Shown: positions 1-64,000 of the stretch, piece by piece
Layout: every line of letters begins with the position of its first letter
Numbering within the stretch: position 1 is the stretch's first letter
Assembly (NCBI RefSeq): GCF_900155475.1
Contig: NZ_FXAM01000003.1
Coordinates: 124,001-188,000 of the forward strand
Direction: 5' to 3'
From: Methylomagnum ishizawai
GTDB taxonomy: Bacteria; Pseudomonadota; Gammaproteobacteria; Methylococcales; Methylococcaceae
Length of the DNA stretch: 64,000 nt
Notes under the pieces: generated by a model
Told to the model about the DNA's origin: nothing
Databases searched by the model: none
What the model saw: only the letters and a program-made list of their open reading frames with translations
Position numbers and translations under genes: made by a program

Positions 1-167
1 TGGCCGGGGTGGCGCATTTCTGGTGGCTGGTGAAGCAGGATATCAGCGAACCCCTGGTCTTCGCGGCGATCCTGGCGCTGCTGCTGGCCGCCCGTTTGCC
101 GCCGCGTTGGGGTAAGGATGTCCCTTGGCCCAGGAAGGCGGTCGCCCCGCAGCCGGACCCGCCATGA
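1..167 (+). CDS. msrQ: MsrQ-like heme-binding membrane subunit, C-terminal end only
   Basis: Only the last 54 codons are in the window, read in the frame that starts at base 3 and stopping at TGA 165-167. The tail has the pattern HFWWLVKQD followed by EPLVFAAILALLLAARL. This resembles the last periplasmic turn and final transmembrane helix of MsrQ (YedZ), the b-heme membrane partner of the methionine sulfoxide reductase MsrP. In that family MsrQ passes quinone-derived electrons to periplasmic MsrP. The tail ends in a short basic, proline-rich cytoplasmic segment. msrP itself would lie upstream, outside the window. The call rests on a short stretch and is moderately sure. Confidence 0.65.
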   Translation, partial: AGVAHFWWLVKQDISEPLVFAAILALLLAARLPPRWGKDVPWPRKAVAPQPDPP

Positions 168-200
168 CTGCGGGAAGGTTCCGCGACCGGCCCACCCGCC

Positions 201-1172
201 TCATTCGACGGCATCCACCCCGAAACGGCGCTTGAGTTCCTCGATCAAAGCCGCGCGCTCCGCCACATCCGCCACCACCACATCCAGGGCGACCCGGCCC
301 GAATCCCATTCCTTGATGGTCCCGATATGGGTTTCCCCAGCCCGGATTTTGTACTGGCGCGAATTCTCCTTGCGCTTGCGTTCCTTGGGGTGTTCATGGA
401 GGGCGCGGAGTTCCCGCACTTCGCGGCGGCCCGCCTCGCCCTGGCCCAGCCGCTCGGCCATTTGCAAAGCCACTTCCAAACCGGCGCTGGCTTCCAGCAA
501 GGCCAGTTCGTATAGCGCCGACATCGCGTAATCCTCGGGATTTTGCGAAACCCGTTCGATCACCGCCGCCGACAACCCGAGGATGCGCAGGGTCTTGTTG
601 ACCTGGGGCAGGGACATCCCGGTCGCCTCGGCCAGTTCGGTTTCCCCGGCGTAGACCCGCCGTTCCAAAAGATCGCGCCAGGCCAGGGCGTTGTCGAGCG
701 CCGATTGCTGGTTGCGGTCGTTGTTCTCGCGGAAGCTGTATTGGTATAGCTCCTGGTCGCTCAAATCATCGTGGAGCATCAGGTCGATGCGCTCCAGCCC
801 GGCCAGTTTGATGGCTTTCCAGCGGTAATGTCCGGCGATGAGGGTGTAGCGCCCCTCGCGCTGGGTGGCGATGGCGGGGATGAGCTGGCCGGTGGCGGCG
901 ATGCTACCCGCCAGTTCCTTGACCCGCTCGGGGCGGTAGATGCGGCGGGCGTTGTAGGGATTGGGGTCCACCTGGTCGATGGGCACGCTGGCGAAGCGGG
1001 CGGTCTTGCCGCGGCGGTCGGTGGTGGGTATGGCTTCCGGGCCGGGTTCCACGGCAACGGAAAAGCCGGTGGGTTGGCGCTCGACCACCGCCTGGGCGTG
1101 TTTGAAACGCTCGTCCAGGGCTTGCGCCGCCTTCTGCACACGGGACTGCATATCGCGTTTGGATTTGCTCAT
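201..1172 (-). CDS. parB: ParB/RepB/Spo0J-type partition protein
   Basis: This 323-aa protein is a CTPase/DNA-binding partition protein that would load at parS-like sites and work with ParA in DNA segregation. The central region has the ParB N-domain pattern: VDPNPYNARRIY, then GQLIPAIATQ, then LIAGHYRWKA, with the usual arginine patch given here as SFRENNDRNQQ. A helix-turn-helix follows (LAEATGMSLPQVNKTLRILG). The start at 1172 was chosen because it gives a 4-base ATGA overlap with the parA stop and a G-rich ribosome site lies just upstream; the open frame continues further 5-prime inside parA. The pair looks more like plasmid, chromid or island partition genes than the gidB-linked chromosomal pair, but this is inference. 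Confidence 0.88.
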   Translation of the reverse strand: MSKSKRDMQSRVQKAAQALDERFKHAQAVVERQPTGFSVAVEPGPEAIPTTDRRGKTARFASVPIDQVDPNPYNARRIYRPERVKELAGSIAATGQLIPAIATQREGRYTLIAGHYRWKAIKLAGLERIDLMLHDDLSDQELYQYSFRENNDRNQQSALDNALAWRDLLERRVYAGETELAEATGMSLPQVNKTLRILGLSAAVIERVSQNPEDYAMSALYELALLEASAGLEVALQMAERLGQGEAGRREVRELRALHEHPKERKRKENSRQYKIRAGETHIGTIKEWDSGRVALDVVVADVAERAALIEELKRRFGVDAVE

Positions 1173-1873
1173 TTCGATTTCCCCCGCTGGGCGGCGCGGA
1201 CGGCGGGTTTCTTCGGCTTGATTGCCAACAGGGCCAGCACCTCGTCGGCCAGGGCGTCGGCTTCCAGCGCCGCCGGGGATTTCTTGGCGATGCTGCCGAC
1301 CACCGCGCCGTATAGCTGGGATTCGGCGAAGGCGTTGCGCAGCGAGAGATAGGATTCCAGCATCGGGATATCGGCGTCGTTCCTGAGTTCTTGCAGGCAC
1401 AGGTCGAACAAGCGTCCGCGCCGGACCATCGAGGCCAGGTAATAGGCCCGCAAGGCCGGGTTTTCCTGCCGGGCCTTGAGCGCCAGTTCCTTGGCCTCGC
1501 GGGAGGCCCAGACATTGTCCATCACCGGGACCACCGGGATCAGGGCCAAGTCGGCCACGTTGAGCGCGGCCCAGGGGATGGGGCTGTCGATGGCGGGCGG
1601 GCAGTCGATGAACACCAGGTCGTAGAGCGGGGCGCGTTTGGCGAGTTCGCCGATCATCTTTTCCCTGAGCGGCGCGAGCGAGACGACCTCCGCCGGGAAG
1701 GGATCGTCCGCTTCCGCCTGGGCCGACCAGATCATGCTGGTTCCTTGGCGGTCCATGTCCACCACCAGCACTTTGAAGCCACGCATCCCCAAGGTGCCGG
1801 CCAGTTGCATGGTGGTCATGGTCTTGGCGCAGCCGCCTTTCTGATTGAAGACGGCGACGAGTTGGGCTGGCAT
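1169..1873 (-). CDS. parA: ParA-type partition ATPase
   Basis: This 234-aa protein is a Walker-type ATPase of the ParA/MinD superfamily that would pattern on the nucleoid and move ParB-bound DNA. The deviant Walker A KGGCAKTMTT is at residues 12-21, the A-prime motif is VLVVDMDRQGT and Walker B is LVFIDCPPAID. It has no long N-terminal DNA-binding domain, so it is the small (type Ib or chromosomal-like) form. The start at 1873 has AGGAG six bases upstream, and the frame extends 37 codons further with no ribosome site. An 18-bp palindrome lies 14-31 bases upstream of the start, where it could act as an operator. It is translationally coupled to parB. Confidence 0.9.
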   Translation of the reverse strand: MPAQLVAVFNQKGGCAKTMTTMQLAGTLGMRGFKVLVVDMDRQGTSMIWSAQAEADDPFPAEVVSLAPLREKMIGELAKRAPLYDLVFIDCPPAIDSPIPWAALNVADLALIPVVPVMDNVWASREAKELALKARQENPALRAYYLASMVRRGRLFDLCLQELRNDADIPMLESYLSLRNAFAESQLYGAVVGSIAKKSPAALEADALADEVLALLAIKPKKPAVRAAQRGKSK

Positions 1874-1886
1874 GTGGACTCCTGTG

Positions 1887-1904
1887 ACTTTCACGCGTGA
1901 AAGT
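1887..1904. repeat. Palindrome 1 of the par cluster (parS-like or operator)
   Basis: ACTTTCACGCGTGAAAGT is a perfect 18-bp palindrome. It sits between the proposed parA promoter and the parA ribosome site. The half-sites TTTCAC and GTGAAA match those of the classical chromosomal parS core TTTCACGTGAAA, but two extra bases (GC) separate them. Confidence 0.7.
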
Positions 1905-1930
1905 GGATGGCTGGGTATGGGCGCAGACGT

Positions 1931-1959
1931 ATGATAGGAATGAAAAAATATCCGGTAAA
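1931..1959 (-). promoter_or_regulatory. Candidate sigma-70 promoter for parAB
   Basis: On the minus strand, TTTACC (1954-1959) and TATCAT (1931-1936) are separated by exactly 17 bases. The -10 hexamer matches the consensus at five of six positions and the -35 at four. The region is strikingly A+T-rich compared with its surroundings and includes an imperfect A/T inverted repeat at about 1941-1967. Transcription would run through palindrome 1 into parA. Confidence 0.45.
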
Positions 1960-2012
1960 TATTTTTCAAGCCGGATTTCGGCAACGCTGTGCTTGCGTCC
2001 TATCGCTCACGG

Positions 2013-2028
2013 CTTTCACGCGTGAAAG
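2013..2028. repeat. Palindrome 2 of the par cluster
   Basis: CTTTCACGCGTGAAAG has the same core as palindrome 1 with the GC centre, here as a perfect 16-bp dyad. It lies between nhaR-like and parA. Confidence 0.7.
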
Positions 2029-2081
2029 TCGCGGTGGGTAGCCCGGATGCGGAGAGCGGGCCGCCCGGACCGACACAAGGC

Positions 2082-2101
2082 CGCTTTCACACGTGAAAGC
2101 G
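2082..2101. repeat. Palindrome 3 of the par cluster
   Basis: The core is CTTTCAC-AC-GTGAAAG with arms extended to 9 bp (CG at each end). The centre is AC rather than GC, so the middle two bases are not self-complementary. It lies a few bases downstream of the nhaR-like stop codon. Confidence 0.7.
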
Positions 2102-2109
2102 ACGCCCGA

Positions 2110-3006
2110 TCAGCCTTGCTTGGCCTGGGCTTGTTCCAGGATGGCGACCACCGCCGGATGCTGGATTTTGCGCTGGGCCGAGATGGCGTAGAACCGCTCG
2201 CGCACGCCTCCAGCCACGCCCAGCAACTCGACCCGGTATTGCCGCCGGATTTCCTCCTCCACCAGGATCGGCGCGACGAACAACCCGACGCCCGCCCCGC
2301 CGAAAGTCTTGAGCAGGGCGCTATCCTCGATCTCGGCGCGGATATTGGGGCTGAGGTTCTCCGCGTCGAACCATTGGTCCAGCGAACGCCGCAGCGCCAA
2401 GCCGCCGCTCGGCAGCAGGAACGGCGCGCCATTCAATGAGCGCGGGAAATCCCGGACGTAGCGCTCCACCAAATCCTGGGTACCGAACACGCCGACCTCC
2501 GACTCCCCCAGCGGATGGTTGAAGACCCGGAGCCCCGCCGTCGGCGTGGCCGGCACGTCCGACAACACCAGATCGACGCCGTGCAGGGCGATTTCCGCCA
2601 ACAGCCGTTCCGGCTTGTCCTCGTGGCAGATCAGGCGCAGGGGACCGACCAGGCGCAGGGCCGGTTCCAACAAACGGTAGGCCAGCAGCTTGGGCAGGCC
2701 GTCGGCGATGCCCACCGTGAGGCGCTGCATCGGTCCGCCGCCGCGGCCGTTGAGGAAGCCGGTCAGCTCGCGGCCCAGGGCGAAGATTTCATCGGCGTAA
2801 TGGAACACCCCGCGCCCGGTCTCGGTGAGGGCGAGCTTGCGGGCGTCGCGGTGGAAGAGCTTCTCGCCGATGGTGCCCTCGAAGAGGGCGAGCTGGGCGC
2901 TGACGGTGGGTTGGGCCAGATGCAGCTTCTCGGAGGCGCGGGAAACGCTGCCTTCCTTGGCGACGGTCCAAAAATAAAACAAATGTTGGTAATTCAGGCG
3001 TTGCAT
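2110..3006 (-). CDS. nhaR: LysR-family regulator, NhaR type
   Basis: This 298-aa transcription factor opens with a winged helix-turn-helix (MQRLNYQHLFYFWTVAKEGS, then RASEKLHLAQPTVSAQL). This is the characteristic NhaR N-terminus, distinct from ordinary LysR proteins. The substrate-binding half follows from about residue 90. Known NhaR proteins activate genes in response to sodium or alkaline stress. Here no nhaA antiporter is adjacent; the divergent neighbours are carbonic anhydrase and PEP carboxylase, so those are the likeliest targets by position. The start at 3006 was chosen because homologues begin with M-x-x-LNY; the frame is open 22 codons further. Par-cluster palindromes lie on both sides of the gene. 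Confidence 0.82.
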   Translation of the reverse strand: MQRLNYQHLFYFWTVAKEGSVSRASEKLHLAQPTVSAQLALFEGTIGEKLFHRDARKLALTETGRGVFHYADEIFALGRELTGFLNGRGGGPMQRLTVGIADGLPKLLAYRLLEPALRLVGPLRLICHEDKPERLLAEIALHGVDLVLSDVPATPTAGLRVFNHPLGESEVGVFGTQDLVERYVRDFPRSLNGAPFLLPSGGLALRRSLDQWFDAENLSPNIRAEIEDSALLKTFGGAGVGLFVAPILVEEEIRRQYRVELLGVAGGVRERFYAISAQRKIQHPAVVAILEQAQAKQG

Positions 3007-3033
3007 TTTTATCCCCGATGGTTCCACGCCCCG

Positions 3034-3051
3034 GCTTTCACACGTGAAAGC
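3034..3051. repeat. Palindrome 4 of the par cluster
   Basis: GCTTTCACACGTGAAAGC has 8-bp perfect arms and an AC centre, and begins 28 bases upstream of the nhaR-like start. Its position could allow it to affect nhaR transcription as well as serving as a partition site. Confidence 0.7.
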
Positions 3052-3081
3052 GGAGCCCATTCCCGGCCACACGCATCCCGT

Positions 3082-3103
3082 CCACTTTCACACGTGAAAG
3101 TGG
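3082..3103. repeat. Palindrome 5 of the par cluster
   Basis: This is the longest copy, with 10-bp perfect arms (CCACTTTCAC and GTGAAAGTGG) around an AC centre. It lies 31 bases beyond palindrome 4 in the intergenic region that separates nhaR from the carbonic anhydrase gene. Confidence 0.7.
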
Positions 3104-3228
3104 AATCCACCCCCGACCGGAACCACGCATCCTATCCACCCGTGCAAAACCGGAATCGCGACCCATGGCTAAAAAACCGGGCCATTCAGCCAAGGCGCGG
3201 CGGCGGATGCACTGGAAGCGGCCTCAAA

Positions 3229-3245
3229 CATAGATTAAAGCTATG
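3229..3245. promoter_or_regulatory. Candidate LysR-type box upstream of carbonic anhydrase
   Basis: CATAG, seven A/T-rich bases, then CTATG form an interrupted dyad that fits the T-N11-A rule of LysR-type binding sites. It lies about 95 bases before the carbonic anhydrase start. A -10-like TACTAT follows at 3269-3274 without a good -35 hexamer, as expected for an activator-dependent promoter. The nearby nhaR-like gene is transcribed divergently, which is the usual arrangement for a LysR regulator and its target. The binding partner is inferred. Confidence 0.4.
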
Positions 3246-3340
3246 AATTTCTTTTAAACATCCTATTTTACTATGCTGTAACCGCCGCGTAGGCTACGCC
3301 CCGTCATCAGTCCGCTTCCAACGACAACGAGGCTCCAGCC

Positions 3341-4003
3341 ATGCAAAAACTCATCGAAGGACTCCACCACTTCCAAACGGCGCTGTTCGGCTCCCAGCGC
3401 GAATTGTTCGAACGGCTGGCGGCGGGGCAAACGCCCGAGACCTTGTTCATCACCTGCTCGGATTCGCGCATCAATCCCAACCTCCTGACCCAGACCGAAC
3501 CCGGCGAACTGTTCATCCTGCGCAATGCCGGCAATATCGTTCCGCCCTATGGCGCGGGGCAGGGCGGCGAGGCGGCGACCATCGAATTCGCCGTGGCGGG
3601 ACTCGGGGTCAAGGACATCATCGTCTGCGGGCATTCGCATTGCGGGGCGATGAAGGGCTTGCTGGAACCGCCCCCGGCCCGCGATTTCCCGGCCCTGACC
3701 CAGTGGCTTGGCCACGCCGAATCCACCCGCCGCGTGGTGATGGACAAATACGGCGGGCGCGAAACCCCCGCCCTGCTCAACGTGACCATCCAGGAAAACG
3801 TCTTGGCCCAGATGGAAAACCTCCGCACCCATCCGGTGGTGGCCTCCGGGCTGGCGCGGGCAAGGCTCAAACTGCATGGCTGGGTTTACAAGCTCGAAAC
3901 CGGCGAGGTCTTCGCCTACGACCCGGCCACCGGCCAATTCCACACCGCGACCGGGCAACGCCCGCCCCAACCCGAACGCCCACTCTCCCCCCTGGAAATT
4001 TAA
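3341..4003 (+). CDS. can: Beta-class carbonic anhydrase
   Basis: This 220-aa enzyme interconverts CO2 and bicarbonate. The zinc ligands of the beta class are visible as Cys39 (in ITCSDSR), His98 and Cys101 (in CGHSHCG). The Asp41/Arg43 dyad and the [11 protein letters not shown] segment are also present. Length is normal for the family. Its stop is only 13 bases before the PEP carboxylase start, so the two are probably co-transcribed. This makes metabolic sense because bicarbonate is the inorganic carbon substrate of PEP carboxylase. There is no signal peptide, so it is cytoplasmic. Confidence 0.95.
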
Positions 4004-4016
4004 GGAGGCCCCCCGG

Positions 4017-6857
4017 ATGAACACCGCCACCAGCCAACACCCCGCGCCCGAACCCCCCACCGCGACCCTCCCGGACGACAAGGAACTACGCCGCTCGATC
4101 CTGTTACTCAGCTCGGTCTTGACGCGGGTCTTGAAAACCCAGGCCCGGCCCGGCATCGCCGCCACGGTCGATCAACTGCAACGCCGCTTCGCCGCCCTGC
4201 TGCGCGATGGCGGTCCCGCGCGGCGGCGGCAACTCTTGGAAACCATCGAAACCCTGGACCCCGAAACCCTGGGCGAGGTGGTCCGGGCCTTCAACCGCTA
4301 TTTCAGCCTGTTGAACATCGCTGAGGAATCGCACTACCTGCGCCAGCGCCGCCGCCAGGCCGAGCGCGGCGGCCATTACTGGCCGGGCTCCTTCCACGAC
4401 ACCTTGCTGAACTTCAAGCAATCCGGCGTCGGCGTGGACCAACTCCAAGTGCTGCTGGACGAGTTGCTTTACCTGCCGGTGTTGACCGCCCATCCCACCG
4501 AGGCCAAGCGGCGCACGGTGAAGGGCGCTTTGCGCGAGGTGTTCCTGACCCACGACGCCGTGGCCGACAACCGGGTCAAGGGCTCGTTCCGGCGCGAGGC
4601 CATCGAGCGCCTGCAAAGCCAGATCCATGTGCTGTGGAAAACCGACGAGGTCCGCGCCCACAGCATGGGCGTGGCCGACGAGATCGAGGCCGGATTGTTC
4701 TATTTCCCCCTGTCCTTGTTCCAGGCCACGGCGCGGGTCTATCGGAATTTCGAGCGTTCCCTGGTCGATGTCTACGGCGAGGCGGCGGCGCGGCGGGTGC
4801 GGGTGCCGAGCTTCCTGCGCTTCGGTTCCTGGATCGGCGGCGACCGCGACGGCAATCCCAACGTCACGCCGGAAACCACGGCCCTGGCCCTGCGCCGCCA
4901 AGCGGAAGCCATCCTGCGCGAATACCTGCGCCGCCTCGACGAATTGCGCGGCCAGCTCTCGCATTCCCAGGGTTTCTGCGAATTTTCGGCGGCGTTCCTC
5001 AACAGCCTGGCCACCGACCGGGGCGAACTCGGCCCCGCCGTGGCGGCGCTGGAACGGCCTTATCTGCAAGAGCCCTACCGCCACAAGCTGAGCTTGATGC
5101 GATACCGTATGGAACGGTCCCTGGCACGGGTGGAACGGGCGCTGGCGGGCGAGGCCGACGCCGCCGACGGGTTGGCCTATCCGGGCGTGGCCGAATTCCT
5201 GGCCGATCTGCGCCTGATCGACGAATCCCTGCGCGGCCATGGCGACGAATCCATCGCCAATCTGGAACTCCACGACCTGATCCGGCTGGCCGAGACCTTC
5301 GGTTTCCACCTGATGCAATTGGATGTGCGCCAGGAATCCGGGCGGCATACGGCGGCGGTGGCGGATATTTTGAAAGCCGCGCTCGGGGTGGATTACCCGG
5401 CCCTGGACGAGGCGGAACGCCTGCACCTCCTGGGCGAGGCCATCGCCGCGCCGGGCGGCTTGGTCTACAACCGCGCCGATTTGGCCACCGCCACCCGCGA
5501 GACCTTGGAAGTGTTCGACGTGATGGCGCGGATGCGGCGCGAAATCGGCCCGGATTGCTTCGGCAGATACGTGATTTCCATGACCCACGCCGCCAGCCAC
5601 ATCATGGAAGTGATGCTGCTGGCGGCGCAGAGCGGCTTGGCGGGACGTTTGGCCGGGCACTGGCATTGCCATCTCGGCGTCAGCCCCTTGTTCGAGACCA
5701 TCGAGGACTTGAACCACATCGAGGCGGTGCTGACCCGTTTGTTCGATACCCCGGCCTACCGCGAATTGCTGCGGGTGTCGGGCGAGCGGCAGGAAGTGAT
5801 GCTGGGCTATTCCGATTCCTGCAAGGACGGCGGCATCCTGGCCTCGGCCTGGGGCTTGTACCGGGCGCAGCGCCAAGTCATCGACCTGGCCGCGGCGCGG
5901 GGGCTCAAATGCCGCTTGTTCCATGGCCGCGGCGGCACGGTGGGACGCGGCGGCGGACCCACCCACGAAGCCATCCTGGCCCAGCCACCCAACACGGTGC
6001 TGGGCCAGATCAAGTTCACCGAACAGGGCGAAGTCCTGTTCTACCGCTACAACAACATGGAGACCGCCATCTACGAGCTGACCATGGGCGCGACCGGCCT
6101 GCTCAAGGCCAGCGTGGGCCTGATCCAGCCGGGGCCGGGCGACCGCGCCGAGGATTGGGCGGTGATGGGCGAACTGGCGCGGATCGGCGAACACAGCTAC
6201 CGCGAACTCACCGAGCGCACCGAAGGTTTCCTGGATTATTTCTACGAGGCCACCCCGGTCGGGGACATCGGCCAGCTCAACATCGGTTCGCGGCCTTCCC
6301 ACCGCAAGAAGCAGGACCGCTCCAAGAACTCGGTGCGGGCCATCGCCTGGGTGTTCGCCTGGGCGCAGGCGCGGCAGACCTTCCCGGCCTGGTATGGCAT
6401 CGGCGGCGCGGTATCGACCTGGTGCGCGGGCAAGCCGGAGCGGCTGGAAACCCTGCGCCGGATGTACCGGGATTGGCCGTTCTTCCGCAACCTGCTGGGC
6501 AATGCCCAGATGGCCCTCGGCAAATCCGATATGGAACTGGCCAAGGAATACGCCGGCCTGTGCGTCGATCATTTGGCCGGTAAGCGGGTGTTGGGCTTGA
6601 TCGAGTCCGAATACCGGCGCGGCGTGGAATGGGTGCTGGATATCGCCCAAAGCGACCGGCTGATGGCGGAAAACCCGGCCCTAGCGGCCTCGCTCAGGCG
6701 GCGCGATGGTTTCCTCGGTCCCTTGAACTACATCCAGGCCTGGCTGTTGCGGCGGGTGCGGGAAGCCGACGCGGAAGCGGGCGGCGACAACCCCTGGCGC
6801 AAACCCTTGTTGCGGACCATCAACGCCATCGCGGCGGGAATGCGGAACACGGGTTGA
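4017..6857 (+). CDS. ppc: Phosphoenolpyruvate carboxylase
   Basis: This 946-aa enzyme makes oxaloacetate from phosphoenolpyruvate and bicarbonate, an anaplerotic reaction. Family signatures occur in order: TAHPTEAKRRTV with the catalytic His, SWIGGDRDGNP, QLDVRQES, LGYSDSCKDGG, FHGRGGTVGRGGGP with the catalytic His/Arg loop, FTEQGEV and the invariant C-terminal RNTG. Start 4017 was chosen because AAGGAGG lies nine bases upstream; the open frame extends into the carbonic anhydrase gene in another phase. It follows carbonic anhydrase and precedes cysD by 37 bases, so one long assimilation transcript is possible. Confidence 0.97.
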   Translation: MNTATSQHPAPEPPTATLPDDKELRRSILLLSSVLTRVLKTQARPGIAATVDQLQRRFAALLRDGGPARRRQLLETIETLDPETLGEVVRAFNRYFSLLNIAEESHYLRQRRRQAERGGHYWPGSFHDTLLNFKQSGVGVDQLQVLLDELLYLPVLTAHPTEAKRRTVKGALREVFLTHDAVADNRVKGSFRREAIERLQSQIHVLWKTDEVRAHSMGVADEIEAGLFYFPLSLFQATARVYRNFERSLVDVYGEAAARRVRVPSFLRFGSWIGGDRDGNPNVTPETTALALRRQAEAILREYLRRLDELRGQLSHSQGFCEFSAAFLNSLATDRGELGPAVAALERPYLQEPYRHKLSLMRYRMERSLARVERALAGEADAADGLAYPGVAEFLADLRLIDESLRGHGDESIANLELHDLIRLAETFGFHLMQLDVRQESGRHTAAVADILKAALGVDYPALDEAERLHLLGEAIAAPGGLVYNRADLATATRETLEVFDVMARMRREIGPDCFGRYVISMTHAASHIMEVMLLAAQSGLAGRLAGHWHCHLGVSPLFETIEDLNHIEAVLTRLFDTPAYRELLRVSGERQEVMLGYSDSCKDGGILASAWGLYRAQRQVIDLAAARGLKCRLFHGRGGTVGRGGGPTHEAILAQPPNTVLGQIKFTEQGEVLFYRYNNMETAIYELTMGATGLLKASVGLIQPGPGDRAEDWAVMGELARIGEHSYRELTERTEGFLDYFYEATPVGDIGQLNIGSRPSHRKKQDRSKNSVRAIAWVFAWAQARQTFPAWYGIGGAVSTWCAGKPERLETLRRMYRDWPFFRNLLGNAQMALGKSDMELAKEYAGLCVDHLAGKRVLGLIESEYRRGVEWVLDIAQSDRLMAENPALAASLRRRDGFLGPLNYIQAWLLRRVREADAEAGGDNPWRKPLLRTINAIAAGMRNTG

Positions 6858-6894
6858 TTCTTTCCAGCGTTGTCGATTGACCGGGAGCATTGCC

Positions 6895-7854
6895 ATGAAC
6901 AGCCAAACCCAGCGGATCGCGGCCACGGACGGCATCCACGGAGCGCGGCGGGAAGCCGTCTATTTCAGCCATCTCGACGCCTTGGAAGCCGAGGCAATCT
7001 TCATCCTGCGCGAGGTCGCGGCGGAATGCCGCAATCCGGCCCTGTTGTACTCGGGCGGCAAGGATTCGGCGGTGGTGCTGCACCTGGCCTACAAAGCCTT
7101 CCACCCCGAGCGCATCGGTTTCACCCTGCTGCATGTCGATACCGGCCACAACTATCCCGAAGTCCTCGCCTACCGCGACCGCATGTCGGGGCGCTATGGC
7201 TGCACGCTGAAGGTGGCCGAGGTCGAGGATTCGATCCGGCGCGGCAGCGTGCGCCTATGCCACGACCTGGAACCGCGCAATCCCCATCAATCGGTCACCT
7301 TGCTGGAAGCCATCGCCGACCTGGAATTCGATGCCTGCATCGGCGGCGCCCGCCGCGACGAGGAAAAAGCCCGCGCCAAGGAACGCATCTTCAGCTTCCG
7401 CGACGAGTTCGGCCAATGGAACCCGAAACGCCAGCGCCCGGAACTGTGGGAGCTATACAACGCCCACGTCCGCCCCGGCGAAAACATCCGCGTCTTCCCG
7501 ATTTCCAACTGGACCGAATTGGATGTCTGGCAGTACATCGAGCAGGAAGGGATCGAACTGCCCTCGATCTATTTCGCCCACGAGCGGGATGTGGTGCGGC
7601 GCGGCGACTTGCTGGTCCCGGTCACGCCGCTGACCCCGCCACGCCCCGGCGCAACCGTGGAGCGGGTCCGCTGCCGCTTCCGCACCGTGGGCGATATCAC
7701 CTGCACCGCCCCGGTGGAATCGGCGGCGGCGACGGTGGCCGAGATCATCCGCGAAACCATCGAGACCCGCGTCACCGAACGCGGCGCGACCCGGCTCGAC
7801 GACCAAGTATCGGAAGCCGCCATGGAACAACGCAAGAAAGAGGGGTATTTCTGA
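6895..7854 (+). CDS. cysD: Sulfate adenylyltransferase, small subunit
   Basis: This 319-aa CysD subunit is a PP-loop ATP pyrophosphatase that adenylates sulfate to APS, driven by the CysN GTPase. The PP-loop SGGKDSAVVLHL is near residue 45. The conserved HVDTGHNYPEVL, CIGGARRDEEKARAKER and FPISNWTELDVWQYI segments are all present, and the C-terminus KKEGYF is typical. The start at 6895 has a GGGAG-like site; another in-frame ATG lies six codons upstream. The stop overlaps the cysN start by one base. Neither a cysC gene nor a CysC domain accompanies it here. Confidence 0.96.
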   Translation: MNSQTQRIAATDGIHGARREAVYFSHLDALEAEAIFILREVAAECRNPALLYSGGKDSAVVLHLAYKAFHPERIGFTLLHVDTGHNYPEVLAYRDRMSGRYGCTLKVAEVEDSIRRGSVRLCHDLEPRNPHQSVTLLEAIADLEFDACIGGARRDEEKARAKERIFSFRDEFGQWNPKRQRPELWELYNAHVRPGENIRVFPISNWTELDVWQYIEQEGIELPSIYFAHERDVVRRGDLLVPVTPLTPPRPGATVERVRCRFRTVGDITCTAPVESAAATVAEIIRETIETRVTERGATRLDDQVSEAAMEQRKKEGYF

Positions 7855-9188
7855 TGAACGTGATTCCCATCGCCCGCGCCCAGGCCCAACCGACCCCGGC
7901 AGCCGAGGAGCCCACCCATACCGGATTGCTGCGCTTCATCACGGCGGGCAACGTGGACGACGGCAAAAGCACCCTGATCGGTCGCTTGCTGTACGACTCC
8001 AAAAGCATCCTGGCCGACCAGCTTTCCGCCATCGAACGGACTTCGCACAAACGCGGCTTGGCGGAAATCGATTGGTCGCTGCTGACCGATGGGCTACAGG
8101 CCGAGCGCGAGCAAGGCATCACCATCGACGTGGCCTACCGTTATTTCGCCACGGCCCGGCGCAAGTTCATCATCGGCGACGCGCCGGGACACGAGCAGTA
8201 CACCCGCAACATGGTCACCGCCGCCTCGACAGCGGATGTGGCGGTGATCCTGGTCGATGCCCGCAAAGGCGTGGCCACCCAGACCCGGCGGCATTCCTAT
8301 CTGGCCCGGCTGGTCGGCATCCCCCGCATCGTGCTGGCGGTCAACAAGATGGATTGCGTGGATTACGACCCGGCGGTGTTCGGGCGCATCGCCGCCGATT
8401 ACCGGGCCTTGGCCGGGGAACTGGGCTTCGCCGAGGTCCGCGCCATCCCGCTGTCGGCGCTCAAGGGTGATAACGTGGTCGAGCGCGGCGCGGCCATGCC
8501 CTGGTACGACGGACCCACCTTGCTCGAATACTTGGACGGCGTGCCCGCCTTGCATGATGGTTCGGAACGGCCCTTGCGCTTCCCGGTGCAACGGGTGGCG
8601 CGGGTGATGCTCGGCAACCGCGCCATCGGCCTGGACGCCGCGTTTCCAGCCGAATTCCGCGGCTATCAGGGCACGGTGGCGGCCGGGGTGTTGCGGGTGG
8701 GCGATCCGGTGCGGGTCTTGCCCCTGGCCCGCACCACGCGGGTGAAAAGCCTGATGCTGGCGGGCCAGCCGCTGCGGGAGACAGCGGCGGATAGCGCGGT
8801 GGTGGTGGAATTGGAGGACGAGGTCGATATTTCGCGCGGCGACATGCTGGCGGCGGTGGACGCGCCGCCCCGCATCGCCAGCGAGATCGAGGCGGACCTG
8901 TGCTGGCTGGCGGAAGAACCCTGGATGCCCTCGCGCCGTTATTCGCTCAAGCACACCACCCGCACGGTGCGGGCGGTGGTGCGCGAGCTGGTCTATGCCG
9001 TCGATGTGAACACCCTGGCGCGGATACCCCAACCCGCCGCCATGGCGATGAACGATATCGTTCGCGCCAAACTCAAGCTGCAACAGCCCATCCTGGCCGA
9101 TACTTACGCCGAGAACCGCGTCACCGGCAGTTTCATCCTCATCGACGACGCCACCCACGACACGGTGGCGGCGGGGGTGTTGGTCTAG
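7854..9188 (+). CDS. cysN: Sulfate adenylyltransferase, large GTPase subunit
   Basis: This 444-aa translation-factor-like GTPase couples GTP hydrolysis to APS synthesis by CysD. The G motifs are clear: G1 GNVDDGKSTLIG, G2 in EREQGITIDVAYRYF, G3 DAPGHEQYTRNM and G4 NKMD. Beta-barrel domains with RVMLGNR and an SRGDML-like segment follow. It ends without the CysC (APS kinase) extension seen in some CysNC fusions. It is translationally coupled to cysD. APS could feed assimilatory APS reduction or a separately encoded APS kinase, which the window does not show. Confidence 0.95.
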   Translation: MNVIPIARAQAQPTPAAEEPTHTGLLRFITAGNVDDGKSTLIGRLLYDSKSILADQLSAIERTSHKRGLAEIDWSLLTDGLQAEREQGITIDVAYRYFATARRKFIIGDAPGHEQYTRNMVTAASTADVAVILVDARKGVATQTRRHSYLARLVGIPRIVLAVNKMDCVDYDPAVFGRIAADYRALAGELGFAEVRAIPLSALKGDNVVERGAAMPWYDGPTLLEYLDGVPALHDGSERPLRFPVQRVARVMLGNRAIGLDAAFPAEFRGYQGTVAAGVLRVGDPVRVLPLARTTRVKSLMLAGQPLRETAADSAVVVELEDEVDISRGDMLAAVDAPPRIASEIEADLCWLAEEPWMPSRRYSLKHTTRTVRAVVRELVYAVDVNTLARIPQPAAMAMNDIVRAKLKLQQPILADTYAENRVTGSFILIDDATHDTVAAGVLV

Positions 9189-9230
9189 AACCGGGGCGTG
9201 CGCGGCGGATTCAAGCTGGAGGAAGACATC

Positions 9231-9605
9231 ATGCCTAGCCATAGCCTGAGCGAGCATCCCCTGTTTCCCATACCCCGCGCCTTGCGCCGCCTGTCCGGCA
9301 AATCATGGGCGTGGTCCCTGGCGGTCCTGGCCTTTATCGCCCTACTGCCCGACCTCGCCCTGGCCCTGGCCGGGCAGTTGGCCCACGCGGTTTGGTTCGT
9401 GATCCATACCGTGATCGGCGTCCTCGAACTCAGTATCGAGTGCCTGGTCGAGTGGGCCTTCCACACCAGCCGCCACACCGCCCAACTCATCACCGCCTGG
9501 ATTTTATTGCTGATGTTCGTGCTGCTGCTGGTCTGGGTGACGCGGCGCTGGCTGCTCCCGGCCCTGCGCGCACCGGCCAGCGACGACGACACCGCCCCGC
9601 GCTGA
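9231..9605 (+). CDS. Small membrane protein of the export cluster, function unknown
   Basis: I do not recognise this 124-aa protein. It has a cytoplasmic-looking N-terminus of about 30 residues and three likely hydrophobic segments: LAVLAFIALLPDLALALAG, VWFVIHTVIGVLELSI and LITAWILLLMFVLLLVWV. It ends in a basic then acidic tail. GGAGGAAG lies just before the ATG. It starts 42 bases after cysN and ends 50 bases before the ABC-like gene, so it probably belongs with the export set. It could be an accessory subunit of that machine, but only the position suggests this. Confidence 0.6.
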   Translation: MPSHSLSEHPLFPIPRALRRLSGKSWAWSLAVLAFIALLPDLALALAGQLAHAVWFVIHTVIGVLELSIECLVEWAFHTSRHTAQLITAWILLLMFVLLLVWVTRRWLLPALRAPASDDDTAPR

Positions 9606-9655
9606 GCGGGCGGGGCAGCCTTGGAAACCGGCCCGATCAAGATAAAAAAGCCCTC

Positions 9656-11362
9656 ATGGACACCCCACACGCCCATCCCAGCCCGCAAGCGCGGCTCCGC
9701 CACCTGATCTGGCTGGAGCGGCGCGACCTCTGGACCGTGGTCGCCTTCGCCATGGGCGCGGGGCTGATGGCCCTGGCGACACCCATCGCCGTGCAATCCC
9801 TGGTCAACACCATCGCCTTCGGGGCGTTGCTGCAACCCCTGGTGGTGTTGGTGGTGATCCTGTTCGCCAGCCTCGCCTTCAACAACCTATTGATCGCCTT
9901 CCAGTTCTATGTGGTGGAGATGATGCAGCGGCGCATCTTCATCCGGCTGATGGGCGACATCGCCGACCGTTTGCAGAAGGTGGCGCGGGAAGCCTTCGAT
10001 GGCCGCAACGCCCCAGAGTTGGTGAACCGCTTCTTCGATGTGCTGACGGTGCAGAAAAGCGCCGCCGTGTTGCTGCTGGACGGCCTCGCCTATGGGCTGC
10101 AAGCGGTGATCGGGATGTTGCTGCTGGCCTTCTACCATCCCATCCTGCTGGCCTTCGACCTGTTATTGATCGCGGCGGTGGCGTTCGTGTTCTTCGTGCT
10201 GGGACGGCACGGGGTGGCGACCTCCATCGAGGAATCCAAGGCCAAGTACGCGGTCGCGGCCTGGCTGGAGGAAATCGCCCGCAACCCCATGTTATTCAAA
10301 TGGGCCGGCAGCCCCGGTTTCGTGGCGCGGCGCTCCGACGCCCTGGCCCGCGATTATCTGGCGGCGCGGGAAGCGCATTTCGGCGTGGTGTTGCGCCAAC
10401 ATCTGGGGGTGTTGTTCCTGCACACCCTGGCCAACACCGCGCTGCTGGGCCTCGGGGGCTGGATGGTGATCGAACGGCAATTGACCCTGGGCCAGCTCAT
10501 CGCCGCCGAACTGGTGGTGAACGCCATGCTCGGGGGCTTGAGCCGTCTGGGGAAATCCCTGGAAAGCTATTACGACCTCGCCGCCGCCATGGACAAGCTC
10601 GGCCATCTGCTCGACCTGCCGCAGGAACGCGACGGCGGCGCGACCCTCGAACCCGCAGGCGGACCCGCCGCCGTGCGGCTCCACCAACTGGGATTCCGCT
10701 ACGGCGATGGCCGCGAGGTGTTCCGCGCCATCGAGGCCGAGGCCCGGCCCGGCGAACGCATCGCCCTGGTGGGGGCCAGCGGTTCGGGACGGGGCACCTT
10801 GCTGGAACTGTTGTTCGGCCTGCGCACACCGACCCAAGGCGCGGTCTTGGTCGATGACTGCGATATCCGCGATGCGAGCCTGGACAGCCTGCGCCGGGAA
10901 ACCGCCCTGGTCCAAGGCATGGAAATCCTCGAAGGCAGCGTATTGGACAACCTACGCATGGGCCGCCCCGAACCCGGCCTCGCCGCGATCCGCGACACCC
11001 TCGCCGCCCTGTGCCTGGCCGACGATATCCTGGCCCTGCCCGAAGGCTTGAACACGCGGCTGAACCACCTGGGCGCACCGCTATCCCCGGAGAAGACCCG
11101 GCGCTTGCTGCTGGCCCGCGCCGTGGTCGGCCAGCCGCGTTTGCTGTTGATCCACGAACTGCTGGACGGCATCGACGCCTCCATCCGCGGCGAAGTCATC
11201 GCCTGGATCCTCAGGCCCGACGCGCCCTGGACCGCCATCGTCGCCACCCAGAGCGCCGAGGTGATGGCCTGTTGCGACCGGGTCTGGCACCTGGAGGCGG
11301 GCCGCTTACAAGAAACCCGGATGCCGGTCCCGCAACCACCCGAGCCTGCCCCAATCCCATGA
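9656..11362 (+). CDS. ABC exporter-like protein with degenerate nucleotide-binding domain
   Basis: This 568-aa protein has the layout of a type I ABC half-exporter: about five or six transmembrane helices in residues 25-300, then an ATPase-like domain from about 340. The ATPase motifs are all altered. Walker A reads GASGSGRGT (373-381) with the Lys and following Ser/Thr replaced. The signature is LSPEK instead of LSGGQ (about 476-480). Walker B is LLLIHE with His500 in place of Asp. The H-loop His is Gln532. The Q-loop Gln420 remains. It is translationally coupled to a HlyD-like adaptor. It could be a non-hydrolysing scaffold or a partner of an intact subunit elsewhere. Confidence 0.85.
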   Translation: MDTPHAHPSPQARLRHLIWLERRDLWTVVAFAMGAGLMALATPIAVQSLVNTIAFGALLQPLVVLVVILFASLAFNNLLIAFQFYVVEMMQRRIFIRLMGDIADRLQKVAREAFDGRNAPELVNRFFDVLTVQKSAAVLLLDGLAYGLQAVIGMLLLAFYHPILLAFDLLLIAAVAFVFFVLGRHGVATSIEESKAKYAVAAWLEEIARNPMLFKWAGSPGFVARRSDALARDYLAAREAHFGVVLRQHLGVLFLHTLANTALLGLGGWMVIERQLTLGQLIAAELVVNAMLGGLSRLGKSLESYYDLAAAMDKLGHLLDLPQERDGGATLEPAGGPAAVRLHQLGFRYGDGREVFRAIEAEARPGERIALVGASGSGRGTLLELLFGLRTPTQGAVLVDDCDIRDASLDSLRRETALVQGMEILEGSVLDNLRMGRPEPGLAAIRDTLAALCLADDILALPEGLNTRLNHLGAPLSPEKTRRLLLARAVVGQPRLLLIHELLDGIDASIRGEVIAWILRPDAPWTAIVATQSAEVMACCDRVWHLEAGRLQETRMPVPQPPEPAPIP

Positions 11363-12711
11363 ACGCCCCCCATTCAAACCCCGGCCCGGCCCTCCCGGCC
11401 CTGGCCCTGACCGAAACCGCCCCAGGGGTGCAAACCCTGGCCCGCTCCCTGGTCGGCCTGTTCTGCCTGCTGTTGGTGTTCCTGGGCTTCACGCCCTGGC
11501 AGCAGAACGTCGGCGGCCTGGGTCGGGTGGTGGCTTATGCGCCCCTGGAACGCCAGCAGACGGTGCAAGCCCCGGTCGAAGGCCGGGTTTCCCAATGGTG
11601 GGTGCGGGAAGGCACCAAGGTGAAGGCGGGCGACCGCCTCGCCGAAATCAGCGACAACGACCCCGAATTGCCGCGCCGCCTGGAAGCCGAATACCAAACC
11701 CTGTTGGGCCGCATCGCCACCATCGAAGGCCGGATCGGCGCGGTGGAAAACCAAGTCCGCATGGCCGGGCAATCCCGCGACATGGCGGTGGGCGCGGCGG
11801 AAGCGCGGGTCCGCATGGCCGAGGAACGCCTACGCGCCGCCCGCCAGGCGGTAGACGCCGCCCAGGCCGGACTCGCCACCAGCCAGCTCAACCTCGACCG
11901 CCAGCAAGCCCTGCTCGCCAAGGGCCTGACTGCGACCCGCACCTACGAACTGGCCCGGCTGGAACAAACCCAGCGCCGCACCGAACTCGAACGGGCCAAG
12001 GCCGCGCTCAAGGCCGCCGACAGCGAGGTCGAGGCCATCCGCGCCGACCGCCGCAAGACCGGGGCCGACACCGAATCCGGCGTGGAGAAAGCCAGGGCCG
12101 ACCTCAACAAAAGCCGCGAGGAACTGGCCTATGCCCAGGCCGAGAAACTCAAACTGGAAACCCGGCTCAACCGCCAGCGCACCCAGGTTGTCACCGCCCC
12201 GCGCGATGGCACGGTGCTACGGTTGGCGGTCAGCTCCCATTCCGAATTGGTGAAGCCGGGCGACCCGCTGGCCGTGCTGGTTCCCGACACCCAGGAACGG
12301 GCGGTGGAACTGTGGGTGGATGGCAACGACGCCCCCTTGATCACGCCGGGGCGCAAGGTACGGCTGCAATTCGAGGGCTATCCGGCGGTGCAGTTCTCAG
12401 GCTGGCCGGAAGTGGCGGTGGGCACTTTCGGCGGGGTAGTGGGCCTGATCGACGCCACCGACAACGGCCAGGGCCAATTCCGCCTCCTGGTCGTGCCCGA
12501 CCCCGCCGACACGCCCTGGCCGGGCGAGCGTTTCCTGCGCCAAGGCGTCCGCGCCAATGGCTGGGTCTTGCTGAACCAAGTCTGCCTGGGCTATGAATTC
12601 TGGCGTATCTTCAACGGCTTCCCGCCGACCTATCTGCCCAGCCATCCGCCCTGGGAGCAGAAAGCGGCCAAAACGGAAAAATCCGGCGACTACGGCAAGG
12701 AGGAAAAATGA
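11359..12711 (+). CDS. HlyD-type periplasmic adaptor (membrane fusion protein)
   Basis: This 450-aa protein has one N-terminal transmembrane helix (SLVGLFCLLLVFLGF, about residues 30-45). A biotinyl-lipoyl half-motif follows (QAPVEGRVSQWWVREGTKV) and then a long alpha-helical hairpin rich in Ala, Glu and Arg (about 95-270). The second lipoyl half (VTAPRDGTVLRLAV) and beta-barrel domains complete the adaptor. It would bridge the ABC-like inner-membrane protein and the TolC-like channel. Its start overlaps the ABC-like stop by four bases (ATGA) and its stop overlaps the next start by four, so the three proteins are made in coupled fashion. The substrate is unknown. Confidence 0.88.
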   Translation: MNAPHSNPGPALPALALTETAPGVQTLARSLVGLFCLLLVFLGFTPWQQNVGGLGRVVAYAPLERQQTVQAPVEGRVSQWWVREGTKVKAGDRLAEISDNDPELPRRLEAEYQTLLGRIATIEGRIGAVENQVRMAGQSRDMAVGAAEARVRMAEERLRAARQAVDAAQAGLATSQLNLDRQQALLAKGLTATRTYELARLEQTQRRTELERAKAALKAADSEVEAIRADRRKTGADTESGVEKARADLNKSREELAYAQAEKLKLETRLNRQRTQVVTAPRDGTVLRLAVSSHSELVKPGDPLAVLVPDTQERAVELWVDGNDAPLITPGRKVRLQFEGYPAVQFSGWPEVAVGTFGGVVGLIDATDNGQGQFRLLVVPDPADTPWPGERFLRQGVRANGWVLLNQVCLGYEFWRIFNGFPPTYLPSHPPWEQKAAKTEKSGDYGKEEK

Positions 12712-14180
12712 AGCGCATCGCCCTGGCCTGGATAGTGGGCTTGCTGGTCCTGGCCTGGATCGGCGCGGCCCACGCCGAGCGTTCGGAGCGCTTCAAGCTG
12801 CCCAGGCCGGACCCGTCCGCCGTCCAGGACCAGGTGCCCGTGCTGACCCTGGAAGCCGTCACCGAGGCCGCGCTACTGAGCTTTCCAGGACTGGTCGCCG
12901 CCGAACAGCGCAAGGCCGCGGCCGACGGCGAGCAACTCGCCGCCGAGGGCGGTTTCGATACCCAGCTCAAACTGCAATCGCGCTGGTCCATCGCCGGGCT
13001 GTACGAGAACCGCAATTACGATGTCTCCATCGAGCAGCCCACGGGGTTGTGGGGCACCACGTTCTTCGGCGGCTGGCGGCGCGGCACCGGCAATTATCCC
13101 GTGTACGAAGGCAAAAGCCAGACCGCCGACGCCGGCGAAGTCCGCGCCGGGGTCAACATCCCGCTGTGGCGCAACGGACCCATCGACCGCCGCCGCGCCA
13201 GCCTGGCCCAGGCCGAACTGGCCCAGCTCATCGCCGGACACGATTACGACGCCGCCTTGCTGGAACTCAAGCGGGTGGTGGCCCAGCGCTATTGGGATTG
13301 GGTGTTCGCGGGACGCCGCCGGGCGGTGGCGCGGGAACTGCTGACGATTTCCGAACGCCGCGACGCGGGGCTGCGCCAGCGGGTCGCCGCGGGCGACGCC
13401 GCCGCCATCGAAGCCACCGACAACCAAAGGACCCTGCTCGAACGCCGCGAACGCCTGATCGCCGCCGAACGAATGCTGGAACAAATGGCGCTGCAACTCG
13501 CGCTCTACTGGCGCGATGCCGACGGCGAACCGCGCATCCCCATCCCGGAACAATTGCCGGAAGCCTTCCCGGAAGCCGTCCCGCCCGATATGCACGATCT
13601 GGCCGCCCTGGTCGAAGAAGCCCGCCAGCGCCGCCCCGAGTTGCGCAAGCTGGAACAACAGCGCAAACAAGTCGAGATCGAGCGCGATCTGGCCCGGAAC
13701 CAACAAGCGCCCGGCATCGATATCGCCCTGATGGGGGCACAGGATTTCGGAACCGGCACCTCCAAGCTCATCAACCGCGAAGAATTCTATGCGGGCGTCA
13801 CCCTCGACCTGCCCTTGCAGCGGCGGGTAGCGCGGGGCCGCACCCAGACCGCCGAAGCCAACCTCCAGCGCCTCGCCGCCGATATCCGGCTGGCCGCCGA
13901 CCGGGTCGCGCTGGAAATCAGGGACGCCGGGTCGGCGCTCAAGGCGGCGCGGCAACGCATCGCCCTGGCCCGCGAACAACGCGCCACCGCCCGCCAATTG
14001 GCCGAGGCCGAACGCGACCGTTTCGAGTTGGGCGACAGCACCGTGTTGACGGTGGATTTGCGGGAATTGGCCGCGGGCGATGCCGCCCTGGCCGAAGCCG
14101 AGGCCATGGCCACCTTTTTCAAGGCGATGGCGGATTACCGGGCGGCGTTGGGATGGCTGGATACCCCGGCCAGGGATTGA
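12708..14180 (+). CDS. TolC-family outer membrane channel
   Basis: This 490-aa protein has a Sec signal peptide (hydrophobic to GAAHA, cleavage near residue 24). It also has the internal duplication typical of TolC/OEP proteins, with long coiled-coil helices around 185-265 and 290-350, then again around 390-480. Beta-strand segments containing YDVSIEQPTGLWG and FYAGVTLDLPL would form the outer-membrane barrel. It is the last gene of the export set and converges on the minus-strand autokinase gene, with only 23 bases between the stops. Confidence 0.88.
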   Translation: MKRIALAWIVGLLVLAWIGAAHAERSERFKLPRPDPSAVQDQVPVLTLEAVTEAALLSFPGLVAAEQRKAAADGEQLAAEGGFDTQLKLQSRWSIAGLYENRNYDVSIEQPTGLWGTTFFGGWRRGTGNYPVYEGKSQTADAGEVRAGVNIPLWRNGPIDRRRASLAQAELAQLIAGHDYDAALLELKRVVAQRYWDWVFAGRRRAVARELLTISERRDAGLRQRVAAGDAAAIEATDNQRTLLERRERLIAAERMLEQMALQLALYWRDADGEPRIPIPEQLPEAFPEAVPPDMHDLAALVEEARQRRPELRKLEQQRKQVEIERDLARNQQAPGIDIALMGAQDFGTGTSKLINREEFYAGVTLDLPLQRRVARGRTQTAEANLQRLAADIRLAADRVALEIRDAGSALKAARQRIALAREQRATARQLAEAERDRFELGDSTVLTVDLRELAAGDAALAEAEAMATFFKAMADYRAALGWLDTPARD

Positions 14181-14203
14181 AGCCTTGGGCCTGGACCGCG
14201 CTA

Positions 14204-14953
14204 TCAATAATCCCGGTAGGAGATTTGGGGCCGGGGCGATGGCTGCCTGGATTTGTTCAATACCAAACCCAGCAGATTGGTTTGCTCCAAGATATGCAGG
14301 GCGTGCTGGATTTCGCCGGGGGTGTTTTCCTCGTCCTCCACCACCAAGACCGCCCCATCGACCTGGGCGATCAAAGATAAAGCGTCGTCGGCCACGAACA
14401 AAGGCGGCACATCGAAAATAATCATCCGGGCCGGATACCGGGTTTTGAGCTCCCCGATCAACTCGGCCATTTCCGGGGAAGACGCCAATTCCGAACACCC
14501 TTCCCGCGCTTCCCGCCCCGGCAAGACCACCAAGCGCTCGAACCCCGGATTCACCAGGATATTCTCCAAAGCCACCCTGCTTTCCAAATGGTCCACGATA
14601 CCGGATTCGACCGTCATGCCCAAATATTCGGCCACCTTGGGACGCCGGAAATCGGCATCGACCAGCAATACGCTTTGGTTGGCCTCCAAGGCCATGGCAA
14701 TGGCCAGATTCACCGCGACGAAGGTTTTCCCCGCCGCCGGCGTAGCGCTGGCGATGGCGAGGCTATTCCAACCATTTTCCCGCAACTGCCGGAGGATATG
14801 GGTCCGCAATATGCGGAAAATATCGGCCCTAGGCTCGTTATAAGTCCCCATGACGATGCGGTGTTCGCGCAAGGCATCATAATTGACCGGGACGGTTTTG
14901 GTACGGGTATACCGTATCGGTCCCAAGGGCTGTATCCGGGTGATTTCGTGCAT
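14204..14953 (-). CDS. CpsD/CapB-type tyrosine autokinase of the glycan locus
   Basis: This 249-aa cytoplasmic protein is a BY-kinase that would control polysaccharide chain length together with the adjacent membrane protein. It has Walker A ATPAAGKTFVAVNLA, the A-prime motif VLLVDADFRRP and Walker B MIIFDVPP. The short tail ends ISYRDY, offering two tyrosines for autophosphorylation. The start at 14953 has GGAG six bases upstream; in-frame ATG and TTG codons exist 2 and 8 codons earlier. It lies 27 bases downstream of the chain-length gene. Together they form a split Wzc of the type found with GumC/EpsF-like proteins. Confidence 0.85.
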   Translation of the reverse strand: MHEITRIQPLGPIRYTRTKTVPVNYDALREHRIVMGTYNEPRADIFRILRTHILRQLRENGWNSLAIASATPAAGKTFVAVNLAIAMALEANQSVLLVDADFRRPKVAEYLGMTVESGIVDHLESRVALENILVNPGFERLVVLPGREAREGCSELASSPEMAELIGELKTRYPARMIIFDVPPLFVADDALSLIAQVDGAVLVVEDEENTPGEIQHALHILEQTNLLGLVLNKSRQPSPRPQISYRDY

Positions 14954-14980
14954 GTCCATCTCCGTGGCTGAACCCAAAAC

Positions 14981-16717
14981 TTATAGGAATTCGGCGAGCA
15001 ACCAACTCTCCCGCATGGCCGGGAAAACCAAGAGGCAGATCAAAATGACAGCCAGCACCGCGCAGGCCGCCCCGGCTTGCAGGGCCAGTTTCCGGCGCTG
15101 GCGTTGGCGGAAAAATTTGGCCTCCACTTCGCCCGGCGATTCGATATAGGGAATCACCACCAAGGGCATCAAGCCGGTCAGTTCCGATAAAGCCATATAT
15201 CCCCGCAGTTTGGGATTCAGCAATTCCGCTAACAAAGCCACGCCCAAACCCGCCATGATCCCCAAGACCGCCCCGCCCAGCGCAACTTTTTTACGCACGG
15301 TCTTATCGGGGTGGGTGGGTATCATCGGTGGTTCAAGCAAGGTCAGGGTTTGGCCGTGCTGTTCTTGTTCCAAGGTTTGCACCAAGCGGGCGTCGAGCAG
15401 CTTTTCCTTGAGCTGGTTATATTTGTTCACGCTATGATCGCGCTCGCGCACCAATTCGAGATAACCTTTTTCGACCTCGGGCGACAAGAGTATCCTATGA
15501 TGCAGGGCATCGATTTCAGATTTCAGGAAAACGGTTTTTTGCTGCAAGGATTCGAGTTCGGATTGGCTGGATTTATATTGGGTTTCCACCGCCAGATACA
15601 TGGGGTCCAAGCTTTCCGGCGCTGTTTCGGCAACCACCTGGGCCTTGTCATTGCCCAATTGCCGTTCCAGATGGGCGATTTCCTGGTTGAGCCGCTGCCT
15701 ATCGGGATGCGGGTCGGGATATCCTTTCCGGTCCAGCGCTTCGCGCTTGCGGCGGGCTTCTCCCAGTTGCCTGCGCAGCGCCTCCAGGTCCGGGCCGGTA
15801 GCGCCCGCGGGGTCGAGCGAGGCGATTTGACGCTTGAGCCGGATCACATCGGGATGGGACGGACTATATAGGGCGGATAAGCGCAGATACTTGGCTTTCA
15901 ACGTATCCAGGCTATCCAGCTTGGACAGCGGGTCGCGGGTATCGAGGGCGGCTGTACCGATACGACGGGCTTTGGCCAATTCCACGGTCAAAAAGCTCAG
16001 CCTGTCCTGGGTCAGGCGGATTTGTTGCCCGGTTTCCCGGAGCTCGTTTTCCTTACGGTCCAGCGCGGCCAGGTTGCCTTGCAATTGCTCGGGCAGATTA
16101 TCCTTATACGCTTGTTTATACGCCGAAATCCGGCTGTCGATGGTTTCGATTTCCTTATTCAGCTTGTCCGCTTCTCCGCTTAGAAATTCCGTCACCTTGG
16201 CGGCGCGTTGGGTGCGCTCGATATCGTTTTGCTCGATGAATAACCGGGCCAAGCGGTTGGCGACCCGCTGCGCCGTGACGGGATTATCATAGGCAAAAGA
16301 AATATTGAAGGCGATGGCATCCACGGCCTCCTGTGCGGTCAATTCTGACTTGAGGATATGGATATCGGTATCCTTTTTGAAGAATTCGATGATTTCATCC
16401 TGGCCCATCTTGCCGGAGGATACCCCATAGAGGTCTTCTTCGTGGAGGATGGCGAGTAGATGGCTGGTGGTCATGACTTTCTGGGCAATCGCCCTGATCC
16501 GTTCGCCCGCGTATTCGGTGAAGGTGGATTGGACGCTGGCTTTCGATACCGGCACGTCCATCAACAGGACGGCGGAGGAACGGTAAACCTTGGGTAGGGA
16601 ATAAGCCAGACCCAAACCCATGGCCGTCACCAGCAGGGCCACCGCGATGGAATAATGTTTATGCCGCCATACCAGATGGTAATAATAGCGCAGGTTGGTT
16701 TTGATATTAGGACTCAT
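14981..16717 (-). CDS. Wzz/GumC-type polysaccharide chain-length membrane protein
   Basis: This 578-aa protein has an N-terminal transmembrane helix (about residues 24-41). A large periplasmic region follows with a strong coiled-coil section (about 190-440, rich in Leu, Glu, Lys and Arg). Near the C-terminus the PPMIPTHPDKTVRKK segment precedes a hydrophobic helix, as in Wzz proteins. Another transmembrane helix lies around 545-567. The kinase domain is absent and is supplied by the next gene. The start at 16717 was preferred over a GTG ten codons earlier, though neither has a clear ribosome site. It is transcribed divergently from the rest of the glycan locus. Confidence 0.87.
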   Translation of the reverse strand: MSPNIKTNLRYYYHLVWRHKHYSIAVALLVTAMGLGLAYSLPKVYRSSAVLLMDVPVSKASVQSTFTEYAGERIRAIAQKVMTTSHLLAILHEEDLYGVSSGKMGQDEIIEFFKKDTDIHILKSELTAQEAVDAIAFNISFAYDNPVTAQRVANRLARLFIEQNDIERTQRAAKVTEFLSGEADKLNKEIETIDSRISAYKQAYKDNLPEQLQGNLAALDRKENELRETGQQIRLTQDRLSFLTVELAKARRIGTAALDTRDPLSKLDSLDTLKAKYLRLSALYSPSHPDVIRLKRQIASLDPAGATGPDLEALRRQLGEARRKREALDRKGYPDPHPDRQRLNQEIAHLERQLGNDKAQVVAETAPESLDPMYLAVETQYKSSQSELESLQQKTVFLKSEIDALHHRILLSPEVEKGYLELVRERDHSVNKYNQLKEKLLDARLVQTLEQEQHGQTLTLLEPPMIPTHPDKTVRKKVALGGAVLGIMAGLGVALLAELLNPKLRGYMALSELTGLMPLVVIPYIESPGEVEAKFFRQRQRRKLALQAGAACAVLAVILICLLVFPAMRESWLLAEFL

Positions 16718-17163
16718 GGCCGGCGACACGGATAAGCATGGAAACACCGCCTAGCGGCGATGGCTCTGGGGAAATTGGGTGCCGTTCGCTGCCAAAATGC
16801 GCTCGGAAGCCGGGGAATACAGTCCATATTTATAAGAATCCATGAGGTATGTGCCGACAGCGTCCCGCCTATACGGCCCCGGGCCGCTTGGATGTGCGCC
16901 GACTGGGTATCAGGATCAATACGTAAGCATTTCTACTGATTGGCCAGGGCGGTGGTCGCCCGATGATGGCCGATATTAAATAGCCGATGTCCAAATTTTA
17001 ATATGCAAAATCACTTATATCCTAGCGCCCCCCTCTATCCATTAAGCTACATGTATCGGGAAGGCATTCCACGGGCATCCAGCCACCCCGTTCTATGATC
17101 CCGTATCCGGCCCAAACTTGGCCGGTCGCTCGCCTGGATTCATCCAACCGCCACATTATTGTC
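16718..17163. promoter_or_regulatory. Divergent intergenic region of the glycan locus
   Basis: This 446-bp gap separates the minus-strand chain-length gene from the plus-strand LhgO-like gene. It must hold the promoters for both arms. The section around 16970-17030 is distinctly A+T-rich (ATTAAAT, TTTTAATATGC). I could not assign a convincing -35/-10 pair or a sigma-54 -24/-12 pair on either strand. No gene-like frame with a ribosome site is seen. Confidence 0.4.
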
Positions 17164-18357
17164 ATGCAAAACAAATCATATTTGATCGTGGGTGGGGGCA
17201 TCGTCGGACTGGCCACCGCCTATCGTTTGTCGGAGCGGTTTCCAGGGGCGCGGGTCACGCTATTGGAAAAGGAATCCGCCGTGGGGATGCACCAAAGCAC
17301 CCATAACAGCGGAGTGCTGCACGCGGGGCTGTACTATGCCCCCGGCTCGGCCAAGGCCCGGCTGGCGGTGGCGGGGATACGGCAGATGGTGGCGTTCTGC
17401 CGCGAGGAGCGCATCCCCCACGAGATTTGCGGCAAGCTGGTGGTGGCGACCGCGCCCGAGGAATTGCCGCGGTTGGACGAATTGCTGCGGCGCGGCGCGG
17501 CCAATGGCCTCAAGGGCTTGCGCAAGCTCGACGCCGGGGAACTCCGGGCCGTCGAACCCCATGCCCAGGGCATCGCCGCCGTCCATGTGCCGGAGGAGGG
17601 CATCGTCGATTACCGCGCCGTCTGCGACCGGCTGGCCCGGCGGGTGCAGGAGCGCGGCGGGCGCATCGTGACCCGCGCCAAGCTGGAACGCTTGGGCAAA
17701 ACCCCCAGGGGTTGGCGGGCCGGCACGGCGGAGGCCGAATTCGAGGCCGGGTTCCTCATCAACTGCGCCGGACTCCATTGCGACCGGATCGCGGCCCTGG
17801 CGGGCGAAACCGCCACGGCGCGGATCGTCCCCTTCCGCGGCGAATATTTCAGCCTGCGGCCCGCCGCCCGGCGCTTGGTGCGGCATCTGATCTATCCCGT
17901 GCCCGACCCGAGCTTCCCGTTCCTGGGCGTGCATTTCACCCGCCGCATCGATGGCGGGATCGAGGCCGGTCCCAACGCCGTGTTGGCCTTCGCCCGCGAG
18001 GGCTACCACTGGTCCAAGATCGATGGCCGCGATTTGCTGGACGCCTTGTTGTTTCCGGGACTGCACCGGTTCTTGATCCACCATGCCGCGATGGCCCGGA
18101 CCGAACTGGCCCAATCCTTTAGCAAGCGCCGTTTCTGCCGCGCCTTGCAACGGCTCGTGCCCGACCTAGCCCCGGACGACCTGGAACCCGGCGGGGCCGG
18201 GGTCAGGGCGCAAGCCATGACCCCGGCGGGCGAACTGGTGCAGGACTTCGCCCTCCTGGCCCGGCCCGACGCCCTCCACGTCCTCAACGCTCCCAGCCCG
18301 GCCGCGACCGCATCGCTCGCCATCGCCGGGCATATCCTCGACCGGATCGCGGCCTGA
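17164..18357 (+). CDS. lhgO: LhgO-like FAD-dependent L-2-hydroxyglutarate oxidase family protein
   Basis: This 397-aa DAO-family flavoprotein has the FAD-binding motif YLIVGGGIVGLATAYRL at the N-terminus. The sequence HQSTHNSGVLHAGLYYAPGS is characteristic of the LhgO/L2HGDH family, and further family-like segments are GIVDYRAVC, INCAGLHCDRIA and PFRGEYF. Characterised members oxidise L-2-hydroxyglutarate and pass electrons to the quinone pool. Here it is the first plus-strand gene of a glycan locus, five bases before the flippase. It may therefore act on another 2-hydroxyacid or simply be carried along. No ribosome site is obvious before the ATG. The family is clear but the substrate is uncertain. 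Confidence 0.85.
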   Translation: MQNKSYLIVGGGIVGLATAYRLSERFPGARVTLLEKESAVGMHQSTHNSGVLHAGLYYAPGSAKARLAVAGIRQMVAFCREERIPHEICGKLVVATAPEELPRLDELLRRGAANGLKGLRKLDAGELRAVEPHAQGIAAVHVPEEGIVDYRAVCDRLARRVQERGGRIVTRAKLERLGKTPRGWRAGTAEAEFEAGFLINCAGLHCDRIAALAGETATARIVPFRGEYFSLRPAARRLVRHLIYPVPDPSFPFLGVHFTRRIDGGIEAGPNAVLAFAREGYHWSKIDGRDLLDALLFPGLHRFLIHHAAMARTELAQSFSKRRFCRALQRLVPDLAPDDLEPGGAGVRAQAMTPAGELVQDFALLARPDALHVLNAPSPAATASLAIAGHILDRIAA

Positions 18358-18362
18358 TCCCC

Positions 18363-20117
18363 ATGGCCGTGGCTAAGGCAATGGCCCGGAACCCTACCCT
18401 GGACGGCGCTTCGGAGGACACCCGCGACGCCCCGTCCTATGGCCGGATACTCAAGTCCTCGGCCTTGATCGGCGCGGCCTCGCTGGTGAACATCGGCATC
18501 GGCATGGTCCGCACCAAGGCCATGGCGCTGTTGTTGGGACCGTCCGGCGTGGGCTTGTTGGGGCTTTATAGCGCGATTTTCGACCTGGCCCAGAGCATCG
18601 CCGGCATGGGCATCGTCAGTAGCGGCGTGCGCCAGATCGCCGAAGCCGCAGGTTCCGGCGAAACCGCCCGCATCGCCCATACCGCCGCCGTATTGCGACG
18701 CACCACTTGGTTCCTGGGGGTGTTCGGCGCGGTCCTGCTGGCCGCCTTGGCAGTCCCGGTGTCGCGGCTGAGCTTCGGCGACGCCGACCATGCCGGTGCC
18801 ATCGCCCTGCTGGCGCTGGCCGTGCTGTGCCGGGTGGTCTCGGACGGGCAGGGTGCCTTGATCCAGGGACTCCGGCGCATCGGCGACCTCGCCAAGCTGG
18901 GCATGTTGGCGGCGCTCTATAGCACCCTGATCGGCGTCCCCATCGTCTATGCGCTGGGCGAGGCGGGCGTGGTGCCGTCCCTGGTCGCGGTGGCCCTGGC
19001 CTCGTTCGCCACCTCCTGCTGGTATAGCCGCAAGGTCCGCTTTCCCGCCGTCCAGTTCAAGGCGCTACAACTGCGGCGCGAGCAAATGGCCCTGCTCAGG
19101 CTGGGCTTCGCCTTCATGGCCAGCGGCCTGATGATGATGGGCACGGCCTATTTGATCCGCATCCTGTTGTTGCGCCAATTCGGTCCCGCGGCGGCGGGCC
19201 TGTACCAAGCCGCCTGGACCCTGGGCGGCCTCTATGTCGGCTTGGTCCTGCAAGCCATGGGCGCGGATTTCTATCCCCGCTTGACCGCCGTGGCCCAGGA
19301 CGATCCGCAGTGCAACCGGCTGGTGAACGAGCAAGCCCATGTCAGCTTGTTATTGGCGGGACCGGGGGCCATCGCCACCCTGGCCCTCGCGCCCTGGGTG
19401 CTGCATCTGTTCTACGCGGCGGAATTCCAGGGGGCGGTGGAAGTGCTGCGCTGGCTATGCCTGGGGATGATGCTGAGGATCGTGTCCTGGCCCATGGGTT
19501 TCATCATCCTGGCGAAAGGGGCGCAGGGCTGGTTCTTCTGGAGTGAAACCCTGTGGACCCTGGTCTACCTCGCCCTGGCCTGGCTGGGCGTGGAGCGCCA
19601 TGGCCTGGCCGGGGCCGGCATGGCTTTCGCGTTGGCCTATGTGTTCCATTGCCTGATGGTCTATGCCATCGCCCGGCGGCTCAGCGGTTTCGCCTGGTCC
19701 GCCGCCAATGTCCGCGCCAACCTGCTGTATCTGCCCTTGATCGCCGTAGTGTTCGGTGGCTGCTACGGACTACCCGGCGACGCCGCCCTGGCTGTGGGCC
19801 TGGCTGCGACGGCATGGGGCGGAGCCTATTCGCTGCGGAGCCTGACCACCCTGGTTCCGCCGGACCGGCTGCCCCGGCGCTTCCGGCCCATCCTGGGCGG
19901 GTTGGACGCTTTGTCCGTCCGCCGCGCCCCGGCCCAAGTGGCCAAAACCCCCGCTTTCCTCGCCAAACTCGGTTTCGCCCTCATGATCGCCACGGTATTC
20001 GGCATGTGGGTACATTGGTATGGCCGGAATTATGACTGGACCCAGGACGAGGCTTGGCCCATCCTGGAATTACCCATAAGGTGGCAATCCGCAATCAAGG
20101 ATGAATACTATGGCTAA
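18363..20117 (+). CDS. Wzx-like oligosaccharide flippase (MATE/PST superfamily)
   Basis: This 584-aa membrane protein has about 12-14 hydrophobic helices spread over residues 30-560. The first helix region (LKSSALIGAASLVNIGIGMVRTK), followed by ALLLGPSGVGLLGLYS, is typical of polysaccharide transporter family flippases. These move undecaprenol-linked repeat units across the inner membrane. It is longer than most Wzx proteins (400-500 aa). The extra C-terminal part contains a basic linker and one more helix near 545. The stop overlaps the next gene by eight bases. Confidence 0.88.
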   Translation: MAVAKAMARNPTLDGASEDTRDAPSYGRILKSSALIGAASLVNIGIGMVRTKAMALLLGPSGVGLLGLYSAIFDLAQSIAGMGIVSSGVRQIAEAAGSGETARIAHTAAVLRRTTWFLGVFGAVLLAALAVPVSRLSFGDADHAGAIALLALAVLCRVVSDGQGALIQGLRRIGDLAKLGMLAALYSTLIGVPIVYALGEAGVVPSLVAVALASFATSCWYSRKVRFPAVQFKALQLRREQMALLRLGFAFMASGLMMMGTAYLIRILLLRQFGPAAAGLYQAAWTLGGLYVGLVLQAMGADFYPRLTAVAQDDPQCNRLVNEQAHVSLLLAGPGAIATLALAPWVLHLFYAAEFQGAVEVLRWLCLGMMLRIVSWPMGFIILAKGAQGWFFWSETLWTLVYLALAWLGVERHGLAGAGMAFALAYVFHCLMVYAIARRLSGFAWSAANVRANLLYLPLIAVVFGGCYGLPGDAALAVGLAATAWGGAYSLRSLTTLVPPDRLPRRFRPILGGLDALSVRRAPAQVAKTPAFLAKLGFALMIATVFGMWVHWYGRNYDWTQDEAWPILELPIRWQSAIKDEYYG

Positions 20118-20709
20118 ATACACAAGTAAATACCCTATAAATTTCGTTCCAAGCGGCACATTATCGGGGCTGGCACTAGCGGTTTGCTTGCTATTATCGC
20201 TAGGCTCAAAATCCCAGGCCGATGGGGATTATCGACTGAATCCCGGCGATAAGCTGGAAATCACCGTCTGGCAGGAGGAAAACCTCCACGCCGAAGTCAC
20301 GGTGCAACCCGATGGCACGGTGTCCTTTCCCCTGGCCGGGCCGATCCCGGCGGCGGGGAAAACCACGGCGGAATTCCTCGAAGCCTTGAAACAACGGCTG
20401 GCCCAATTCATCCCAGGTCCCGAGGTGAATGTCCGTTTGCTGGCGGCGGAAGGTAATATGGTTTATGTCACCGGCGAGGTGGCCCACCCTGGCGGTTTCA
20501 CGCTGAAGCGGCCCACCGATGTGATGCAGGCCATCAGCCTGGCCGGTGGGCTGACCGAATTCGCCCGCAAAAACAGTATCGTGATCCTACGGCGCGAGGC
20601 GGGTGGGACAACCCAATCCCTGCCCTTCGCCTATGGCGATATCGAGGATGGCGAGGGCTTGGAAGCGAATATCCAATTGCATAGCGGGGATACCATCGTC
20701 GTGCCCTGA
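20110..20709 (+). CDS. Wza-type polysaccharide export protein (short form)
   Basis: This 199-aa secreted protein has an N-terminal hydrophobic signal (LSGLALAVCLLLSLGSKSQA). A polysaccharide-export (poly_export) domain follows with YRLNPGDKLEITVWQEENL and VQPDGTVSFPLAGPIPAAGKT. An SLBB-like domain comes next (VYVTGEVAHPGGFTL, then DVMQAISLAGGLTEFA). The signal contains a Cys, but without a strong lipobox around it. It lacks the extra domains of full-length Wza and ends after the HSGDTIVVP strand. Start 20110 was chosen because AAGGA precedes it at good spacing; an ATG three codons earlier lacks one. Confidence 0.88.
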   Translation: MAKYTSKYPINFVPSGTLSGLALAVCLLLSLGSKSQADGDYRLNPGDKLEITVWQEENLHAEVTVQPDGTVSFPLAGPIPAAGKTTAEFLEALKQRLAQFIPGPEVNVRLLAAEGNMVYVTGEVAHPGGFTLKRPTDVMQAISLAGGLTEFARKNSIVILRREAGGTTQSLPFAYGDIEDGEGLEANIQLHSGDTIVVP

Positions 20710-20795
20710 AAAGCCGGTTTCATCACCCATACAACCGTGGGGCGATGAGCGATAGCGTAACCCTCCCTCTCCAGTAGGAAAATAAAAATAACAAC

Positions 20796-22043
20796 ATGGA
20801 CGATAAACAACGGTGGGGTCATTGGGTGTGGTTGGGTTTGGCCTGTTACGGGGTGCCCGGTTATGCCCCGGCGGCGCAATGGGCGCTTTCGGGCGATCTG
20901 ACCCAGCAACTACAATATAACGACAACATGAATTTCACCGCCACCCAGAAGGATACCGAATTCGGCTATCGGCTCCTCCCGGCGCTCAAGGCCGGGCTGA
21001 AAACCCTGGCTTGGAAGACGGAATTCCTGGGGCAGGGCGATATACGCCGCTACGACCATCCGCGCTGGGATTGCGATGCCTATCTTTTAGGGCTGGATAA
21101 CCATTATTCGGTCCGGCGCAATCGCTTCTCACTGGCCGGGGGCTATAGCTTGAGTTGTGCCTATCAGCAACAGTTGACCGATACCGGCATCCTGGTCCCC
21201 AACACCCAGGTGGAAAACTTCCGGGTAGCCCCGTCTTGGCAGTGGCGCTGGACCCGCCGCAGCGAAATCTCCTTGGAAACCGGCTATTCCAAAACCAATT
21301 ATGGCAAGACCAACCTAGCCACGCTCCCGACCAATGGCTCCACGCCGGATAACCCCCTGTCCACGGGGTTCATCGGCAATAAATCCTATTCCCTGCGGCT
21401 GGGTGCCAACCACCGTTGGAACCGCCAAATCACCGTGAATGGCGGGACTTATTTTTCGCGGGTCGAATACGCGGAGCCGGGCACGGCGACCCAGGAAATT
21501 TATGGCTTCCAATTCGGGGTCAATTATGCGCCACACCGGCGTTGGCTCCTGAGTTTGGGGGCCGGGCCGCGATGGACCCATTTCGAGGCCGTCAACCTTC
21601 TAGGTGCCGAGCAGTCCGCGCATACCGTGACCGGGAGCGTCGGCAATATCAGCCTGAATTATAAGGACCGGGAACAGCGCTATTCCATCGGCTATTCCAA
21701 TTCGATCAGCCCCAGCGCCATCGGTCAGGTGCAGGACTATCACAATGTCTTTTTCGATTATGCCTACCGGGTTTCCCGGCGGGTCGTGGTGGAGACCACG
21801 GTCAATTTCCTGCATAGCGAGGCCGTGGACCCAGGCCGGTCTGGAAGTTCGGCGGATAATTTCAAGCGCGATTATGTTTCCGCCAGCGCCGCCGTGTCTT
21901 GGGAGTTCGCCAAGGATTGGCGTTTGCAGGCGGGTTATACCTATCGCTGGCAGGAATATCGGCAAACCAGCGCCACCATAGAATCGAATACGGCGATGCT
22001 TTCTATCAGTTATTCATGGGGGGGTTTTCAGGGTTCTATATAG
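20796..22043 (+). CDS. Outer-membrane beta-barrel protein of the glycan locus (EpsL-like)
   Basis: This 415-aa protein has a short signal (WVWLGLACYGVPGYAPAA). Many alternating amphipathic strands rich in aromatic and polar residues follow, such as SEISLETGYSKTNYG, YSLRLGANHRW and YRWQEYRQTSATIESN, ending in SISYSW. This pattern fits a barrel of roughly 14-18 strands, as in EpsL-type proteins encoded beside polysaccharide export genes. It could be the outer-membrane exit for the polymer. The gene follows the export protein by 86 bases. Exact family assignment is not certain. Confidence 0.72.
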   Translation: MDDKQRWGHWVWLGLACYGVPGYAPAAQWALSGDLTQQLQYNDNMNFTATQKDTEFGYRLLPALKAGLKTLAWKTEFLGQGDIRRYDHPRWDCDAYLLGLDNHYSVRRNRFSLAGGYSLSCAYQQQLTDTGILVPNTQVENFRVAPSWQWRWTRRSEISLETGYSKTNYGKTNLATLPTNGSTPDNPLSTGFIGNKSYSLRLGANHRWNRQITVNGGTYFSRVEYAEPGTATQEIYGFQFGVNYAPHRRWLLSLGAGPRWTHFEAVNLLGAEQSAHTVTGSVGNISLNYKDREQRYSIGYSNSISPSAIGQVQDYHNVFFDYAYRVSRRVVVETTVNFLHSEAVDPGRSGSSADNFKRDYVSASAAVSWEFAKDWRLQAGYTYRWQEYRQTSATIESNTAMLSISYSWGGFQGSI

Positions 22044-22051
22044 GCCATTCA

Positions 22052-22075
22052 GGTGGGCCAGGAAACGCGCCCACC
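22052..22075. repeat. Short palindromic element, GGTGGGC family
   Basis: GGTGGGC and GCCCACC form perfect 7-bp arms around a 10-base loop, with CCTAC following. It lies just after the beta-barrel stop. The arms resemble those of the intergenic hairpins at 41754 and 50717, which suggests a dispersed repeat family. Confidence 0.45.
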
Positions 22076-22134
22076 CTACAGCGTTTCGGAGTCCAAGGCT
22101 GGCCTTGGCCGATGCGGAAAACCAGTTATTATCC

Positions 22135-22161
22135 GGGCTTTTACCGGCTAGGTAAAACCCC
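22135..22161 (+). terminator. Candidate rho-independent terminator after the beta-barrel gene
   Basis: GGGCTTTTACC, loop GGCTA and GGTAAAACCCC form an 11-bp stem with one mismatch. A short T-rich stretch (TTATTT) follows. It sits in the 233-bp gap before the 2-epimerase gene and would separate the export section from the glycosyl-transfer section. The T tract is short, so the call is tentative. Confidence 0.35.
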
Positions 22162-22276
22162 TTATTTACAGGATATAATAATCCCAACAATATCACGCCC
22201 CATAATTTGGACCCCACCGCCCGCTATGCCCGAATAAGGCGGCTTTATAACTCCATGGACGATAGGAAACCCACCG

Positions 22277-23398
22277 ATGGCAACGCAACATGCCCCCCGC
22301 CCGGAACTCGATCTGGTCGCGGGCGCCCGGCCCAATTTCATGAAAATCGCCCCCATCATCCGCGCCCTGGAACGCCGGGCTTCCGGCCTGGGTTGGCGTT
22401 TGATCCACACCGGCCAGCACTACGACCGGGAGATGAGCGGGGTTTTCTTCGAGGAACTCGGCATCCCGGCCCCCGATCTCGCGTTGGATGTGGGCAGCGG
22501 TTCCCATGCCGAGCAGACCGCCAAGGTCATGGTGGCTTTCGAACGGGCCTGCCTGGAACGGCGTCCGGCGGCGGTGGTGGTGGTGGGCGATGTCAATTCC
22601 ACCCTGGCCGCCGCCCTGGTCGCCAAGAAGCTGGGCATCCCGGTGGCCCATGTCGAAGCCGGCCTTAGGAGCCGCGATTGGTCCATGCCGGAGGAGGTGA
22701 ACCGGGTCGCCACCGACGCCATCGCCGACCATTTGTTCGTCACCGAGCGCAGCGGGGTCGATAACCTCCGGGCCGAAGGCAAGCCGCCCGGCAGCATCCA
22801 TTTCGTCGGCCATGTGATGATCGACAACCTGTTCTTCCAACTCGGGCAATTGGAACGGGCGGACCGGACCGGCTGGGTTTCGACCCACTTCAAACGCGAG
22901 TATCCGCGCTACGGCGTGGCCACCCTGCACCGCCCCGCCAATGTGGACGATCCCGCCACCCTGTCCAGATTGCTGGGGGCTTTGGGCGAGATCGCCAAGG
23001 ACTTGCCCCTGCTGTTCCCGGTGCATCCGAGGACACGGCGCAACCTGGAGGCGCTGGGCATCGCCCTCCATCCCGCCATCCAACTGGCCCCACCCCTGGC
23101 CTATATGGATTTCCTCAACCTGTGGAAAGACGCGGCCCTGGTCCTCACCGACAGCGGCGGCTTGCAGGAGGAAACCACGGCCCTGGGCGTGCCCTGCCTG
23201 ACCCTGCGCGACAACACCGAACGCCCCATCACCCTGACCCAGGGCACCAACGTCCTGGTCGGCACCGACCACGCCGCCATCATGCGGGAAGCGCGGCGGG
23301 CCTTGGCCGGCGGCACCCGGCCCGGCGCCTGCCCGGAGTTGTGGGATGGCCGGGCCGCCGAGCGCATCGTCGATATCCTGGCGGAGCGGCTGTCATGA
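22277..23398 (+). CDS. wecB: UDP-N-acetylglucosamine 2-epimerase (non-hydrolysing)
   Basis: This 373-aa cytoplasmic enzyme interconverts UDP-GlcNAc and UDP-ManNAc. Recognisable segments are GARPNFMKIAPI, HTGQHYDREMS, VVVVGDVNSTLA, HVEAGLRS, ATDAIADHLFVTE, LTDSGGLQEE and LRDNTERP, all in the expected order and spacing. Its stop overlaps the start of a TagA/WecG-type transferase by four bases. That coupling fits the chemistry, since TagA/WecG proteins use ManNAc-type donors. Confidence 0.95.
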   Translation: MATQHAPRPELDLVAGARPNFMKIAPIIRALERRASGLGWRLIHTGQHYDREMSGVFFEELGIPAPDLALDVGSGSHAEQTAKVMVAFERACLERRPAAVVVVGDVNSTLAAALVAKKLGIPVAHVEAGLRSRDWSMPEEVNRVATDAIADHLFVTERSGVDNLRAEGKPPGSIHFVGHVMIDNLFFQLGQLERADRTGWVSTHFKREYPRYGVATLHRPANVDDPATLSRLLGALGEIAKDLPLLFPVHPRTRRNLEALGIALHPAIQLAPPLAYMDFLNLWKDAALVLTDSGGLQEETTALGVPCLTLRDNTERPITLTQGTNVLVGTDHAAIMREARRALAGGTRPGACPELWDGRAAERIVDILAERLS

Positions 23399-24132
23399 GG
23401 CTCCATTTCATGGGCTGCGCCATCGACAACCTGAGCATGGACGAAACCTTGGACCGCATCGCCGAGTTCGTCCGCGACGGCAGGCCGCACCAACATGTGG
23501 TGGTCAATGTCGATAAGCTGGTGAAAGCCGCCCGCCAGCCCGCGCTGCGCGACATCATCAACCGCTGCCATCTGGTCAATGTCGATGGGATGCCAGTGGT
23601 CTGGGCCGGGCGTTTGCTGGGACTCCCGATCAAGGAGCGGGTGGCGGGGGTGGATTTGTTCGAGCGCTTGCTGGGCCACGCCGCCCGCCAGGGTTGGGGC
23701 GTGTATTTCCTGGGGGCCAGGCCCGAAGTGGTGGCGTGGGTGGCGGAATTGGCCCCCCGCCGCTTTCCGGGCTTGAAGGTGGCGGGCTGGCGCGACGGCT
23801 ATTGGCGGCCCGGACAAGAGGCCGAGGTGGTCGCCGCCATCCGCGCCGCCGCGCCGCAAGTGCTGTTCGTCGCCATTTCCTCGCCCAAGAAGGAGGAATT
23901 CCTGGGGGCGCACCAAGCGGCCATGGGCGTGCCCTTCGCCATGGGCGTGGGCGGCACCTTCGATGTATTCGTCGGGGCGGTGCGGCGGGCGCCCTTGTGG
24001 ATGCAGCGCTCGGGGCTGGAATGGTTCTACCGCTTCCTGCAAGAGCCCCGCCGCATGTTCCGGCGCTATTTCGTGGAGGACGCCTATTTCTTCTGGCTGT
24101 TGCTGCGCGAACTGGTCTACGCCCGCCGCTGA
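23395..24132 (+). CDS. WecG/TagA/CpsF-family glycosyltransferase
   Basis: This 245-aa GT26-family enzyme would transfer an N-acetylmannosamine-type sugar to a lipid-linked acceptor. Conserved segments are VVNVDKLVKAAR, LVNVDGMPVVWAGRLLG, RVAGVDLFERLL, VYFLGARPEVV, LFVAISSPKKEEF and GVGGTFDVFVGAVRRAPLWMQRSGLEWFYR. These include the Thr/Asp and SPKKE residues associated with catalysis in TagA. The C-terminal RRYFVEDAYFFWLLLREL helix resembles the membrane-association tail of the family. It is translationally coupled to wecB. Confidence 0.9.
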   Translation: MRLHFMGCAIDNLSMDETLDRIAEFVRDGRPHQHVVVNVDKLVKAARQPALRDIINRCHLVNVDGMPVVWAGRLLGLPIKERVAGVDLFERLLGHAARQGWGVYFLGARPEVVAWVAELAPRRFPGLKVAGWRDGYWRPGQEAEVVAAIRAAAPQVLFVAISSPKKEEFLGAHQAAMGVPFAMGVGGTFDVFVGAVRRAPLWMQRSGLEWFYRFLQEPRRMFRRYFVEDAYFFWLLLRELVYARR

Positions 24133-24197
24133 ACCCCAGGCCGGGGCGGCATCGGAACCGCCGCCTCCCCACCCACACACGATAGGGAAATCGAACC

Positions 24198-25334
24198 ATG
24201 GAAGCCCAAATATCCCTGCCCCGAGAACTGCCCCAGGCCACCCGCCCGGTCTCGCTGACCGACGCCCGCCTGCTCGCCAAGCTGCGCGGACTGGCGGTGG
24301 ACGCCCTGCGCCAGATGTACCAACCCCAGGCGGGATTGTTCGCGTTCCGCCTGCGTTTGCGGGATGGACGCCCGGTCCCGGAGGGACTGAGCCCACGCTA
24401 CACGGCCATCACCCTGCTGGGATTGGTCCACGAATATCCCGATGCCGTGAGGAGCACCCTGCATGGCGACGATCCCCTGGCGCTGTGCGAACGCCTCGCC
24501 ACCCAGGTGATCCAGGGCGGCAACCTGGGCGATGTGGCCCTGACCCTGTGGGCCGCGACCCTGTGGGGCCAGGACCGTCCGGCCGAGGCGCTCCGGCGGC
24601 GGCTGCTGGCCTTGCTGCTCCCGGAAGGCGGTTATCCCACGGTGGAACTGTCCTGGGCGCTGATGGCGGCCACCCTGGACCCGGTGTTGATCCGCAATGG
24701 CTGCGCGGAGCGGTTGGCCGGGCGTTTGCTGCGGGCCTTCCAGCCCGACAGCGGCCTGTTCCCCCACCGCGTCGGCGGGGACGGCGGCATGCGCGGCCAT
24801 GTCGCCTGCTTCGCCGACGTGGTCTATCCCATCCAGGCGCTTTCGACCTACCACGCCCTGACCGGCGAAGCCGCCGCTCTCGCCGCCGCCCGGACCTGCG
24901 GCGAACGGGCGGTGCGGAACCAGGGACCGGACGGGCAATGGTGGTGGCATTTCGACTACCGGACGGGCGAGCCGCTGGAACGCTATCCGGTCTACACCGT
25001 GCATCAGCACGGCATGGGACCGATGGCGCTGGCGGCCCTGGCCGACGCCGGCGGCCCGGCCTTCCCGGCGGCGGTGTCCAAGAGCCTGGGCTGGCTGGCT
25101 TATACCCCGGAGATCGACGGCTCCATCATCGACTGGGACCACCAACTGATCTGGCGCAAAGTGGCCCGCCGCGAACCCCCGAAACTCGCCCGCAAACTGC
25201 AAGCCGGGCTGAGCTATCTGCACGCGGGCCTGAGGATGCCGGGGCTGGATGGGTTGCTGCCGCCGAGGACGGTGGATTTCGAATGCCGCCCCTACGAATT
25301 GGGCTGGCTGCTCTACGCCTGGCCCGCCGAGTGA
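24198..25334 (+). CDS. Predicted alpha/alpha-toroid protein of the glycan locus, function unknown
   Basis: I do not recognise a precise family for this 378-aa protein. It is made of repeated helix pairs with motifs such as GGNLGDVALTLWAATLWG, LPEGGYPTVELSWALMAA, QPDSGLFPHRVGG and PDGQWWWHFDYRTG. These resemble the toroids of six-hairpin glycosidases and terpene-cyclase-like folds. No signal peptide or transmembrane helix is visible, so it is probably cytoplasmic. It sits between TagA/WecG and an FkbM methyltransferase, in step with the operon. A sugar-modifying or lyase-like activity is possible but unproven. Confidence 0.6.
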   Translation: MEAQISLPRELPQATRPVSLTDARLLAKLRGLAVDALRQMYQPQAGLFAFRLRLRDGRPVPEGLSPRYTAITLLGLVHEYPDAVRSTLHGDDPLALCERLATQVIQGGNLGDVALTLWAATLWGQDRPAEALRRRLLALLLPEGGYPTVELSWALMAATLDPVLIRNGCAERLAGRLLRAFQPDSGLFPHRVGGDGGMRGHVACFADVVYPIQALSTYHALTGEAAALAAARTCGERAVRNQGPDGQWWWHFDYRTGEPLERYPVYTVHQHGMGPMALAALADAGGPAFPAAVSKSLGWLAYTPEIDGSIIDWDHQLIWRKVARREPPKLARKLQAGLSYLHAGLRMPGLDGLLPPRTVDFECRPYELGWLLYAWPAE

Positions 25335-25369
25335 ACCCCACCGCGCCAACACACACCGAGGACAACACC

Positions 25370-26236
25370 ATGGACAACCGCATCGCCCGGGCCGACATCA
25401 TGGCGCGGCGCTTGGCTTGGGGTGCCCGCCAAGTGGGGATCGCCCGCACCTTGACCGGGCTGGCGCGGCTGGCCGCGCTGCGGCTCCGCCATCCCGCCCA
25501 GGGCCGCATCAGAACCTGCGTCGGCGGCTTGGATATCTTCTTCAACTATCCCTCCCAACTCATGCCCATGCTGGTGGTGTTCCAAGACCTGTTGGAACCC
25601 GAGTTGGCGATGGTGGCGGACTGCCTGGGACCGGGCCGGGTCGCCATCGACGTGGGCGCGTCCATCGGCACCTGGACGCTGTGCGCGGCCCGGACCGGAG
25701 CCTTGGTCCATGCCTGCGAACCGGACCCCGAGAACTTCGCCAGCCTCGGCCAGAATCTCGCCCGCAACGGGCTGGAATCCGGGGTGCGGCTCTACCGCCA
25801 AGCGCTGGGTTCCGGCGAGGGCTGGGGCGTCAACGCCCCGGAAGACCGGCTGTATCTGAACCAGGTCAGGCTGGCCGACGCCAGCGCCGCGGGCGGCACC
25901 GGGACGCGGGTACAGACCCTGGAAGGTTTCGTGCGCGATCTGGGCCTGGACTCCGTGGACCTGTTGAAAGTGAACACGGCGGGCTGCGAAAGGGAAGTGC
26001 TGGCCGGCGGCATGGCCTTGTTCCGCCAACGGCGGATCGGCCTGGCGATGTTCCTGGACGGGCTGGCGGTGCGGCCCTGGTTGGACGAACTCAGGGCGTT
26101 CGCCTACACCCTGGGGGTCCACGACGGGCGGCGTTTCATCCCGGTGGCGTCCAGCCACGACCTGGACCGGGTCCGGCCCGGCCCGATGAGCCGCTATGTG
26201 GTGGTCCAGCGCGACGCGGCACAGGCGGCCCGATGA
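25370..26236 (+). CDS. FkbM-family methyltransferase
   Basis: This 288-aa protein has a SAM-binding Rossmann core, with motif I VAIDVGASIGTWTLCAA near residue 90 and an acidic loop at VHACEPDPENFASL. The later segment SVDLLKVNTAGCEREVLAG corresponds to the FkbM pattern that usually reads LKIDVEGxExxVL. The usual Asp and Glu of that pattern are replaced here by Asn and Ala-Gly. Such enzymes O-methylate sugars in surface glycans. A GAGGA site precedes the ATG and the stop overlaps the next glycosyltransferase by four bases. Catalytic competence is less certain given the altered motif. Confidence 0.82.
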   Translation: MDNRIARADIMARRLAWGARQVGIARTLTGLARLAALRLRHPAQGRIRTCVGGLDIFFNYPSQLMPMLVVFQDLLEPELAMVADCLGPGRVAIDVGASIGTWTLCAARTGALVHACEPDPENFASLGQNLARNGLESGVRLYRQALGSGEGWGVNAPEDRLYLNQVRLADASAAGGTGTRVQTLEGFVRDLGLDSVDLLKVNTAGCEREVLAGGMALFRQRRIGLAMFLDGLAVRPWLDELRAFAYTLGVHDGRRFIPVASSHDLDRVRPGPMSRYVVVQRDAAQAAR

Positions 26237-27306
26237 ACCCGGAAGCAGGAGGCCCGCCGCCCGCCATCGCCACCGTGCTGGTCAACTGGCAAGGGGCCGA
26301 CGACACGGTCGAATGCCTGGAAAGCCTGTTCGCCAGCGATTATCCCGGCCAATCCGTGGTGGTGGTCGATAACGGTTCGCCCGACGATTCCCTGGCCAAA
26401 CTGGTGGCCTGGGCCGAAGGGCGCTACCCGGTGCCGTTATCCGCGCCCGCCGCCGACGGCCCGCCGCCCGCGCCTTGCCCCAAGCCGGTGTCCTATGCCC
26501 GGCTGGATTTGGACACGGCGGCCCTGGGGCGCGGCTGGCTGCCGGGCGTCCGGCTCTACCTGATCGCGGCGGGCAGGAACCATGGTTTCGCCGGTGGCGT
26601 GAACATCGGCCTGCGCTTCGCCCTTGCCAACCCGGCCCTGCGCTATGCCTGGGTGTTGAACAACGACACGGTGGTGGCGCGGGATTGCCTGTCGCGGATG
26701 GAGCGGCGGATGCGCGACGCGCCCGCCGCCGGGATGTGCGGCTCGCGCATCCTGTTCTACTGGCAGCCGGAAACGGTGCAGGTTTTGGGCGGGGCCGCGT
26801 TCCGGCCCTGGCTGGGCACGAGCCGCCTGCTCGGCCATCGCTGGGCGGCGGCGCGACAACCCGACCCCCGGCAACTGGAACGCGATTTCGACCATCTCAG
26901 CGGCGCGTCCATCCTGGTGTCGCGCCGCTTCCTGGAAGACGTGGGCTTCATGGACGAGGGCTATTTCCTGTATTTCGAGGAAATGGACTGGGCCATGCGC
27001 GGCAAGCGGCGCTATGGGCTGGTCTACGCCGACGACGCCCTGGTTTATCACAAAGAAGGCGCGTCTATCGGTTCCAGCCACCGCCACCAGAAACGCAGCC
27101 CGCTGTCCGTGTTCTTCATGGTCCGCAGCCGCTTGCGCTTCACCCGCAAATTCTTTCCCTGGGCCTTGCCTTCGGTGCTGGCCTATTCCCTCGCCACCGC
27201 CCTCCGCGCCCTGTGCCAAGGCCGACGCGCCCAGGCGCGGGCCATGTTCTCGGCCCTGTGCGGCCTGAGTCCCCAACGAGCCTTGGGCTGGACGCCCGAC
27301 CCATGA
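26233..27306 (+). CDS. Family 2 glycosyltransferase (rhamnosyltransferase-like)
   Basis: This 357-aa protein has a GT-A fold with ATVLVNWQGADDTVECLESL, the VVVVDNGSPDDS strand and the DXD-like NNDTVVARDCL. The later DEGYFLYFEEMDWAMR segment is the conserved acceptor/catalytic region of WbbL-type rhamnosyltransferases. A roughly 40-residue proline/alanine-rich insertion follows the first nucleotide-binding strand. It has no full-length transmembrane helix apart from a weak one near the C-terminus. It overlaps both the preceding methyltransferase and, possibly, the next gene. Confidence 0.88.
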   Translation: MNPEAGGPPPAIATVLVNWQGADDTVECLESLFASDYPGQSVVVVDNGSPDDSLAKLVAWAEGRYPVPLSAPAADGPPPAPCPKPVSYARLDLDTAALGRGWLPGVRLYLIAAGRNHGFAGGVNIGLRFALANPALRYAWVLNNDTVVARDCLSRMERRMRDAPAAGMCGSRILFYWQPETVQVLGGAAFRPWLGTSRLLGHRWAAARQPDPRQLERDFDHLSGASILVSRRFLEDVGFMDEGYFLYFEEMDWAMRGKRRYGLVYADDALVYHKEGASIGSSHRHQKRSPLSVFFMVRSRLRFTRKFFPWALPSVLAYSLATALRALCQGRRAQARAMFSALCGLSPQRALGWTPDP

Positions 27307-27314
27307 GGAAGCCT

Positions 27315-28361
27315 ATGGATATCATCCCACCCGTCGCGACCCCTCCGCGTTCGGTTTTCATCGCCTGGACGCCGTTCCAGCGGCGGCAACTGTCGATGGC
27401 CCCGCTGTTGGGCTTCGAGCCGGTGTTCATGCCGCTGGGCCAGGGACCGCGCCCCCTGCGGCCCTTGCAATATCTCCATCACGCCCTGGCCACCCTGGAT
27501 TTCCTGCGCGGGCGGCGGCCCGAGACGATCTGGGTGCAATTGCCGCAGGTGCCCTTGCTGAGCGCGGCGCTCTGGCATCGGCGCTGGGTGGACCCGAAGG
27601 TCCGCATCATCGCCGATTGCCATAACCGCATCCTCAACCCGCCCTGGAACCGCTGGCCCGGACTCAAGGCGCAGCTGAACGCCTGCGACGCCGTGGTGGT
27701 TCACAACCGCACGGTGCTGCCCAAGGTCGAGGCCCTGGGCATCCACCCCGGACTGCTGCGCATCCTGGAAGACCCGCCCGCCCTGTTGCGGCGGGTGGCG
27801 CGGTCCGCCGCGCCCTATCCCAAGCCTTGGGTGTTGTTCCTCGCCAGTTTCAACCCGGACGAGCCGATCCAGGAACTGTTCGCGGCGGCGCGGTTGGCCC
27901 CGGATATCCATTTCGTGCTGGCCGGGGAGTCCGGGCGGGCCAGTGGCCGCCACGTCCTGGCCGATCCACCGCCCAACGTGGTCCTGCCGGGCTATCTGAG
28001 CGGTGAGGCGCTGGATACGGCCATCCTGGAAGCCGACGCGGTGCTGGCCCTGACCAAGCTGGAGGACGCGCAACTGAGCAGCGCCGCCGAGGCCATCGGC
28101 GCGGGACGGCCCATGGTGCTGTCCGACACGCCGGTGACGCGGGAGATGTACCACCAAGGCGGGGTGTTCGTGGATACCTACGATCCGGCTTCCATCGTGC
28201 GCGGCTGCCAGACCGCCATCGCCGAGGCCGGGCGGCTGGGGGCCGAATCCCAGGCGCTGCGGGAAGAGCGCTACCGGCGCTGGTGGACCCAGGCCGCGGC
28301 CATCGGGGATTTGCTGGACCTGGACCGGGTGCCGCCGGACTCCGCCCCGGTGGTTGTGTGA
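27315..28361 (+). CDS. Group 1 (GT-B fold) glycosyltransferase-like protein
   Basis: This 348-aa protein has the two-domain layout of GT-B enzymes. The C-terminal half has WVLFLASFNPDEPIQELFAA, FVLAGESG, VVLPGYLSGEALDTAILEADAVLALTKLE and SSAAEAIGAGRPMVLSDTPV, which is the usual donor-binding region. The N-terminal half begins SVFIAWTPFQRRQLSM. The expected EX7E motif is not well preserved. The start at 27315 has AGGA at good spacing; an ATG at 27303 overlapping the previous stop is the alternative. A 75-base gap precedes the next gene. Confidence 0.78.
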   Translation: MDIIPPVATPPRSVFIAWTPFQRRQLSMAPLLGFEPVFMPLGQGPRPLRPLQYLHHALATLDFLRGRRPETIWVQLPQVPLLSAALWHRRWVDPKVRIIADCHNRILNPPWNRWPGLKAQLNACDAVVVHNRTVLPKVEALGIHPGLLRILEDPPALLRRVARSAAPYPKPWVLFLASFNPDEPIQELFAAARLAPDIHFVLAGESGRASGRHVLADPPPNVVLPGYLSGEALDTAILEADAVLALTKLEDAQLSSAAEAIGAGRPMVLSDTPVTREMYHQGGVFVDTYDPASIVRGCQTAIAEAGRLGAESQALREERYRRWWTQAAAIGDLLDLDRVPPDSAPVVV

Positions 28362-28436
28362 TCCACAGCCCGCCGGGGCGCGAACCCAGGTCCGCGCGGA
28401 CCGGCCCCAAGCCTTAGAACCACAAGGAAAACCGTG

Positions 28437-29606
28437 ATGCGTGTCTTTTTCTCCACGCCCATACCGCTGGGCAGCGTGGGCGTCGGCGCGACCGCCCTGG
28501 AACAGGTGCGCGGCGCCGCCGAAAACGGGGTCGAGGTGGTGGTCTGCACCACGGGCGTGGACCCCAGGGCCGAAATCCCGCCAGGGGTGCGGATCGTCCG
28601 CAGCCTGGGACTGGGCCGCTGGCGCGTCCCCCACCGGGCCTTGGGCCTGGAGCGGGCCTTCCGCTGGAACGATTACATCGGCGCCAGCCTGCTCCGGCGG
28701 CGGGGACCGGGCGGCTTCGACCTGGTGCATTGCTGGCCGGGCTGGGCGCAGGGCACGCTGACGGCGGCGGCGGAACTCGGCATCCCCAGCCTGCGCGAAG
28801 CCCCCAGCGCCCATACGGCGGAAGCCCTGGCCCAGGCGGCGGCGGAGCAAAGCGTCGTCCCTATCCCGCTCGCGGCCCGCGATCCCTTCCGCAACGATCC
28901 GGCCAAAATCCGCCGCGAGGAGATCGATTACCGGCTGGCGAGCGCGGTGTTGACACCCTCGGCCTACGTGGCGGAAACCTTCGCCCGGCGCGGCCATCCC
29001 GAAAGCCGCTTGATCCGCCACCGCTACGGCTATAGCCCCGAGCGCTTCCCCCATCCAGCCCCTCCCCAGGCCACGCCGGGGCGGCCCTTCACCGTATTGT
29101 TTGTGGGCCTGTGCCAACCGCTCAAGGGAGTGCATTACCTGCTGGAGGCTTGGTACCGCTCGGGCGCGTACCGGCACGGACGGCTGCGCCTCGTGGGCGG
29201 CTGGGTGCCGGGCTACCGCGAAGCCCTGGCCGAACGCTTGGCCCACCCGTCCATCGAGGTGTTGCCCTTCAGCCCGGAGGTCGCCGTTCATATGCGGGAG
29301 GCCGATGCCTTCGCCCTGTCTTCCGTGACCGAGGGCAGCGCCATTGTCACTTTCGAGGCCCAGGCCATGGGCTTGGCCTTGTTGGTGTCGGATGCCACCG
29401 GGGCCGATATGGCGCATGGGGTCCAAGGCTTCCAGCACCCCGCCCGCGATGTCGAAGCGCTGGCCGGTCATTTGGCCTTGTGCCTGGACCAGCCCGAATT
29501 GCTGCTGAGGATGCGCCGGGCCGGTTTCGAGCGTCGCGACGCCTTGTCGTGGCGTGAGGCCGGGCGGCGGCTGGCCGACATCTACCGGACGGTCGCCCAG
29601 GATTGA
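28437..29606 (+). CDS. Family 4 glycosyltransferase
   Basis: This 389-aa GT-B enzyme begins with MRVFFSTPIPLGSVGVGATAL. It has the GT4 donor half with FTVLFVGLCQPLKGVHYLLEAW, LRLVGGW, EVLPFSPEVAVHMREADAFALSS, then VTEGSAIVTFEAQAMGLALLVSDATG, which contains the EGSAIVTFE version of the EX7E motif. It would transfer a sugar from a nucleotide donor to the growing lipid-linked unit. The start at 28437 has AAGGAAA seven bases upstream; an in-frame GTG lies just before it. It is the last gene before a 542-bp intergenic gap. Confidence 0.88.
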   Translation: MRVFFSTPIPLGSVGVGATALEQVRGAAENGVEVVVCTTGVDPRAEIPPGVRIVRSLGLGRWRVPHRALGLERAFRWNDYIGASLLRRRGPGGFDLVHCWPGWAQGTLTAAAELGIPSLREAPSAHTAEALAQAAAEQSVVPIPLAARDPFRNDPAKIRREEIDYRLASAVLTPSAYVAETFARRGHPESRLIRHRYGYSPERFPHPAPPQATPGRPFTVLFVGLCQPLKGVHYLLEAWYRSGAYRHGRLRLVGGWVPGYREALAERLAHPSIEVLPFSPEVAVHMREADAFALSSVTEGSAIVTFEAQAMGLALLVSDATGADMAHGVQGFQHPARDVEALAGHLALCLDQPELLLRMRRAGFERRDALSWREAGRRLADIYRTVAQD

Positions 29607-30148
29607 GGCGATTTGGCTCCCGGCCCTGACCACCCCACCGGTAGTGATCCCGGTCGCGAAGGATTCGGAATCTCGCCGCTCCGGGCAGATCCGCATCGCC
29701 GCCAGCGCGGGGTATTGGGAACGCCGTGGCGCGGTTCCCAAGGTCCCGCCTTGGTATTAACTTATTCCAAGCCGCCATGTTCCCGGCAAAACACTCCCAG
29801 CCGGTTATCGATAATTCCTGCCCTCTGGATTCCCAAGCCCAGGCAAAAAACCGGAAACATGGTCCAGCCCGGACCCCCGTAGGTATATTTAACTATTGTC
29901 AATCAGCAAGAGCCTATTGGACAATTCGGTATATACAATGCCCCGCATAGCCCATCACGGACCGTCGGATTGCTTAATCGGATAAGCAGTACGGCGCAAG
30001 GATTCCGCCGGGTGTATTGGATATTGGCTCAAACCCTGACCTTAGCGCCAAGATCGGAGGTATTTTCCAGTGGGGTGGCTTGGCGGTTCCAACGGATGGA
30101 AACGCCATCGAACGACCAAGTTCAACAACAAAACAAGGAAGTCTCGCC
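29607..30148. other. Long intergenic region before the initiating transferase gene
   Basis: These 542 bases hold no gene I can support. A stem is possible at 29715-29741, with TTGGGAAC and GTTCCCAA as perfect 8-bp arms. It overlaps a second stem at 29739-29755 (CCAAGG / CCTTGG). These could end the upstream transcript, though no T run follows. An A+T-rich stretch at 29880-29940 (TTGTCA, then TATATACAAT) is the likeliest place for a promoter, but the spacing of the hexamers is poor. AAGGAA just before 30149 is the ribosome site of the next gene. The size suggests a regulated leader. Confidence 0.35.
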
Positions 30149-31588
30149 ATGAAGGACCGACGCAGGCAGGGAACCGTCAGGCTTAACTATACCAAACTCC
30201 TCGCTTTGATCCGCACCGTCGATAGCCTCATCATCGTGTTATCCCTTGAACTGGCGATAAGGTTAGTGAACCAAACCCTTGATACCTGGTATGTTCTCAA
30301 CGATGGCCATAGATATTGCGCCTTGGCCGGAGTTTTACTATTCCAGTTTTTCGCCGATTATTACGAAGTCTATTACGCTTGGCGCGGAGCCTCGCAGGAT
30401 AACGAATCGGTCCGGCTGGGCTGGTCCTGGTTCTGCGCGATGGCAGCCATCATGGCACTGTTGGCCTGCTTCAAATCGGGCGTCGAGCTGTCCTTGTTCG
30501 TCACGGCGGCATGGTTCTGCGTTTCCTTCCTGGCCTTGATCCTGGTCCACGAACTGGGCCGCGGTTGGCTGGCCTTCCTCAGGCGGCGCGGCCTGAATTC
30601 GCGGCGGGTGGTGATCGCCGGGGCCAACGACCTGGGGGCGCGGCTGGCCGGGGCCTTCGCCGCCATGCCCTGGCTGGGGTATTGCTTCGCGGGCTACTAC
30701 GACGACCGCGGTTTCCAGCAGGGCCGCCGGCTCGCCTGCCCGGAGCGGCTGTACGGCGGCGATTTCAACACCCTGGTCCAACGCGCCCGCGACGGCGAAA
30801 TCGACGAAATCTTCATCGCCATGCCCATGCGCTCGGAACAGCGGGTCGCGGAACTGATGAACCTCCTGTCCGACACCACGGCCAGCGTGTATTACGTGCC
30901 GGACGTGTTCGTGTTCAACCTGGTCCGCTCGCGCCTGGACATGGTCCAGGGCATCCCCTGCATCACGGTCCATGGTTCGCCGTTCAAGCATCAGCCCGTC
31001 GATGGCTTCCTCAAGCGGGCGGAGGATGTAGTGCTCTCCTTCGCCATCCTGGCCCTGATCGCCGTCCCCATGGTGTTGATCGCCACCGCCGTCAAGCTGG
31101 ACTCGCCCGGCCCGGTCCTGTTCAAGCAGAAACGCTACGGCATGAGCGGCGAACCCATCGAGGTCTGGAAATTCAGGACCATGACCGTGCAGGAAAACGG
31201 CGCGACCGTGACCCAGGCCACCCGCAACGACGCCAGGATCACCCGCCTGGGCGGCTTTTTACGCCGCTATTCCCTGGATGAGTTGCCGCAATTCATCAAT
31301 GTATTGCAAGGCCGTATGTCCATCGTCGGACCCCGGCCCCACGCCGTGGCCCATAACGAGTATTACCGTAAGCAGATCAACGGTTATATGCTGCGGCATA
31401 CCATCAAGCCGGGGATTACCGGGCTGGCCCAGATCAATGGTTGCCGGGGGGAGACCGATACCCTGGACAAGATGGAACGGCGGGTGGTCTACGACCTGGA
31501 ATATATCAGCCATTGGCAGGTATGGCTGGACCTCAAGATTATCTTCCTCACCATTTTCAGGGTGGCGCACGATCCGAATGCGTATTAG
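30149..31588 (+). CDS. WcaJ-type undecaprenyl-phosphate sugar phosphotransferase
   Basis: This 479-aa polyprenyl-phosphate hexose-1-phosphate transferase would load the first sugar of the repeat unit. The N-terminal half has about four transmembrane helices (residues 20-140) and a CoA-binding-like Rossmann domain with RVVIAGANDLGARLAG. The catalytic C-terminal half starts with the KRAEDVVLSFAILALIAVPM helix. It continues with DSPGPVLFKQKRYG, VWKFRTM, RLGGFLRRYSLDELPQ and MSIVGPRPH, all hallmarks of the family. Start 30149 has AAGGAA upstream and gives normal family length. The sugar donor is probably UDP-glucose or a similar hexose, by family only. Confidence 0.93.
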   Translation: MKDRRRQGTVRLNYTKLLALIRTVDSLIIVLSLELAIRLVNQTLDTWYVLNDGHRYCALAGVLLFQFFADYYEVYYAWRGASQDNESVRLGWSWFCAMAAIMALLACFKSGVELSLFVTAAWFCVSFLALILVHELGRGWLAFLRRRGLNSRRVVIAGANDLGARLAGAFAAMPWLGYCFAGYYDDRGFQQGRRLACPERLYGGDFNTLVQRARDGEIDEIFIAMPMRSEQRVAELMNLLSDTTASVYYVPDVFVFNLVRSRLDMVQGIPCITVHGSPFKHQPVDGFLKRAEDVVLSFAILALIAVPMVLIATAVKLDSPGPVLFKQKRYGMSGEPIEVWKFRTMTVQENGATVTQATRNDARITRLGGFLRRYSLDELPQFINVLQGRMSIVGPRPHAVAHNEYYRKQINGYMLRHTIKPGITGLAQINGCRGETDTLDKMERRVVYDLEYISHWQVWLDLKIIFLTIFRVAHDPNAY

Positions 31589-31836
31589 CGCATCCCGCCG
31601 GTCACAGGTCCGGCCAGCTTGGGAAGCAGGGAATCAAGCAGACCAATATACTTAACCACGGCGATGGTTCCGCGCCAGGGATCAGTATGAATACCTAACG
31701 GGTTCACAGCCCATGGATTTACCCGTAAACTGCGGACAAGCTGGCTGATCCTTGGAGGATTTTCCAAGGCGGCGAAAAAGGGATAATCAATAAATCGCGC
31801 GGGCCGGAATGCCCGCCGGAAAAGGAGTTTCACCGG

Positions 31837-34800
31837 ATGAGCAGGACGTCATCGAAACCGCGGGGCGGGCGCTCCGGCCTGACCTGGGCGATGGCTTGGG
31901 GATTGGCCGCGCTGATTTCCTATAGCCACGCCACCGGCCAAGCCCCGTCCATCCCGGACGCCTCGGGCTTGAACCAAGCCCTGGCCGCGCGTCACGACCT
32001 CACCCTCACCGCCGCCAGCCCCGACGGGCGTTGGCTCGCCAGCGTCAGGCCGGATGGCTGGGTCGAGCTACACGATCTCGCCACCGACCAGACCCCGGCG
32101 ACCCTGCTGGGACGGGCCGGTGCCCGCGTCACCGGCCTGGCCTACAGCCCCGACGGCGCGACCCTGGCCGGCGGCCTGGACGATGGCCATATCCTGCTGT
32201 GGGACCCGGCCACGGGACAGGAGCGGCGGGTGTTGCCGGCGGGGCAGGGCGGCACCATCGAACTCTTGAGCTTCAGCCCCGGCGGCCGCCTCATCGCCAG
32301 CAGCGCCCAGGACCATCTCATCAAGTTGTGGAACACCCCCACCGGTACCTTGAACCACGTCCTGTCCGGCCACGCGGGCGCGGCCCTCTCGACCCTGGCC
32401 TTCGAGGCCGACGGCCATACCCTGGTCAGCAGCGGCGGCAATCAGATCAAGCGCTGGGACGCGGTGTCCGGGCAAGAAATCGCCGTGGCTTCCGGTCTCG
32501 CGGCCCTGCCCGGCAATGTCGATACCCGCCCCGGCGGTGGGGTGGCGGGCATCGCCCAGAACGGTCAGATCGGCCTGTGGCAATTCGACGGCGGCGGACT
32601 CCAGCCCCGGCCCGGACTCTTGCCGGAACAGGAGGGGGTGGAGCAACACGCCGTGGCCTTCAGTGCCGACGGTGCCCATGTGGCCGGAATCGGCGCGGAC
32701 AACCGGGTGCGGATTTGGGATAGCGCCAACGGCGCCTTGCGGCAAACGCTGGCGGCGGGGGCGGGCGTGCATTTCACGGCGGCGGCTTTCGATCCAGGCG
32801 GCGGCGTATTGGCCCTGGGGGCGGACAACCAGACCCTCACCTTGTGGGATATCGGCACCGGAGCCTTGGTCGCGGCCCCGATCCCGACCGGCGACACCCT
32901 CGCCACCCTGGCCTATACCGCGGGCGGAGCGGAGTTGATCGGCCAGGGCCAATCCGGGCGGATCGCGGTATGGAGCCTGCCCAATGGCGCACCGCGCTAT
33001 GCCGCCCAGGGCGCGGCCCCGGTCGCGGGCGGTGCCTGGAACATGGCCGCGGCCAGCACGGCCAATCCGGTCGGCCCGGCCCCGTCCAACGCCGCCGCAA
33101 CGGCCCGCGCCGCCACCCAAACAGCCCCGGCGGCGGGCATCCCAGCCCTGGCGAACCCAAACCGGAAGCCTGGCAAATTCTCGAAGAAAGCCCAGTGGAA
33201 AGGCATCACGGCCCTGACGATCAACCGGGACGGCAGCCTGTTGGGCGCGACCGGCCGGGGCGGCACCCTGCGCATCCTCGGCAGCGATGGCAAGCGGCGC
33301 TGGACCTTGCGCGGCCACCACGGCCAGAACGTCACCGGAGCCGCCTTCCTGCCGGATGGCAAGCGCGTGGTCAGCATCGGCCGCGACAGCGAAGCCACGA
33401 TCTGGGACACCACCAGTGGCCGGACCACGGCGGTGCTGCGGGGCGCGGAGCAAGCCCCCAGGGCGGTGGCGACCGCCCCGGACGGCCATATCGCCGTGGC
33501 CGGCGAGGACACCCGCATCCTGTACTACAACGGCCAGGGCAAGCTGGAACGCATCCTCAAGGGCCACCGCGATTTCGTGAACAGCCTCGCCTTCAGCCCG
33601 GATGGCCGCATCCTCGCCAGCGGTTCCGCCGACACCGCCCTGATCCTGTGGTCGGCGGACACCGGGCAAGCCCTGCGGACCCTGCCTTGCGGGGCCGAGA
33701 TCAACGCCCTGGCATTCAGCCCGGACGGGAAACAGGTGGCGGTGGGCACCGCCGACGGCCTGGTCGGCCTATGGGAAACCGGCGGGCGCTTGGTGCGGGT
33801 TTTCTCCGGGCATAGCGCCGCCGTCAGGAGCGTGGCTTTCAGCCGCAACGGCCAGCGCTTGGCCAGCGGGGGCGAGGATGCCAAGGTGGCGATCTGGTCC
33901 CTGCCCGACGGCAAGCTCCGCAAAGTCCTGGCCGAAACCAGCCCGGTCAACGGCTTAGCCTTCGGCCAGGGCCGGCACCTGTTCACCGGCGGCGAGGACG
34001 ACCGGCTCGACGATTGGGATACCGATAGCGGCGGCAAGTTCAAGACCTCCCAGGCCGAACCGCGGGCCGCGCTGATCTGGCTGGGCCGGGTGTTGGACTG
34101 GTTGGTGCCACCCGCCGAGGCGGCGATTCCCGCAGCGCCCGGCGGTCCACTCCTCATCATCACCCCGGACCCGCCCGCCAACCCCGCCCGCGTCAGCCCC
34201 GATTTCAGCGCCTATTACACCGAAATCCTCCGCGCCGAAGGACTCAACGAATTCGCCGTCAGCCCGATGGGGTCGGTCAACGCCGCCCTGCTCGCGGCCT
34301 ACGACGTGGCGATCCTCGGCCCCATGGCCCTGACCGCCGCCCAGGCCACGCTGCTCGATACCTGGGTCAACGACGGCGGCAACCTCATCGCCATGCGCCC
34401 GGACCCGCTGTTGGCGGGCCTGCTGGGCATCACCCCGGCCGGGACCGGCCTCGCCGACGGCTATCTCCTGGTGAACTACGGCCAGTTGCCCGGCAACGGC
34501 ATCGGCAACGACGGCCAACCCATGCAGTTCCACGGCACCGCCGATCCCTACACCCCCACCGCCGGGACCGGCACCGTCGGCGTCGCCCGGCTCTATAGCG
34601 ATTTCTCCACCCCGACCGCCTATTCCGCCATCACCCTGCGCGGCGGCATCGGCGCGGGCGGCGGTTTGGCCGCGGCCTTCGGCTACGATCTCGCCACCGC
34701 CATCGTCTACAGCCGCCAGGGCAATCCGGCCTGGGCCGTCCAGGAGCGCGACGGGTTATCGCCGATCCGTTCGGACGACAAGTTCTACGGCAACGCCAGT

Positions 34801-37800
34801 TTCGATTTCCAAGCGGACTGGGTCGATCTGCTGCGCGAGGTGGCTGTGCCCCAGGCCGACGAACAGCAACGCCTGTTGGTCAACCTCATCCTCGCCATGA
34901 ACCAGGCCAAGAAACCGCTGCCGCGCTTCTGGTACCTGCCCTTCGGCAAGAAGGCGGCGGTGGTGATGACCGGCGACGACCACGCCAACGGCGGCACCGC
35001 CGGGCGTTTCGACCAATTCATCTCGTTGAGCCCCCAAGGCTGCAACCTCGACAATTGGGAGTGCGTCCGGGGCACGTCCTATCTCTATCCCGATTCGCCC
35101 TTGACCGGTGCCCAGGCCAGCGCCTACGCCGCCCAGGGCTTCGAGGTCGGGCTCCATGTCAACACCAATTGCGCCGATTTCACCCCCGCCACGCTGGAAG
35201 CCTTCTACGTCCAGCAACTCGCCGCGTTCCAAACCCGCTATCCGGGGATCGTCCCGCTCACCCAGCGCCATCATTGCATCGCCTGGAGCGATTGGACCAC
35301 CGGGGCCACGGTCCAGGTCAACCACGGCATCCGCCTCGATACCAGCTATTACTTCTGGCCGCCGATGTGGGTGCAGGACCGTCCGGGCTTCTTCACCGCC
35401 TCGGCCACGCCCATGCGCTTCGCCGCCCCGAACGGCGGCCTGATCGACAACTACCTGGCGGTCAGCCAGATGACCGACGAATCGGGCCAGACCTATCCCT
35501 TCACCATCAACACCCTGCTGGACCGGGCCATCGGTCCCGAGGAAGACTATGGCGCCTACACCCTCAACGCCCATACCGACACGGCGATAGAAACCGAATC
35601 CACCACCGCCGTGGCCTCGGCCCAAACCCGCGGCATCCCCGTGGTGACTTCCGCCCAGATGCTGGGCTGGCTGGACGGCAAGAACGGCGCGGCCTTCACC
35701 GCCCCGAGTTGGAACGCCACCAGCGGGCAGTTGACCTTCGGCGTCGCCCTGCCCGGACTCGACGCCCAGGGCAAACAACCGGCCAACGGCCTGCAAGCCA
35801 TGCTCCCGCTCCATTTCGCCGGCCAGACCTTGGCCGGGCTCACCAAGGCGGGGGCGGCGGTGGCCTATTCGGTCAGGCCAGTCCATGGCGTGGAATACGC
35901 CCTATTCACGGTGGCGACCGGCGCGACCCGGCCCACCGATTTCAACACCTATGTCGCCCGTTACACGGCGGACACCACACCGCCCCAGACGGGCCAGTTG
36001 TCCCCCGCGGCCGGCGGCACCGCCAAGCAAACCGCCGTGGTCAGCGTGGCTTTCAATGAAGCCATGGACCCGGCCAGCATCAACGCCAGCAGTTTCCGGC
36101 TGCGCGACGGCAACGGGGCGGCGGTGGCGGCGCGGCCCCGCTATTCGGCCTATACCCGCACGGCCAGCCTGACGCCGACCGCGCCCTTGGTGGCCGCGAC
36201 CAATTACACCGCCACCCTCAGCGGCACCGGCACCACGCCCGCCACCGACCTGGCGGGCAATCCGCTCGGAGCCGACCGGGTTTGGTCCTTCACCACCGAA
36301 ACCGCCCCTTGCGCCGCCCAGCCGTGCAGCCTGTGGGACGCCACCACCCGGCCCGGCATCGCCTCGATCAACGATCCGAACCCGGTGGAACTGGGCGTGC
36401 AATTCAAATCCGACGCCAACGGCTGGATCACCGGGCTCCGCTTCTACAAGGGCGCGGGCAATACCGGCACCCATATCGGCAGCCTGTGGAGCGGCGGCGG
36501 CCAACTCCTAGCGCGGGCCAATTTCGCCAACGAAACCGCCAGCGGCTGGCAACAAGTCGATTTCGCCAACCCGGTGGCGGTCACGGCGGGCACGACCTAT
36601 GTCGCCTCCTATCACGCGCCCAACGGCTTCTACGCGGGCGACAACAATTTCTTCACCGCCAGCGGGGTGGACAATCCGCCCCTGCACGCCCCGACCAACG
36701 CGGCGGTCCAGCCCGGCAACGGGGTCTATGCCTATGGCACCACCCCGGTCTTTCCGAGCGACAGCTACCAGGCCACCAATTATTGGGTGGACGTGGTGTT
36801 CTCCAACCCGGTGCCCGGCCCGCCCACCATCACCACCACGAACCTGGGCCCGGCGACGGTGGGCCTCGCCTACACCGCCAGCTTGGTGGCCAGCGGCGGC
36901 TTGCCCCCCTATGCCTGGTCGATCAGCGCCGGAGCCCTGCCCACCGGGATCACCCTCGACTCCGCCACCGGCAAGTTGACCGGCCTCCCGACCATGGTGG
37001 GCACGGCCAGCTTCACGGTGCGGGTGGTCGATGCCACCGGCACCGTGGCCAACCGGGCCTTCAGCCTGATGGCGCAACCCGGCCCTCTCAACATCCTCAC
37101 CGGCAGCCTGCCCGACGCCACCGTGGGCGCGGCCTATGCGGCGACCCTGACCGCCGCCGGAGGCAGTCCGCCCTATACCTGGTCCCTGGCCACCGGGAGC
37201 GGCCTGCCCGCCGGGCTGAGCCTGGATAGCGGCAGTGGCGTCATCGGCGGCGTGCCCGGCACCGCCGGAACCTATAGCTTCACGGTGCGGGTGACCGCCG
37301 CCGAAAGCAGCGCGACCCGGACCCTGGGCATCAAGGTGGGGGCCACGCCGTCGAGTTTCTCGATCTGGCCCGCCACGGCGGTACCGGGGCGGGTGGATTC
37401 GGGACCGGATCGCCCGGTCGAACTGGGGGTGAAATTCAAATCCGATGTGGCGGGCGCGATCAGCGGCATCCGTTTCTACAAGGCCGCCGCCAACACCGGC
37501 CCCCATGTCGCCCATCTCTGGAATGGCGGCAATGGCAACCGGCTGGCGACGGCCAGCTTCGCCCATGAAACCGCCTCGGGCTGGCAACAGGCGGATTTCG
37601 CCACGCCGGTCGCCATCGCCGCCAACACGGTCTATGTGGCGTCCTACCACACCGGCACGGGCCATTACAGCGAAGACATCAACTACTTCCAGGCCGGCGG
37701 CGTGGACGCGCCTCCGCTCCATGCCTTGCGGAACGGTGCCTCGGGCCCGGATGGGGTGTTCGTATACGGCAACGGCGGGGTGTTCCCGAACCGGGCGGCC

Positions 37801-37866
37801 ACTTCGACCAATTACTGGGTGGATGTGGTGTTCACCCGGACGCTGGCCAGCAAGCAGGGCCGGTGA
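31837..37866 (+). CDS. Giant secreted WD40 / deacetylase-like / Ig / DUF4082 multidomain protein
   Basis: This 2009-aa protein starts with a signal peptide (about residues 15-36). Visible modules, in order, are as follows. WD40 repeats make a first propeller (about 54-390) and, after an Ala/Pro linker (390-450), a second (about 452-735). A GAT-like alpha/beta domain (about 770-990) contains GPLLIITPDPP and YDVAILGPM. A NodB/deacetylase-like domain follows (about 1040-1285), with VVMTGDDHANGG, FEVGLHVNT and QRHHCIAWSDW. Next come a Big_5-like Ig domain (1378-1488), a DUF4082-like domain (1496-1656), two He_PIG-like Ig domains (1662-1838) and a second DUF4082-like domain (1841-2001). There is no sortase or PEP-CTERM tail. 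It may modify or anchor the extracellular glycan; that role is inferred from position. Confidence 0.85.
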   Translation: MSRTSSKPRGGRSGLTWAMAWGLAALISYSHATGQAPSIPDASGLNQALAARHDLTLTAASPDGRWLASVRPDGWVELHDLATDQTPATLLGRAGARVTGLAYSPDGATLAGGLDDGHILLWDPATGQERRVLPAGQGGTIELLSFSPGGRLIASSAQDHLIKLWNTPTGTLNHVLSGHAGAALSTLAFEADGHTLVSSGGNQIKRWDAVSGQEIAVASGLAALPGNVDTRPGGGVAGIAQNGQIGLWQFDGGGLQPRPGLLPEQEGVEQHAVAFSADGAHVAGIGADNRVRIWDSANGALRQTLAAGAGVHFTAAAFDPGGGVLALGADNQTLTLWDIGTGALVAAPIPTGDTLATLAYTAGGAELIGQGQSGRIAVWSLPNGAPRYAAQGAAPVAGGAWNMAAASTANPVGPAPSNAAATARAATQTAPAAGIPALANPNRKPGKFSKKAQWKGITALTINRDGSLLGATGRGGTLRILGSDGKRRWTLRGHHGQNVTGAAFLPDGKRVVSIGRDSEATIWDTTSGRTTAVLRGAEQAPRAVATAPDGHIAVAGEDTRILYYNGQGKLERILKGHRDFVNSLAFSPDGRILASGSADTALILWSADTGQALRTLPCGAEINALAFSPDGKQVAVGTADGLVGLWETGGRLVRVFSGHSAAVRSVAFSRNGQRLASGGEDAKVAIWSLPDGKLRKVLAETSPVNGLAFGQGRHLFTGGEDDRLDDWDTDSGGKFKTSQAEPRAALIWLGRVLDWLVPPAEAAIPAAPGGPLLIITPDPPANPARVSPDFSAYYTEILRAEGLNEFAVSPMGSVNAALLAAYDVAILGPMALTAAQATLLDTWVNDGGNLIAMRPDPLLAGLLGITPAGTGLADGYLLVNYGQLPGNGIGNDGQPMQFHGTADPYTPTAGTGTVGVARLYSDFSTPTAYSAITLRGGIGAGGGLAAAFGYDLATAIVYSRQGNPAWAVQERDGLSPIRSDDKFYGNASFDFQADWVDLLREVAVPQADEQQRLLVNLILAMNQAKKPLPRFWYLPFGKKAAVVMTGDDHANGGTAGRFDQFISLSPQGCNLDNWECVRGTSYLYPDSPLTGAQASAYAAQGFEVGLHVNTNCADFTPATLEAFYVQQLAAFQTRYPGIVPLTQRHHCIAWSDWTTGATVQVNHGIRLDTSYYFWPPMWVQDRPGFFTASATPMRFAAPNGGLIDNYLAVSQMTDESGQTYPFTINTLLDRAIGPEEDYGAYTLNAHTDTAIETESTTAVASAQTRGIPVVTSAQMLGWLDGKNGAAFTAPSWNATSGQLTFGVALPGLDAQGKQPANGLQAMLPLHFAGQTLAGLTKAGAAVAYSVRPVHGVEYALFTVATGATRPTDFNTYVARYTADTTPPQTGQLSPAAGGTAKQTAVVSVAFNEAMDPASINASSFRLRDGNGAAVAARPRYSAYTRTASLTPTAPLVAATNYTATLSGTGTTPATDLAGNPLGADRVWSFTTETAPCAAQPCSLWDATTRPGIASINDPNPVELGVQFKSDANGWITGLRFYKGAGNTGTHIGSLWSGGGQLLARANFANETASGWQQVDFANPVAVTAGTTYVASYHAPNGFYAGDNNFFTASGVDNPPLHAPTNAAVQPGNGVYAYGTTPVFPSDSYQATNYWVDVVFSNPVPGPPTITTTNLGPATVGLAYTASLVASGGLPPYAWSISAGALPTGITLDSATGKLTGLPTMVGTASFTVRVVDATGTVANRAFSLMAQPGPLNILTGSLPDATVGAAYAATLTAAGGSPPYTWSLATGSGLPAGLSLDSGSGVIGGVPGTAGTYSFTVRVTAAESSATRTLGIKVGATPSSFSIWPATAVPGRVDSGPDRPVELGVKFKSDVAGAISGIRFYKAAANTGPHVAHLWNGGNGNRLATASFAHETASGWQQADFATPVAIAANTVYVASYHTGTGHYSEDINYFQAGGVDAPPLHALRNGASGPDGVFVYGNGGVFPNRAATSTNYWVDVVFTRTLASKQGR

Positions 37867-37978
37867 TGGTGGCGGGTCAGCCGGCGGCGCTTGGCCATCG
37901 GTATCCCCGCATGCATAGCGGAAACGCGCCGGGCGGACGGGCATGGACTCGAAGCCTCCAACAACCAGAGGAACAACG

Positions 37979-40900
37979 ATGATGGAAAGATCGAACACCA
38001 GGGGGGAAGGCCGGCTGCCGGGCCGGGCCGGAGCCGTGCGGCTTGGGCTGTTGTGCTATGCCCTGGCCGGGCCGGGGAGCGGAGCCTGGGCGGCCTGTAC
38101 CGGCAATCCCGTCGCCGTGGAGAATTGCCTGTCCGGCGCTTCGGGCTGGGATATCGACGGGGCGGGCGACGATTCGATCCAGGGTTTCGCCGACAATATC
38201 AGCGTGAACCTGGGCGGGACGGTCAATTTCAAGGTCAAGACCGCCGCCCGCGCCTACCGCCTGGATATCTACCGCATGGGGTATTACCAAGGGAACGGGG
38301 CGCGGCGGGTCGCGACGTTGCGGCCTCCGGCCGGCCGCCTTCCGCAAACCCAGCCCCCCTGCCTCACCGAGGTCGGCACCGGGCTGTACGATTGCGGCAA
38401 CTGGGCGGTTTCCGCCACCTGGACCGTGCCCGCCAGCGCCGTTTCCGGCATTTATTTCGCCAAGCTGGTCAGCGAGGACGCGACCACGCCCGGTGCCAGC
38501 CATATCTTCTTCATCGTGCGCGACGACGCCCGCCACGCCGATATCCTGTTCCAGGCTTCCGACACCACCTGGCAAGCCTATAACGACAGCATCAACGGCC
38601 AGAACCTCTACACCGACACCCGTTGCGGGCAATGGGTCGCCTCTTGCCGCGCCTACAAGGTGAGCTATAACCGGCCTTTCCATACCCGCGTGTTCGAATC
38701 CAACGATTGGGTATTCAACGCCGAATACCCGATGGTGCGCTGGCTGGAGGCCAACGGCTACGACGTGGCCTATTCCACCGACACCGACACCGACCGCAAC
38801 GGCGGCCTGATCCTGAACCACAAGGTTTGGATGTCCAACGGCCACGACGAATATTGGTCCGCCGGGCAGAAAACCAACGTCGAAGCCGCCCGCGACGCCG
38901 GGGTCCATCTGGCGTTCTTCAGCGGCAATACCTTGTTCTGGAAAACCCGCTGGGAGAACAGCCTCGACGCCAGCGGCACGCCCTACCGCACCCTGGTCTG
39001 CTACAAGGAAACCTATGGCGACATCACCGATCCCAAGGATTCCCCGGCCGGCGGTTTCGTCTGGACCGGCACCTGGCGCGACCCCAGTTCCAGCCCGCCC
39101 GCCGACGGGGGCGAACCGGAGAACGAGGTCAAGGGCAATATCTTCCGCCTCAACGCCGGCAACTACGCCATCAGCGTGCCCGCCGCCGAGGGCAAGCTGC
39201 GGTTCTGGCGCGGCACCCATGTCGCGACCCAGACCAGCGGCGCGATGGCCCTGGCCCCCGGCAGCCTGGGGGCCGAGATCGATGTGCCCGAAGACAACGG
39301 CGTCCAGCCGCCGGGCCTGGTCCGGCTGTCCGCCAACCCCATCACCGACGGTTCCAACTTCCTGCTCGATTACGGCGTGACCTACGGTGGCGGCACCACC
39401 ACCCACGCCATGACCTTGTACCGCGCCCCCAGCGGCGCCCTGGTGTTTTCCAGCGGCACCTACCAGTGGTCCTGGGGCTTGGACAACCACCACGACAATA
39501 CCGCCCTGGGTGCCACCACCCATGCCGCGATGCAGCAAGCCACGGTGAACCTGTTGGCGGACATGGGGGCGCAACCGGCCAACCTACAGGCGGGACTCGC
39601 GGCAGCCACCGCCTCGACCGACCATACCGCGCCCAGTTCGGCCATCACCGCCCCGGCCAACGGGACGAACGTCGCCAGTGGCGGCACCGTCACCATTTCC
39701 GGCACGGCGACCGACAGCGGCGGCGGCGTGGTGGGCGGGGTCGAGGTTTCGACCGATGGCGGCGCGACTTGGCATCCCGCCAGCGGGCGCGGTAGCTGGA
39801 GCTACGCCTGGACCGCCACCGGCAGTGGCGCCCACAGCCTCCGCAGCCGCGCCGTGGACGACAGCGGCAACCTGGAAACCCCCGCGGCGGGCGTCGGCGT
39901 AACCGTGGGCGGTGGCGGCGGCACACCGACCTGTCCCTGTACGATCTGGCCCGGCACCGCCGTGCCCGGCGTCGCCGCCGATAGCGATGCCGCCGCCGTC
40001 GAACTCGGCGTGAAATTCACGGCGGACGTGGATGGCGTTATCACCGGCATCCGCTTCTATAAAGGCACGGGCAACACCGGCACCCATGTTGGCAAGCTGT
40101 GGAGCGGCGGCGGCACTTTGTTGGCCTCCGCCACCTTCGGTGCGGAAACCGCCTCCGGTTGGCAACAAGCCAACTTCGTCACGCCGGTGGCGATCACGGC
40201 GGGTATGACCTATGTCGCCGCCTATTTCGCGCCCAACGGCCATTACGCCGCCGACGCAGGCTATTTCGCCAGTTCCGGTCGCGACAACAACCCCTTGCAC
40301 GCTTTGAGCGGCACGACCGCGGGCGGCAACGGCGTATACACCTATGGCGCGGCCGGGGGCTTCCCCAGCAGCAGCTACGCCTCGACCAATTATTGGGTGG
40401 ACGTGGTGTTCACGCCCGGCCCAGCGCCGTTATCCATCGGCACCGCCAGCCTGCCCAATGGCACCACCGGGACGGCCTATTCGGCCACGTTGACGGCCAG
40501 CGGCGGCACCGCGCCCTATACCTGGTCTCTTGCCGGTGGCGCGTTGCCGCCCGGCCTCGCGCTCTCCGGCGGCGGCGCGATCTCCGGCACGCCCACCACG
40601 GCGGGCGGCTACGGCTTCACGGTGAAGGCCACCGACAGCCGTTCCTTAAGCGCGAGTCAACCCCTCAGTATCACCGTCGCCGCCCCGGCGGCGAACACCA
40701 GCTTGTTCGGGGCGGCGGTGCCGGGCGTGGCCGATGACGGCCCCGACAGCGCCGTGGAATTGGGCGTGCGCTTCAAATCCGATAGCGCGGGCCGGATCAC
40801 CGGCCTCCGCTTCTACAAAGCCGCCACCAATACCGGCACCCATACCGCCCACCTCTGGTCTGGCAGTGGCGCCTTGCTGGCTTCGGCCACCTTCAGCGGA

Positions 40901-41176
40901 GAAACCGCCTCCGGCTGGCAGACGGTGAATTTCGCCGCCCCCGTGGCCATTGCGGCCAATACGGTTTATGTGGCCTCCTACCATACCAATACCGGCCACT
41001 ATAGCGCCGACCAGGGTTATTTCGCCAACCAGGGCCAGGATAGTCCGCCCCTGCACGCGCCCGCGAGTACGATATCCGCAGGCAATGGCGTCTACGCCTA
41101 TACCACGACCCGCAAATTCCCCAACCTCACCTGGAATAATACCAACTATTGGGTGGACATCATTTTCATCCCTTGA
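37979..41176 (+). CDS. Secreted N,N-dimethylformamidase-like protein with Ig and DUF4082 modules
   Basis: This 1065-aa protein has a signal peptide cleaved near AWA-A (about residue 38). Residues about 40-540 resemble the large (beta) subunit domain of N,N-dimethylformamidase: AYRLDIYRMGYYQGNGARRV, then VFNAEYPMVRWLEANGYDV, SNGHDEYWSAGQ, FFSGNTLFWKTRWE and YQWSWGLDN. An Ig-like domain (about 548-650) follows. Then come a DUF4082-like domain (654-811), a He_PIG-like domain (815-901) and a second DUF4082-like domain (906-1065). The DUF4082 and He_PIG modules closely resemble those of the preceding giant gene, 112 bases upstream. The start has AGAGGAA five bases before the ATG. Amidase activity is unproven; a glycan or matrix role is inferred. 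Confidence 0.83.
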   Translation: MMERSNTRGEGRLPGRAGAVRLGLLCYALAGPGSGAWAACTGNPVAVENCLSGASGWDIDGAGDDSIQGFADNISVNLGGTVNFKVKTAARAYRLDIYRMGYYQGNGARRVATLRPPAGRLPQTQPPCLTEVGTGLYDCGNWAVSATWTVPASAVSGIYFAKLVSEDATTPGASHIFFIVRDDARHADILFQASDTTWQAYNDSINGQNLYTDTRCGQWVASCRAYKVSYNRPFHTRVFESNDWVFNAEYPMVRWLEANGYDVAYSTDTDTDRNGGLILNHKVWMSNGHDEYWSAGQKTNVEAARDAGVHLAFFSGNTLFWKTRWENSLDASGTPYRTLVCYKETYGDITDPKDSPAGGFVWTGTWRDPSSSPPADGGEPENEVKGNIFRLNAGNYAISVPAAEGKLRFWRGTHVATQTSGAMALAPGSLGAEIDVPEDNGVQPPGLVRLSANPITDGSNFLLDYGVTYGGGTTTHAMTLYRAPSGALVFSSGTYQWSWGLDNHHDNTALGATTHAAMQQATVNLLADMGAQPANLQAGLAAATASTDHTAPSSAITAPANGTNVASGGTVTISGTATDSGGGVVGGVEVSTDGGATWHPASGRGSWSYAWTATGSGAHSLRSRAVDDSGNLETPAAGVGVTVGGGGGTPTCPCTIWPGTAVPGVAADSDAAAVELGVKFTADVDGVITGIRFYKGTGNTGTHVGKLWSGGGTLLASATFGAETASGWQQANFVTPVAITAGMTYVAAYFAPNGHYAADAGYFASSGRDNNPLHALSGTTAGGNGVYTYGAAGGFPSSSYASTNYWVDVVFTPGPAPLSIGTASLPNGTTGTAYSATLTASGGTAPYTWSLAGGALPPGLALSGGGAISGTPTTAGGYGFTVKATDSRSLSASQPLSITVAAPAANTSLFGAAVPGVADDGPDSAVELGVRFKSDSAGRITGLRFYKAATNTGTHTAHLWSGSGALLASATFSGETASGWQTVNFAAPVAIAANTVYVASYHTNTGHYSADQGYFANQGQDSPPLHAPASTISAGNGVYAYTTTRKFPNLTWNNTNYWVDIIFIP

Positions 41177-41199
41177 ATAATAACCCCTGGATAAAAACC

Positions 41200-41739
41200 A
41201 TGATAAGTGATAACGTTAAACTAGAAATCGGCGTCAGCATACCCCAACCAGACCTCGTCAATCTCTACGGTTGCGAAATCGGCAAGAATACCAAGATCGG
41301 CACTTTCGTAGAAATCCAGAAAGGGGCCAGCATCGGTGCTTATTGCAAGATATCCAGCCATAGTTTCATCTGCGAGGGCGTGGCTATCGAGGATGGGGTT
41401 TTCATCGGCCATGGCGTGATGTTCATCAATGATGTCTACCCCAAAGCGGTGAACGAGCATGGGGAGTTATTGACCGAGGCCGAATGGCAAGTCGTCCCCA
41501 CCCGGATCAAAACCCGGGTTTCGATAGGCAGCAACGCCACGATACTTTGCGGCATCACCATCGGCGAAGGCGCATTGATCGGGGCCGGGGCGGTAGTGAC
41601 CCGCGATGTGCCGCCTTATAAGATCGTGGCCGGGGTGCCCGCCGAAATCATCGGAGATGTGCGGGAAAAAAACCGTATGGGGATCGGCAAGGATAGTATT
41701 AAATCAGGGGGGTTCCGTATCAGCGACCGGCAGCCTTAA
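41200..41739 (+). CDS. Left-handed beta-helix acyltransferase (WbpD/WlbB-like)
   Basis: This 179-aa hexapeptide-repeat protein would transfer an acetyl group to an amino sugar nucleotide. Repeats such as IGKNTKIGTFVEIQKGASIGAYCKI and VSIGSNATILCGITIGEGALIGAGAVV form the helix. The VFIGHGVMFINDVYP loop carries the conserved His/Asn of WbpD-like N-acetyltransferases. The position before a Gfo/Idh dehydrogenase and a DegT aminotransferase fits making a 3-acetamido sugar. The start lies 24 bases after the preceding stop, with no strong ribosome site. Confidence 0.85.
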   Translation: MISDNVKLEIGVSIPQPDLVNLYGCEIGKNTKIGTFVEIQKGASIGAYCKISSHSFICEGVAIEDGVFIGHGVMFINDVYPKAVNEHGELLTEAEWQVVPTRIKTRVSIGSNATILCGITIGEGALIGAGAVVTRDVPPYKIVAGVPAEIIGDVREKNRMGIGKDSIKSGGFRISDRQP

Positions 41740-41753
41740 ACCTATTCAACCAA

Positions 41754-41788
41754 GCTAGGGTGGGCATGGAATAACTGCCAACCCTAGC
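41754..41788. repeat. Intergenic hairpin, TAGGGTGGGC family
   Basis: GCTAGGGTGGGCA and TGCCAACCCTAGC form 13-bp arms with one mismatch around a 9-base loop. The arm sequence resembles the hairpins at 22052 and 50717. It lies between the acetyltransferase and dehydrogenase genes and may be a small dispersed repeat rather than a terminator, since no T run follows on either strand. Confidence 0.5.
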
Positions 41789-41821
41789 AATCACTGACGA
41801 TGGCAAACGCATCGTTCGAAA

Positions 41822-41841
41822 GCGCTGAGCAGGTTCAGCGC
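41822..41841. repeat. Second intergenic hairpin next to the TAGGGTGGGC element
   Basis: GCGCTGA, loop GCAGGT and TCAGCGC form a perfect 7-bp stem, followed by ATCCTACC. It lies 33 bases after the 41754 hairpin. Both could belong to one compound palindromic element of about 100 bp. Confidence 0.4.
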
Positions 41842-41902
41842 ATCCTACCGGGATATCCTTTTCTGGAAATTGCCTAACCATCACAAAGGAGCTGTGATAA
41901 AG

Positions 41903-42931
41903 ATGAGCATCAAGATAGGCATTATCGGCTATGGCTATTGGGGACCGAACCTGGTCCGCAACTTCTCGGAAACCCCGGAATTCAAAGTCACCTGGATCAG
42001 CGATATCAATCCCAAACGGCTGGCCCTGGCCGCAGCCCGTTATCCCGCCATCAAAACTAGCGCCGACGGCCAAACCCTGTTCGACGATCCTAATCTCGAC
42101 GCCGTGGCGATAGCGACCCCGGTATCCGCCCATTTCGAGCTGGCTTTGCGGGCTTTGCGGGCTGGAAAACATGTCTTCATCGAAAAACCCCTTACCGAAA
42201 CCGTGGAACAGGCCGAGCGCCTGATCGAGGAAGCCCGGAAACGCAACCTGATTCTACAAGTAGACCATACCTTCATCTATACCGGGGCGGTGCGGAAAAT
42301 CCGCGATTTGGTGCGCGAGGGGGTATTGGGCGATCTTTATTATTATGATTCGGTACGGATCAACCTCGGCCTGTTCCAGCCCGATATTAGCGTGCTATGG
42401 GATTTAGCGGTGCATGATTTGTCGATCATGGATTATGTGTTCCCGGCGGCCCCGGTCGCGGTCTCGGCCACCGGCATCAACCATGTCGAGGGCCAGCCGG
42501 CCAATATCGCTTTCCTGACCGTGTTTTTCGAAAACAGCGCCATCGCCCATTTGCATGTGAATTGGCTGGCCCCGGTGAAAATGCGGCGGACCTTGATCGG
42601 CGGCAGCCGCCGGATGGTGGTGTACGACGATTTGGAGCCCAGCGAGAAAATCAAGGTTTACGATAAAGGAATCACCCTGAACGGTACCAATGGCAATAAG
42701 GAGAATATCTATCAAGCCCTGATCGATTACCGCTCCGGCGATATGTGGGCGCCCCGGCTGGAAATCGCCGAAGCCCTGCGGGTGGAGGCGCAAGGCTTCG
42801 GACACTCGATCAACCAGGGCGAAGCCTCGCCCAGCGACGGGGCAGCGGGCCTGAGGGTGGTCCGCATCCTCGAAGCCGCCACCCGTTCGCTGCGCGAGCG
42901 CGGCAATCCCGTCGAACTGGCCCGGAGCTAA
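41903..42931 (+). CDS. Gfo/Idh/MocA-family sugar-nucleotide dehydrogenase
   Basis: This 342-aa NAD(P)-dependent oxidoreductase opens with the Rossmann motif IKIGIIGYGYWGPNLVRNF. It has the family EKPLTETVEQAE motif near residue 97 and the later LWDLAVHDLSIMDYV segment with the catalytic Asp/His region. In sugar-nucleotide pathways such enzymes (for example WlbA/WbpB) oxidise the C3 hydroxyl so that the next enzyme can aminate it. The adjacent DegT aminotransferase, four bases downstream, supports that reading. AAGGAG lies 11 bases before the ATG. Substrate not determined. Confidence 0.88.
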   Translation: MSIKIGIIGYGYWGPNLVRNFSETPEFKVTWISDINPKRLALAAARYPAIKTSADGQTLFDDPNLDAVAIATPVSAHFELALRALRAGKHVFIEKPLTETVEQAERLIEEARKRNLILQVDHTFIYTGAVRKIRDLVREGVLGDLYYYDSVRINLGLFQPDISVLWDLAVHDLSIMDYVFPAAPVAVSATGINHVEGQPANIAFLTVFFENSAIAHLHVNWLAPVKMRRTLIGGSRRMVVYDDLEPSEKIKVYDKGITLNGTNGNKENIYQALIDYRSGDMWAPRLEIAEALRVEAQGFGHSINQGEASPSDGAAGLRVVRILEAATRSLRERGNPVELARS

Positions 42932-42935
42932 GCCC

Positions 42936-44039
42936 ATGATTCCCTTCCTCGACCTGAAAACCCAATACCACAGCATCCAAAACGACATCCAAGCCGCCGT
43001 GCTGGCGACCCTGGATAGCGCCCAATACACCCTGGGCCGGGACGTGGCCTGCTTCGAGGAGGAATTCGCCGCCTATTGCGGGGCGACCTTCGGCGTGGCA
43101 GTGAATTCCGGGACCAGCGCCCTGCACCTGGCCTTGTTGGCGGCGGGGGTCGGCCCTGGCGACGAGGTCGTCACCGTGGCTTGCACCTTCGTCGCCACCG
43201 TCGCCGCCATCGAATACGCGGGCGCGACCCCGGTGTTCGTGGACGTGGACCCCCTCACCCAGAACATGGACCCCCAACGGATCGAAGCCGTCCTCACCGA
43301 TAGCACCAAGGCCATCCTCCCGGTGCATCTCCATGGCCAACCCGCCGATATGGACCCGATCCTGGCCATCGCCCGCCGCCGGGGCCTGGTGGTGATCGAG
43401 GACGCGGCCCAGGCCCACGGGGCCGAGTACAAGGGTCGCCGGGTCGGTGCCCTCGGCGACCTGGGTTGCTTCAGCTTCTATCCCGGCAAGAACCTGGGCG
43501 CTTATGGCGAGGCCGGGATGGTGGTCACCGACAACGAGGACTACGCCCAAACCCTGAGGATGCTGCGCGACTGGGGCCAGGAGCACAAATACCGCCATGT
43601 CATCAAGGGGTTCAATTACCGGATGGAGGGTCTCCAGGGCGCGGTGCTGCGGGTGAAACTGCGCCATCTGGACGATTGGACGGCGGCGCGGCGGCAATGG
43701 GCGGCGCTGTACGGCCAATGGCTGGGCGATTGCCCGGTCGAAACCCCGGCGCTCACGCCCTGGGGCCGCTCGGTCCACCACGTCTACGCCATCCGCAGCC
43801 CCAGGCGCGATAAGCTGCTGAAAGCCCTGCAACAGCGCGAAATACAGACCGGCATCCATTACCCGGTGCCGGTGCATCTGCAACCGGCTTATTCCAATCT
43901 CGGCTATCAAGCCGGGGACTTGCCGACGACCGAGCGCATCGCCCAGGAAACCCTGTCCCTGCCGATGTTCCCGGAACTGGGGACGGCGCGGGTCGAGGCG
44001 GTGGCGGCGGCGGTGTGGGAGGCCCTGGCCCATGGCTAG
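42936..44039 (+). CDS. DegT/DnrJ/EryC1-family sugar aminotransferase
   Basis: This 367-aa PLP enzyme would aminate a keto-sugar nucleotide. The N-terminus IPFLDLKTQY, the NSGTSALHLAL pocket, DVDPLTQNMDP, EDAAQAHGAEY and the PLP lysine Lys185 in SFYPGKNLGAYGEAGMV are all present. KYRHVIKGFNYRMEGLQGAVL and GIHYPVPVHLQPAY complete the family pattern. It resembles WbpE/WlbC and FdtB-type enzymes. It is four bases after the dehydrogenase and its stop overlaps the next acyltransferase start by eight bases, so the three are coupled. Confidence 0.92.
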   Translation: MIPFLDLKTQYHSIQNDIQAAVLATLDSAQYTLGRDVACFEEEFAAYCGATFGVAVNSGTSALHLALLAAGVGPGDEVVTVACTFVATVAAIEYAGATPVFVDVDPLTQNMDPQRIEAVLTDSTKAILPVHLHGQPADMDPILAIARRRGLVVIEDAAQAHGAEYKGRRVGALGDLGCFSFYPGKNLGAYGEAGMVVTDNEDYAQTLRMLRDWGQEHKYRHVIKGFNYRMEGLQGAVLRVKLRHLDDWTAARRQWAALYGQWLGDCPVETPALTPWGRSVHHVYAIRSPRRDKLLKALQQREIQTGIHYPVPVHLQPAYSNLGYQAGDLPTTERIAQETLSLPMFPELGTARVEAVAAAVWEALAHG

Positions 44040-44739
44040 CGGCACCGCCCGGATCATCAAAGCCGTGCATGGCCTGAGGGAAAACCTACCCGATCCCGCC
44101 TATGTCGCGGCCTTGGCCGAAGATTTGCGGGCCGGTCATAGCCGCGAAGCCTTGTTGGAACTCTATGGCCGCTTCGCCTACGGCTACGGCGGTTTCGATG
44201 TATTGATGCGGCGGGTGTTCTGGCGGGCGCTGGCCCTGGATTGCGGCGACAACCTGCGGGTGGAACCGGGCGTGGGTTTCAAGCACATCGAAACCTTCGA
44301 GATCGGCGAGGGCGTGTTCATCGGTGCCCAAGCCTATCTGCAAGGCCGCTGCGATGGCCGTTGCCGGATCGGCGACCAAGTGTGGATCGGCCCGCAAAGC
44401 TATTTCGACGCCCGCGACCTCGTGCTGGAAGACCATGTGGGCTGGGGACCGGGCGCGAAGGTGCTGGGTTCGGCCCATACCGGCCTGCCGTTGGACATCC
44501 CGGTGATCCAGACCGACTTGGAAATCAAGCCGGTGCGGGTGGAAGCCTGGGCCGATATCGGCACCAATGCCTGTTTGCTGCCCGGCGTCACGGTCGGGCA
44601 GGGGGCCATCGTCGGGGCCGGCGCGGTGGTGAAGCGCGACGTACCACCCTTCGCCAAGGTGGCGGGCGTCCCGGCCAGGGTTATCGGCTGGCGCGACGGA
44701 GAAAACGGCGGAAACCCCATGGACAATCCGGCGGAATAA
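44032..44739 (+). CDS. Hexapeptide-repeat acyltransferase of the amino-sugar set
   Basis: This 235-aa protein has a helical N-terminal cap (about 70 residues). A left-handed beta-helix follows with FEIGEGVFIGAQAYLQGRC, CRIGDQVWIGPQSYFDA, WADIGTNACLLPGVTVGQGAIVGAGAVVKRDVPPFAKVAGVPARV. The loop KVLGSAHTGLPLDIPVIQTDLEIKP carries a likely catalytic His. It overlaps the aminotransferase gene by eight bases and probably acetylates the amine that enzyme makes. A second acyltransferase (41200) encoded three genes earlier could do the same, so the division of labour is open. Confidence 0.85.
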   Translation: MASGTARIIKAVHGLRENLPDPAYVAALAEDLRAGHSREALLELYGRFAYGYGGFDVLMRRVFWRALALDCGDNLRVEPGVGFKHIETFEIGEGVFIGAQAYLQGRCDGRCRIGDQVWIGPQSYFDARDLVLEDHVGWGPGAKVLGSAHTGLPLDIPVIQTDLEIKPVRVEAWADIGTNACLLPGVTVGQGAIVGAGAVVKRDVPPFAKVAGVPARVIGWRDGENGGNPMDNPAE

Positions 44740-44872
44740 CCCACACCGCCACTCCACCGGCCCCCAAGCCCCGCTTGTCGAGAGGCGAAAGCCCTTTTCC
44801 AAGCCAAGCTTGGGATATAACGCACAACGCAGTTTGAAGCTGCGGCATCGAGTTTAATTTGAAGGTTTCAAA

Positions 44873-45496
44873 ATGGTCCTCTTCATCTTGAAAAACCTCA
44901 ACCATATCGCCGTCATCGACACTTTGCAGATCAACTTCCTCAATCAAAACACCTTTAAATTCCTGGTTTTCAGGAAAGCCCTAGTCACCATTAAAAGGAC
45001 AGCCCGTCTCCAAGGCGGGGGCCGGCTATTCATCGGCGTCAAATGGCCCGCCTACGGCCTGCTCCAAAGCGTATTTTCGATTTGGGATCAAGCGAGCGTG
45101 AGCGTGGACGGCGATTTCCGGTTTTATACCGGTTGCCGGGTGGTGGTCGATCAAGGGGCCAAATTGGAACTTGGCAGCGGTTATGTCAACAGCAATAGCT
45201 CGATAGCCTGTTTCAGCCATATCAAGATAGGCCACGACGTCGCCATCGCAGAAAACGTCACTATCCGGGATTCTGATAACCATTCAATAATGAATTTTAC
45301 CCACGCCAAAACCCAACCAATCACCATCGGCAACCATGTATGGATCGGCATGAACGCCATCATCCTCAAGGGCGTGAATATCGGCGACGGTGCCGTCATT
45401 GCTGCCGGAGCAATAGTCAATAAAGATGTCCCAGCCAAGGCCTTGGTAGGAGGTATTCCCGCCAGAGTCATCAAAGAAAATGTGGAATGGGCTTAG
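44873..45496 (+). CDS. Acyltransferase of the WcaF/maltose O-acetyltransferase type
   Basis: This 207-aa protein has a non-repeat N-terminus (residues 1-75) unlike the other two acyltransferases. A beta-helix follows with [98 protein letters not shown]. The RDSDNH segment holds the catalytic His of O-acetyltransferases. DNA here is clearly more A+T-rich than the preceding genes. It lies 133 bases after the previous gene and probably decorates the polymer with O-acetyl groups. Confidence 0.84.
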
Positions 45497-45530
45497 TTCT
45501 TCTGGGAACGCCTATCAAGGAGCATAAATT

Positions 45531-46493
45531 ATGAAATTACAAGATAAAAAAATCCTGGTCACGGGTGGGGCAGGCTTCGTCGGTTCGCATATCATCGACC
45601 TGTTGAGCCGGGAGGGCTGCGCCCAAATCGTGGCGGTAGACAATATGGTCCGTGGCCGCCCGGAAAACCTGGCCACCGCTTTGACCCAAAACACGGTGCG
45701 ATTGGTGGAAGGGGATATCCGCGACCGGGGCTTGATGGAAGAATTAGTCAGCGATAGCGATATTATCTTCCACCAAGCCGCTCTCAGGATCACCCAATGC
45801 GCGGAGGAACCCAGGGCGGCGCTGGAAACCATGGTGGATGCCACTTATGAGCTTTTGGAAATGTGTGTCCGCCATCGCGTGCAAAAAGTCGTCGCGGCCT
45901 CCTCGGCCTCGATTTATGGTATGGCCGACGAGTTTCCCACCACCGAATCCCATCATCCCTATCATAATCGCACGCTATATGGTGCCGCCAAGGTTTTCAA
46001 TGAAGGTTTGCTCCGAAGTTTCCACGAAATGTACGGCCTGGATTATATCGCCCTACGCTATTTCAATGTCTACGGACCACGCATGGATATTTATGGAGTG
46101 TATACCGAAGTATTGATCCGCTGGATGGAACGCTTGGCGGCGGGCGAACCGCTGCTGATTTTTGGCGATGGCTCGCAAACCATGGATTTCGTCTATATCA
46201 CCGACGTGGCCCGCGCCAATGTATTGGCCGCCGCGAGCGATGCCAGCGACGAGGTATGCAATGTGGCGAGCGGTATTGAAACCAGTTTGGCCGAATTGGC
46301 GGCGGCCTTGACGCGGGTTATGGGTTCGACGGTACCCACCGAATGTTTACCGGAACGCAAGGTGAATCCGGTGCGGCGGCGCTTGGCCGATATTCAAAAG
46401 GCGCAAGCGGTTTTGGGATTCGAGGCACAAATCCGCCTGGAACAGGGTTTGGCCGAATTGGTGGAATGGTGGCGGGCGCAGCGGGCTTTTTAA
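45531..46493 (+). CDS. NAD-dependent sugar-nucleotide epimerase/dehydratase
   Basis: This 320-aa extended short-chain dehydrogenase has the glycine motif LVTGGAGFVGSHIIDLL at the N-terminus and the Ser/Tyr/Lys catalytic set (AASSASIYG, then YGAAK). The sugar-binding region RYFNVYGPRMD is followed by DFVYITDVARANVLA. It resembles GalE/RfbB/WbpP-like proteins, but the exact substrate cannot be read from sequence alone. ATAAGGAGCATAAATT-like spacing gives a good ribosome site. It follows the acyltransferase by 34 bases. Confidence 0.9.
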   Translation: MKLQDKKILVTGGAGFVGSHIIDLLSREGCAQIVAVDNMVRGRPENLATALTQNTVRLVEGDIRDRGLMEELVSDSDIIFHQAALRITQCAEEPRAALETMVDATYELLEMCVRHRVQKVVAASSASIYGMADEFPTTESHHPYHNRTLYGAAKVFNEGLLRSFHEMYGLDYIALRYFNVYGPRMDIYGVYTEVLIRWMERLAAGEPLLIFGDGSQTMDFVYITDVARANVLAAASDASDEVCNVASGIETSLAELAAALTRVMGSTVPTECLPERKVNPVRRRLADIQKAQAVLGFEAQIRLEQGLAELVEWWRAQRAF

Positions 46494-46568
46494 AATCCCG
46501 CCACGGCGGCGCTTGATCGAAAGGCTAATGATTGGGGCCGATGGAAAATTGGTATTCCCAGCTCCCAC

Positions 46569-46656
46569 TAGAGCATTTTCGGTTTGGATGTATGTTCAGC
46601 CATCCCGCTGGGTACCGAATACGCACCCACCTTACAAATAACGTGAAAATGCGCTA
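46569..46656. mobile_element. MITE-like element, diverged copy
   Basis: TAGAGCATTTTC at one end and GAAAATGCGCTA at the other form imperfect terminal inverted repeats around an 88-bp element. The termini match those of the element at 50697-50778. The interior has no gene and only weak internal pairing. It sits in the gap before the flavin-reductase-like gene. Confidence 0.5.
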
Positions 46657-46672
46657 GAAACCGAGGATCGTG

Positions 46673-48070
46673 ATGAATGCTTTAAAGGATTATCGATATA
46701 TCTGGCCCCAGCCCGAATCCCTCAACACCGATCAATGGCGAAAACTCCAAGACGACGACGCTTATATCCGTACCATGCCGGAAGCTTTGGAGGAATTATC
46801 CGAGGATAGCCGGTGGCCTGCTTTCTTCCCATCGCCCATCGCCTTGGTCACTACAGCGGATGGCCCGGTAGCCGGATTGGAAAAAGTCGTGGGCGCATCC
46901 ATCGTCAACCGTTTCCCTTATGTGATCGCCCTGAGTTTCTGTAAGCAAAGCTTATCAGACCGCCATTATGCCCGCAGCGTATTCACGGAAATACTGGAAT
47001 CTGGAAAAGGCGTCGCCGTGCAATTCTTAGCTCCTGGCCGGGCCTTGGACGCCACCATGCGAGCGATAGCCACGGTTCCAGACCTGGAAACAGATACCAG
47101 GATTAAAGCGACCGGGAACCCCACGCGTAAAGCCCTTACCAACAATGCACCGGTATTCAAAGAGGCTTATTTGGTCTATGAAGCCGTCTTGGTGAAGCCC
47201 GGCAAGGATTTCGATCAGCAACCCATTTATCCAGAACCCTGGGTCGATGTCGGCAGTCACCGGGTTTATTTCCTGGAAATCACCGCGATCCAATTACGGC
47301 AAGATATCGCCGATGGCAGGAATAAAATCATATGGCGCAGCCTCCCGGATTGGAACCATCCCGTTGAGAAACAAGGTTTCAATGGCGGCGGAGCCGACAT
47401 AGGAAGAGATCGCTACCGCAAAGGCTATACCCCACATTATACCTTCCCTTCCGCTGGAACCATTGCCTTCGAGGCCGATTTGGTCAAGGACGGCATGGCG
47501 GTTAAATACCTGCCACCCTTGCCCGAGGATCAAATCGAGGTGGATAACGATCGGGCGCGTTGGCCCTGTTTTTTCCCTTCCTCAGCGGGCATGATTACTT
47601 CATGGATGGAAAATGGTACCCCGAATATCATGCCTTGCGGTTCCACCACCATTATTAGCCGCCATCCCTTGGTGGTCGCGCCCTGTATCTCTTATGCCAA
47701 GATCAATGAGCGCTACGCCCCTAGGGCCAGTTTGGACATTATCAGGATCGGCGGTAAATTCGGTTGCGGCGTGCCCTTCATCAACCCGGTTGTCACCAAC
47801 GCTATCAGGTATACCGGTAATATCTCAATCACGAACGATCCCCATAAAGCGGAGCGTAGCGGCCTTAGGATCGGGAAAAGCCCGTGGGCTCCCGTATTAT
47901 ACGATTTACCCATACATTACGATTGCAAAGTCATCGGGGAAATCAAACTCGGTACCCATATTATGCTTTTGGGCGAGGTCCAGCGGATTAGGGTACATTC
48001 CGGCTTGACGCCGGAAAATCCTTTGGAATGGTTCCCATGGGCTGATGTCAGCATGGAACCCTCTGATTAA
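46673..48070 (+). CDS. Tandem flavin-reductase-like (split-barrel) protein
   Basis: This 465-aa protein contains two copies of a split-barrel flavin-reductase-like domain. The repeat is visible as RWPAFFPSPIALVTTADG at residue 47 and RWPCFFPSSAGMITSW at residue 296. Each copy is followed by a segment such as ASIVNRFPYVIALSFCK or GSTTIISRHPLVVAPCISYAK. Typical family members are single domains of 150-200 aa. No signal peptide or transmembrane helix is seen. GAGGA precedes the ATG at 46673; a GTG lies one codon earlier. It sits between the epimerase and a DegT aminotransferase, suggesting a redox step in an unusual sugar, which is inference. Confidence 0.6.
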   Translation: MNALKDYRYIWPQPESLNTDQWRKLQDDDAYIRTMPEALEELSEDSRWPAFFPSPIALVTTADGPVAGLEKVVGASIVNRFPYVIALSFCKQSLSDRHYARSVFTEILESGKGVAVQFLAPGRALDATMRAIATVPDLETDTRIKATGNPTRKALTNNAPVFKEAYLVYEAVLVKPGKDFDQQPIYPEPWVDVGSHRVYFLEITAIQLRQDIADGRNKIIWRSLPDWNHPVEKQGFNGGGADIGRDRYRKGYTPHYTFPSAGTIAFEADLVKDGMAVKYLPPLPEDQIEVDNDRARWPCFFPSSAGMITSWMENGTPNIMPCGSTTIISRHPLVVAPCISYAKINERYAPRASLDIIRIGGKFGCGVPFINPVVTNAIRYTGNISITNDPHKAERSGLRIGKSPWAPVLYDLPIHYDCKVIGEIKLGTHIMLLGEVQRIRVHSGLTPENPLEWFPWADVSMEPSD

Positions 48071-48095
48071 TCCTTGTAATCCATCGATCAATCCC

Positions 48096-49289
48096 ATGAT
48101 AAATATTCCATTCGCAAAACCCTCTATAGGCGAAGGTGAAATCGCCGCAGTCATCGAAGTCTTAAAATCCGGCTGGGTCAGCCAAGGTCCGAAGGTCGCG
48201 GAATTCGAGCGTGCTTTTGCTGGATATGTCGGGGCGGAACATGCCTGTGCCGTATCCAATTGCACCGCAGCTTTGCACCTAGCTTTGCTAGCGTTGGGCG
48301 TAGGCGTGGACGACGAGGTTATTACCGTCAGTCATTCCTTTATCGCCACGGCCAACGCCATCCGTTATTGCAGTGCCAAACCCATTTTTGTGGATATAGA
48401 CCCCGAGACCTATAACCTAGATGCGGCACGACTGGAATCGGCGATTTCCAACCGGACCAAGGCCATACTCTGTGTACATCAATTGGGTATGCCCTGCGAC
48501 CTGCCGAGGATCGTCAAAATCGCGGCCCGTTATGGTCTACGGGTAGTCGAGGATGCCGCCTGCGGTATCGGCAGCGAAATCCGCATCAATGGTCGCTGGG
48601 ATAAAATCGGCCAGCCCCATGGAGATATCGCTTGCTTTTCATTCCATCCGCGCAAGGTCATTACCACTGGTGAGGGTGGTATGTTGACCACCCGAGACCC
48701 AGAGTTGGATAATAATTTACGTAGGCTTAGGCAGCATTATATGAGCGTGCCGGATACCGCCCGCCATCAATCCACCCAGGTGATTTTCGAGGATTATCAA
48801 AAACTCGGCTTTAATTATCGCATGACCGATATCCAAGCTGCCATTGGCTTGGAACAATTGAAGCGTCTGCCGGACTTGGTGGGGCGCCGCCGTGAATTGG
48901 CCTCGCGCTACCGCGCCCTGCTTTCGGATATTCCAGGGGTAATACCGCCCATGGAACCCGAATGGGCACGCAGTACTTGGCAAAGTTATTCGGTCCGGTT
49001 GCCGGAAGGAAAGGACCAGCGCCGGGTCATGCAATATATGCTGGATATGGGGGTTTCCACCCGCCGTGGTGTCATGTGCGCCCACCGTGAATCCGCCCAT
49101 CCACCCGGTACCTGGACCTGTGGCACGGCGTATCGGGGTCATATATGCGGACCGGGTCGCTGTCCTTCATTGTGGCACAGCGAGGCTGCCCAGGATCATA
49201 CTATTATCTTACCATTATTTCCTCTACTAACCTTCGAGCAACAAAATCAAGTGGTAGCGGCTTTGGAAAGCGCCTTGGTGCATCGGTAA
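48096..49289 (+). CDS. Second DegT/DnrJ/EryC1-family aminotransferase
   Basis: This 397-aa PLP enzyme has NCTAALHLALLALGV, DIDPETYNLDA, EDAACGIGSEI and the PLP lysine Lys187 in SFHPRKVITTGEGGM, then FNYRMTDIQAAIGLEQL. Between residues about 330 and 370 it carries a Cys/Gly-rich stretch (TWTCGTAYRGHICGPGRC) that is unusual for the family, before the common AQDHTIILPLFP end. The start at 48096 was chosen because relatives begin IPFAKPSI; an ATG 17 codons earlier lies inside the previous gene. It is distinct from the 42936 aminotransferase, so a second amino sugar is likely made. Confidence 0.9.
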   Translation: MINIPFAKPSIGEGEIAAVIEVLKSGWVSQGPKVAEFERAFAGYVGAEHACAVSNCTAALHLALLALGVGVDDEVITVSHSFIATANAIRYCSAKPIFVDIDPETYNLDAARLESAISNRTKAILCVHQLGMPCDLPRIVKIAARYGLRVVEDAACGIGSEIRINGRWDKIGQPHGDIACFSFHPRKVITTGEGGMLTTRDPELDNNLRRLRQHYMSVPDTARHQSTQVIFEDYQKLGFNYRMTDIQAAIGLEQLKRLPDLVGRRRELASRYRALLSDIPGVIPPMEPEWARSTWQSYSVRLPEGKDQRRVMQYMLDMGVSTRRGVMCAHRESAHPPGTWTCGTAYRGHICGPGRCPSLWHSEAAQDHTIILPLFPLLTFEQQNQVVAALESALVHR

Positions 49290-49301
49290 CTAAGGCATAC
49301 C

Positions 49302-50693
49302 ATGAATGCCATCGGGGGAGGAATACTCGGACTATTGGTAGTACTGGTGGTGTTCGCACCGCGCCGCTGGGCCGCTTTGAGTTTGATGGCCGGAGTGCTA
49401 TATCTGACCCAAGGGCAATCCATCGACCTGGGCGTACATATCTATCCGATGCGCCTACTGGGCCTAGTTGGATTTCTTCGGGCAATGGGGCGTGGGGAAT
49501 TTTCCTGGTCCAGGTTCAATCGCCTAGATAAATCCGTGATCCTGGCTTATAGCTATATCACCCTGATATTCGTCACACGCTCTGGCTTGGGCTATGGTAC
49601 GGGGTCTGGTATCACCCAAGTCAGCCTGATGGATAAACTCGGCTGTTGGATCGATACCCTGTTTTTTTATATCAGTTGCCGAGGATTATTGGTCGATCAA
49701 AGCGACTTCATAGCGCTGTTGAAGAATCTGGTTTTTATCACGGCTCCGTATTTGGTTTTGGTTTCAATCGAGCGTATCACCAGTCATAATCCGCTGGTCA
49801 TCGTGGGCGCATATCCCGACCTTTGGATCGACGGCCAGCGCTTAAGGTGCCGGGGTAGTTTCACCCATCCTTCGCTTTTAGGCACGCTCGGGGCCAGTTT
49901 CCTCCCTTTATATATCGGTCTGGCATTGACCGGAAACCACCGTTTCCATGCCTTAGCTGGAATCGGCCTATGCCTGGGTATCGTATTCCTGGCGGGATCA
50001 GGCGGCCCCGTGAATTTTGTCATGTTGACCCTGCTTGCTTGGTCGCTATGGACCGTCCGCGGAAATATGGCCCTGGTCAGACGGATGATCGTTATCGTAT
50101 TGATATTGCTTTCCTTGGTCATGAATTCCCCGATTTGGTATTTGCCCAGCCGATTGAGTTCGATTACCGGCGGCGATGGCTGGCATCGCTCCTATTTGAT
50201 GGATGTAGCTTTTCGGAATATCGACCAATGGTGGTTGATCGGTATGCCTTTGGAGGGAACCCGGGATTGGTTTCCCTATTTGGTCAAAGGAGCGGTGGAT
50301 ATGACCAATCAATTCCTAGCCCATGGGATAGATGCCGGTTTATTGGCCATGCTGCTGTATATTGCCATGTTGGCCAAAGCGTTCAAAGGTTTGGGCGGTA
50401 CCATGGCTTCAATCCGCCGGAACACGCGGACGCCGGGAGATTCCGAACTTTTGCTTTGGGGCTTGGGCGCGATGCTGGCTGGACATATCGCCAATTGGAT
50501 TGGCATTACCTACTTCGATCAAATCTATATGGTATTTTTGATGCAGCTCGCAATCATTTCAAGCCTATCCCAGAAATATATGATGGGACTGGAATCCACC
50601 CAGACCATGGACATCAATGATGTATCTATGCACTCCGCAGCGAAGGGCATCGTATATAGCCGATATATCAATAATCCCAGCCATCTAAAATAG
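49302..50693 (+). CDS. O-antigen polymerase/ligase-like membrane protein
   Basis: This 463-aa protein has about ten to twelve hydrophobic helices and a periplasmic loop between them, containing RLRCRGSFTHPSLLGTLGASFLPLY and later SYLMDVAFRNIDQWWLIGMPLEGT. Helix number and the R-x-x-G-x-F-T-HPS region are like those of Wzy/WaaL/ExoQ polymerases and ligases. It would polymerise lipid-linked repeat units in the periplasm. It follows the aminotransferase by 12 bases. The C-terminal 40 residues are cytoplasmic and not conserved in pattern. Which of polymerase or ligase cannot be decided here. Confidence 0.75.
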   Translation: MNAIGGGILGLLVVLVVFAPRRWAALSLMAGVLYLTQGQSIDLGVHIYPMRLLGLVGFLRAMGRGEFSWSRFNRLDKSVILAYSYITLIFVTRSGLGYGTGSGITQVSLMDKLGCWIDTLFFYISCRGLLVDQSDFIALLKNLVFITAPYLVLVSIERITSHNPLVIVGAYPDLWIDGQRLRCRGSFTHPSLLGTLGASFLPLYIGLALTGNHRFHALAGIGLCLGIVFLAGSGGPVNFVMLTLLAWSLWTVRGNMALVRRMIVIVLILLSLVMNSPIWYLPSRLSSITGGDGWHRSYLMDVAFRNIDQWWLIGMPLEGTRDWFPYLVKGAVDMTNQFLAHGIDAGLLAMLLYIAMLAKAFKGLGGTMASIRRNTRTPGDSELLLWGLGAMLAGHIANWIGITYFDQIYMVFLMQLAIISSLSQKYMMGLESTQTMDINDVSMHSAAKGIVYSRYINNPSHLK

Positions 50694-50696
50694 ATT

Positions 50697-50778
50697 AGAG
50701 CATTTTCACCTTCCCTGTAGGCTGGGCATGACTACATGCCCAGCCTACGCCGGATATTCACTAAACTGAAAATGCTCT
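50697..50778. mobile_element. MITE-like element with perfect 12-bp terminal inverted repeats
   Basis: AGAGCATTTTCA (50697-50708) and TGAAAATGCTCT (50767-50778) are perfect terminal inverted repeats of an 82-bp element. Inside, GTAGGCTGGGCATG (50717-50730) and CATGCCCAGCCTAC (50735-50748) form a perfect 14-bp stem with a four-base loop. It lies four bases after the polymerase-like stop codon and 24 bases before the next start. A diverged copy is at 46569-46656. As a hairpin it could also end or stabilise transcripts. Confidence 0.6.
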
Positions 50779-50802
50779 GAAATACCCACTAGGAGAATAT
50801 TC

Positions 50803-51981
50803 ATGGATGCACCCAAGGTAAGCTTCGTTGTACCCTGTTATCAATTGGCGGGCTATCTCAATGAATGCGTACAGTCAATACTTTCCCAGACCTTCACCGA
50901 CTTCGAGTTACTCATCATGGATGATTGCTCCCCGGATCATACGGAGGAAATAGCAAAATCATTGATCGACTCCAGGATAAGATACATCCGCAATGAATCC
51001 AATCTTGGAGTACTTAGAAATTACAACAAAGGAATAACCCTAAGCAAAGGAGAATATATTTGGCTAATCTCCGCAGATGATTATTTACGGAGCCGCCATA
51101 TTTTACAAAGATATATCAATGCTTTAGAAAAAAACCCACATATCGGCTACGCCTTTTGCCCTGGTATCAGTGTCGTCGATGGGCAAGAAACCGGGATCAT
51201 AGAAGGCTCAGTCTATGGAACCCATGATGAAATCGTTAATGGGCATACTTTCCTGAAGACCATTGGCAAAAGCTGCTCGATCATTGCGGCCTCCGGCATG
51301 GTCAGACGGCAATGCTATGAAAACATTGGCTTATTCCCTTTGGACTTCAGCTTGGAAGGTACTAAGATCGATTTGACCTGGGCCGGGGATTGGTATTTAT
51401 GGGCCGTTTTCGCTTTATTTTACGATGTCGTTTATTTTGCCGAACCCATGGTCTGTTACCGTCAGCACACGCTTAGCTGTACCCAATTGATTAATCAACA
51501 AAAGATCGAAAACTGCATATTGGCTGATATCGCGGTGCCATGGTTAATCAAACAAAAAGCGGAAACGGCCAGGATTCCTGGGGTGCATAAAATCTGCCTA
51601 GATGCCATCAGCATGGAATATTCCAGACATATCTTTGGGAAACAATATCGCTCCGGTACTTGGTCTATCACGCTAGAGCGATTCGAGCAATCCGTGTCGC
51701 GTAATACCGCCATCGAAGCGGAACGGCTATGGATTAAATCCCGGACCTACGCCTGGGTCGGCGACCGCTATTACCATCGTGGCGATAACGTATCGACTAG
51801 GAGATTTTATTGGGCCAGTCTGAAGCACGATGCCATGATGCCCAAGGTCTACCTGAAACTTGCACTGATGGCTTTGGGCAAACCCGGCAATGCCATGAGA
51901 AATATGCTGAAACGCTCGGTTTATAAACTACAGGCCTGGACCCGCTCGCTAGGCTCGCCGCTACGTCACCTATGCCGGTAG
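50803..51981 (+). CDS. Family 2 glycosyltransferase
   Basis: This 392-aa GT-A enzyme has VSFVVPCYQLAGYLNECVQS, the nucleotide-binding LLIMDDCSPDHTEE and the DXD-like WLISADDYL. A long C-terminal domain follows, with WAGDWYLWAVFALFYDVVYF and YRQHTLSCTQ typical of polysaccharide GT2 enzymes. AGGAGAAT lies before the ATG. Much of the gene is visibly A+T-rich compared with the rest of the window, with many AAA, ATA and TTT codons. It begins just downstream of the MITE-like element, which may mark a junction. Confidence 0.9.
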   Translation: MDAPKVSFVVPCYQLAGYLNECVQSILSQTFTDFELLIMDDCSPDHTEEIAKSLIDSRIRYIRNESNLGVLRNYNKGITLSKGEYIWLISADDYLRSRHILQRYINALEKNPHIGYAFCPGISVVDGQETGIIEGSVYGTHDEIVNGHTFLKTIGKSCSIIAASGMVRRQCYENIGLFPLDFSLEGTKIDLTWAGDWYLWAVFALFYDVVYFAEPMVCYRQHTLSCTQLINQQKIENCILADIAVPWLIKQKAETARIPGVHKICLDAISMEYSRHIFGKQYRSGTWSITLERFEQSVSRNTAIEAERLWIKSRTYAWVGDRYYHRGDNVSTRRFYWASLKHDAMMPKVYLKLALMALGKPGNAMRNMLKRSVYKLQAWTRSLGSPLRHLCR

Positions 51982-52028
51982 CAGGCTTCGATTATCATCG
52001 TAGACTTGAGTATTGAGCCAGTATTTTT

Positions 52029-52874
52029 ATGAATCCTAGCTATACCCAAAAATACACTTTGGTCGTCGCCGTGAACGACGACAAAATCCTCGCCGAAAAC
52101 CTCGCCAAATCGCCGTGCTATTCCGTACTCTCAGTCCGGCTCCTGCGGAATTGCCCATCGGCCTCGACCGCGTTCAACCAAGCTTTGGGCGGTATCGATA
52201 GCCGGTATTGCATCTTGGCCCATCAAGACGCTTATCTGCCCACGCCCTGGCTGGCCCGGATGGATGCGCTTATCGATAGGATCGAAGCTGCCGACGGAGC
52301 GGATTGGGCGGTGCTGGGCGTGGCCGGCACCAATTCCGGCGGCAGGGTGGTGGGAAAATTATGGTCGGAAGGTATTGCGGCGGAAATAGATAAGGGCGGC
52401 GATATCGAGGCGGTGGTTTCTTTGGACGAAGTGCTGTTGGTAATCAATATGGATTCTGGAATCCGGTTCGACGCCGGCCTTCCTGGTTTCCATCTATATG
52501 GCACCGATATTGTCCAAACCGCGCTCAAAATCGGCCAGAAATGCTATGCTGTCAGAAATCCGATCATCCATAACGACAGGCCCAAATATTTCCTCGACCG
52601 TGGTTTCAAAAAAGCGTTTGGGTATATGGTAGATAAATGGCATGAAGCCCTACCCATCCCGACCACGGTCGCGGTTTTGGAACGGAAATCCTGGTCGATC
52701 CATTGGCGGAACCTGCGCCAACTCAAATCCTATATTGTCAAAGGCCAGCGTGGAAAATCCGATCCACAAGCCCTGGCGGCTAGCCTCAAATATGAAAACG
52801 GCATCATAGCGACCCAAGCGCCATTTATAACTGGGGAATCCATCGCCGCTGTTTCCTCCGGTGTGATGAAATGA
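52029..52874 (+). CDS. StrF-like family 2 glycosyltransferase
   Basis: This 281-aa protein has the pattern of the StrF-type (Glyco_tranf_2_5) group: TLVVAVNDDKILAENLAKSP, then SASTAFNQALGG, YCILAHQDAYLPTPWLARM, where HQD replaces the usual DXD, and VSLDEVLLVINMDSGIRFD, with FHLYGTDIVQTALKIG further on. The rest (DRGFKKAFGYMVDKW) is helical. No transmembrane helix is seen. It overlaps the next gene by four bases. Donor and acceptor are unknown. Confidence 0.75.
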   Translation: MNPSYTQKYTLVVAVNDDKILAENLAKSPCYSVLSVRLLRNCPSASTAFNQALGGIDSRYCILAHQDAYLPTPWLARMDALIDRIEAADGADWAVLGVAGTNSGGRVVGKLWSEGIAAEIDKGGDIEAVVSLDEVLLVINMDSGIRFDAGLPGFHLYGTDIVQTALKIGQKCYAVRNPIIHNDRPKYFLDRGFKKAFGYMVDKWHEALPIPTTVAVLERKSWSIHWRNLRQLKSYIVKGQRGKSDPQALAASLKYENGIIATQAPFITGESIAAVSSGVMK

Positions 52875-53911
52875 ATAATGCCCCACTGGTATCGGTTGTT
52901 ATCCCCACTTATAACAGGGAAAAATGGATATCGAACGCGCTTGATAGCGTTTTATTACAATCCTATGTCGGTTATGAAATCATCGTAGTCGATGATGGCT
53001 CGACCGACGCCACCCGGCGGATCGTCGCGCAATATGGCGCTCAAGTCCGCTATCTATATCAGGATAACGCCGGGGTAAGCGCGGCACGGAACAAAGGTAT
53101 TTTGGAAGCCCGTGGGGAATGGGTCGCCTTCCTGGATTCCGACGATGAGTGGTTGCCGGAAAAGCTGGAGCGGCAATTGAATCTCATCGACCGCCACCCG
53201 GAATTAACCATGGTGGCTTCCAATGTCGAGATCGACGACGGCATCCATAAGCTGCGTTATTTCGATATTAGGGGAAAATCATTCAATAGCGGTCCCGAGC
53301 ATATCATCCACCAACCGCTATCCGCTTTTTGTGAAATCAATTTCTTCCCCTCGTCGCTGCTGGTGAAAAGGGCGGCTTTATTACAAGCCGGCCTGTTCGA
53401 CGAAAATCTCAGGCTATATGAAGACCGCGACCTCGGCTGCCGATTGGCCTTATGCGGCACCTTGGGAATCCTGGCCGAACCCTTGGCGAGAATCATCAGC
53501 CGGGGTGGCGGCGATATTAGTCTGTCCGCGTCGCAAGAGTGCGACCGGCGGCGGGGTTATCGGGCAGGAATCGCCACCTACGAGAAATTGCTAGGCGAAT
53601 CCGGTTTGGACCTATCGGCGCGCGCCTTTATACGAAGACGCTTGGCCGGAGAGCGGTTTTATTATGGCGTGGACGTATTCAAGCGCGGCGATAAAAGGCT
53701 GGGTTTGGGTTTGATGTGGCGGTCCTGCCGGGATTATCCATCGGCGACCGCCTTAGCCCGGTGTTTGCTTTTCTTTATCCTGGGCCAGGGCGGCTTGGCG
53801 TTTATCCAAACACTGAAATATGGCCGGGGCTATATGCGCTCCGAACCGGGGAAACCTTTGGAAACCCCCGCGCCCGAAGGCCACGGCGACCCAACCCGCC
53901 ACCGCGCCTAA
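52871..53911 (+). CDS. Family 2 glycosyltransferase
   Basis: This 346-aa GT-A enzyme has SVVIPTYNREKWISNALDSV, IIVVDDGSTDATRRI, AGVSAARNKGI and the DXD motif AFLDSDDEWLPEKLE, all textbook for GT2. The central ENLRLYEDRDLGCRLAL segment carries the likely acidic catalytic residue. The C-terminus contains a hydrophobic helix (ARCLLFFILGQGGLAFIQ), so it may attach to the inner membrane. It is the last plus-strand gene of the glycan locus. Its stop codon overlaps the apbE stop codon on the other strand by three bases. Confidence 0.92.
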   Translation: MNNAPLVSVVIPTYNREKWISNALDSVLLQSYVGYEIIVVDDGSTDATRRIVAQYGAQVRYLYQDNAGVSAARNKGILEARGEWVAFLDSDDEWLPEKLERQLNLIDRHPELTMVASNVEIDDGIHKLRYFDIRGKSFNSGPEHIIHQPLSAFCEINFFPSSLLVKRAALLQAGLFDENLRLYEDRDLGCRLALCGTLGILAEPLARIISRGGGDISLSASQECDRRRGYRAGIATYEKLLGESGLDLSARAFIRRRLAGERFYYGVDVFKRGDKRLGLGLMWRSCRDYPSATALARCLLFFILGQGGLAFIQTLKYGRGYMRSEPGKPLETPAPEGHGDPTRHRA

Positions 53912-54831
53912 GCCGTTGGGATGGAGCCGCCAACCCGCCCGGCCTCGTCCATCCACACATGCGGCAAACCCAGTTCCGCCAGCCAAGCGCTGCCCGCCAG
54001 GCCCATCAGCATGGCGATGGTGCAGGCGCTGCCCGCGATCAGGCATTGCGGCGCGGCCACGCTGACCGCGATCAAGCCCTGGACGGGCCAGCCGGTGCGG
54101 GGGTCGAGGATATGGCCGTAACGGCGGCCCCCGGCCACGATGGCGCGTTCGTAGTCGCCGCTGCTGGCGAGCGCCCCCAGGCCGACCTCCAGTTCCGCCA
54201 ACACCGCGTCCTTGTCCCTGGGATGCTGCACCCCGATCCGCCAGGGACTGCCATCGGGATGCGGCCCGACCACCCGGATATCACCGCCGAAATCGACCAG
54301 GCCATGGCCGACGCCCTGTTCCAGGCACAGCGTGGCGGCGCGGTCGGCGGCGTATTCCTTGCCGATGCCGCCGAAGTCCAATTGCATCCCGGCCACGCCG
54401 AAACCGAGGCGCGGACGTTCCCACGTCAGTTTGTCCCAACCGATCCGGGGCAGGAGCGCGTCGATGGCGGCTTGTTCCGGCAAGCGTCCCGCTTGGAAAT
54501 CCCAGGCCAGCCGCAAGGGGCCGGAGGTGATATCGAACAAGCCGCCGCTTTCCCGGTGGCAAGTCTCGGCGTAATCCAATAGGGCGGCGGTTTCCGCGTC
54601 CACTTCGAGGCTGCCGCCTTGCGCGGCCACCCGGTTGATGGCCGAAAGCAAACTGTCCGGGCGGTAGCGCGAATAACGCGCCTCGATACCCAGGGCGTCG
54701 GCGCGGACGAGTTCCGCCACCCGCCGGGCCGTTTCCGGGCGTTCGGCGTAGAGGTGCAATCGGCAGGGCGAACCCATGGCGCGGAATGGGAAGCGGAACA
54801 ACCGCAAGCCTTCAGCCACCATGGACGCCAT
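53908..54831 (-). CDS. apbE: ApbE-family FAD:protein FMN transferase
   Basis: This 307-aa protein would attach FMN covalently to Thr or Ser of a target flavoprotein, with Mg2+. Family segments are FRAMGSPCRLHLYAE, LFDITSGPLRLAWDF, LDFGGIGKEYAADRA, GLVDFGGDIRVVG and YGHILDPRTGWPV, in order. ApbE proteins are usually exported lipoproteins, but no signal or lipobox is seen with this start, so it may act in the cytoplasm. The start is uncertain: ATG at 54831 (GGAGG just upstream) or 54822. It overlaps the kinase gene upstream by about 20 bases and is the last gene of that operon. The target protein is unknown. Confidence 0.87.
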   Translation of the reverse strand: MASMVAEGLRLFRFPFRAMGSPCRLHLYAERPETARRVAELVRADALGIEARYSRYRPDSLLSAINRVAAQGGSLEVDAETAALLDYAETCHRESGGLFDITSGPLRLAWDFQAGRLPEQAAIDALLPRIGWDKLTWERPRLGFGVAGMQLDFGGIGKEYAADRAATLCLEQGVGHGLVDFGGDIRVVGPHPDGSPWRIGVQHPRDKDAVLAELEVGLGALASSGDYERAIVAGGRRYGHILDPRTGWPVQGLIAVSVAAPQCLIAGSACTIAMLMGLAGSAWLAELGLPHVWMDEAGRVGGSIPTA

Positions 54832-56281
54832 CGGCCTCCAAGCCGGGGAAGGCGGCGCGGGCTTCCCGCAGATAGCCAAGCGCCGCCAGGAAATCGAAAT
54901 TCCGCATCGCCTCGCCAAAGGCCGGGGCGCATTCCCCGAGCAAACCGTCAAGTAAAGGACCGTTCTTCTCCCAGATCATATAAGCCTGGATATCGCCCCC
55001 GGCCAGGAACCCTATCAAGGGCACCAGGACCGGGCGGATTTGCTGTCCATCCAGGGAAGGCCGGGCGGCGGGCGGGTGGGCCGGCGGAACCGGGACCGGG
55101 GTTATGGCGGTGCCGGGTTCCAGCCGGGACGTGGTCCAGAACAGGCTGCCCCGGCCCGGTGTGCTGTGGACCCCGATCCCGCCGCCCATGAGTTCGGCCC
55201 ATTGGCCGGCTATCGCCAAACCCAGCCCGGCCCCGCCATGGCGACGGGTCCGGGAGTTGTCGGCCTGCTCGAAGATATCGAAGATCGCCGCTTGCCGTTC
55301 GGCCTCGATGCCGATGCCCTGGTCCTCGACCTCGATCCGCAACAAGGGATCGCGCCCGGACCCGGCCTCCGCCCGCGCCCGCACCTGGATGCGGCCCTGT
55401 TCGGAGAACTTGACGGCGTTGCCCACCAGAATATCCAACACCTGGCCGAGCCGGGCCGGGTCGCCGCGCAGCCAGGCCGGAAGGGCGGGATCGAGCGTCC
55501 ACTCCAGGGCCAGGCCCTTGGCGGCGGCGCGTTCGCGCCAGGGAACCAGGGTGGCTTCCAGCCAATCGGCGGGGGCGAAATCGACGCTGTCCAGTTCGAT
55601 CCGGCCCGCCTCCAGGTCGGACATGGCGATGATATCGTCGATGACGCCCAGCAATTGCCGCCCGGCCGCCGCGATCTTCCCGGCCCGCTCGCGCCAGCCC
55701 GGTTCCCCGGTTTGGCGGGCCAGCAAGTCGGACAAGCCCAGGATGGCGTTCATCGGCGTGCGCAATTCGTGGTTGATATTGGCGAGGAAGCGGCTCTTGG
55801 CGCGGTGGGCGGATTCGGCCCGGACCAAGGCGTCGCGCAGATCGCGGGTGCGCTCCTCCACCCGCCGTTCCAACTCGGCGTTGATGGCCCTGAGTTCCCG
55901 TTCCCGCGCCTTGAGCGTGAGGTGCAGGCCGACCCTGGCGCGGACCACGTCGCGGTTGATGGGCTTGTGGATGAAATCCACCGCCCCGGCGGCGAGGGCG
56001 CGGGATTCGCTCTCGGCGTCGTTCTTGGCGGTCACGAAGATCACCGGCACCTCCTGCCCATGCGGGTCGCGCCGCAACCGGTCGCAGACGGCGTAACCAT
56101 CCATGCCCGGCATCATCACGTCCAACAGGATCAAATCGGGCGGGGCCGCCGCCACCAGGGCCAGGCCCTCCGGCCCGGAGAAGGCGCATTGGATCTCGCA
56201 GGTATCGGACAGGCATTCGCCCAGGATTTCCACGTTCTGCGGAAGATCGTCGATGACGAGGACCAAGGGTGGCGTGGACAT
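54812..56281 (-). CDS. Response regulator / histidine kinase hybrid
   Basis: This 489-aa cytoplasmic protein has an N-terminal receiver domain with the phosphoacceptor Asp54 in ILLDVMMPGMDGY and Lys106 in HKP. A coiled-coil linker follows (about 120-160), then a histidine kinase core with His171 in [19 protein letters not shown]-binding boxes are VGNAVKFSE, DQGIGI and GGAGLGLAI. The C-terminal 75 residues form a helical module also seen at the end of the neighbouring kinase. It has no membrane segment and no HPt histidine. It lies 24 bases downstream of the larger kinase gene. Confidence 0.9.
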   Translation of the reverse strand: MSTPPLVLVIDDLPQNVEILGECLSDTCEIQCAFSGPEGLALVAAAPPDLILLDVMMPGMDGYAVCDRLRRDPHGQEVPVIFVTAKNDAESESRALAAGAVDFIHKPINRDVVRARVGLHLTLKARERELRAINAELERRVEERTRDLRDALVRAESAHRAKSRFLANINHELRTPMNAILGLSDLLARQTGEPGWRERAGKIAAAGRQLLGVIDDIIAMSDLEAGRIELDSVDFAPADWLEATLVPWRERAAAKGLALEWTLDPALPAWLRGDPARLGQVLDILVGNAVKFSEQGRIQVRARAEAGSGRDPLLRIEVEDQGIGIEAERQAAIFDIFEQADNSRTRRHGGAGLGLAIAGQWAELMGGGIGVHSTPGRGSLFWTTSRLEPGTAITPVPVPPAHPPAARPSLDGQQIRPVLVPLIGFLAGGDIQAYMIWEKNGPLLDGLLGECAPAFGEAMRNFDFLAALGYLREARAAFPGLEADGVHGG

Positions 56282-56305
56282 GGCGATAGATTCCTAGATA
56301 TCACG

Positions 56306-59960
<3,655 letters not shown>

Positions 59961-59971
<11 letters not shown>

Positions 59972-62921
59972 CGGCGTGCTCCTCCATCCAGGCCGTGATA
60001 TTGATATGGCTGACCACCGCACCGCCGCCGGGATGGCCGACCGGGGCGGCGTACATCAGGAACCAGCGCCGTTCACTGGGCGAATGGCAGGGATAACGGA
60101 GGGAGAAATGGCGGATTTCCCCGGCCAAGACCCGCTCGATCCCCACGCGGGCGGCGCGGGCGGCATGGGCGTCCGGTCCCGGTCCGGGGGGGCGGACCCC
60201 AAGGTAATGACTACCCGGCCCGGTGCGCACCAATCCATGGTCGCCATTAGTTTCGGCGAAATCGCGCCAAGCCTTGTTGACCAAAGTAATGTTTCCGGCG
60301 GAATCCAGCACGGCGATATATTCCGGCAGGGAATCGAGGATGGCCTGTAGGCGTTGGGCGTCCTTGAGGGTGGTGATCTCGAACAGGGTCAGCACCGCCC
60401 CGCCGATATTGCGGGGCCGATCCAGATAGGGCAAGAGCCTCAGCAGATACCAGCGGCCATCGTGGGTCCGCACCTCGCGCTGGGTGGGCAGGGCGGCATC
60501 GACGGCGCGGCGGAGATCGGCGGCGAATTCAGGGTAGTCCATGCTATGGGCGAAATCATCGATAGGCCGACCCAGGTCGCCATCGCGGACGCGGAAGATG
60601 GTCCCGGCCTCCGGCGTGAAGCGGGTCAGCCGCAGCCCGGTATCGACGAACACCGTGGGGATCAGCGCGGCCCGCATCATATTGTCAAGGTCGGCGTTGA
60701 GCCGGTGGAGGATATCGATCTTCTCCTGGTTTTCCGAGTTGACGGTGTAAAGCTCCTCGTTGACCGATTGCAATTCCTCGTTGGTGCTTTGCAATTCCTC
60801 GTTGGAGGCCATCAGTTCCTCGTTGGTGGCCTGCAATTCCTCGTTGGCGGTCTCCAGTTCCTCGATGGTGGCCTGCAAGCTGTCGCGGATGGCCGCGAGT
60901 TCGCGTTCCAGGTGCAGGATGCGCTCGTTGGAGATGGCGGCGATATCGACCGCCTGCTCGGGACGCCCCGGTTCCGGACCGCACGGCGGCTCGAAGGCCA
61001 GGAGGAAATGCCGGTCCTGCTCGAACTCCCCAGGGATCGGCGTCGCCACCAGGCGCACCCGGATCTCCTGCCCGCCGCCGGGCCGCACCGACAACACCTC
61101 CGAGCGCAGGCTCCGGTTTTCCTTGGCGGCCTTGTGGATCAAGGCCAGGCCGACCGGGGCCAGCTTGTCCACCAGGAGCTTGGAAATGTCCAGGCTGGCT
61201 TGGCCCTGGGGGATTTGCAGATAGCGGTGGGCGTCGCCATAGACGTGGACCAATTCGCGTCCGGCGCTCACCAAGAGGGCGGGCGGGGCGTATTGGCGCA
61301 GCAATTCGGCCCGGGCGCTTTCGATCAGGCCGGCCTCGGAATTCCAGGACGGTTCGCGGCGCGGGAACCCGGCCTTACGGCGGGCCTCGGCGGAGGGGAC
61401 GGGATGCCTGAGGTCCAGGGGCAGGGCCAGCGGCCGCGCCAACCGGAACAACTTGTGCTTGGCGCTGGCCACGGTGAAATCGCGTTGGCGGCCGCCCAGG
61501 GATTCGCTGGACCCGAGCAGGAGGTGGCCGTCCTCCGCCAAGGCGTATTGCAAGCGCAGCAAAGCCTTTTCCTGGGCCGGCAGGTCGAAATAGATCAAGG
61601 TATTGCGGCAAGTAACCAGGTCCATGCGGGTGAACGGCGGGTCGGCCAGCAGGTTGTGGCGGGCGAACACGATATGCTGGCGCAACTCGGCCTTGACCAC
61701 GAACTGGTTGCCCTTGCGGGTGAAAAAGCGTTCCAGCCGCTCGGGCGGGAGTTCGTGGGCGATGGCCTCGGCATAGACCCCGGCCCCGGCGATATCGATG
61801 TATTGCTGTTCCACGTCGGTGGCGAAAATCTTCAATTGCGGCCAATGCCTGAGGGCGTCGAAGGTTTCCGCGAACAGGATGGCGAGGGTGTAGGCCTCCT
61901 CCCCGGTGGCGCAACCGGCCACCCACACCCGGATCGATGACCGCGCCCGCCCGGACCCGGCCAAGAACGCGACCACGACCTGCTGCACCAGATGGAAAGT
62001 CTCGGGGTCGCGGAAGAAACGGGTGACCGGGATCAGGATATCGCGCTTCAAGGTGTGGATTTCGCCGCGGTCGCTTTCCAGCAACCGCAGATACCCCTCC
62101 AGATCGCCGACATTGCGGACCTGCATCCGGCGCTCGATGCGGCGCTGCACGGTGGCGGGCTTGTATTCGCCGAAATCGATCCCGACCTCTTTCTTCAACC
62201 CATGCAGGATGCCCTCCAGGGGATTGCCGCCGCCGACCGCGGCCGGTTTGGCGGGCCGCGCCTGGGAATCGGCCCGGTTGTGGACATGGCCGACGATGCG
62301 GAGCGCCAAAGCCTCGGGCGGCATGACCTCGTCCACCAGGCCGGTGGCGATGACACTGCGCGGCATCCCATCGAACTTGGCGGTCTCCGGCGCCTGGGCC
62401 AGGAGGAAACCGCCGGCGGCGTTGAGCGCCACCGCGCCGCGGGTGCCGTCCGAGCCGGTGCCCGACAGGACCGCCCCGACGGCCCGGCACCCGGCCTCCC
62501 GCGCCAGGGAGGTGAAGAACACATCGATAGGGAGGCTGGGTCCGTGCGGGCTTTTGGGGACCAAGCCCAGTTTGCCGGCGGCGATGGTCATGGTCTTGCC
62601 CGGCGGGATGAGATAGACATGGTCGGCCACTATCGCCATGCCGTTCTCCGCCATCAGGACCGGCATGGCGGTATGGCGGGCCAGGAGGTTGTCCATCATG
62701 CTCTTGTGGTCGGGCGAAAGATGCTGGATCACCACGAAAGCCGCGCCCGAATCGCTGGGCAAGGGATCGAAGAAGCGTTCCAAGGCGTCGAGCCCGCCCG
62801 CCGAAGCGCCCAGCGCCACCACATAGCCATCGAAACCGGAGGTTCCGGGACCGGGCGGCAGGGATGCGAGGGCATGGGGTTCCGGGTCGGGTTGGAGATC
62901 GTCGTTGGGGTCTTGCGCCAT
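59961..62921 (-). CDS. CheB/CheR/PAS fusion protein
   Basis: This 986-aa protein fuses a chemotaxis methylesterase domain (CheB; Ser40, His67 and Asp158 in GASAGG, QHLSPDH and GTGSDG) with a CheR methyltransferase domain. The CheR part shows [20 protein letters not shown] and [22 protein letters not shown] long heptad coiled coil follows (about 690-760) made of repeated NEEL-type units, then two PAS domains (about 770-870 and 870-985). It has no receiver domain of its own. It heads the operon with the PAS kinase. No strong ribosome site precedes the ATG. No chemoreceptor or CheA gene is near. Confidence 0.93.
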
Positions 62922-63103
62922 GGCGGGAGGAACCTCGTGGGGAAACGGATGGCTTTGTGAGCGTTTTTAGCGATTATGCCCGCTTTGCCCATGTGCGCAG
63001 CCCGTAAATCCACGGTGAGGACGGGAACAATCGCAAGCATGGCCCCGTTCCCGGCCTGGAACTAGAATGTGCGGTCCCATCCAGCGATTTCGATAGGTGA
63101 ACC

Positions 63104-63817
63104 GTGCCCAGTTTCCAGCATCCGGCCCAAAGGGGCTCCGCCTTCTTCTATATCATGGTTTTGCTCGGAGTGGCTGTGGCCGCTTTCCTGGCGGGCCGTT
63201 ATAGCGCCGATGGCGCCTTGGCCCAGGAGAACAAGAAGCTCCGGGCATCGGTGCGGCTGCTGCGCGGCGATAAACTGGGGATCGGCGTCGCCCAGGAAAC
63301 AGCCCCCGACGCACCGGGACCGGCGGTCGCCGCGCCCTCGTCCGCGGTCCTGGCGGACACCGCCCCGCCCCCTACCGAAGTGGCGATCCCGACCCCCGTG
63401 GAGGCCGCGCCGCCCGCCCCGGAAGTTCCCGCCGTGGTAACCCCGCCCGCCCCGGAAGCCGCGGCCACCGCGACCGCGCCCGAAACCCCCATCCCGCCGC
63501 CCAAACCCCGCAAGACCGCCAAATCCTGGATTTCCGACCTGGGCGACGGCGTGCAGGGTACCGCGACCTATTGGCACTGCAACAACGCCAAGCTGGTGGC
63601 GGACGGGATGGAATACTACGCCTATGGCTCCATCCCGGCGGCGAGCCTGAAGAAGCCGGGCGACGCCTATTCGGTGAAGAACGGCAAGGCCATCGTCGTC
63701 AGCGGTTGTTGGAGTCCCAAACTGGACAAGGCCATCCTCTACCGCAAGAGCGATGGCCGGCGCTGGGAACCCGGTTTCAAGTTGGACGATGGGTCTTGGA
63801 GCTTGGAAATGGAATAG
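63104..63817 (+). CDS. Proline-rich single-pass membrane protein, function unknown
   Basis: I do not recognise this 237-aa protein. It starts with GTG, supported by AGGTGA just upstream. One transmembrane helix (AFFYIMVLLGVAVAAFLAG, residues 13-31) is followed by a short helical piece and an Ala/Pro-rich linker (about 65-140). A compact C-terminal domain contains GTATYWHCNNAKLVADGMEYY and KSDGRRWEPGFKLDDGSW and ends the protein. Two Cys residues (in YWHCNN and VVSGCW) could be paired in the periplasm. It is divergent from the CheB/CheR gene across a 182-bp gap. Confidence 0.7.
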   Translation: MPSFQHPAQRGSAFFYIMVLLGVAVAAFLAGRYSADGALAQENKKLRASVRLLRGDKLGIGVAQETAPDAPGPAVAAPSSAVLADTAPPPTEVAIPTPVEAAPPAPEVPAVVTPPAPEAAATATAPETPIPPPKPRKTAKSWISDLGDGVQGTATYWHCNNAKLVADGMEYYAYGSIPAASLKKPGDAYSVKNGKAIVVSGCWSPKLDKAILYRKSDGRRWEPGFKLDDGSWSLEME

Positions 63818-63944
63818 GCCCGCCGCGCCCCGCGCCATAACCCAGGCACAACCCCCACAGGCCGCACCGAATCCGCCACGGCCCACGGGGAAGGCCGCCG
63901 GGATGGGATAAGATAAGGCCAGTTTTCCCACCGGAACCCGCCCC

Positions 63945-64000
63945 ATGTCCGCCGCCGATCCGGCTTTTCCCGGCCCCGAATCCGACCCCGCCGAACTCGC
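63945..64000 (+). CDS. Start of a gene cut by the window edge
   Basis: An ATG at 63945 opens an uninterrupted frame to the window end. The 18 visible codons begin MSAADPAFPGPESDPAEL, a polar Pro/Ala-rich N-terminus that identifies no family. No strong ribosome site is seen. The 127 bases between the preceding gene and this start are G+C-rich with no recognisable site. Confidence 0.35.
   Translation, partial: MSAADPAFPGPESDPAEL

Follow-up and report, generated by a model that had tools for sequence, protein, structure and literature searches.

A predicted exported relative of dimethylformamidase and its association with an amino-sugar cassette in Methylomagnum ishizawai

Why should a relative of N,N-dimethylformamidase (DMFase) carry a signal peptide and stand in a polysaccharide locus? 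In the 64,000-nucleotide stretch of Methylomagnum ishizawai DNA analyzed here (the window), such a protein of 1065 amino acids is encoded at 37979..41176 on the forward strand, which also carries every other feature described below. An alternative in-frame ATG lies upstream at 37943, and AGAGGA is found six bases 5' of 37979. Hydropathy and inspection of the sequence by eye point to a signal peptide of 38 residues (37979..38092), a hydrophobic stretch followed by AWA↓AC. Residues 95-507 (38261..39499) match the Pfam family DMFA2_C (PF20254) with an E value of 1.2e-98 and 331 bits against a curated cut-off of 27, and from Pfam, alignment and model/fold matching this region comprises the end of Ig-like domain I and the ThuA-like catalytic domain III. 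Behind this core come a Big_7 Ig-like domain (39632..39841), a first DUF4082 copy (39959..40399), a He_PIG Ig-like domain (40442..40681) and a second DUF4082 copy (40715..41155). An earlier sequence-only reading had proposed a DMFase-like catalytic N-terminal part with a signal peptide and adhesive modules, and this layout bears it out, the signal peptide as a prediction. PF20254 occurs once in the genome and in none of 14 control genomes.

According to PMC7686228, DMFase hydrolyses amides through an iron site at which the Y440A, E521A and H519A mutants are inactive. The sequence-only reading had asked whether the Tyr and Glu metal ligands are kept, and they are. Through an alignment to the Paracoccus DMFase large subunit (6LVB, parDMFase) by way of a bridging relative, Tyr-201 (38579..38581) and Tyr-211 (38609..38611) correspond to the iron ligands Tyr-399 and Tyr-440; within the His-289–Asp-290–Glu-291 segment (38843..38851), His-289 corresponds to the essential His-519 and Glu-291 to the iron ligand Glu-521; and Asn-317 (38927..38929) corresponds to Asn-547. 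All five residues are conserved in each of the 34 DUF4082-bearing ORFs examined, the window ORF included. A structure model of the core (pLDDT 73, pTM 0.83, with model residues 309-352 below a pLDDT of 50) matched 6LVB, 6LVE, 6LVD, 8HUY, 8I5A and 8I59 with Z scores of 24.9-25.8, the next match falling to 9.5. The best DMFase superposition, to 6LVE_A (Z 25.8), covers 409 residues of domains I and III at 3.3 Å. Alignment and model together show a core with the predicted Ig-like plus ThuA-like fold of the DMFase/N-acetyl-β-phenylalanine acylase family and a complete two-Tyr-one-Glu site. The fold family is already known, and the window protein is a new variant within it.

The window protein has in common with 6LVB the Ig-like domain I, the ThuA-like domain III and the two-Tyr-one-Glu site with its His and Asn, at 18-19% identity in structural alignments. 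Unlike 6LVB, it is predicted to be exported, bears Ig and DUF4082 modules and lies in a polysaccharide locus; by alignment it also lacks the pentraxin-like domain II, an insert of matching place and size being found in L048, L054 and L062. The DMFase large subunit is described in PMC7686228 as inactive without its small subunit; the gaps that flank the window gene, 112 bp and 23 bp, are too short to accommodate such a small α subunit. The same source gives DMFase a preference for formamides, no activity on acetamide, and a characterization against a pollutant introduced only in 1893. The other structural matches (8HUY, 8I5A and 8I59; Z 25.1-25.8) are entries for an N-acetyl-(R)-β-phenylalanine acylase with chains of 772-776 residues that are 20-21% identical to the window core; a literature search on this enzyme found no paper. 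The name of this solved relative suggests that N-acetyl amides are within the reach of the family, and it is on that name that an N-acetyl substrate, as an extension beyond DMFase, rests.

What bond might such a core act on? Only 23 bp 3' of the window gene begins a six-gene amino-sugar cassette. Its first gene (41200..41739) encodes a hexapeptide-repeat acyltransferase that is WbpD/WlbB-like by context only, and the second (41870..42931) a Gfo/Idh/MocA dehydrogenase whose best NCBIfam match, UDP-GlcNAc 3-dehydrogenase, reaches 153 bits (cut-off 450). A DegT/DnrJ/EryC1/StrS aminotransferase (42936..44039) and a further hexapeptide-repeat acyltransferase (44032..44739) follow, then an extended SDR (45531..46493) with the GalE 4-epimerase as its best NCBIfam match, below its cut-off, and last a DegT aminotransferase (48045..49289) with perosamine synthetase and ArnB as its best PDB matches. 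Dehydrogenase, aminotransferase and acyltransferase, with which the cassette opens, are also the enzyme types of the WbpB/WbpE/WbpD pathway to UDP-GlcNAc3NAcA (PMC10622841); the cassette goes beyond that pathway with an epimerase and with one more aminotransferase and acyltransferase each. By their enzyme types, the six genes have an N-acylated amino sugar as their predicted product, and genome comparison shows that the clade of the window protein goes with them; as two of the six are acyltransferases and two are aminotransferases, N-acyl amides are the distinctive bonds to be expected. The neighboring genes are biosynthetic, with flippase-like, initiating transferase, glycosyltransferase and nucleotide-sugar genes among them.

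The sequence-only reading had linked the gene to glycan loci, and this link was recovered well beyond the window. Of 29 genomes with a DUF4082-bearing member, drawn from four phyla, 25 have four or more of the six cassette genes together at a single locus (24 of 28 with the window's own genome excluded). The 29 comprise L005-L021 (17 genomes), G093, G140, G296, G003 and eight Pseudomonadota (G000, G410, G482, G575, G592, G628, G740 and G744), with G070 counted once as it is the same genome as L014; G022, where the gene is cut by a contig end, the plasmid records L074 and L075, and loci without DUF4082 (n = 47) were left out. L074 and L075 had been picked from hits, and the first has the cassette complete (6/6) and the second none of it within 28 kb. 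The local view is weaker, with at least four cassette genes in the fetched DNA at 9 of 29 sampled DUF4082-bearing loci (L005-L021 and 12 more), many of whose flanks were short or cut by contig ends. Where the fetched flanks of DUF4082-core genomes had fewer than four cassette genes, the cassette epimerase was present in 14 of 17 genomes, against 0 of 29 control genomes without PF20254 (Fisher 3e-9, shared ancestry ignored); these controls were 15 Acidobacteriota and 14 members of the window's class, with no Actinomycetota or Alphaproteobacteria. The epimerase is absent from three of the 29 DUF4082-bearing genomes (G063, G069 and G744), and G062 has two cassette genes only, at a contig edge. 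Among 398 Pseudomonadota, 28 of which have PF20254, four genomes carry cassette gene 4 with an identity of at least 64%, the window's own included and three of them of one genus, and all four have PF20254; G520 and G556 have weak partial matches to this gene (38-42%) and no PF20254. The exported DMFase relatives are thus mostly found in genomes that also carry this cassette, in several phyla. It is not DUF4082, as opposed to the catalytic modules, that attracts the cassette, since all six genes accompany a core without DUF4082 in L129 and the module of the upstream protein alone in L073 (Sinorhizobium meliloti pSymB).

The intact metal site, the predicted export and the co-occurrence with the cassette suggest that the protein probably removes acyl groups from a polysaccharide at the cell surface. 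The exported core would bind iron and activate water to hydrolyse an amide in the cassette's amino sugar, N-acetyl being the likeliest candidate; the DUF4082 and Ig modules would keep the enzyme attached to the polymer. In some lineages a second, Agd3-like module, supplied here by the giant protein encoded upstream, would act on the same polymer as a putative de-N-acylating enzyme, and the outcome would be a polysaccharide with free amines, like those left by CE4 enzymes and Agd3 on other exopolysaccharides. We lean toward this reading, in which an iron-dependent amidohydrolase is exported and strips the cassette's sugar of N-acyl groups, with activity, metal and substrate all inferred. More tentatively, and with somewhat less than even confidence, the protein may represent a new class of exopolysaccharide de-N-acylase with a two-Tyr-one-Glu iron site and no relation to CE4 or CE18, present in at least four phyla, dedicated to one cassette amino sugar and in some lineages accompanied by or fused to a second, Agd3-like enzyme. 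CE4 PgaB/IcaB, which take N-acetyl groups off exported polymer, and Agd3 (CE18/CBM87), an exopolysaccharide de-N-acetylase, have, as PMC7229062 describes them, the role proposed for the window protein, but the DMFase-like core differs from both in fold and metal site. If the reading is true, a large exported clade that shares the DMFase iron site and, in different phyla, goes with a single amino-sugar pathway would provide a natural function for the fold and point to new chemistry for altering biofilm and capsule polymers; it offers a testable function for rhizobial-plasmid genes now annotated "DUF4082 domain-containing protein", with the cassette as a marker for the polysaccharide.

The same fold and export could instead serve another amide bond of the polymer, for instance in a uronamide, an amino-acid amide or a cross-link. 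The inactivity of DMFase on acetamide (PMC7686228) is in keeping with this, and the cassette reveals the kind of sugar, not the bond cut; the N-acyl amides expected from its acyltransferases and aminotransferases and the N-acetyl amide acylase name of a relative make it an unlikely alternative. An N-formyl sugar was not adopted as the substrate, no formyltransferase family being found in the Pfam scan of 22 ORFs of the window (for the giant, the best 25 of 47 matches), although such a gene may lie elsewhere. A surface glycan-binding protein for the cassette sugar, its catalytic core unused or serving as a lectin, would fit a C-terminal half made mostly of Ig and DUF4082 modules, and the ThuA-like domain of Agd3 acts as a carbohydrate-binding module (PMC7229062). 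We think this distinctly improbable given the uniform conservation of the five active-site residues and the presence of the cassette beside a core without DUF4082 and beside the partner module alone. Less probable again is a degradative role, in helping to take apart or set free the polysaccharide or in reusing acyl groups of foreign glycans. Predicted export and a giant with WD40 repeats and adhesive modules could speak for it; the neighboring genes are biosynthetic, and no glycosidase or lyase family was found among the 22 Pfam-scanned window ORFs (the giant again by its best 25 of 47 matches). A true dimethylformamidase or small-amide scavenger turned exported, for all its Pfam name and identical iron site, is hardly credible given 24% identity to three aligned DMFase-type members, the missing domain II, a tree placement in a separate 35-row group (support 100/100) and the association with the cassette.

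The sequence-only reading had suggested that the window protein may be one half of a two-protein system with the giant upstream (31837..37866; 2009 amino acids), whose stop lies 112 bp before the window gene. By hydropathy and the best 25 of 47 Pfam matches, this real ORF has a likely signal peptide, WD40 repeats (residues ~1-760), a two-domain module, Big_5, DUF4082, two He_PIG domains and a further DUF4082. The module (34159..35961) appears ThuA/DUF4350-like followed by deacetylase-like: weak DUF4350 matches occur in 10 of 11 family members, the best at E 1.2e-5, and 4 of the 11 match ThuA; the giant's own DUF4350 match scores 15.2 bits where the cut-off is 30.4. Its domain order, a ThuA/GATase1-like part, a DD-containing part and a C-terminal part, is Agd3-like, but where Agd3/CE18 has a metal triad of D + HxxxH the module has TGDDH and a single His, in GLHVNTNC, and lacks the second His of HxxxH. 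No search tied it to Agd3, and profile searches of the PDB gave nothing convincing (best E 0.012 and 1.2). AlphaFold2 run on two sequences gave a pLDDT of 37, and a scan of viral contigs did not find the module. Profile-profile comparison with the DMFase-like core returned 1.3%, and hhalign against four CE4 (NodB-type) proteins of the same genome a probability of 2.6%, aligned around motif 2 only and from small alignments.

How often do the two modules meet? Two of 61 relatives, G003 and the genome of the window itself, have the giant's module, as do 2 of 17 genomes with a DUF4082-bearing core (L005-L021); among 398 Pseudomonadota it is confined to the window's own genome, apart from one marginal match. 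Among 297 Acidobacteriota it occurs in 10 and PF20254 in 18, with both in 5 (Fisher 1e-4, shared ancestry ignored). In four of these five (G103, G129, G345 and G369) the module is only distantly related and DUF4082 is missing from the PF20254 proteins, so the overlap tells little about the window pair and is not counted as support; of the five, G070 alone has the close fused form. Close full-length copies in G264, G304, G320 and G360 are all without PF20254. The strict two-protein pair is rare, and the cassette is a more general partner of the DMFase-like protein than the giant is. The earlier reading is partly supported. A DMFase-like core with intact ligands and predicted export, a tie to a glycan locus and a tie to the giant are borne out, with N-acyl cleavage and joint action of the two proteins as its conjectural part. 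Neither outcome that it had named as refuting came up: the ligand residues are there, and fusions in three other genomes rule out that the two modules meet in this strain only. A single 2443-amino-acid ORF in G003 holds both the module and the DMFase-like core, the Acidobacteriota MAG L014 has a fusion in reverse order, and in the Actinomycetota MAG L031 a fusion of both is visible over the part that begins at the core's end.

The open reading frame at 37979-41176 on the plus strand encodes a protein of 1065 residues, a member of an already known superfamily, in which a Pfam DMFA2_C domain (PF20254; residues 95-507, 331 bits) is accompanied by Big_7 (residues 552-621), He_PIG (residues 822-901) and two copies of DUF4082. 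Its PF20254 core is akin to the large subunit of N,N-dimethylformamidase (DMFase), and a reading of the N-terminal sequence together with hydropathy indicates a likely Sec signal peptide. PF20254 is present as a single copy in this genome and was found in 4 of 61 relatives, own genome counted. Four of the genome's five DUF4082 copies lie within this gene and the upstream giant, a 2009-aa protein encoded on the same strand (31837-37866) with 112 bp between its end and the DMFase-like gene; on the downstream side, 23 bp separate the latter from its neighbour. The fifth DUF4082 (G000:C3:22161-22601) lies outside the window, in an open frame of 675 aa distant from this locus.

In Paracoccus DMFase, the iron ligands are reported as Y399, Y440 and E521, with H519 essential and N547 a further residue of the site (PMC7686228). 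We transferred these residues by aligning a DMFase-type relative (L062) to 6LVB and then to the window protein in a 12-row alignment, which placed them at Y201, Y211, E291, H289 and N317, respectively. The Tyr and Glu metal ligands, on which the sequence-only reading of a secreted DMFase-like enzyme turned, are all retained by alignment. A core profile matched 85 ORFs, and each of the 34 DUF4082-bearing ones, the window protein among them, keeps all five residues; among the 51 without DUF4082, the motif is present in 42 (two of these with gaps within the five positions) and missing in 9, as judged by our own pattern. The core was modelled from 18 sequences (pLDDT 73, pTM 0.83), and this model matched entries for DMFase and N-acetyl-(R)-beta-phenylalanine acylase with Z scores of 24.9-25.8, compared with 9.5 for the next row. 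Whereas DMFase has a pentraxin-like domain II, the alignment shows that the window protein is without it.

In a tree of 75 rows, none of them a PDB sequence and with the flagged long branches outside the DUF4082-bearing group, 34 DUF4082-bearing rows and L081_2935 formed one group at 100/100 support, and the DMFase-type rows fell outside it. By database labels, this group spans Pseudomonadota, Acidobacteriota, Actinomycetota and a Chloroflexota MAG. The 8-kb contig of L081 (genome G093) carries two DMFase-like ORFs in succession on the minus strand, 365-3178 and 2935-5658, with a slight overlap.

Downstream of the DMFase-like gene, a cassette of six conserved amino-sugar genes starts at 41200: genes 1 and 4 encode acyltransferases, genes 3 and 6 DegT aminotransferases, gene 2 a Gfo/Idh/MocA dehydrogenase and gene 5 a GalE-like epimerase. 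Interspersed, and left out of the six, is a third acyltransferase of hexapeptide type (44873-45496); the interval between genes 5 and 6 encodes a protein of 466 aa (46670-48070) in which two stretches resemble flavin reductases and which has no NCBIfam row. By enzyme type, the first three genes match the WbpB/E/D steps to UDP-GlcNAc3NAcA as outlined in PMC10622841, and the NCBIfam scores of the cassette genes are under the equivalog cut-offs. GC content is 0.66-0.70 across the giant and the DMFase-like gene and falls at 41000-53000 to 0.49-0.56, across most of the cassette and what follows it, except for 0.64 at 43000-45000; this low-GC region nonetheless has synteny conserved elsewhere.

All six cassette genes adjoin DMFase-like giants on Rhizobium leguminosarum plasmid pRL10 (L074) and a partner module, equivalent to the two-domain middle module of the giant, on Sinorhizobium meliloti pSymB (L073), with 59-66% identity to the window in both. 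Within fetched flanks, at least four of the six were present in 8 of 17 loci found by protein alone, in 1 of another 12 loci with DUF4082, drawn from phylum samples, and in 1 of 47 loci without DUF4082 (Fisher 5e-4, DUF4082-bearing versus without). The PF20254 protein of that single DUF4082-less locus (L129) lies outside the clade in the tree, and it appears to have become associated with the cassette independently; the genome concerned, G418, carries the same genus label as G482 and G628.

Where a genome had a DUF4082-bearing member but its fetched flank showed under four cassette genes (17 genomes), we looked for the cassette epimerase genome-wide. It was present in 14 (51-68% identity), whereas 0 of 29 controls without PF20254 reached E 1e-60 (Fisher 3e-9). 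The DNA at 13 of these 14 sites holds four to six cassette genes, and that of G062 two at a contig edge; the five genomes in which the distance was measured have 12-37 kb between core and epimerase, both on a single contig. Overall, 25 of 29 genomes with a DUF4082-bearing protein (24 of 28 minus own) have four or more of the six genes at a single locus, the others being G062, which is partial, and G063, G069 and G744, which are without the epimerase. Of 398 Pseudomonadota genomes, four (the window's own among them; three of one genus) carry cassette gene 4 with at least 64% identity, and all four have PF20254; two weaker, partial matches in this set sit in genomes without it.

The physical link between core and partner module is firm but rare. 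Both are in one ORF of 2443 aa in G003 (same family, different genus), with the six cassette genes behind the fused gene at 72-80% identity. An Acidobacteriota MAG (L014, genome G070) also has them in a single ORF but with the order reversed, and its contig ends inside the module; the reversed order recurs in an Actinomycetota MAG (L031), of whose core only the end lies in the fetched DNA. These two MAGs are the only ones of the 17 genomes found by protein alone, all with a DUF4082-bearing core, to have the module, which was found in 2 of 61 relatives and, among 398 Pseudomonadota, in the window's genome plus one marginal match. Four Acidobacteriota genomes (G264, G304, G320 and G360) have a close, full-length module yet no PF20254, which speaks against a strict core-module pair. 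A partner-module gene is present in 27 Sinorhizobium plasmid records; the polysaccharide locus L073 also encodes Wzz and a tyrosine kinase, with no DMFase-like core in the stretch fetched.

The partner module of the giant, residues 775-1375, gave no Pfam family above cut-off. The first part of the partner module has weak DUF4350 likeness in 10 of 11 members and weak ThuA likeness in 4 of 11. Seven close members all share TGDDH and a single later His in the second part, six of them also have NxH, and distant members retain the later His along with T, D and H of TGDDH. This order recalls CE4 and Agd3, but the module is without HxxxH. Agd3 is described as having three domains, namely a ThuA/GATase1-like CBM, a catalytic one with distant likeness to CE4 and a beta-rich one, with homologues in putative bacterial exopolysaccharide operons (PMC7229062); the likeness to the partner module is limited to domain order, and none of our searches with the module tied it to Agd3. 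The giant starts, after a likely signal peptide, with about 760 residues of WD40 repeats (31837-34116), which the fused gene of G003 does not have as read from sequence.

Beyond the fold, ligand set, likely signal peptide and gene links established here, we propose that the core would bind iron and, after export, hydrolyse an amide, the substrate being presumably an N-acyl group of the cassette sugar. It would thereby leave free amines on an exported polymer, the role of PgaB, IcaB or Agd3 with a different catalyst. The open-access literature, a scope outside which most subscription papers fall, yielded no paper on DMFA2_C/DUF6605, nor on dimethylformamidase in connection with exopolysaccharide, or with polysaccharide, deacetylase, Rhizobium and secretion combined, and nothing on DUF4082 beyond a secretome study.

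In R. leguminosarum and kin (families f59 and f56, probably rhizobial from their place in the tree), hydropathy mostly reveals no clear signal peptide in these proteins. Together with a nearby gene that has the CobW-type motif GFLG[A/S]GKT, perhaps a metal chaperone, and a C39-peptidase ABC transporter, this fits a metal-dependent protein with an alternative export route, although it is only suggestive. The transporter lies near the L074 pair, and the motif gene lies near the DMFase-like gene in seven of nine loci (L074, L127, L128, L130, L131, L133 and L136, as against L132, which is cut, and L140), one being CobW by Pfam.
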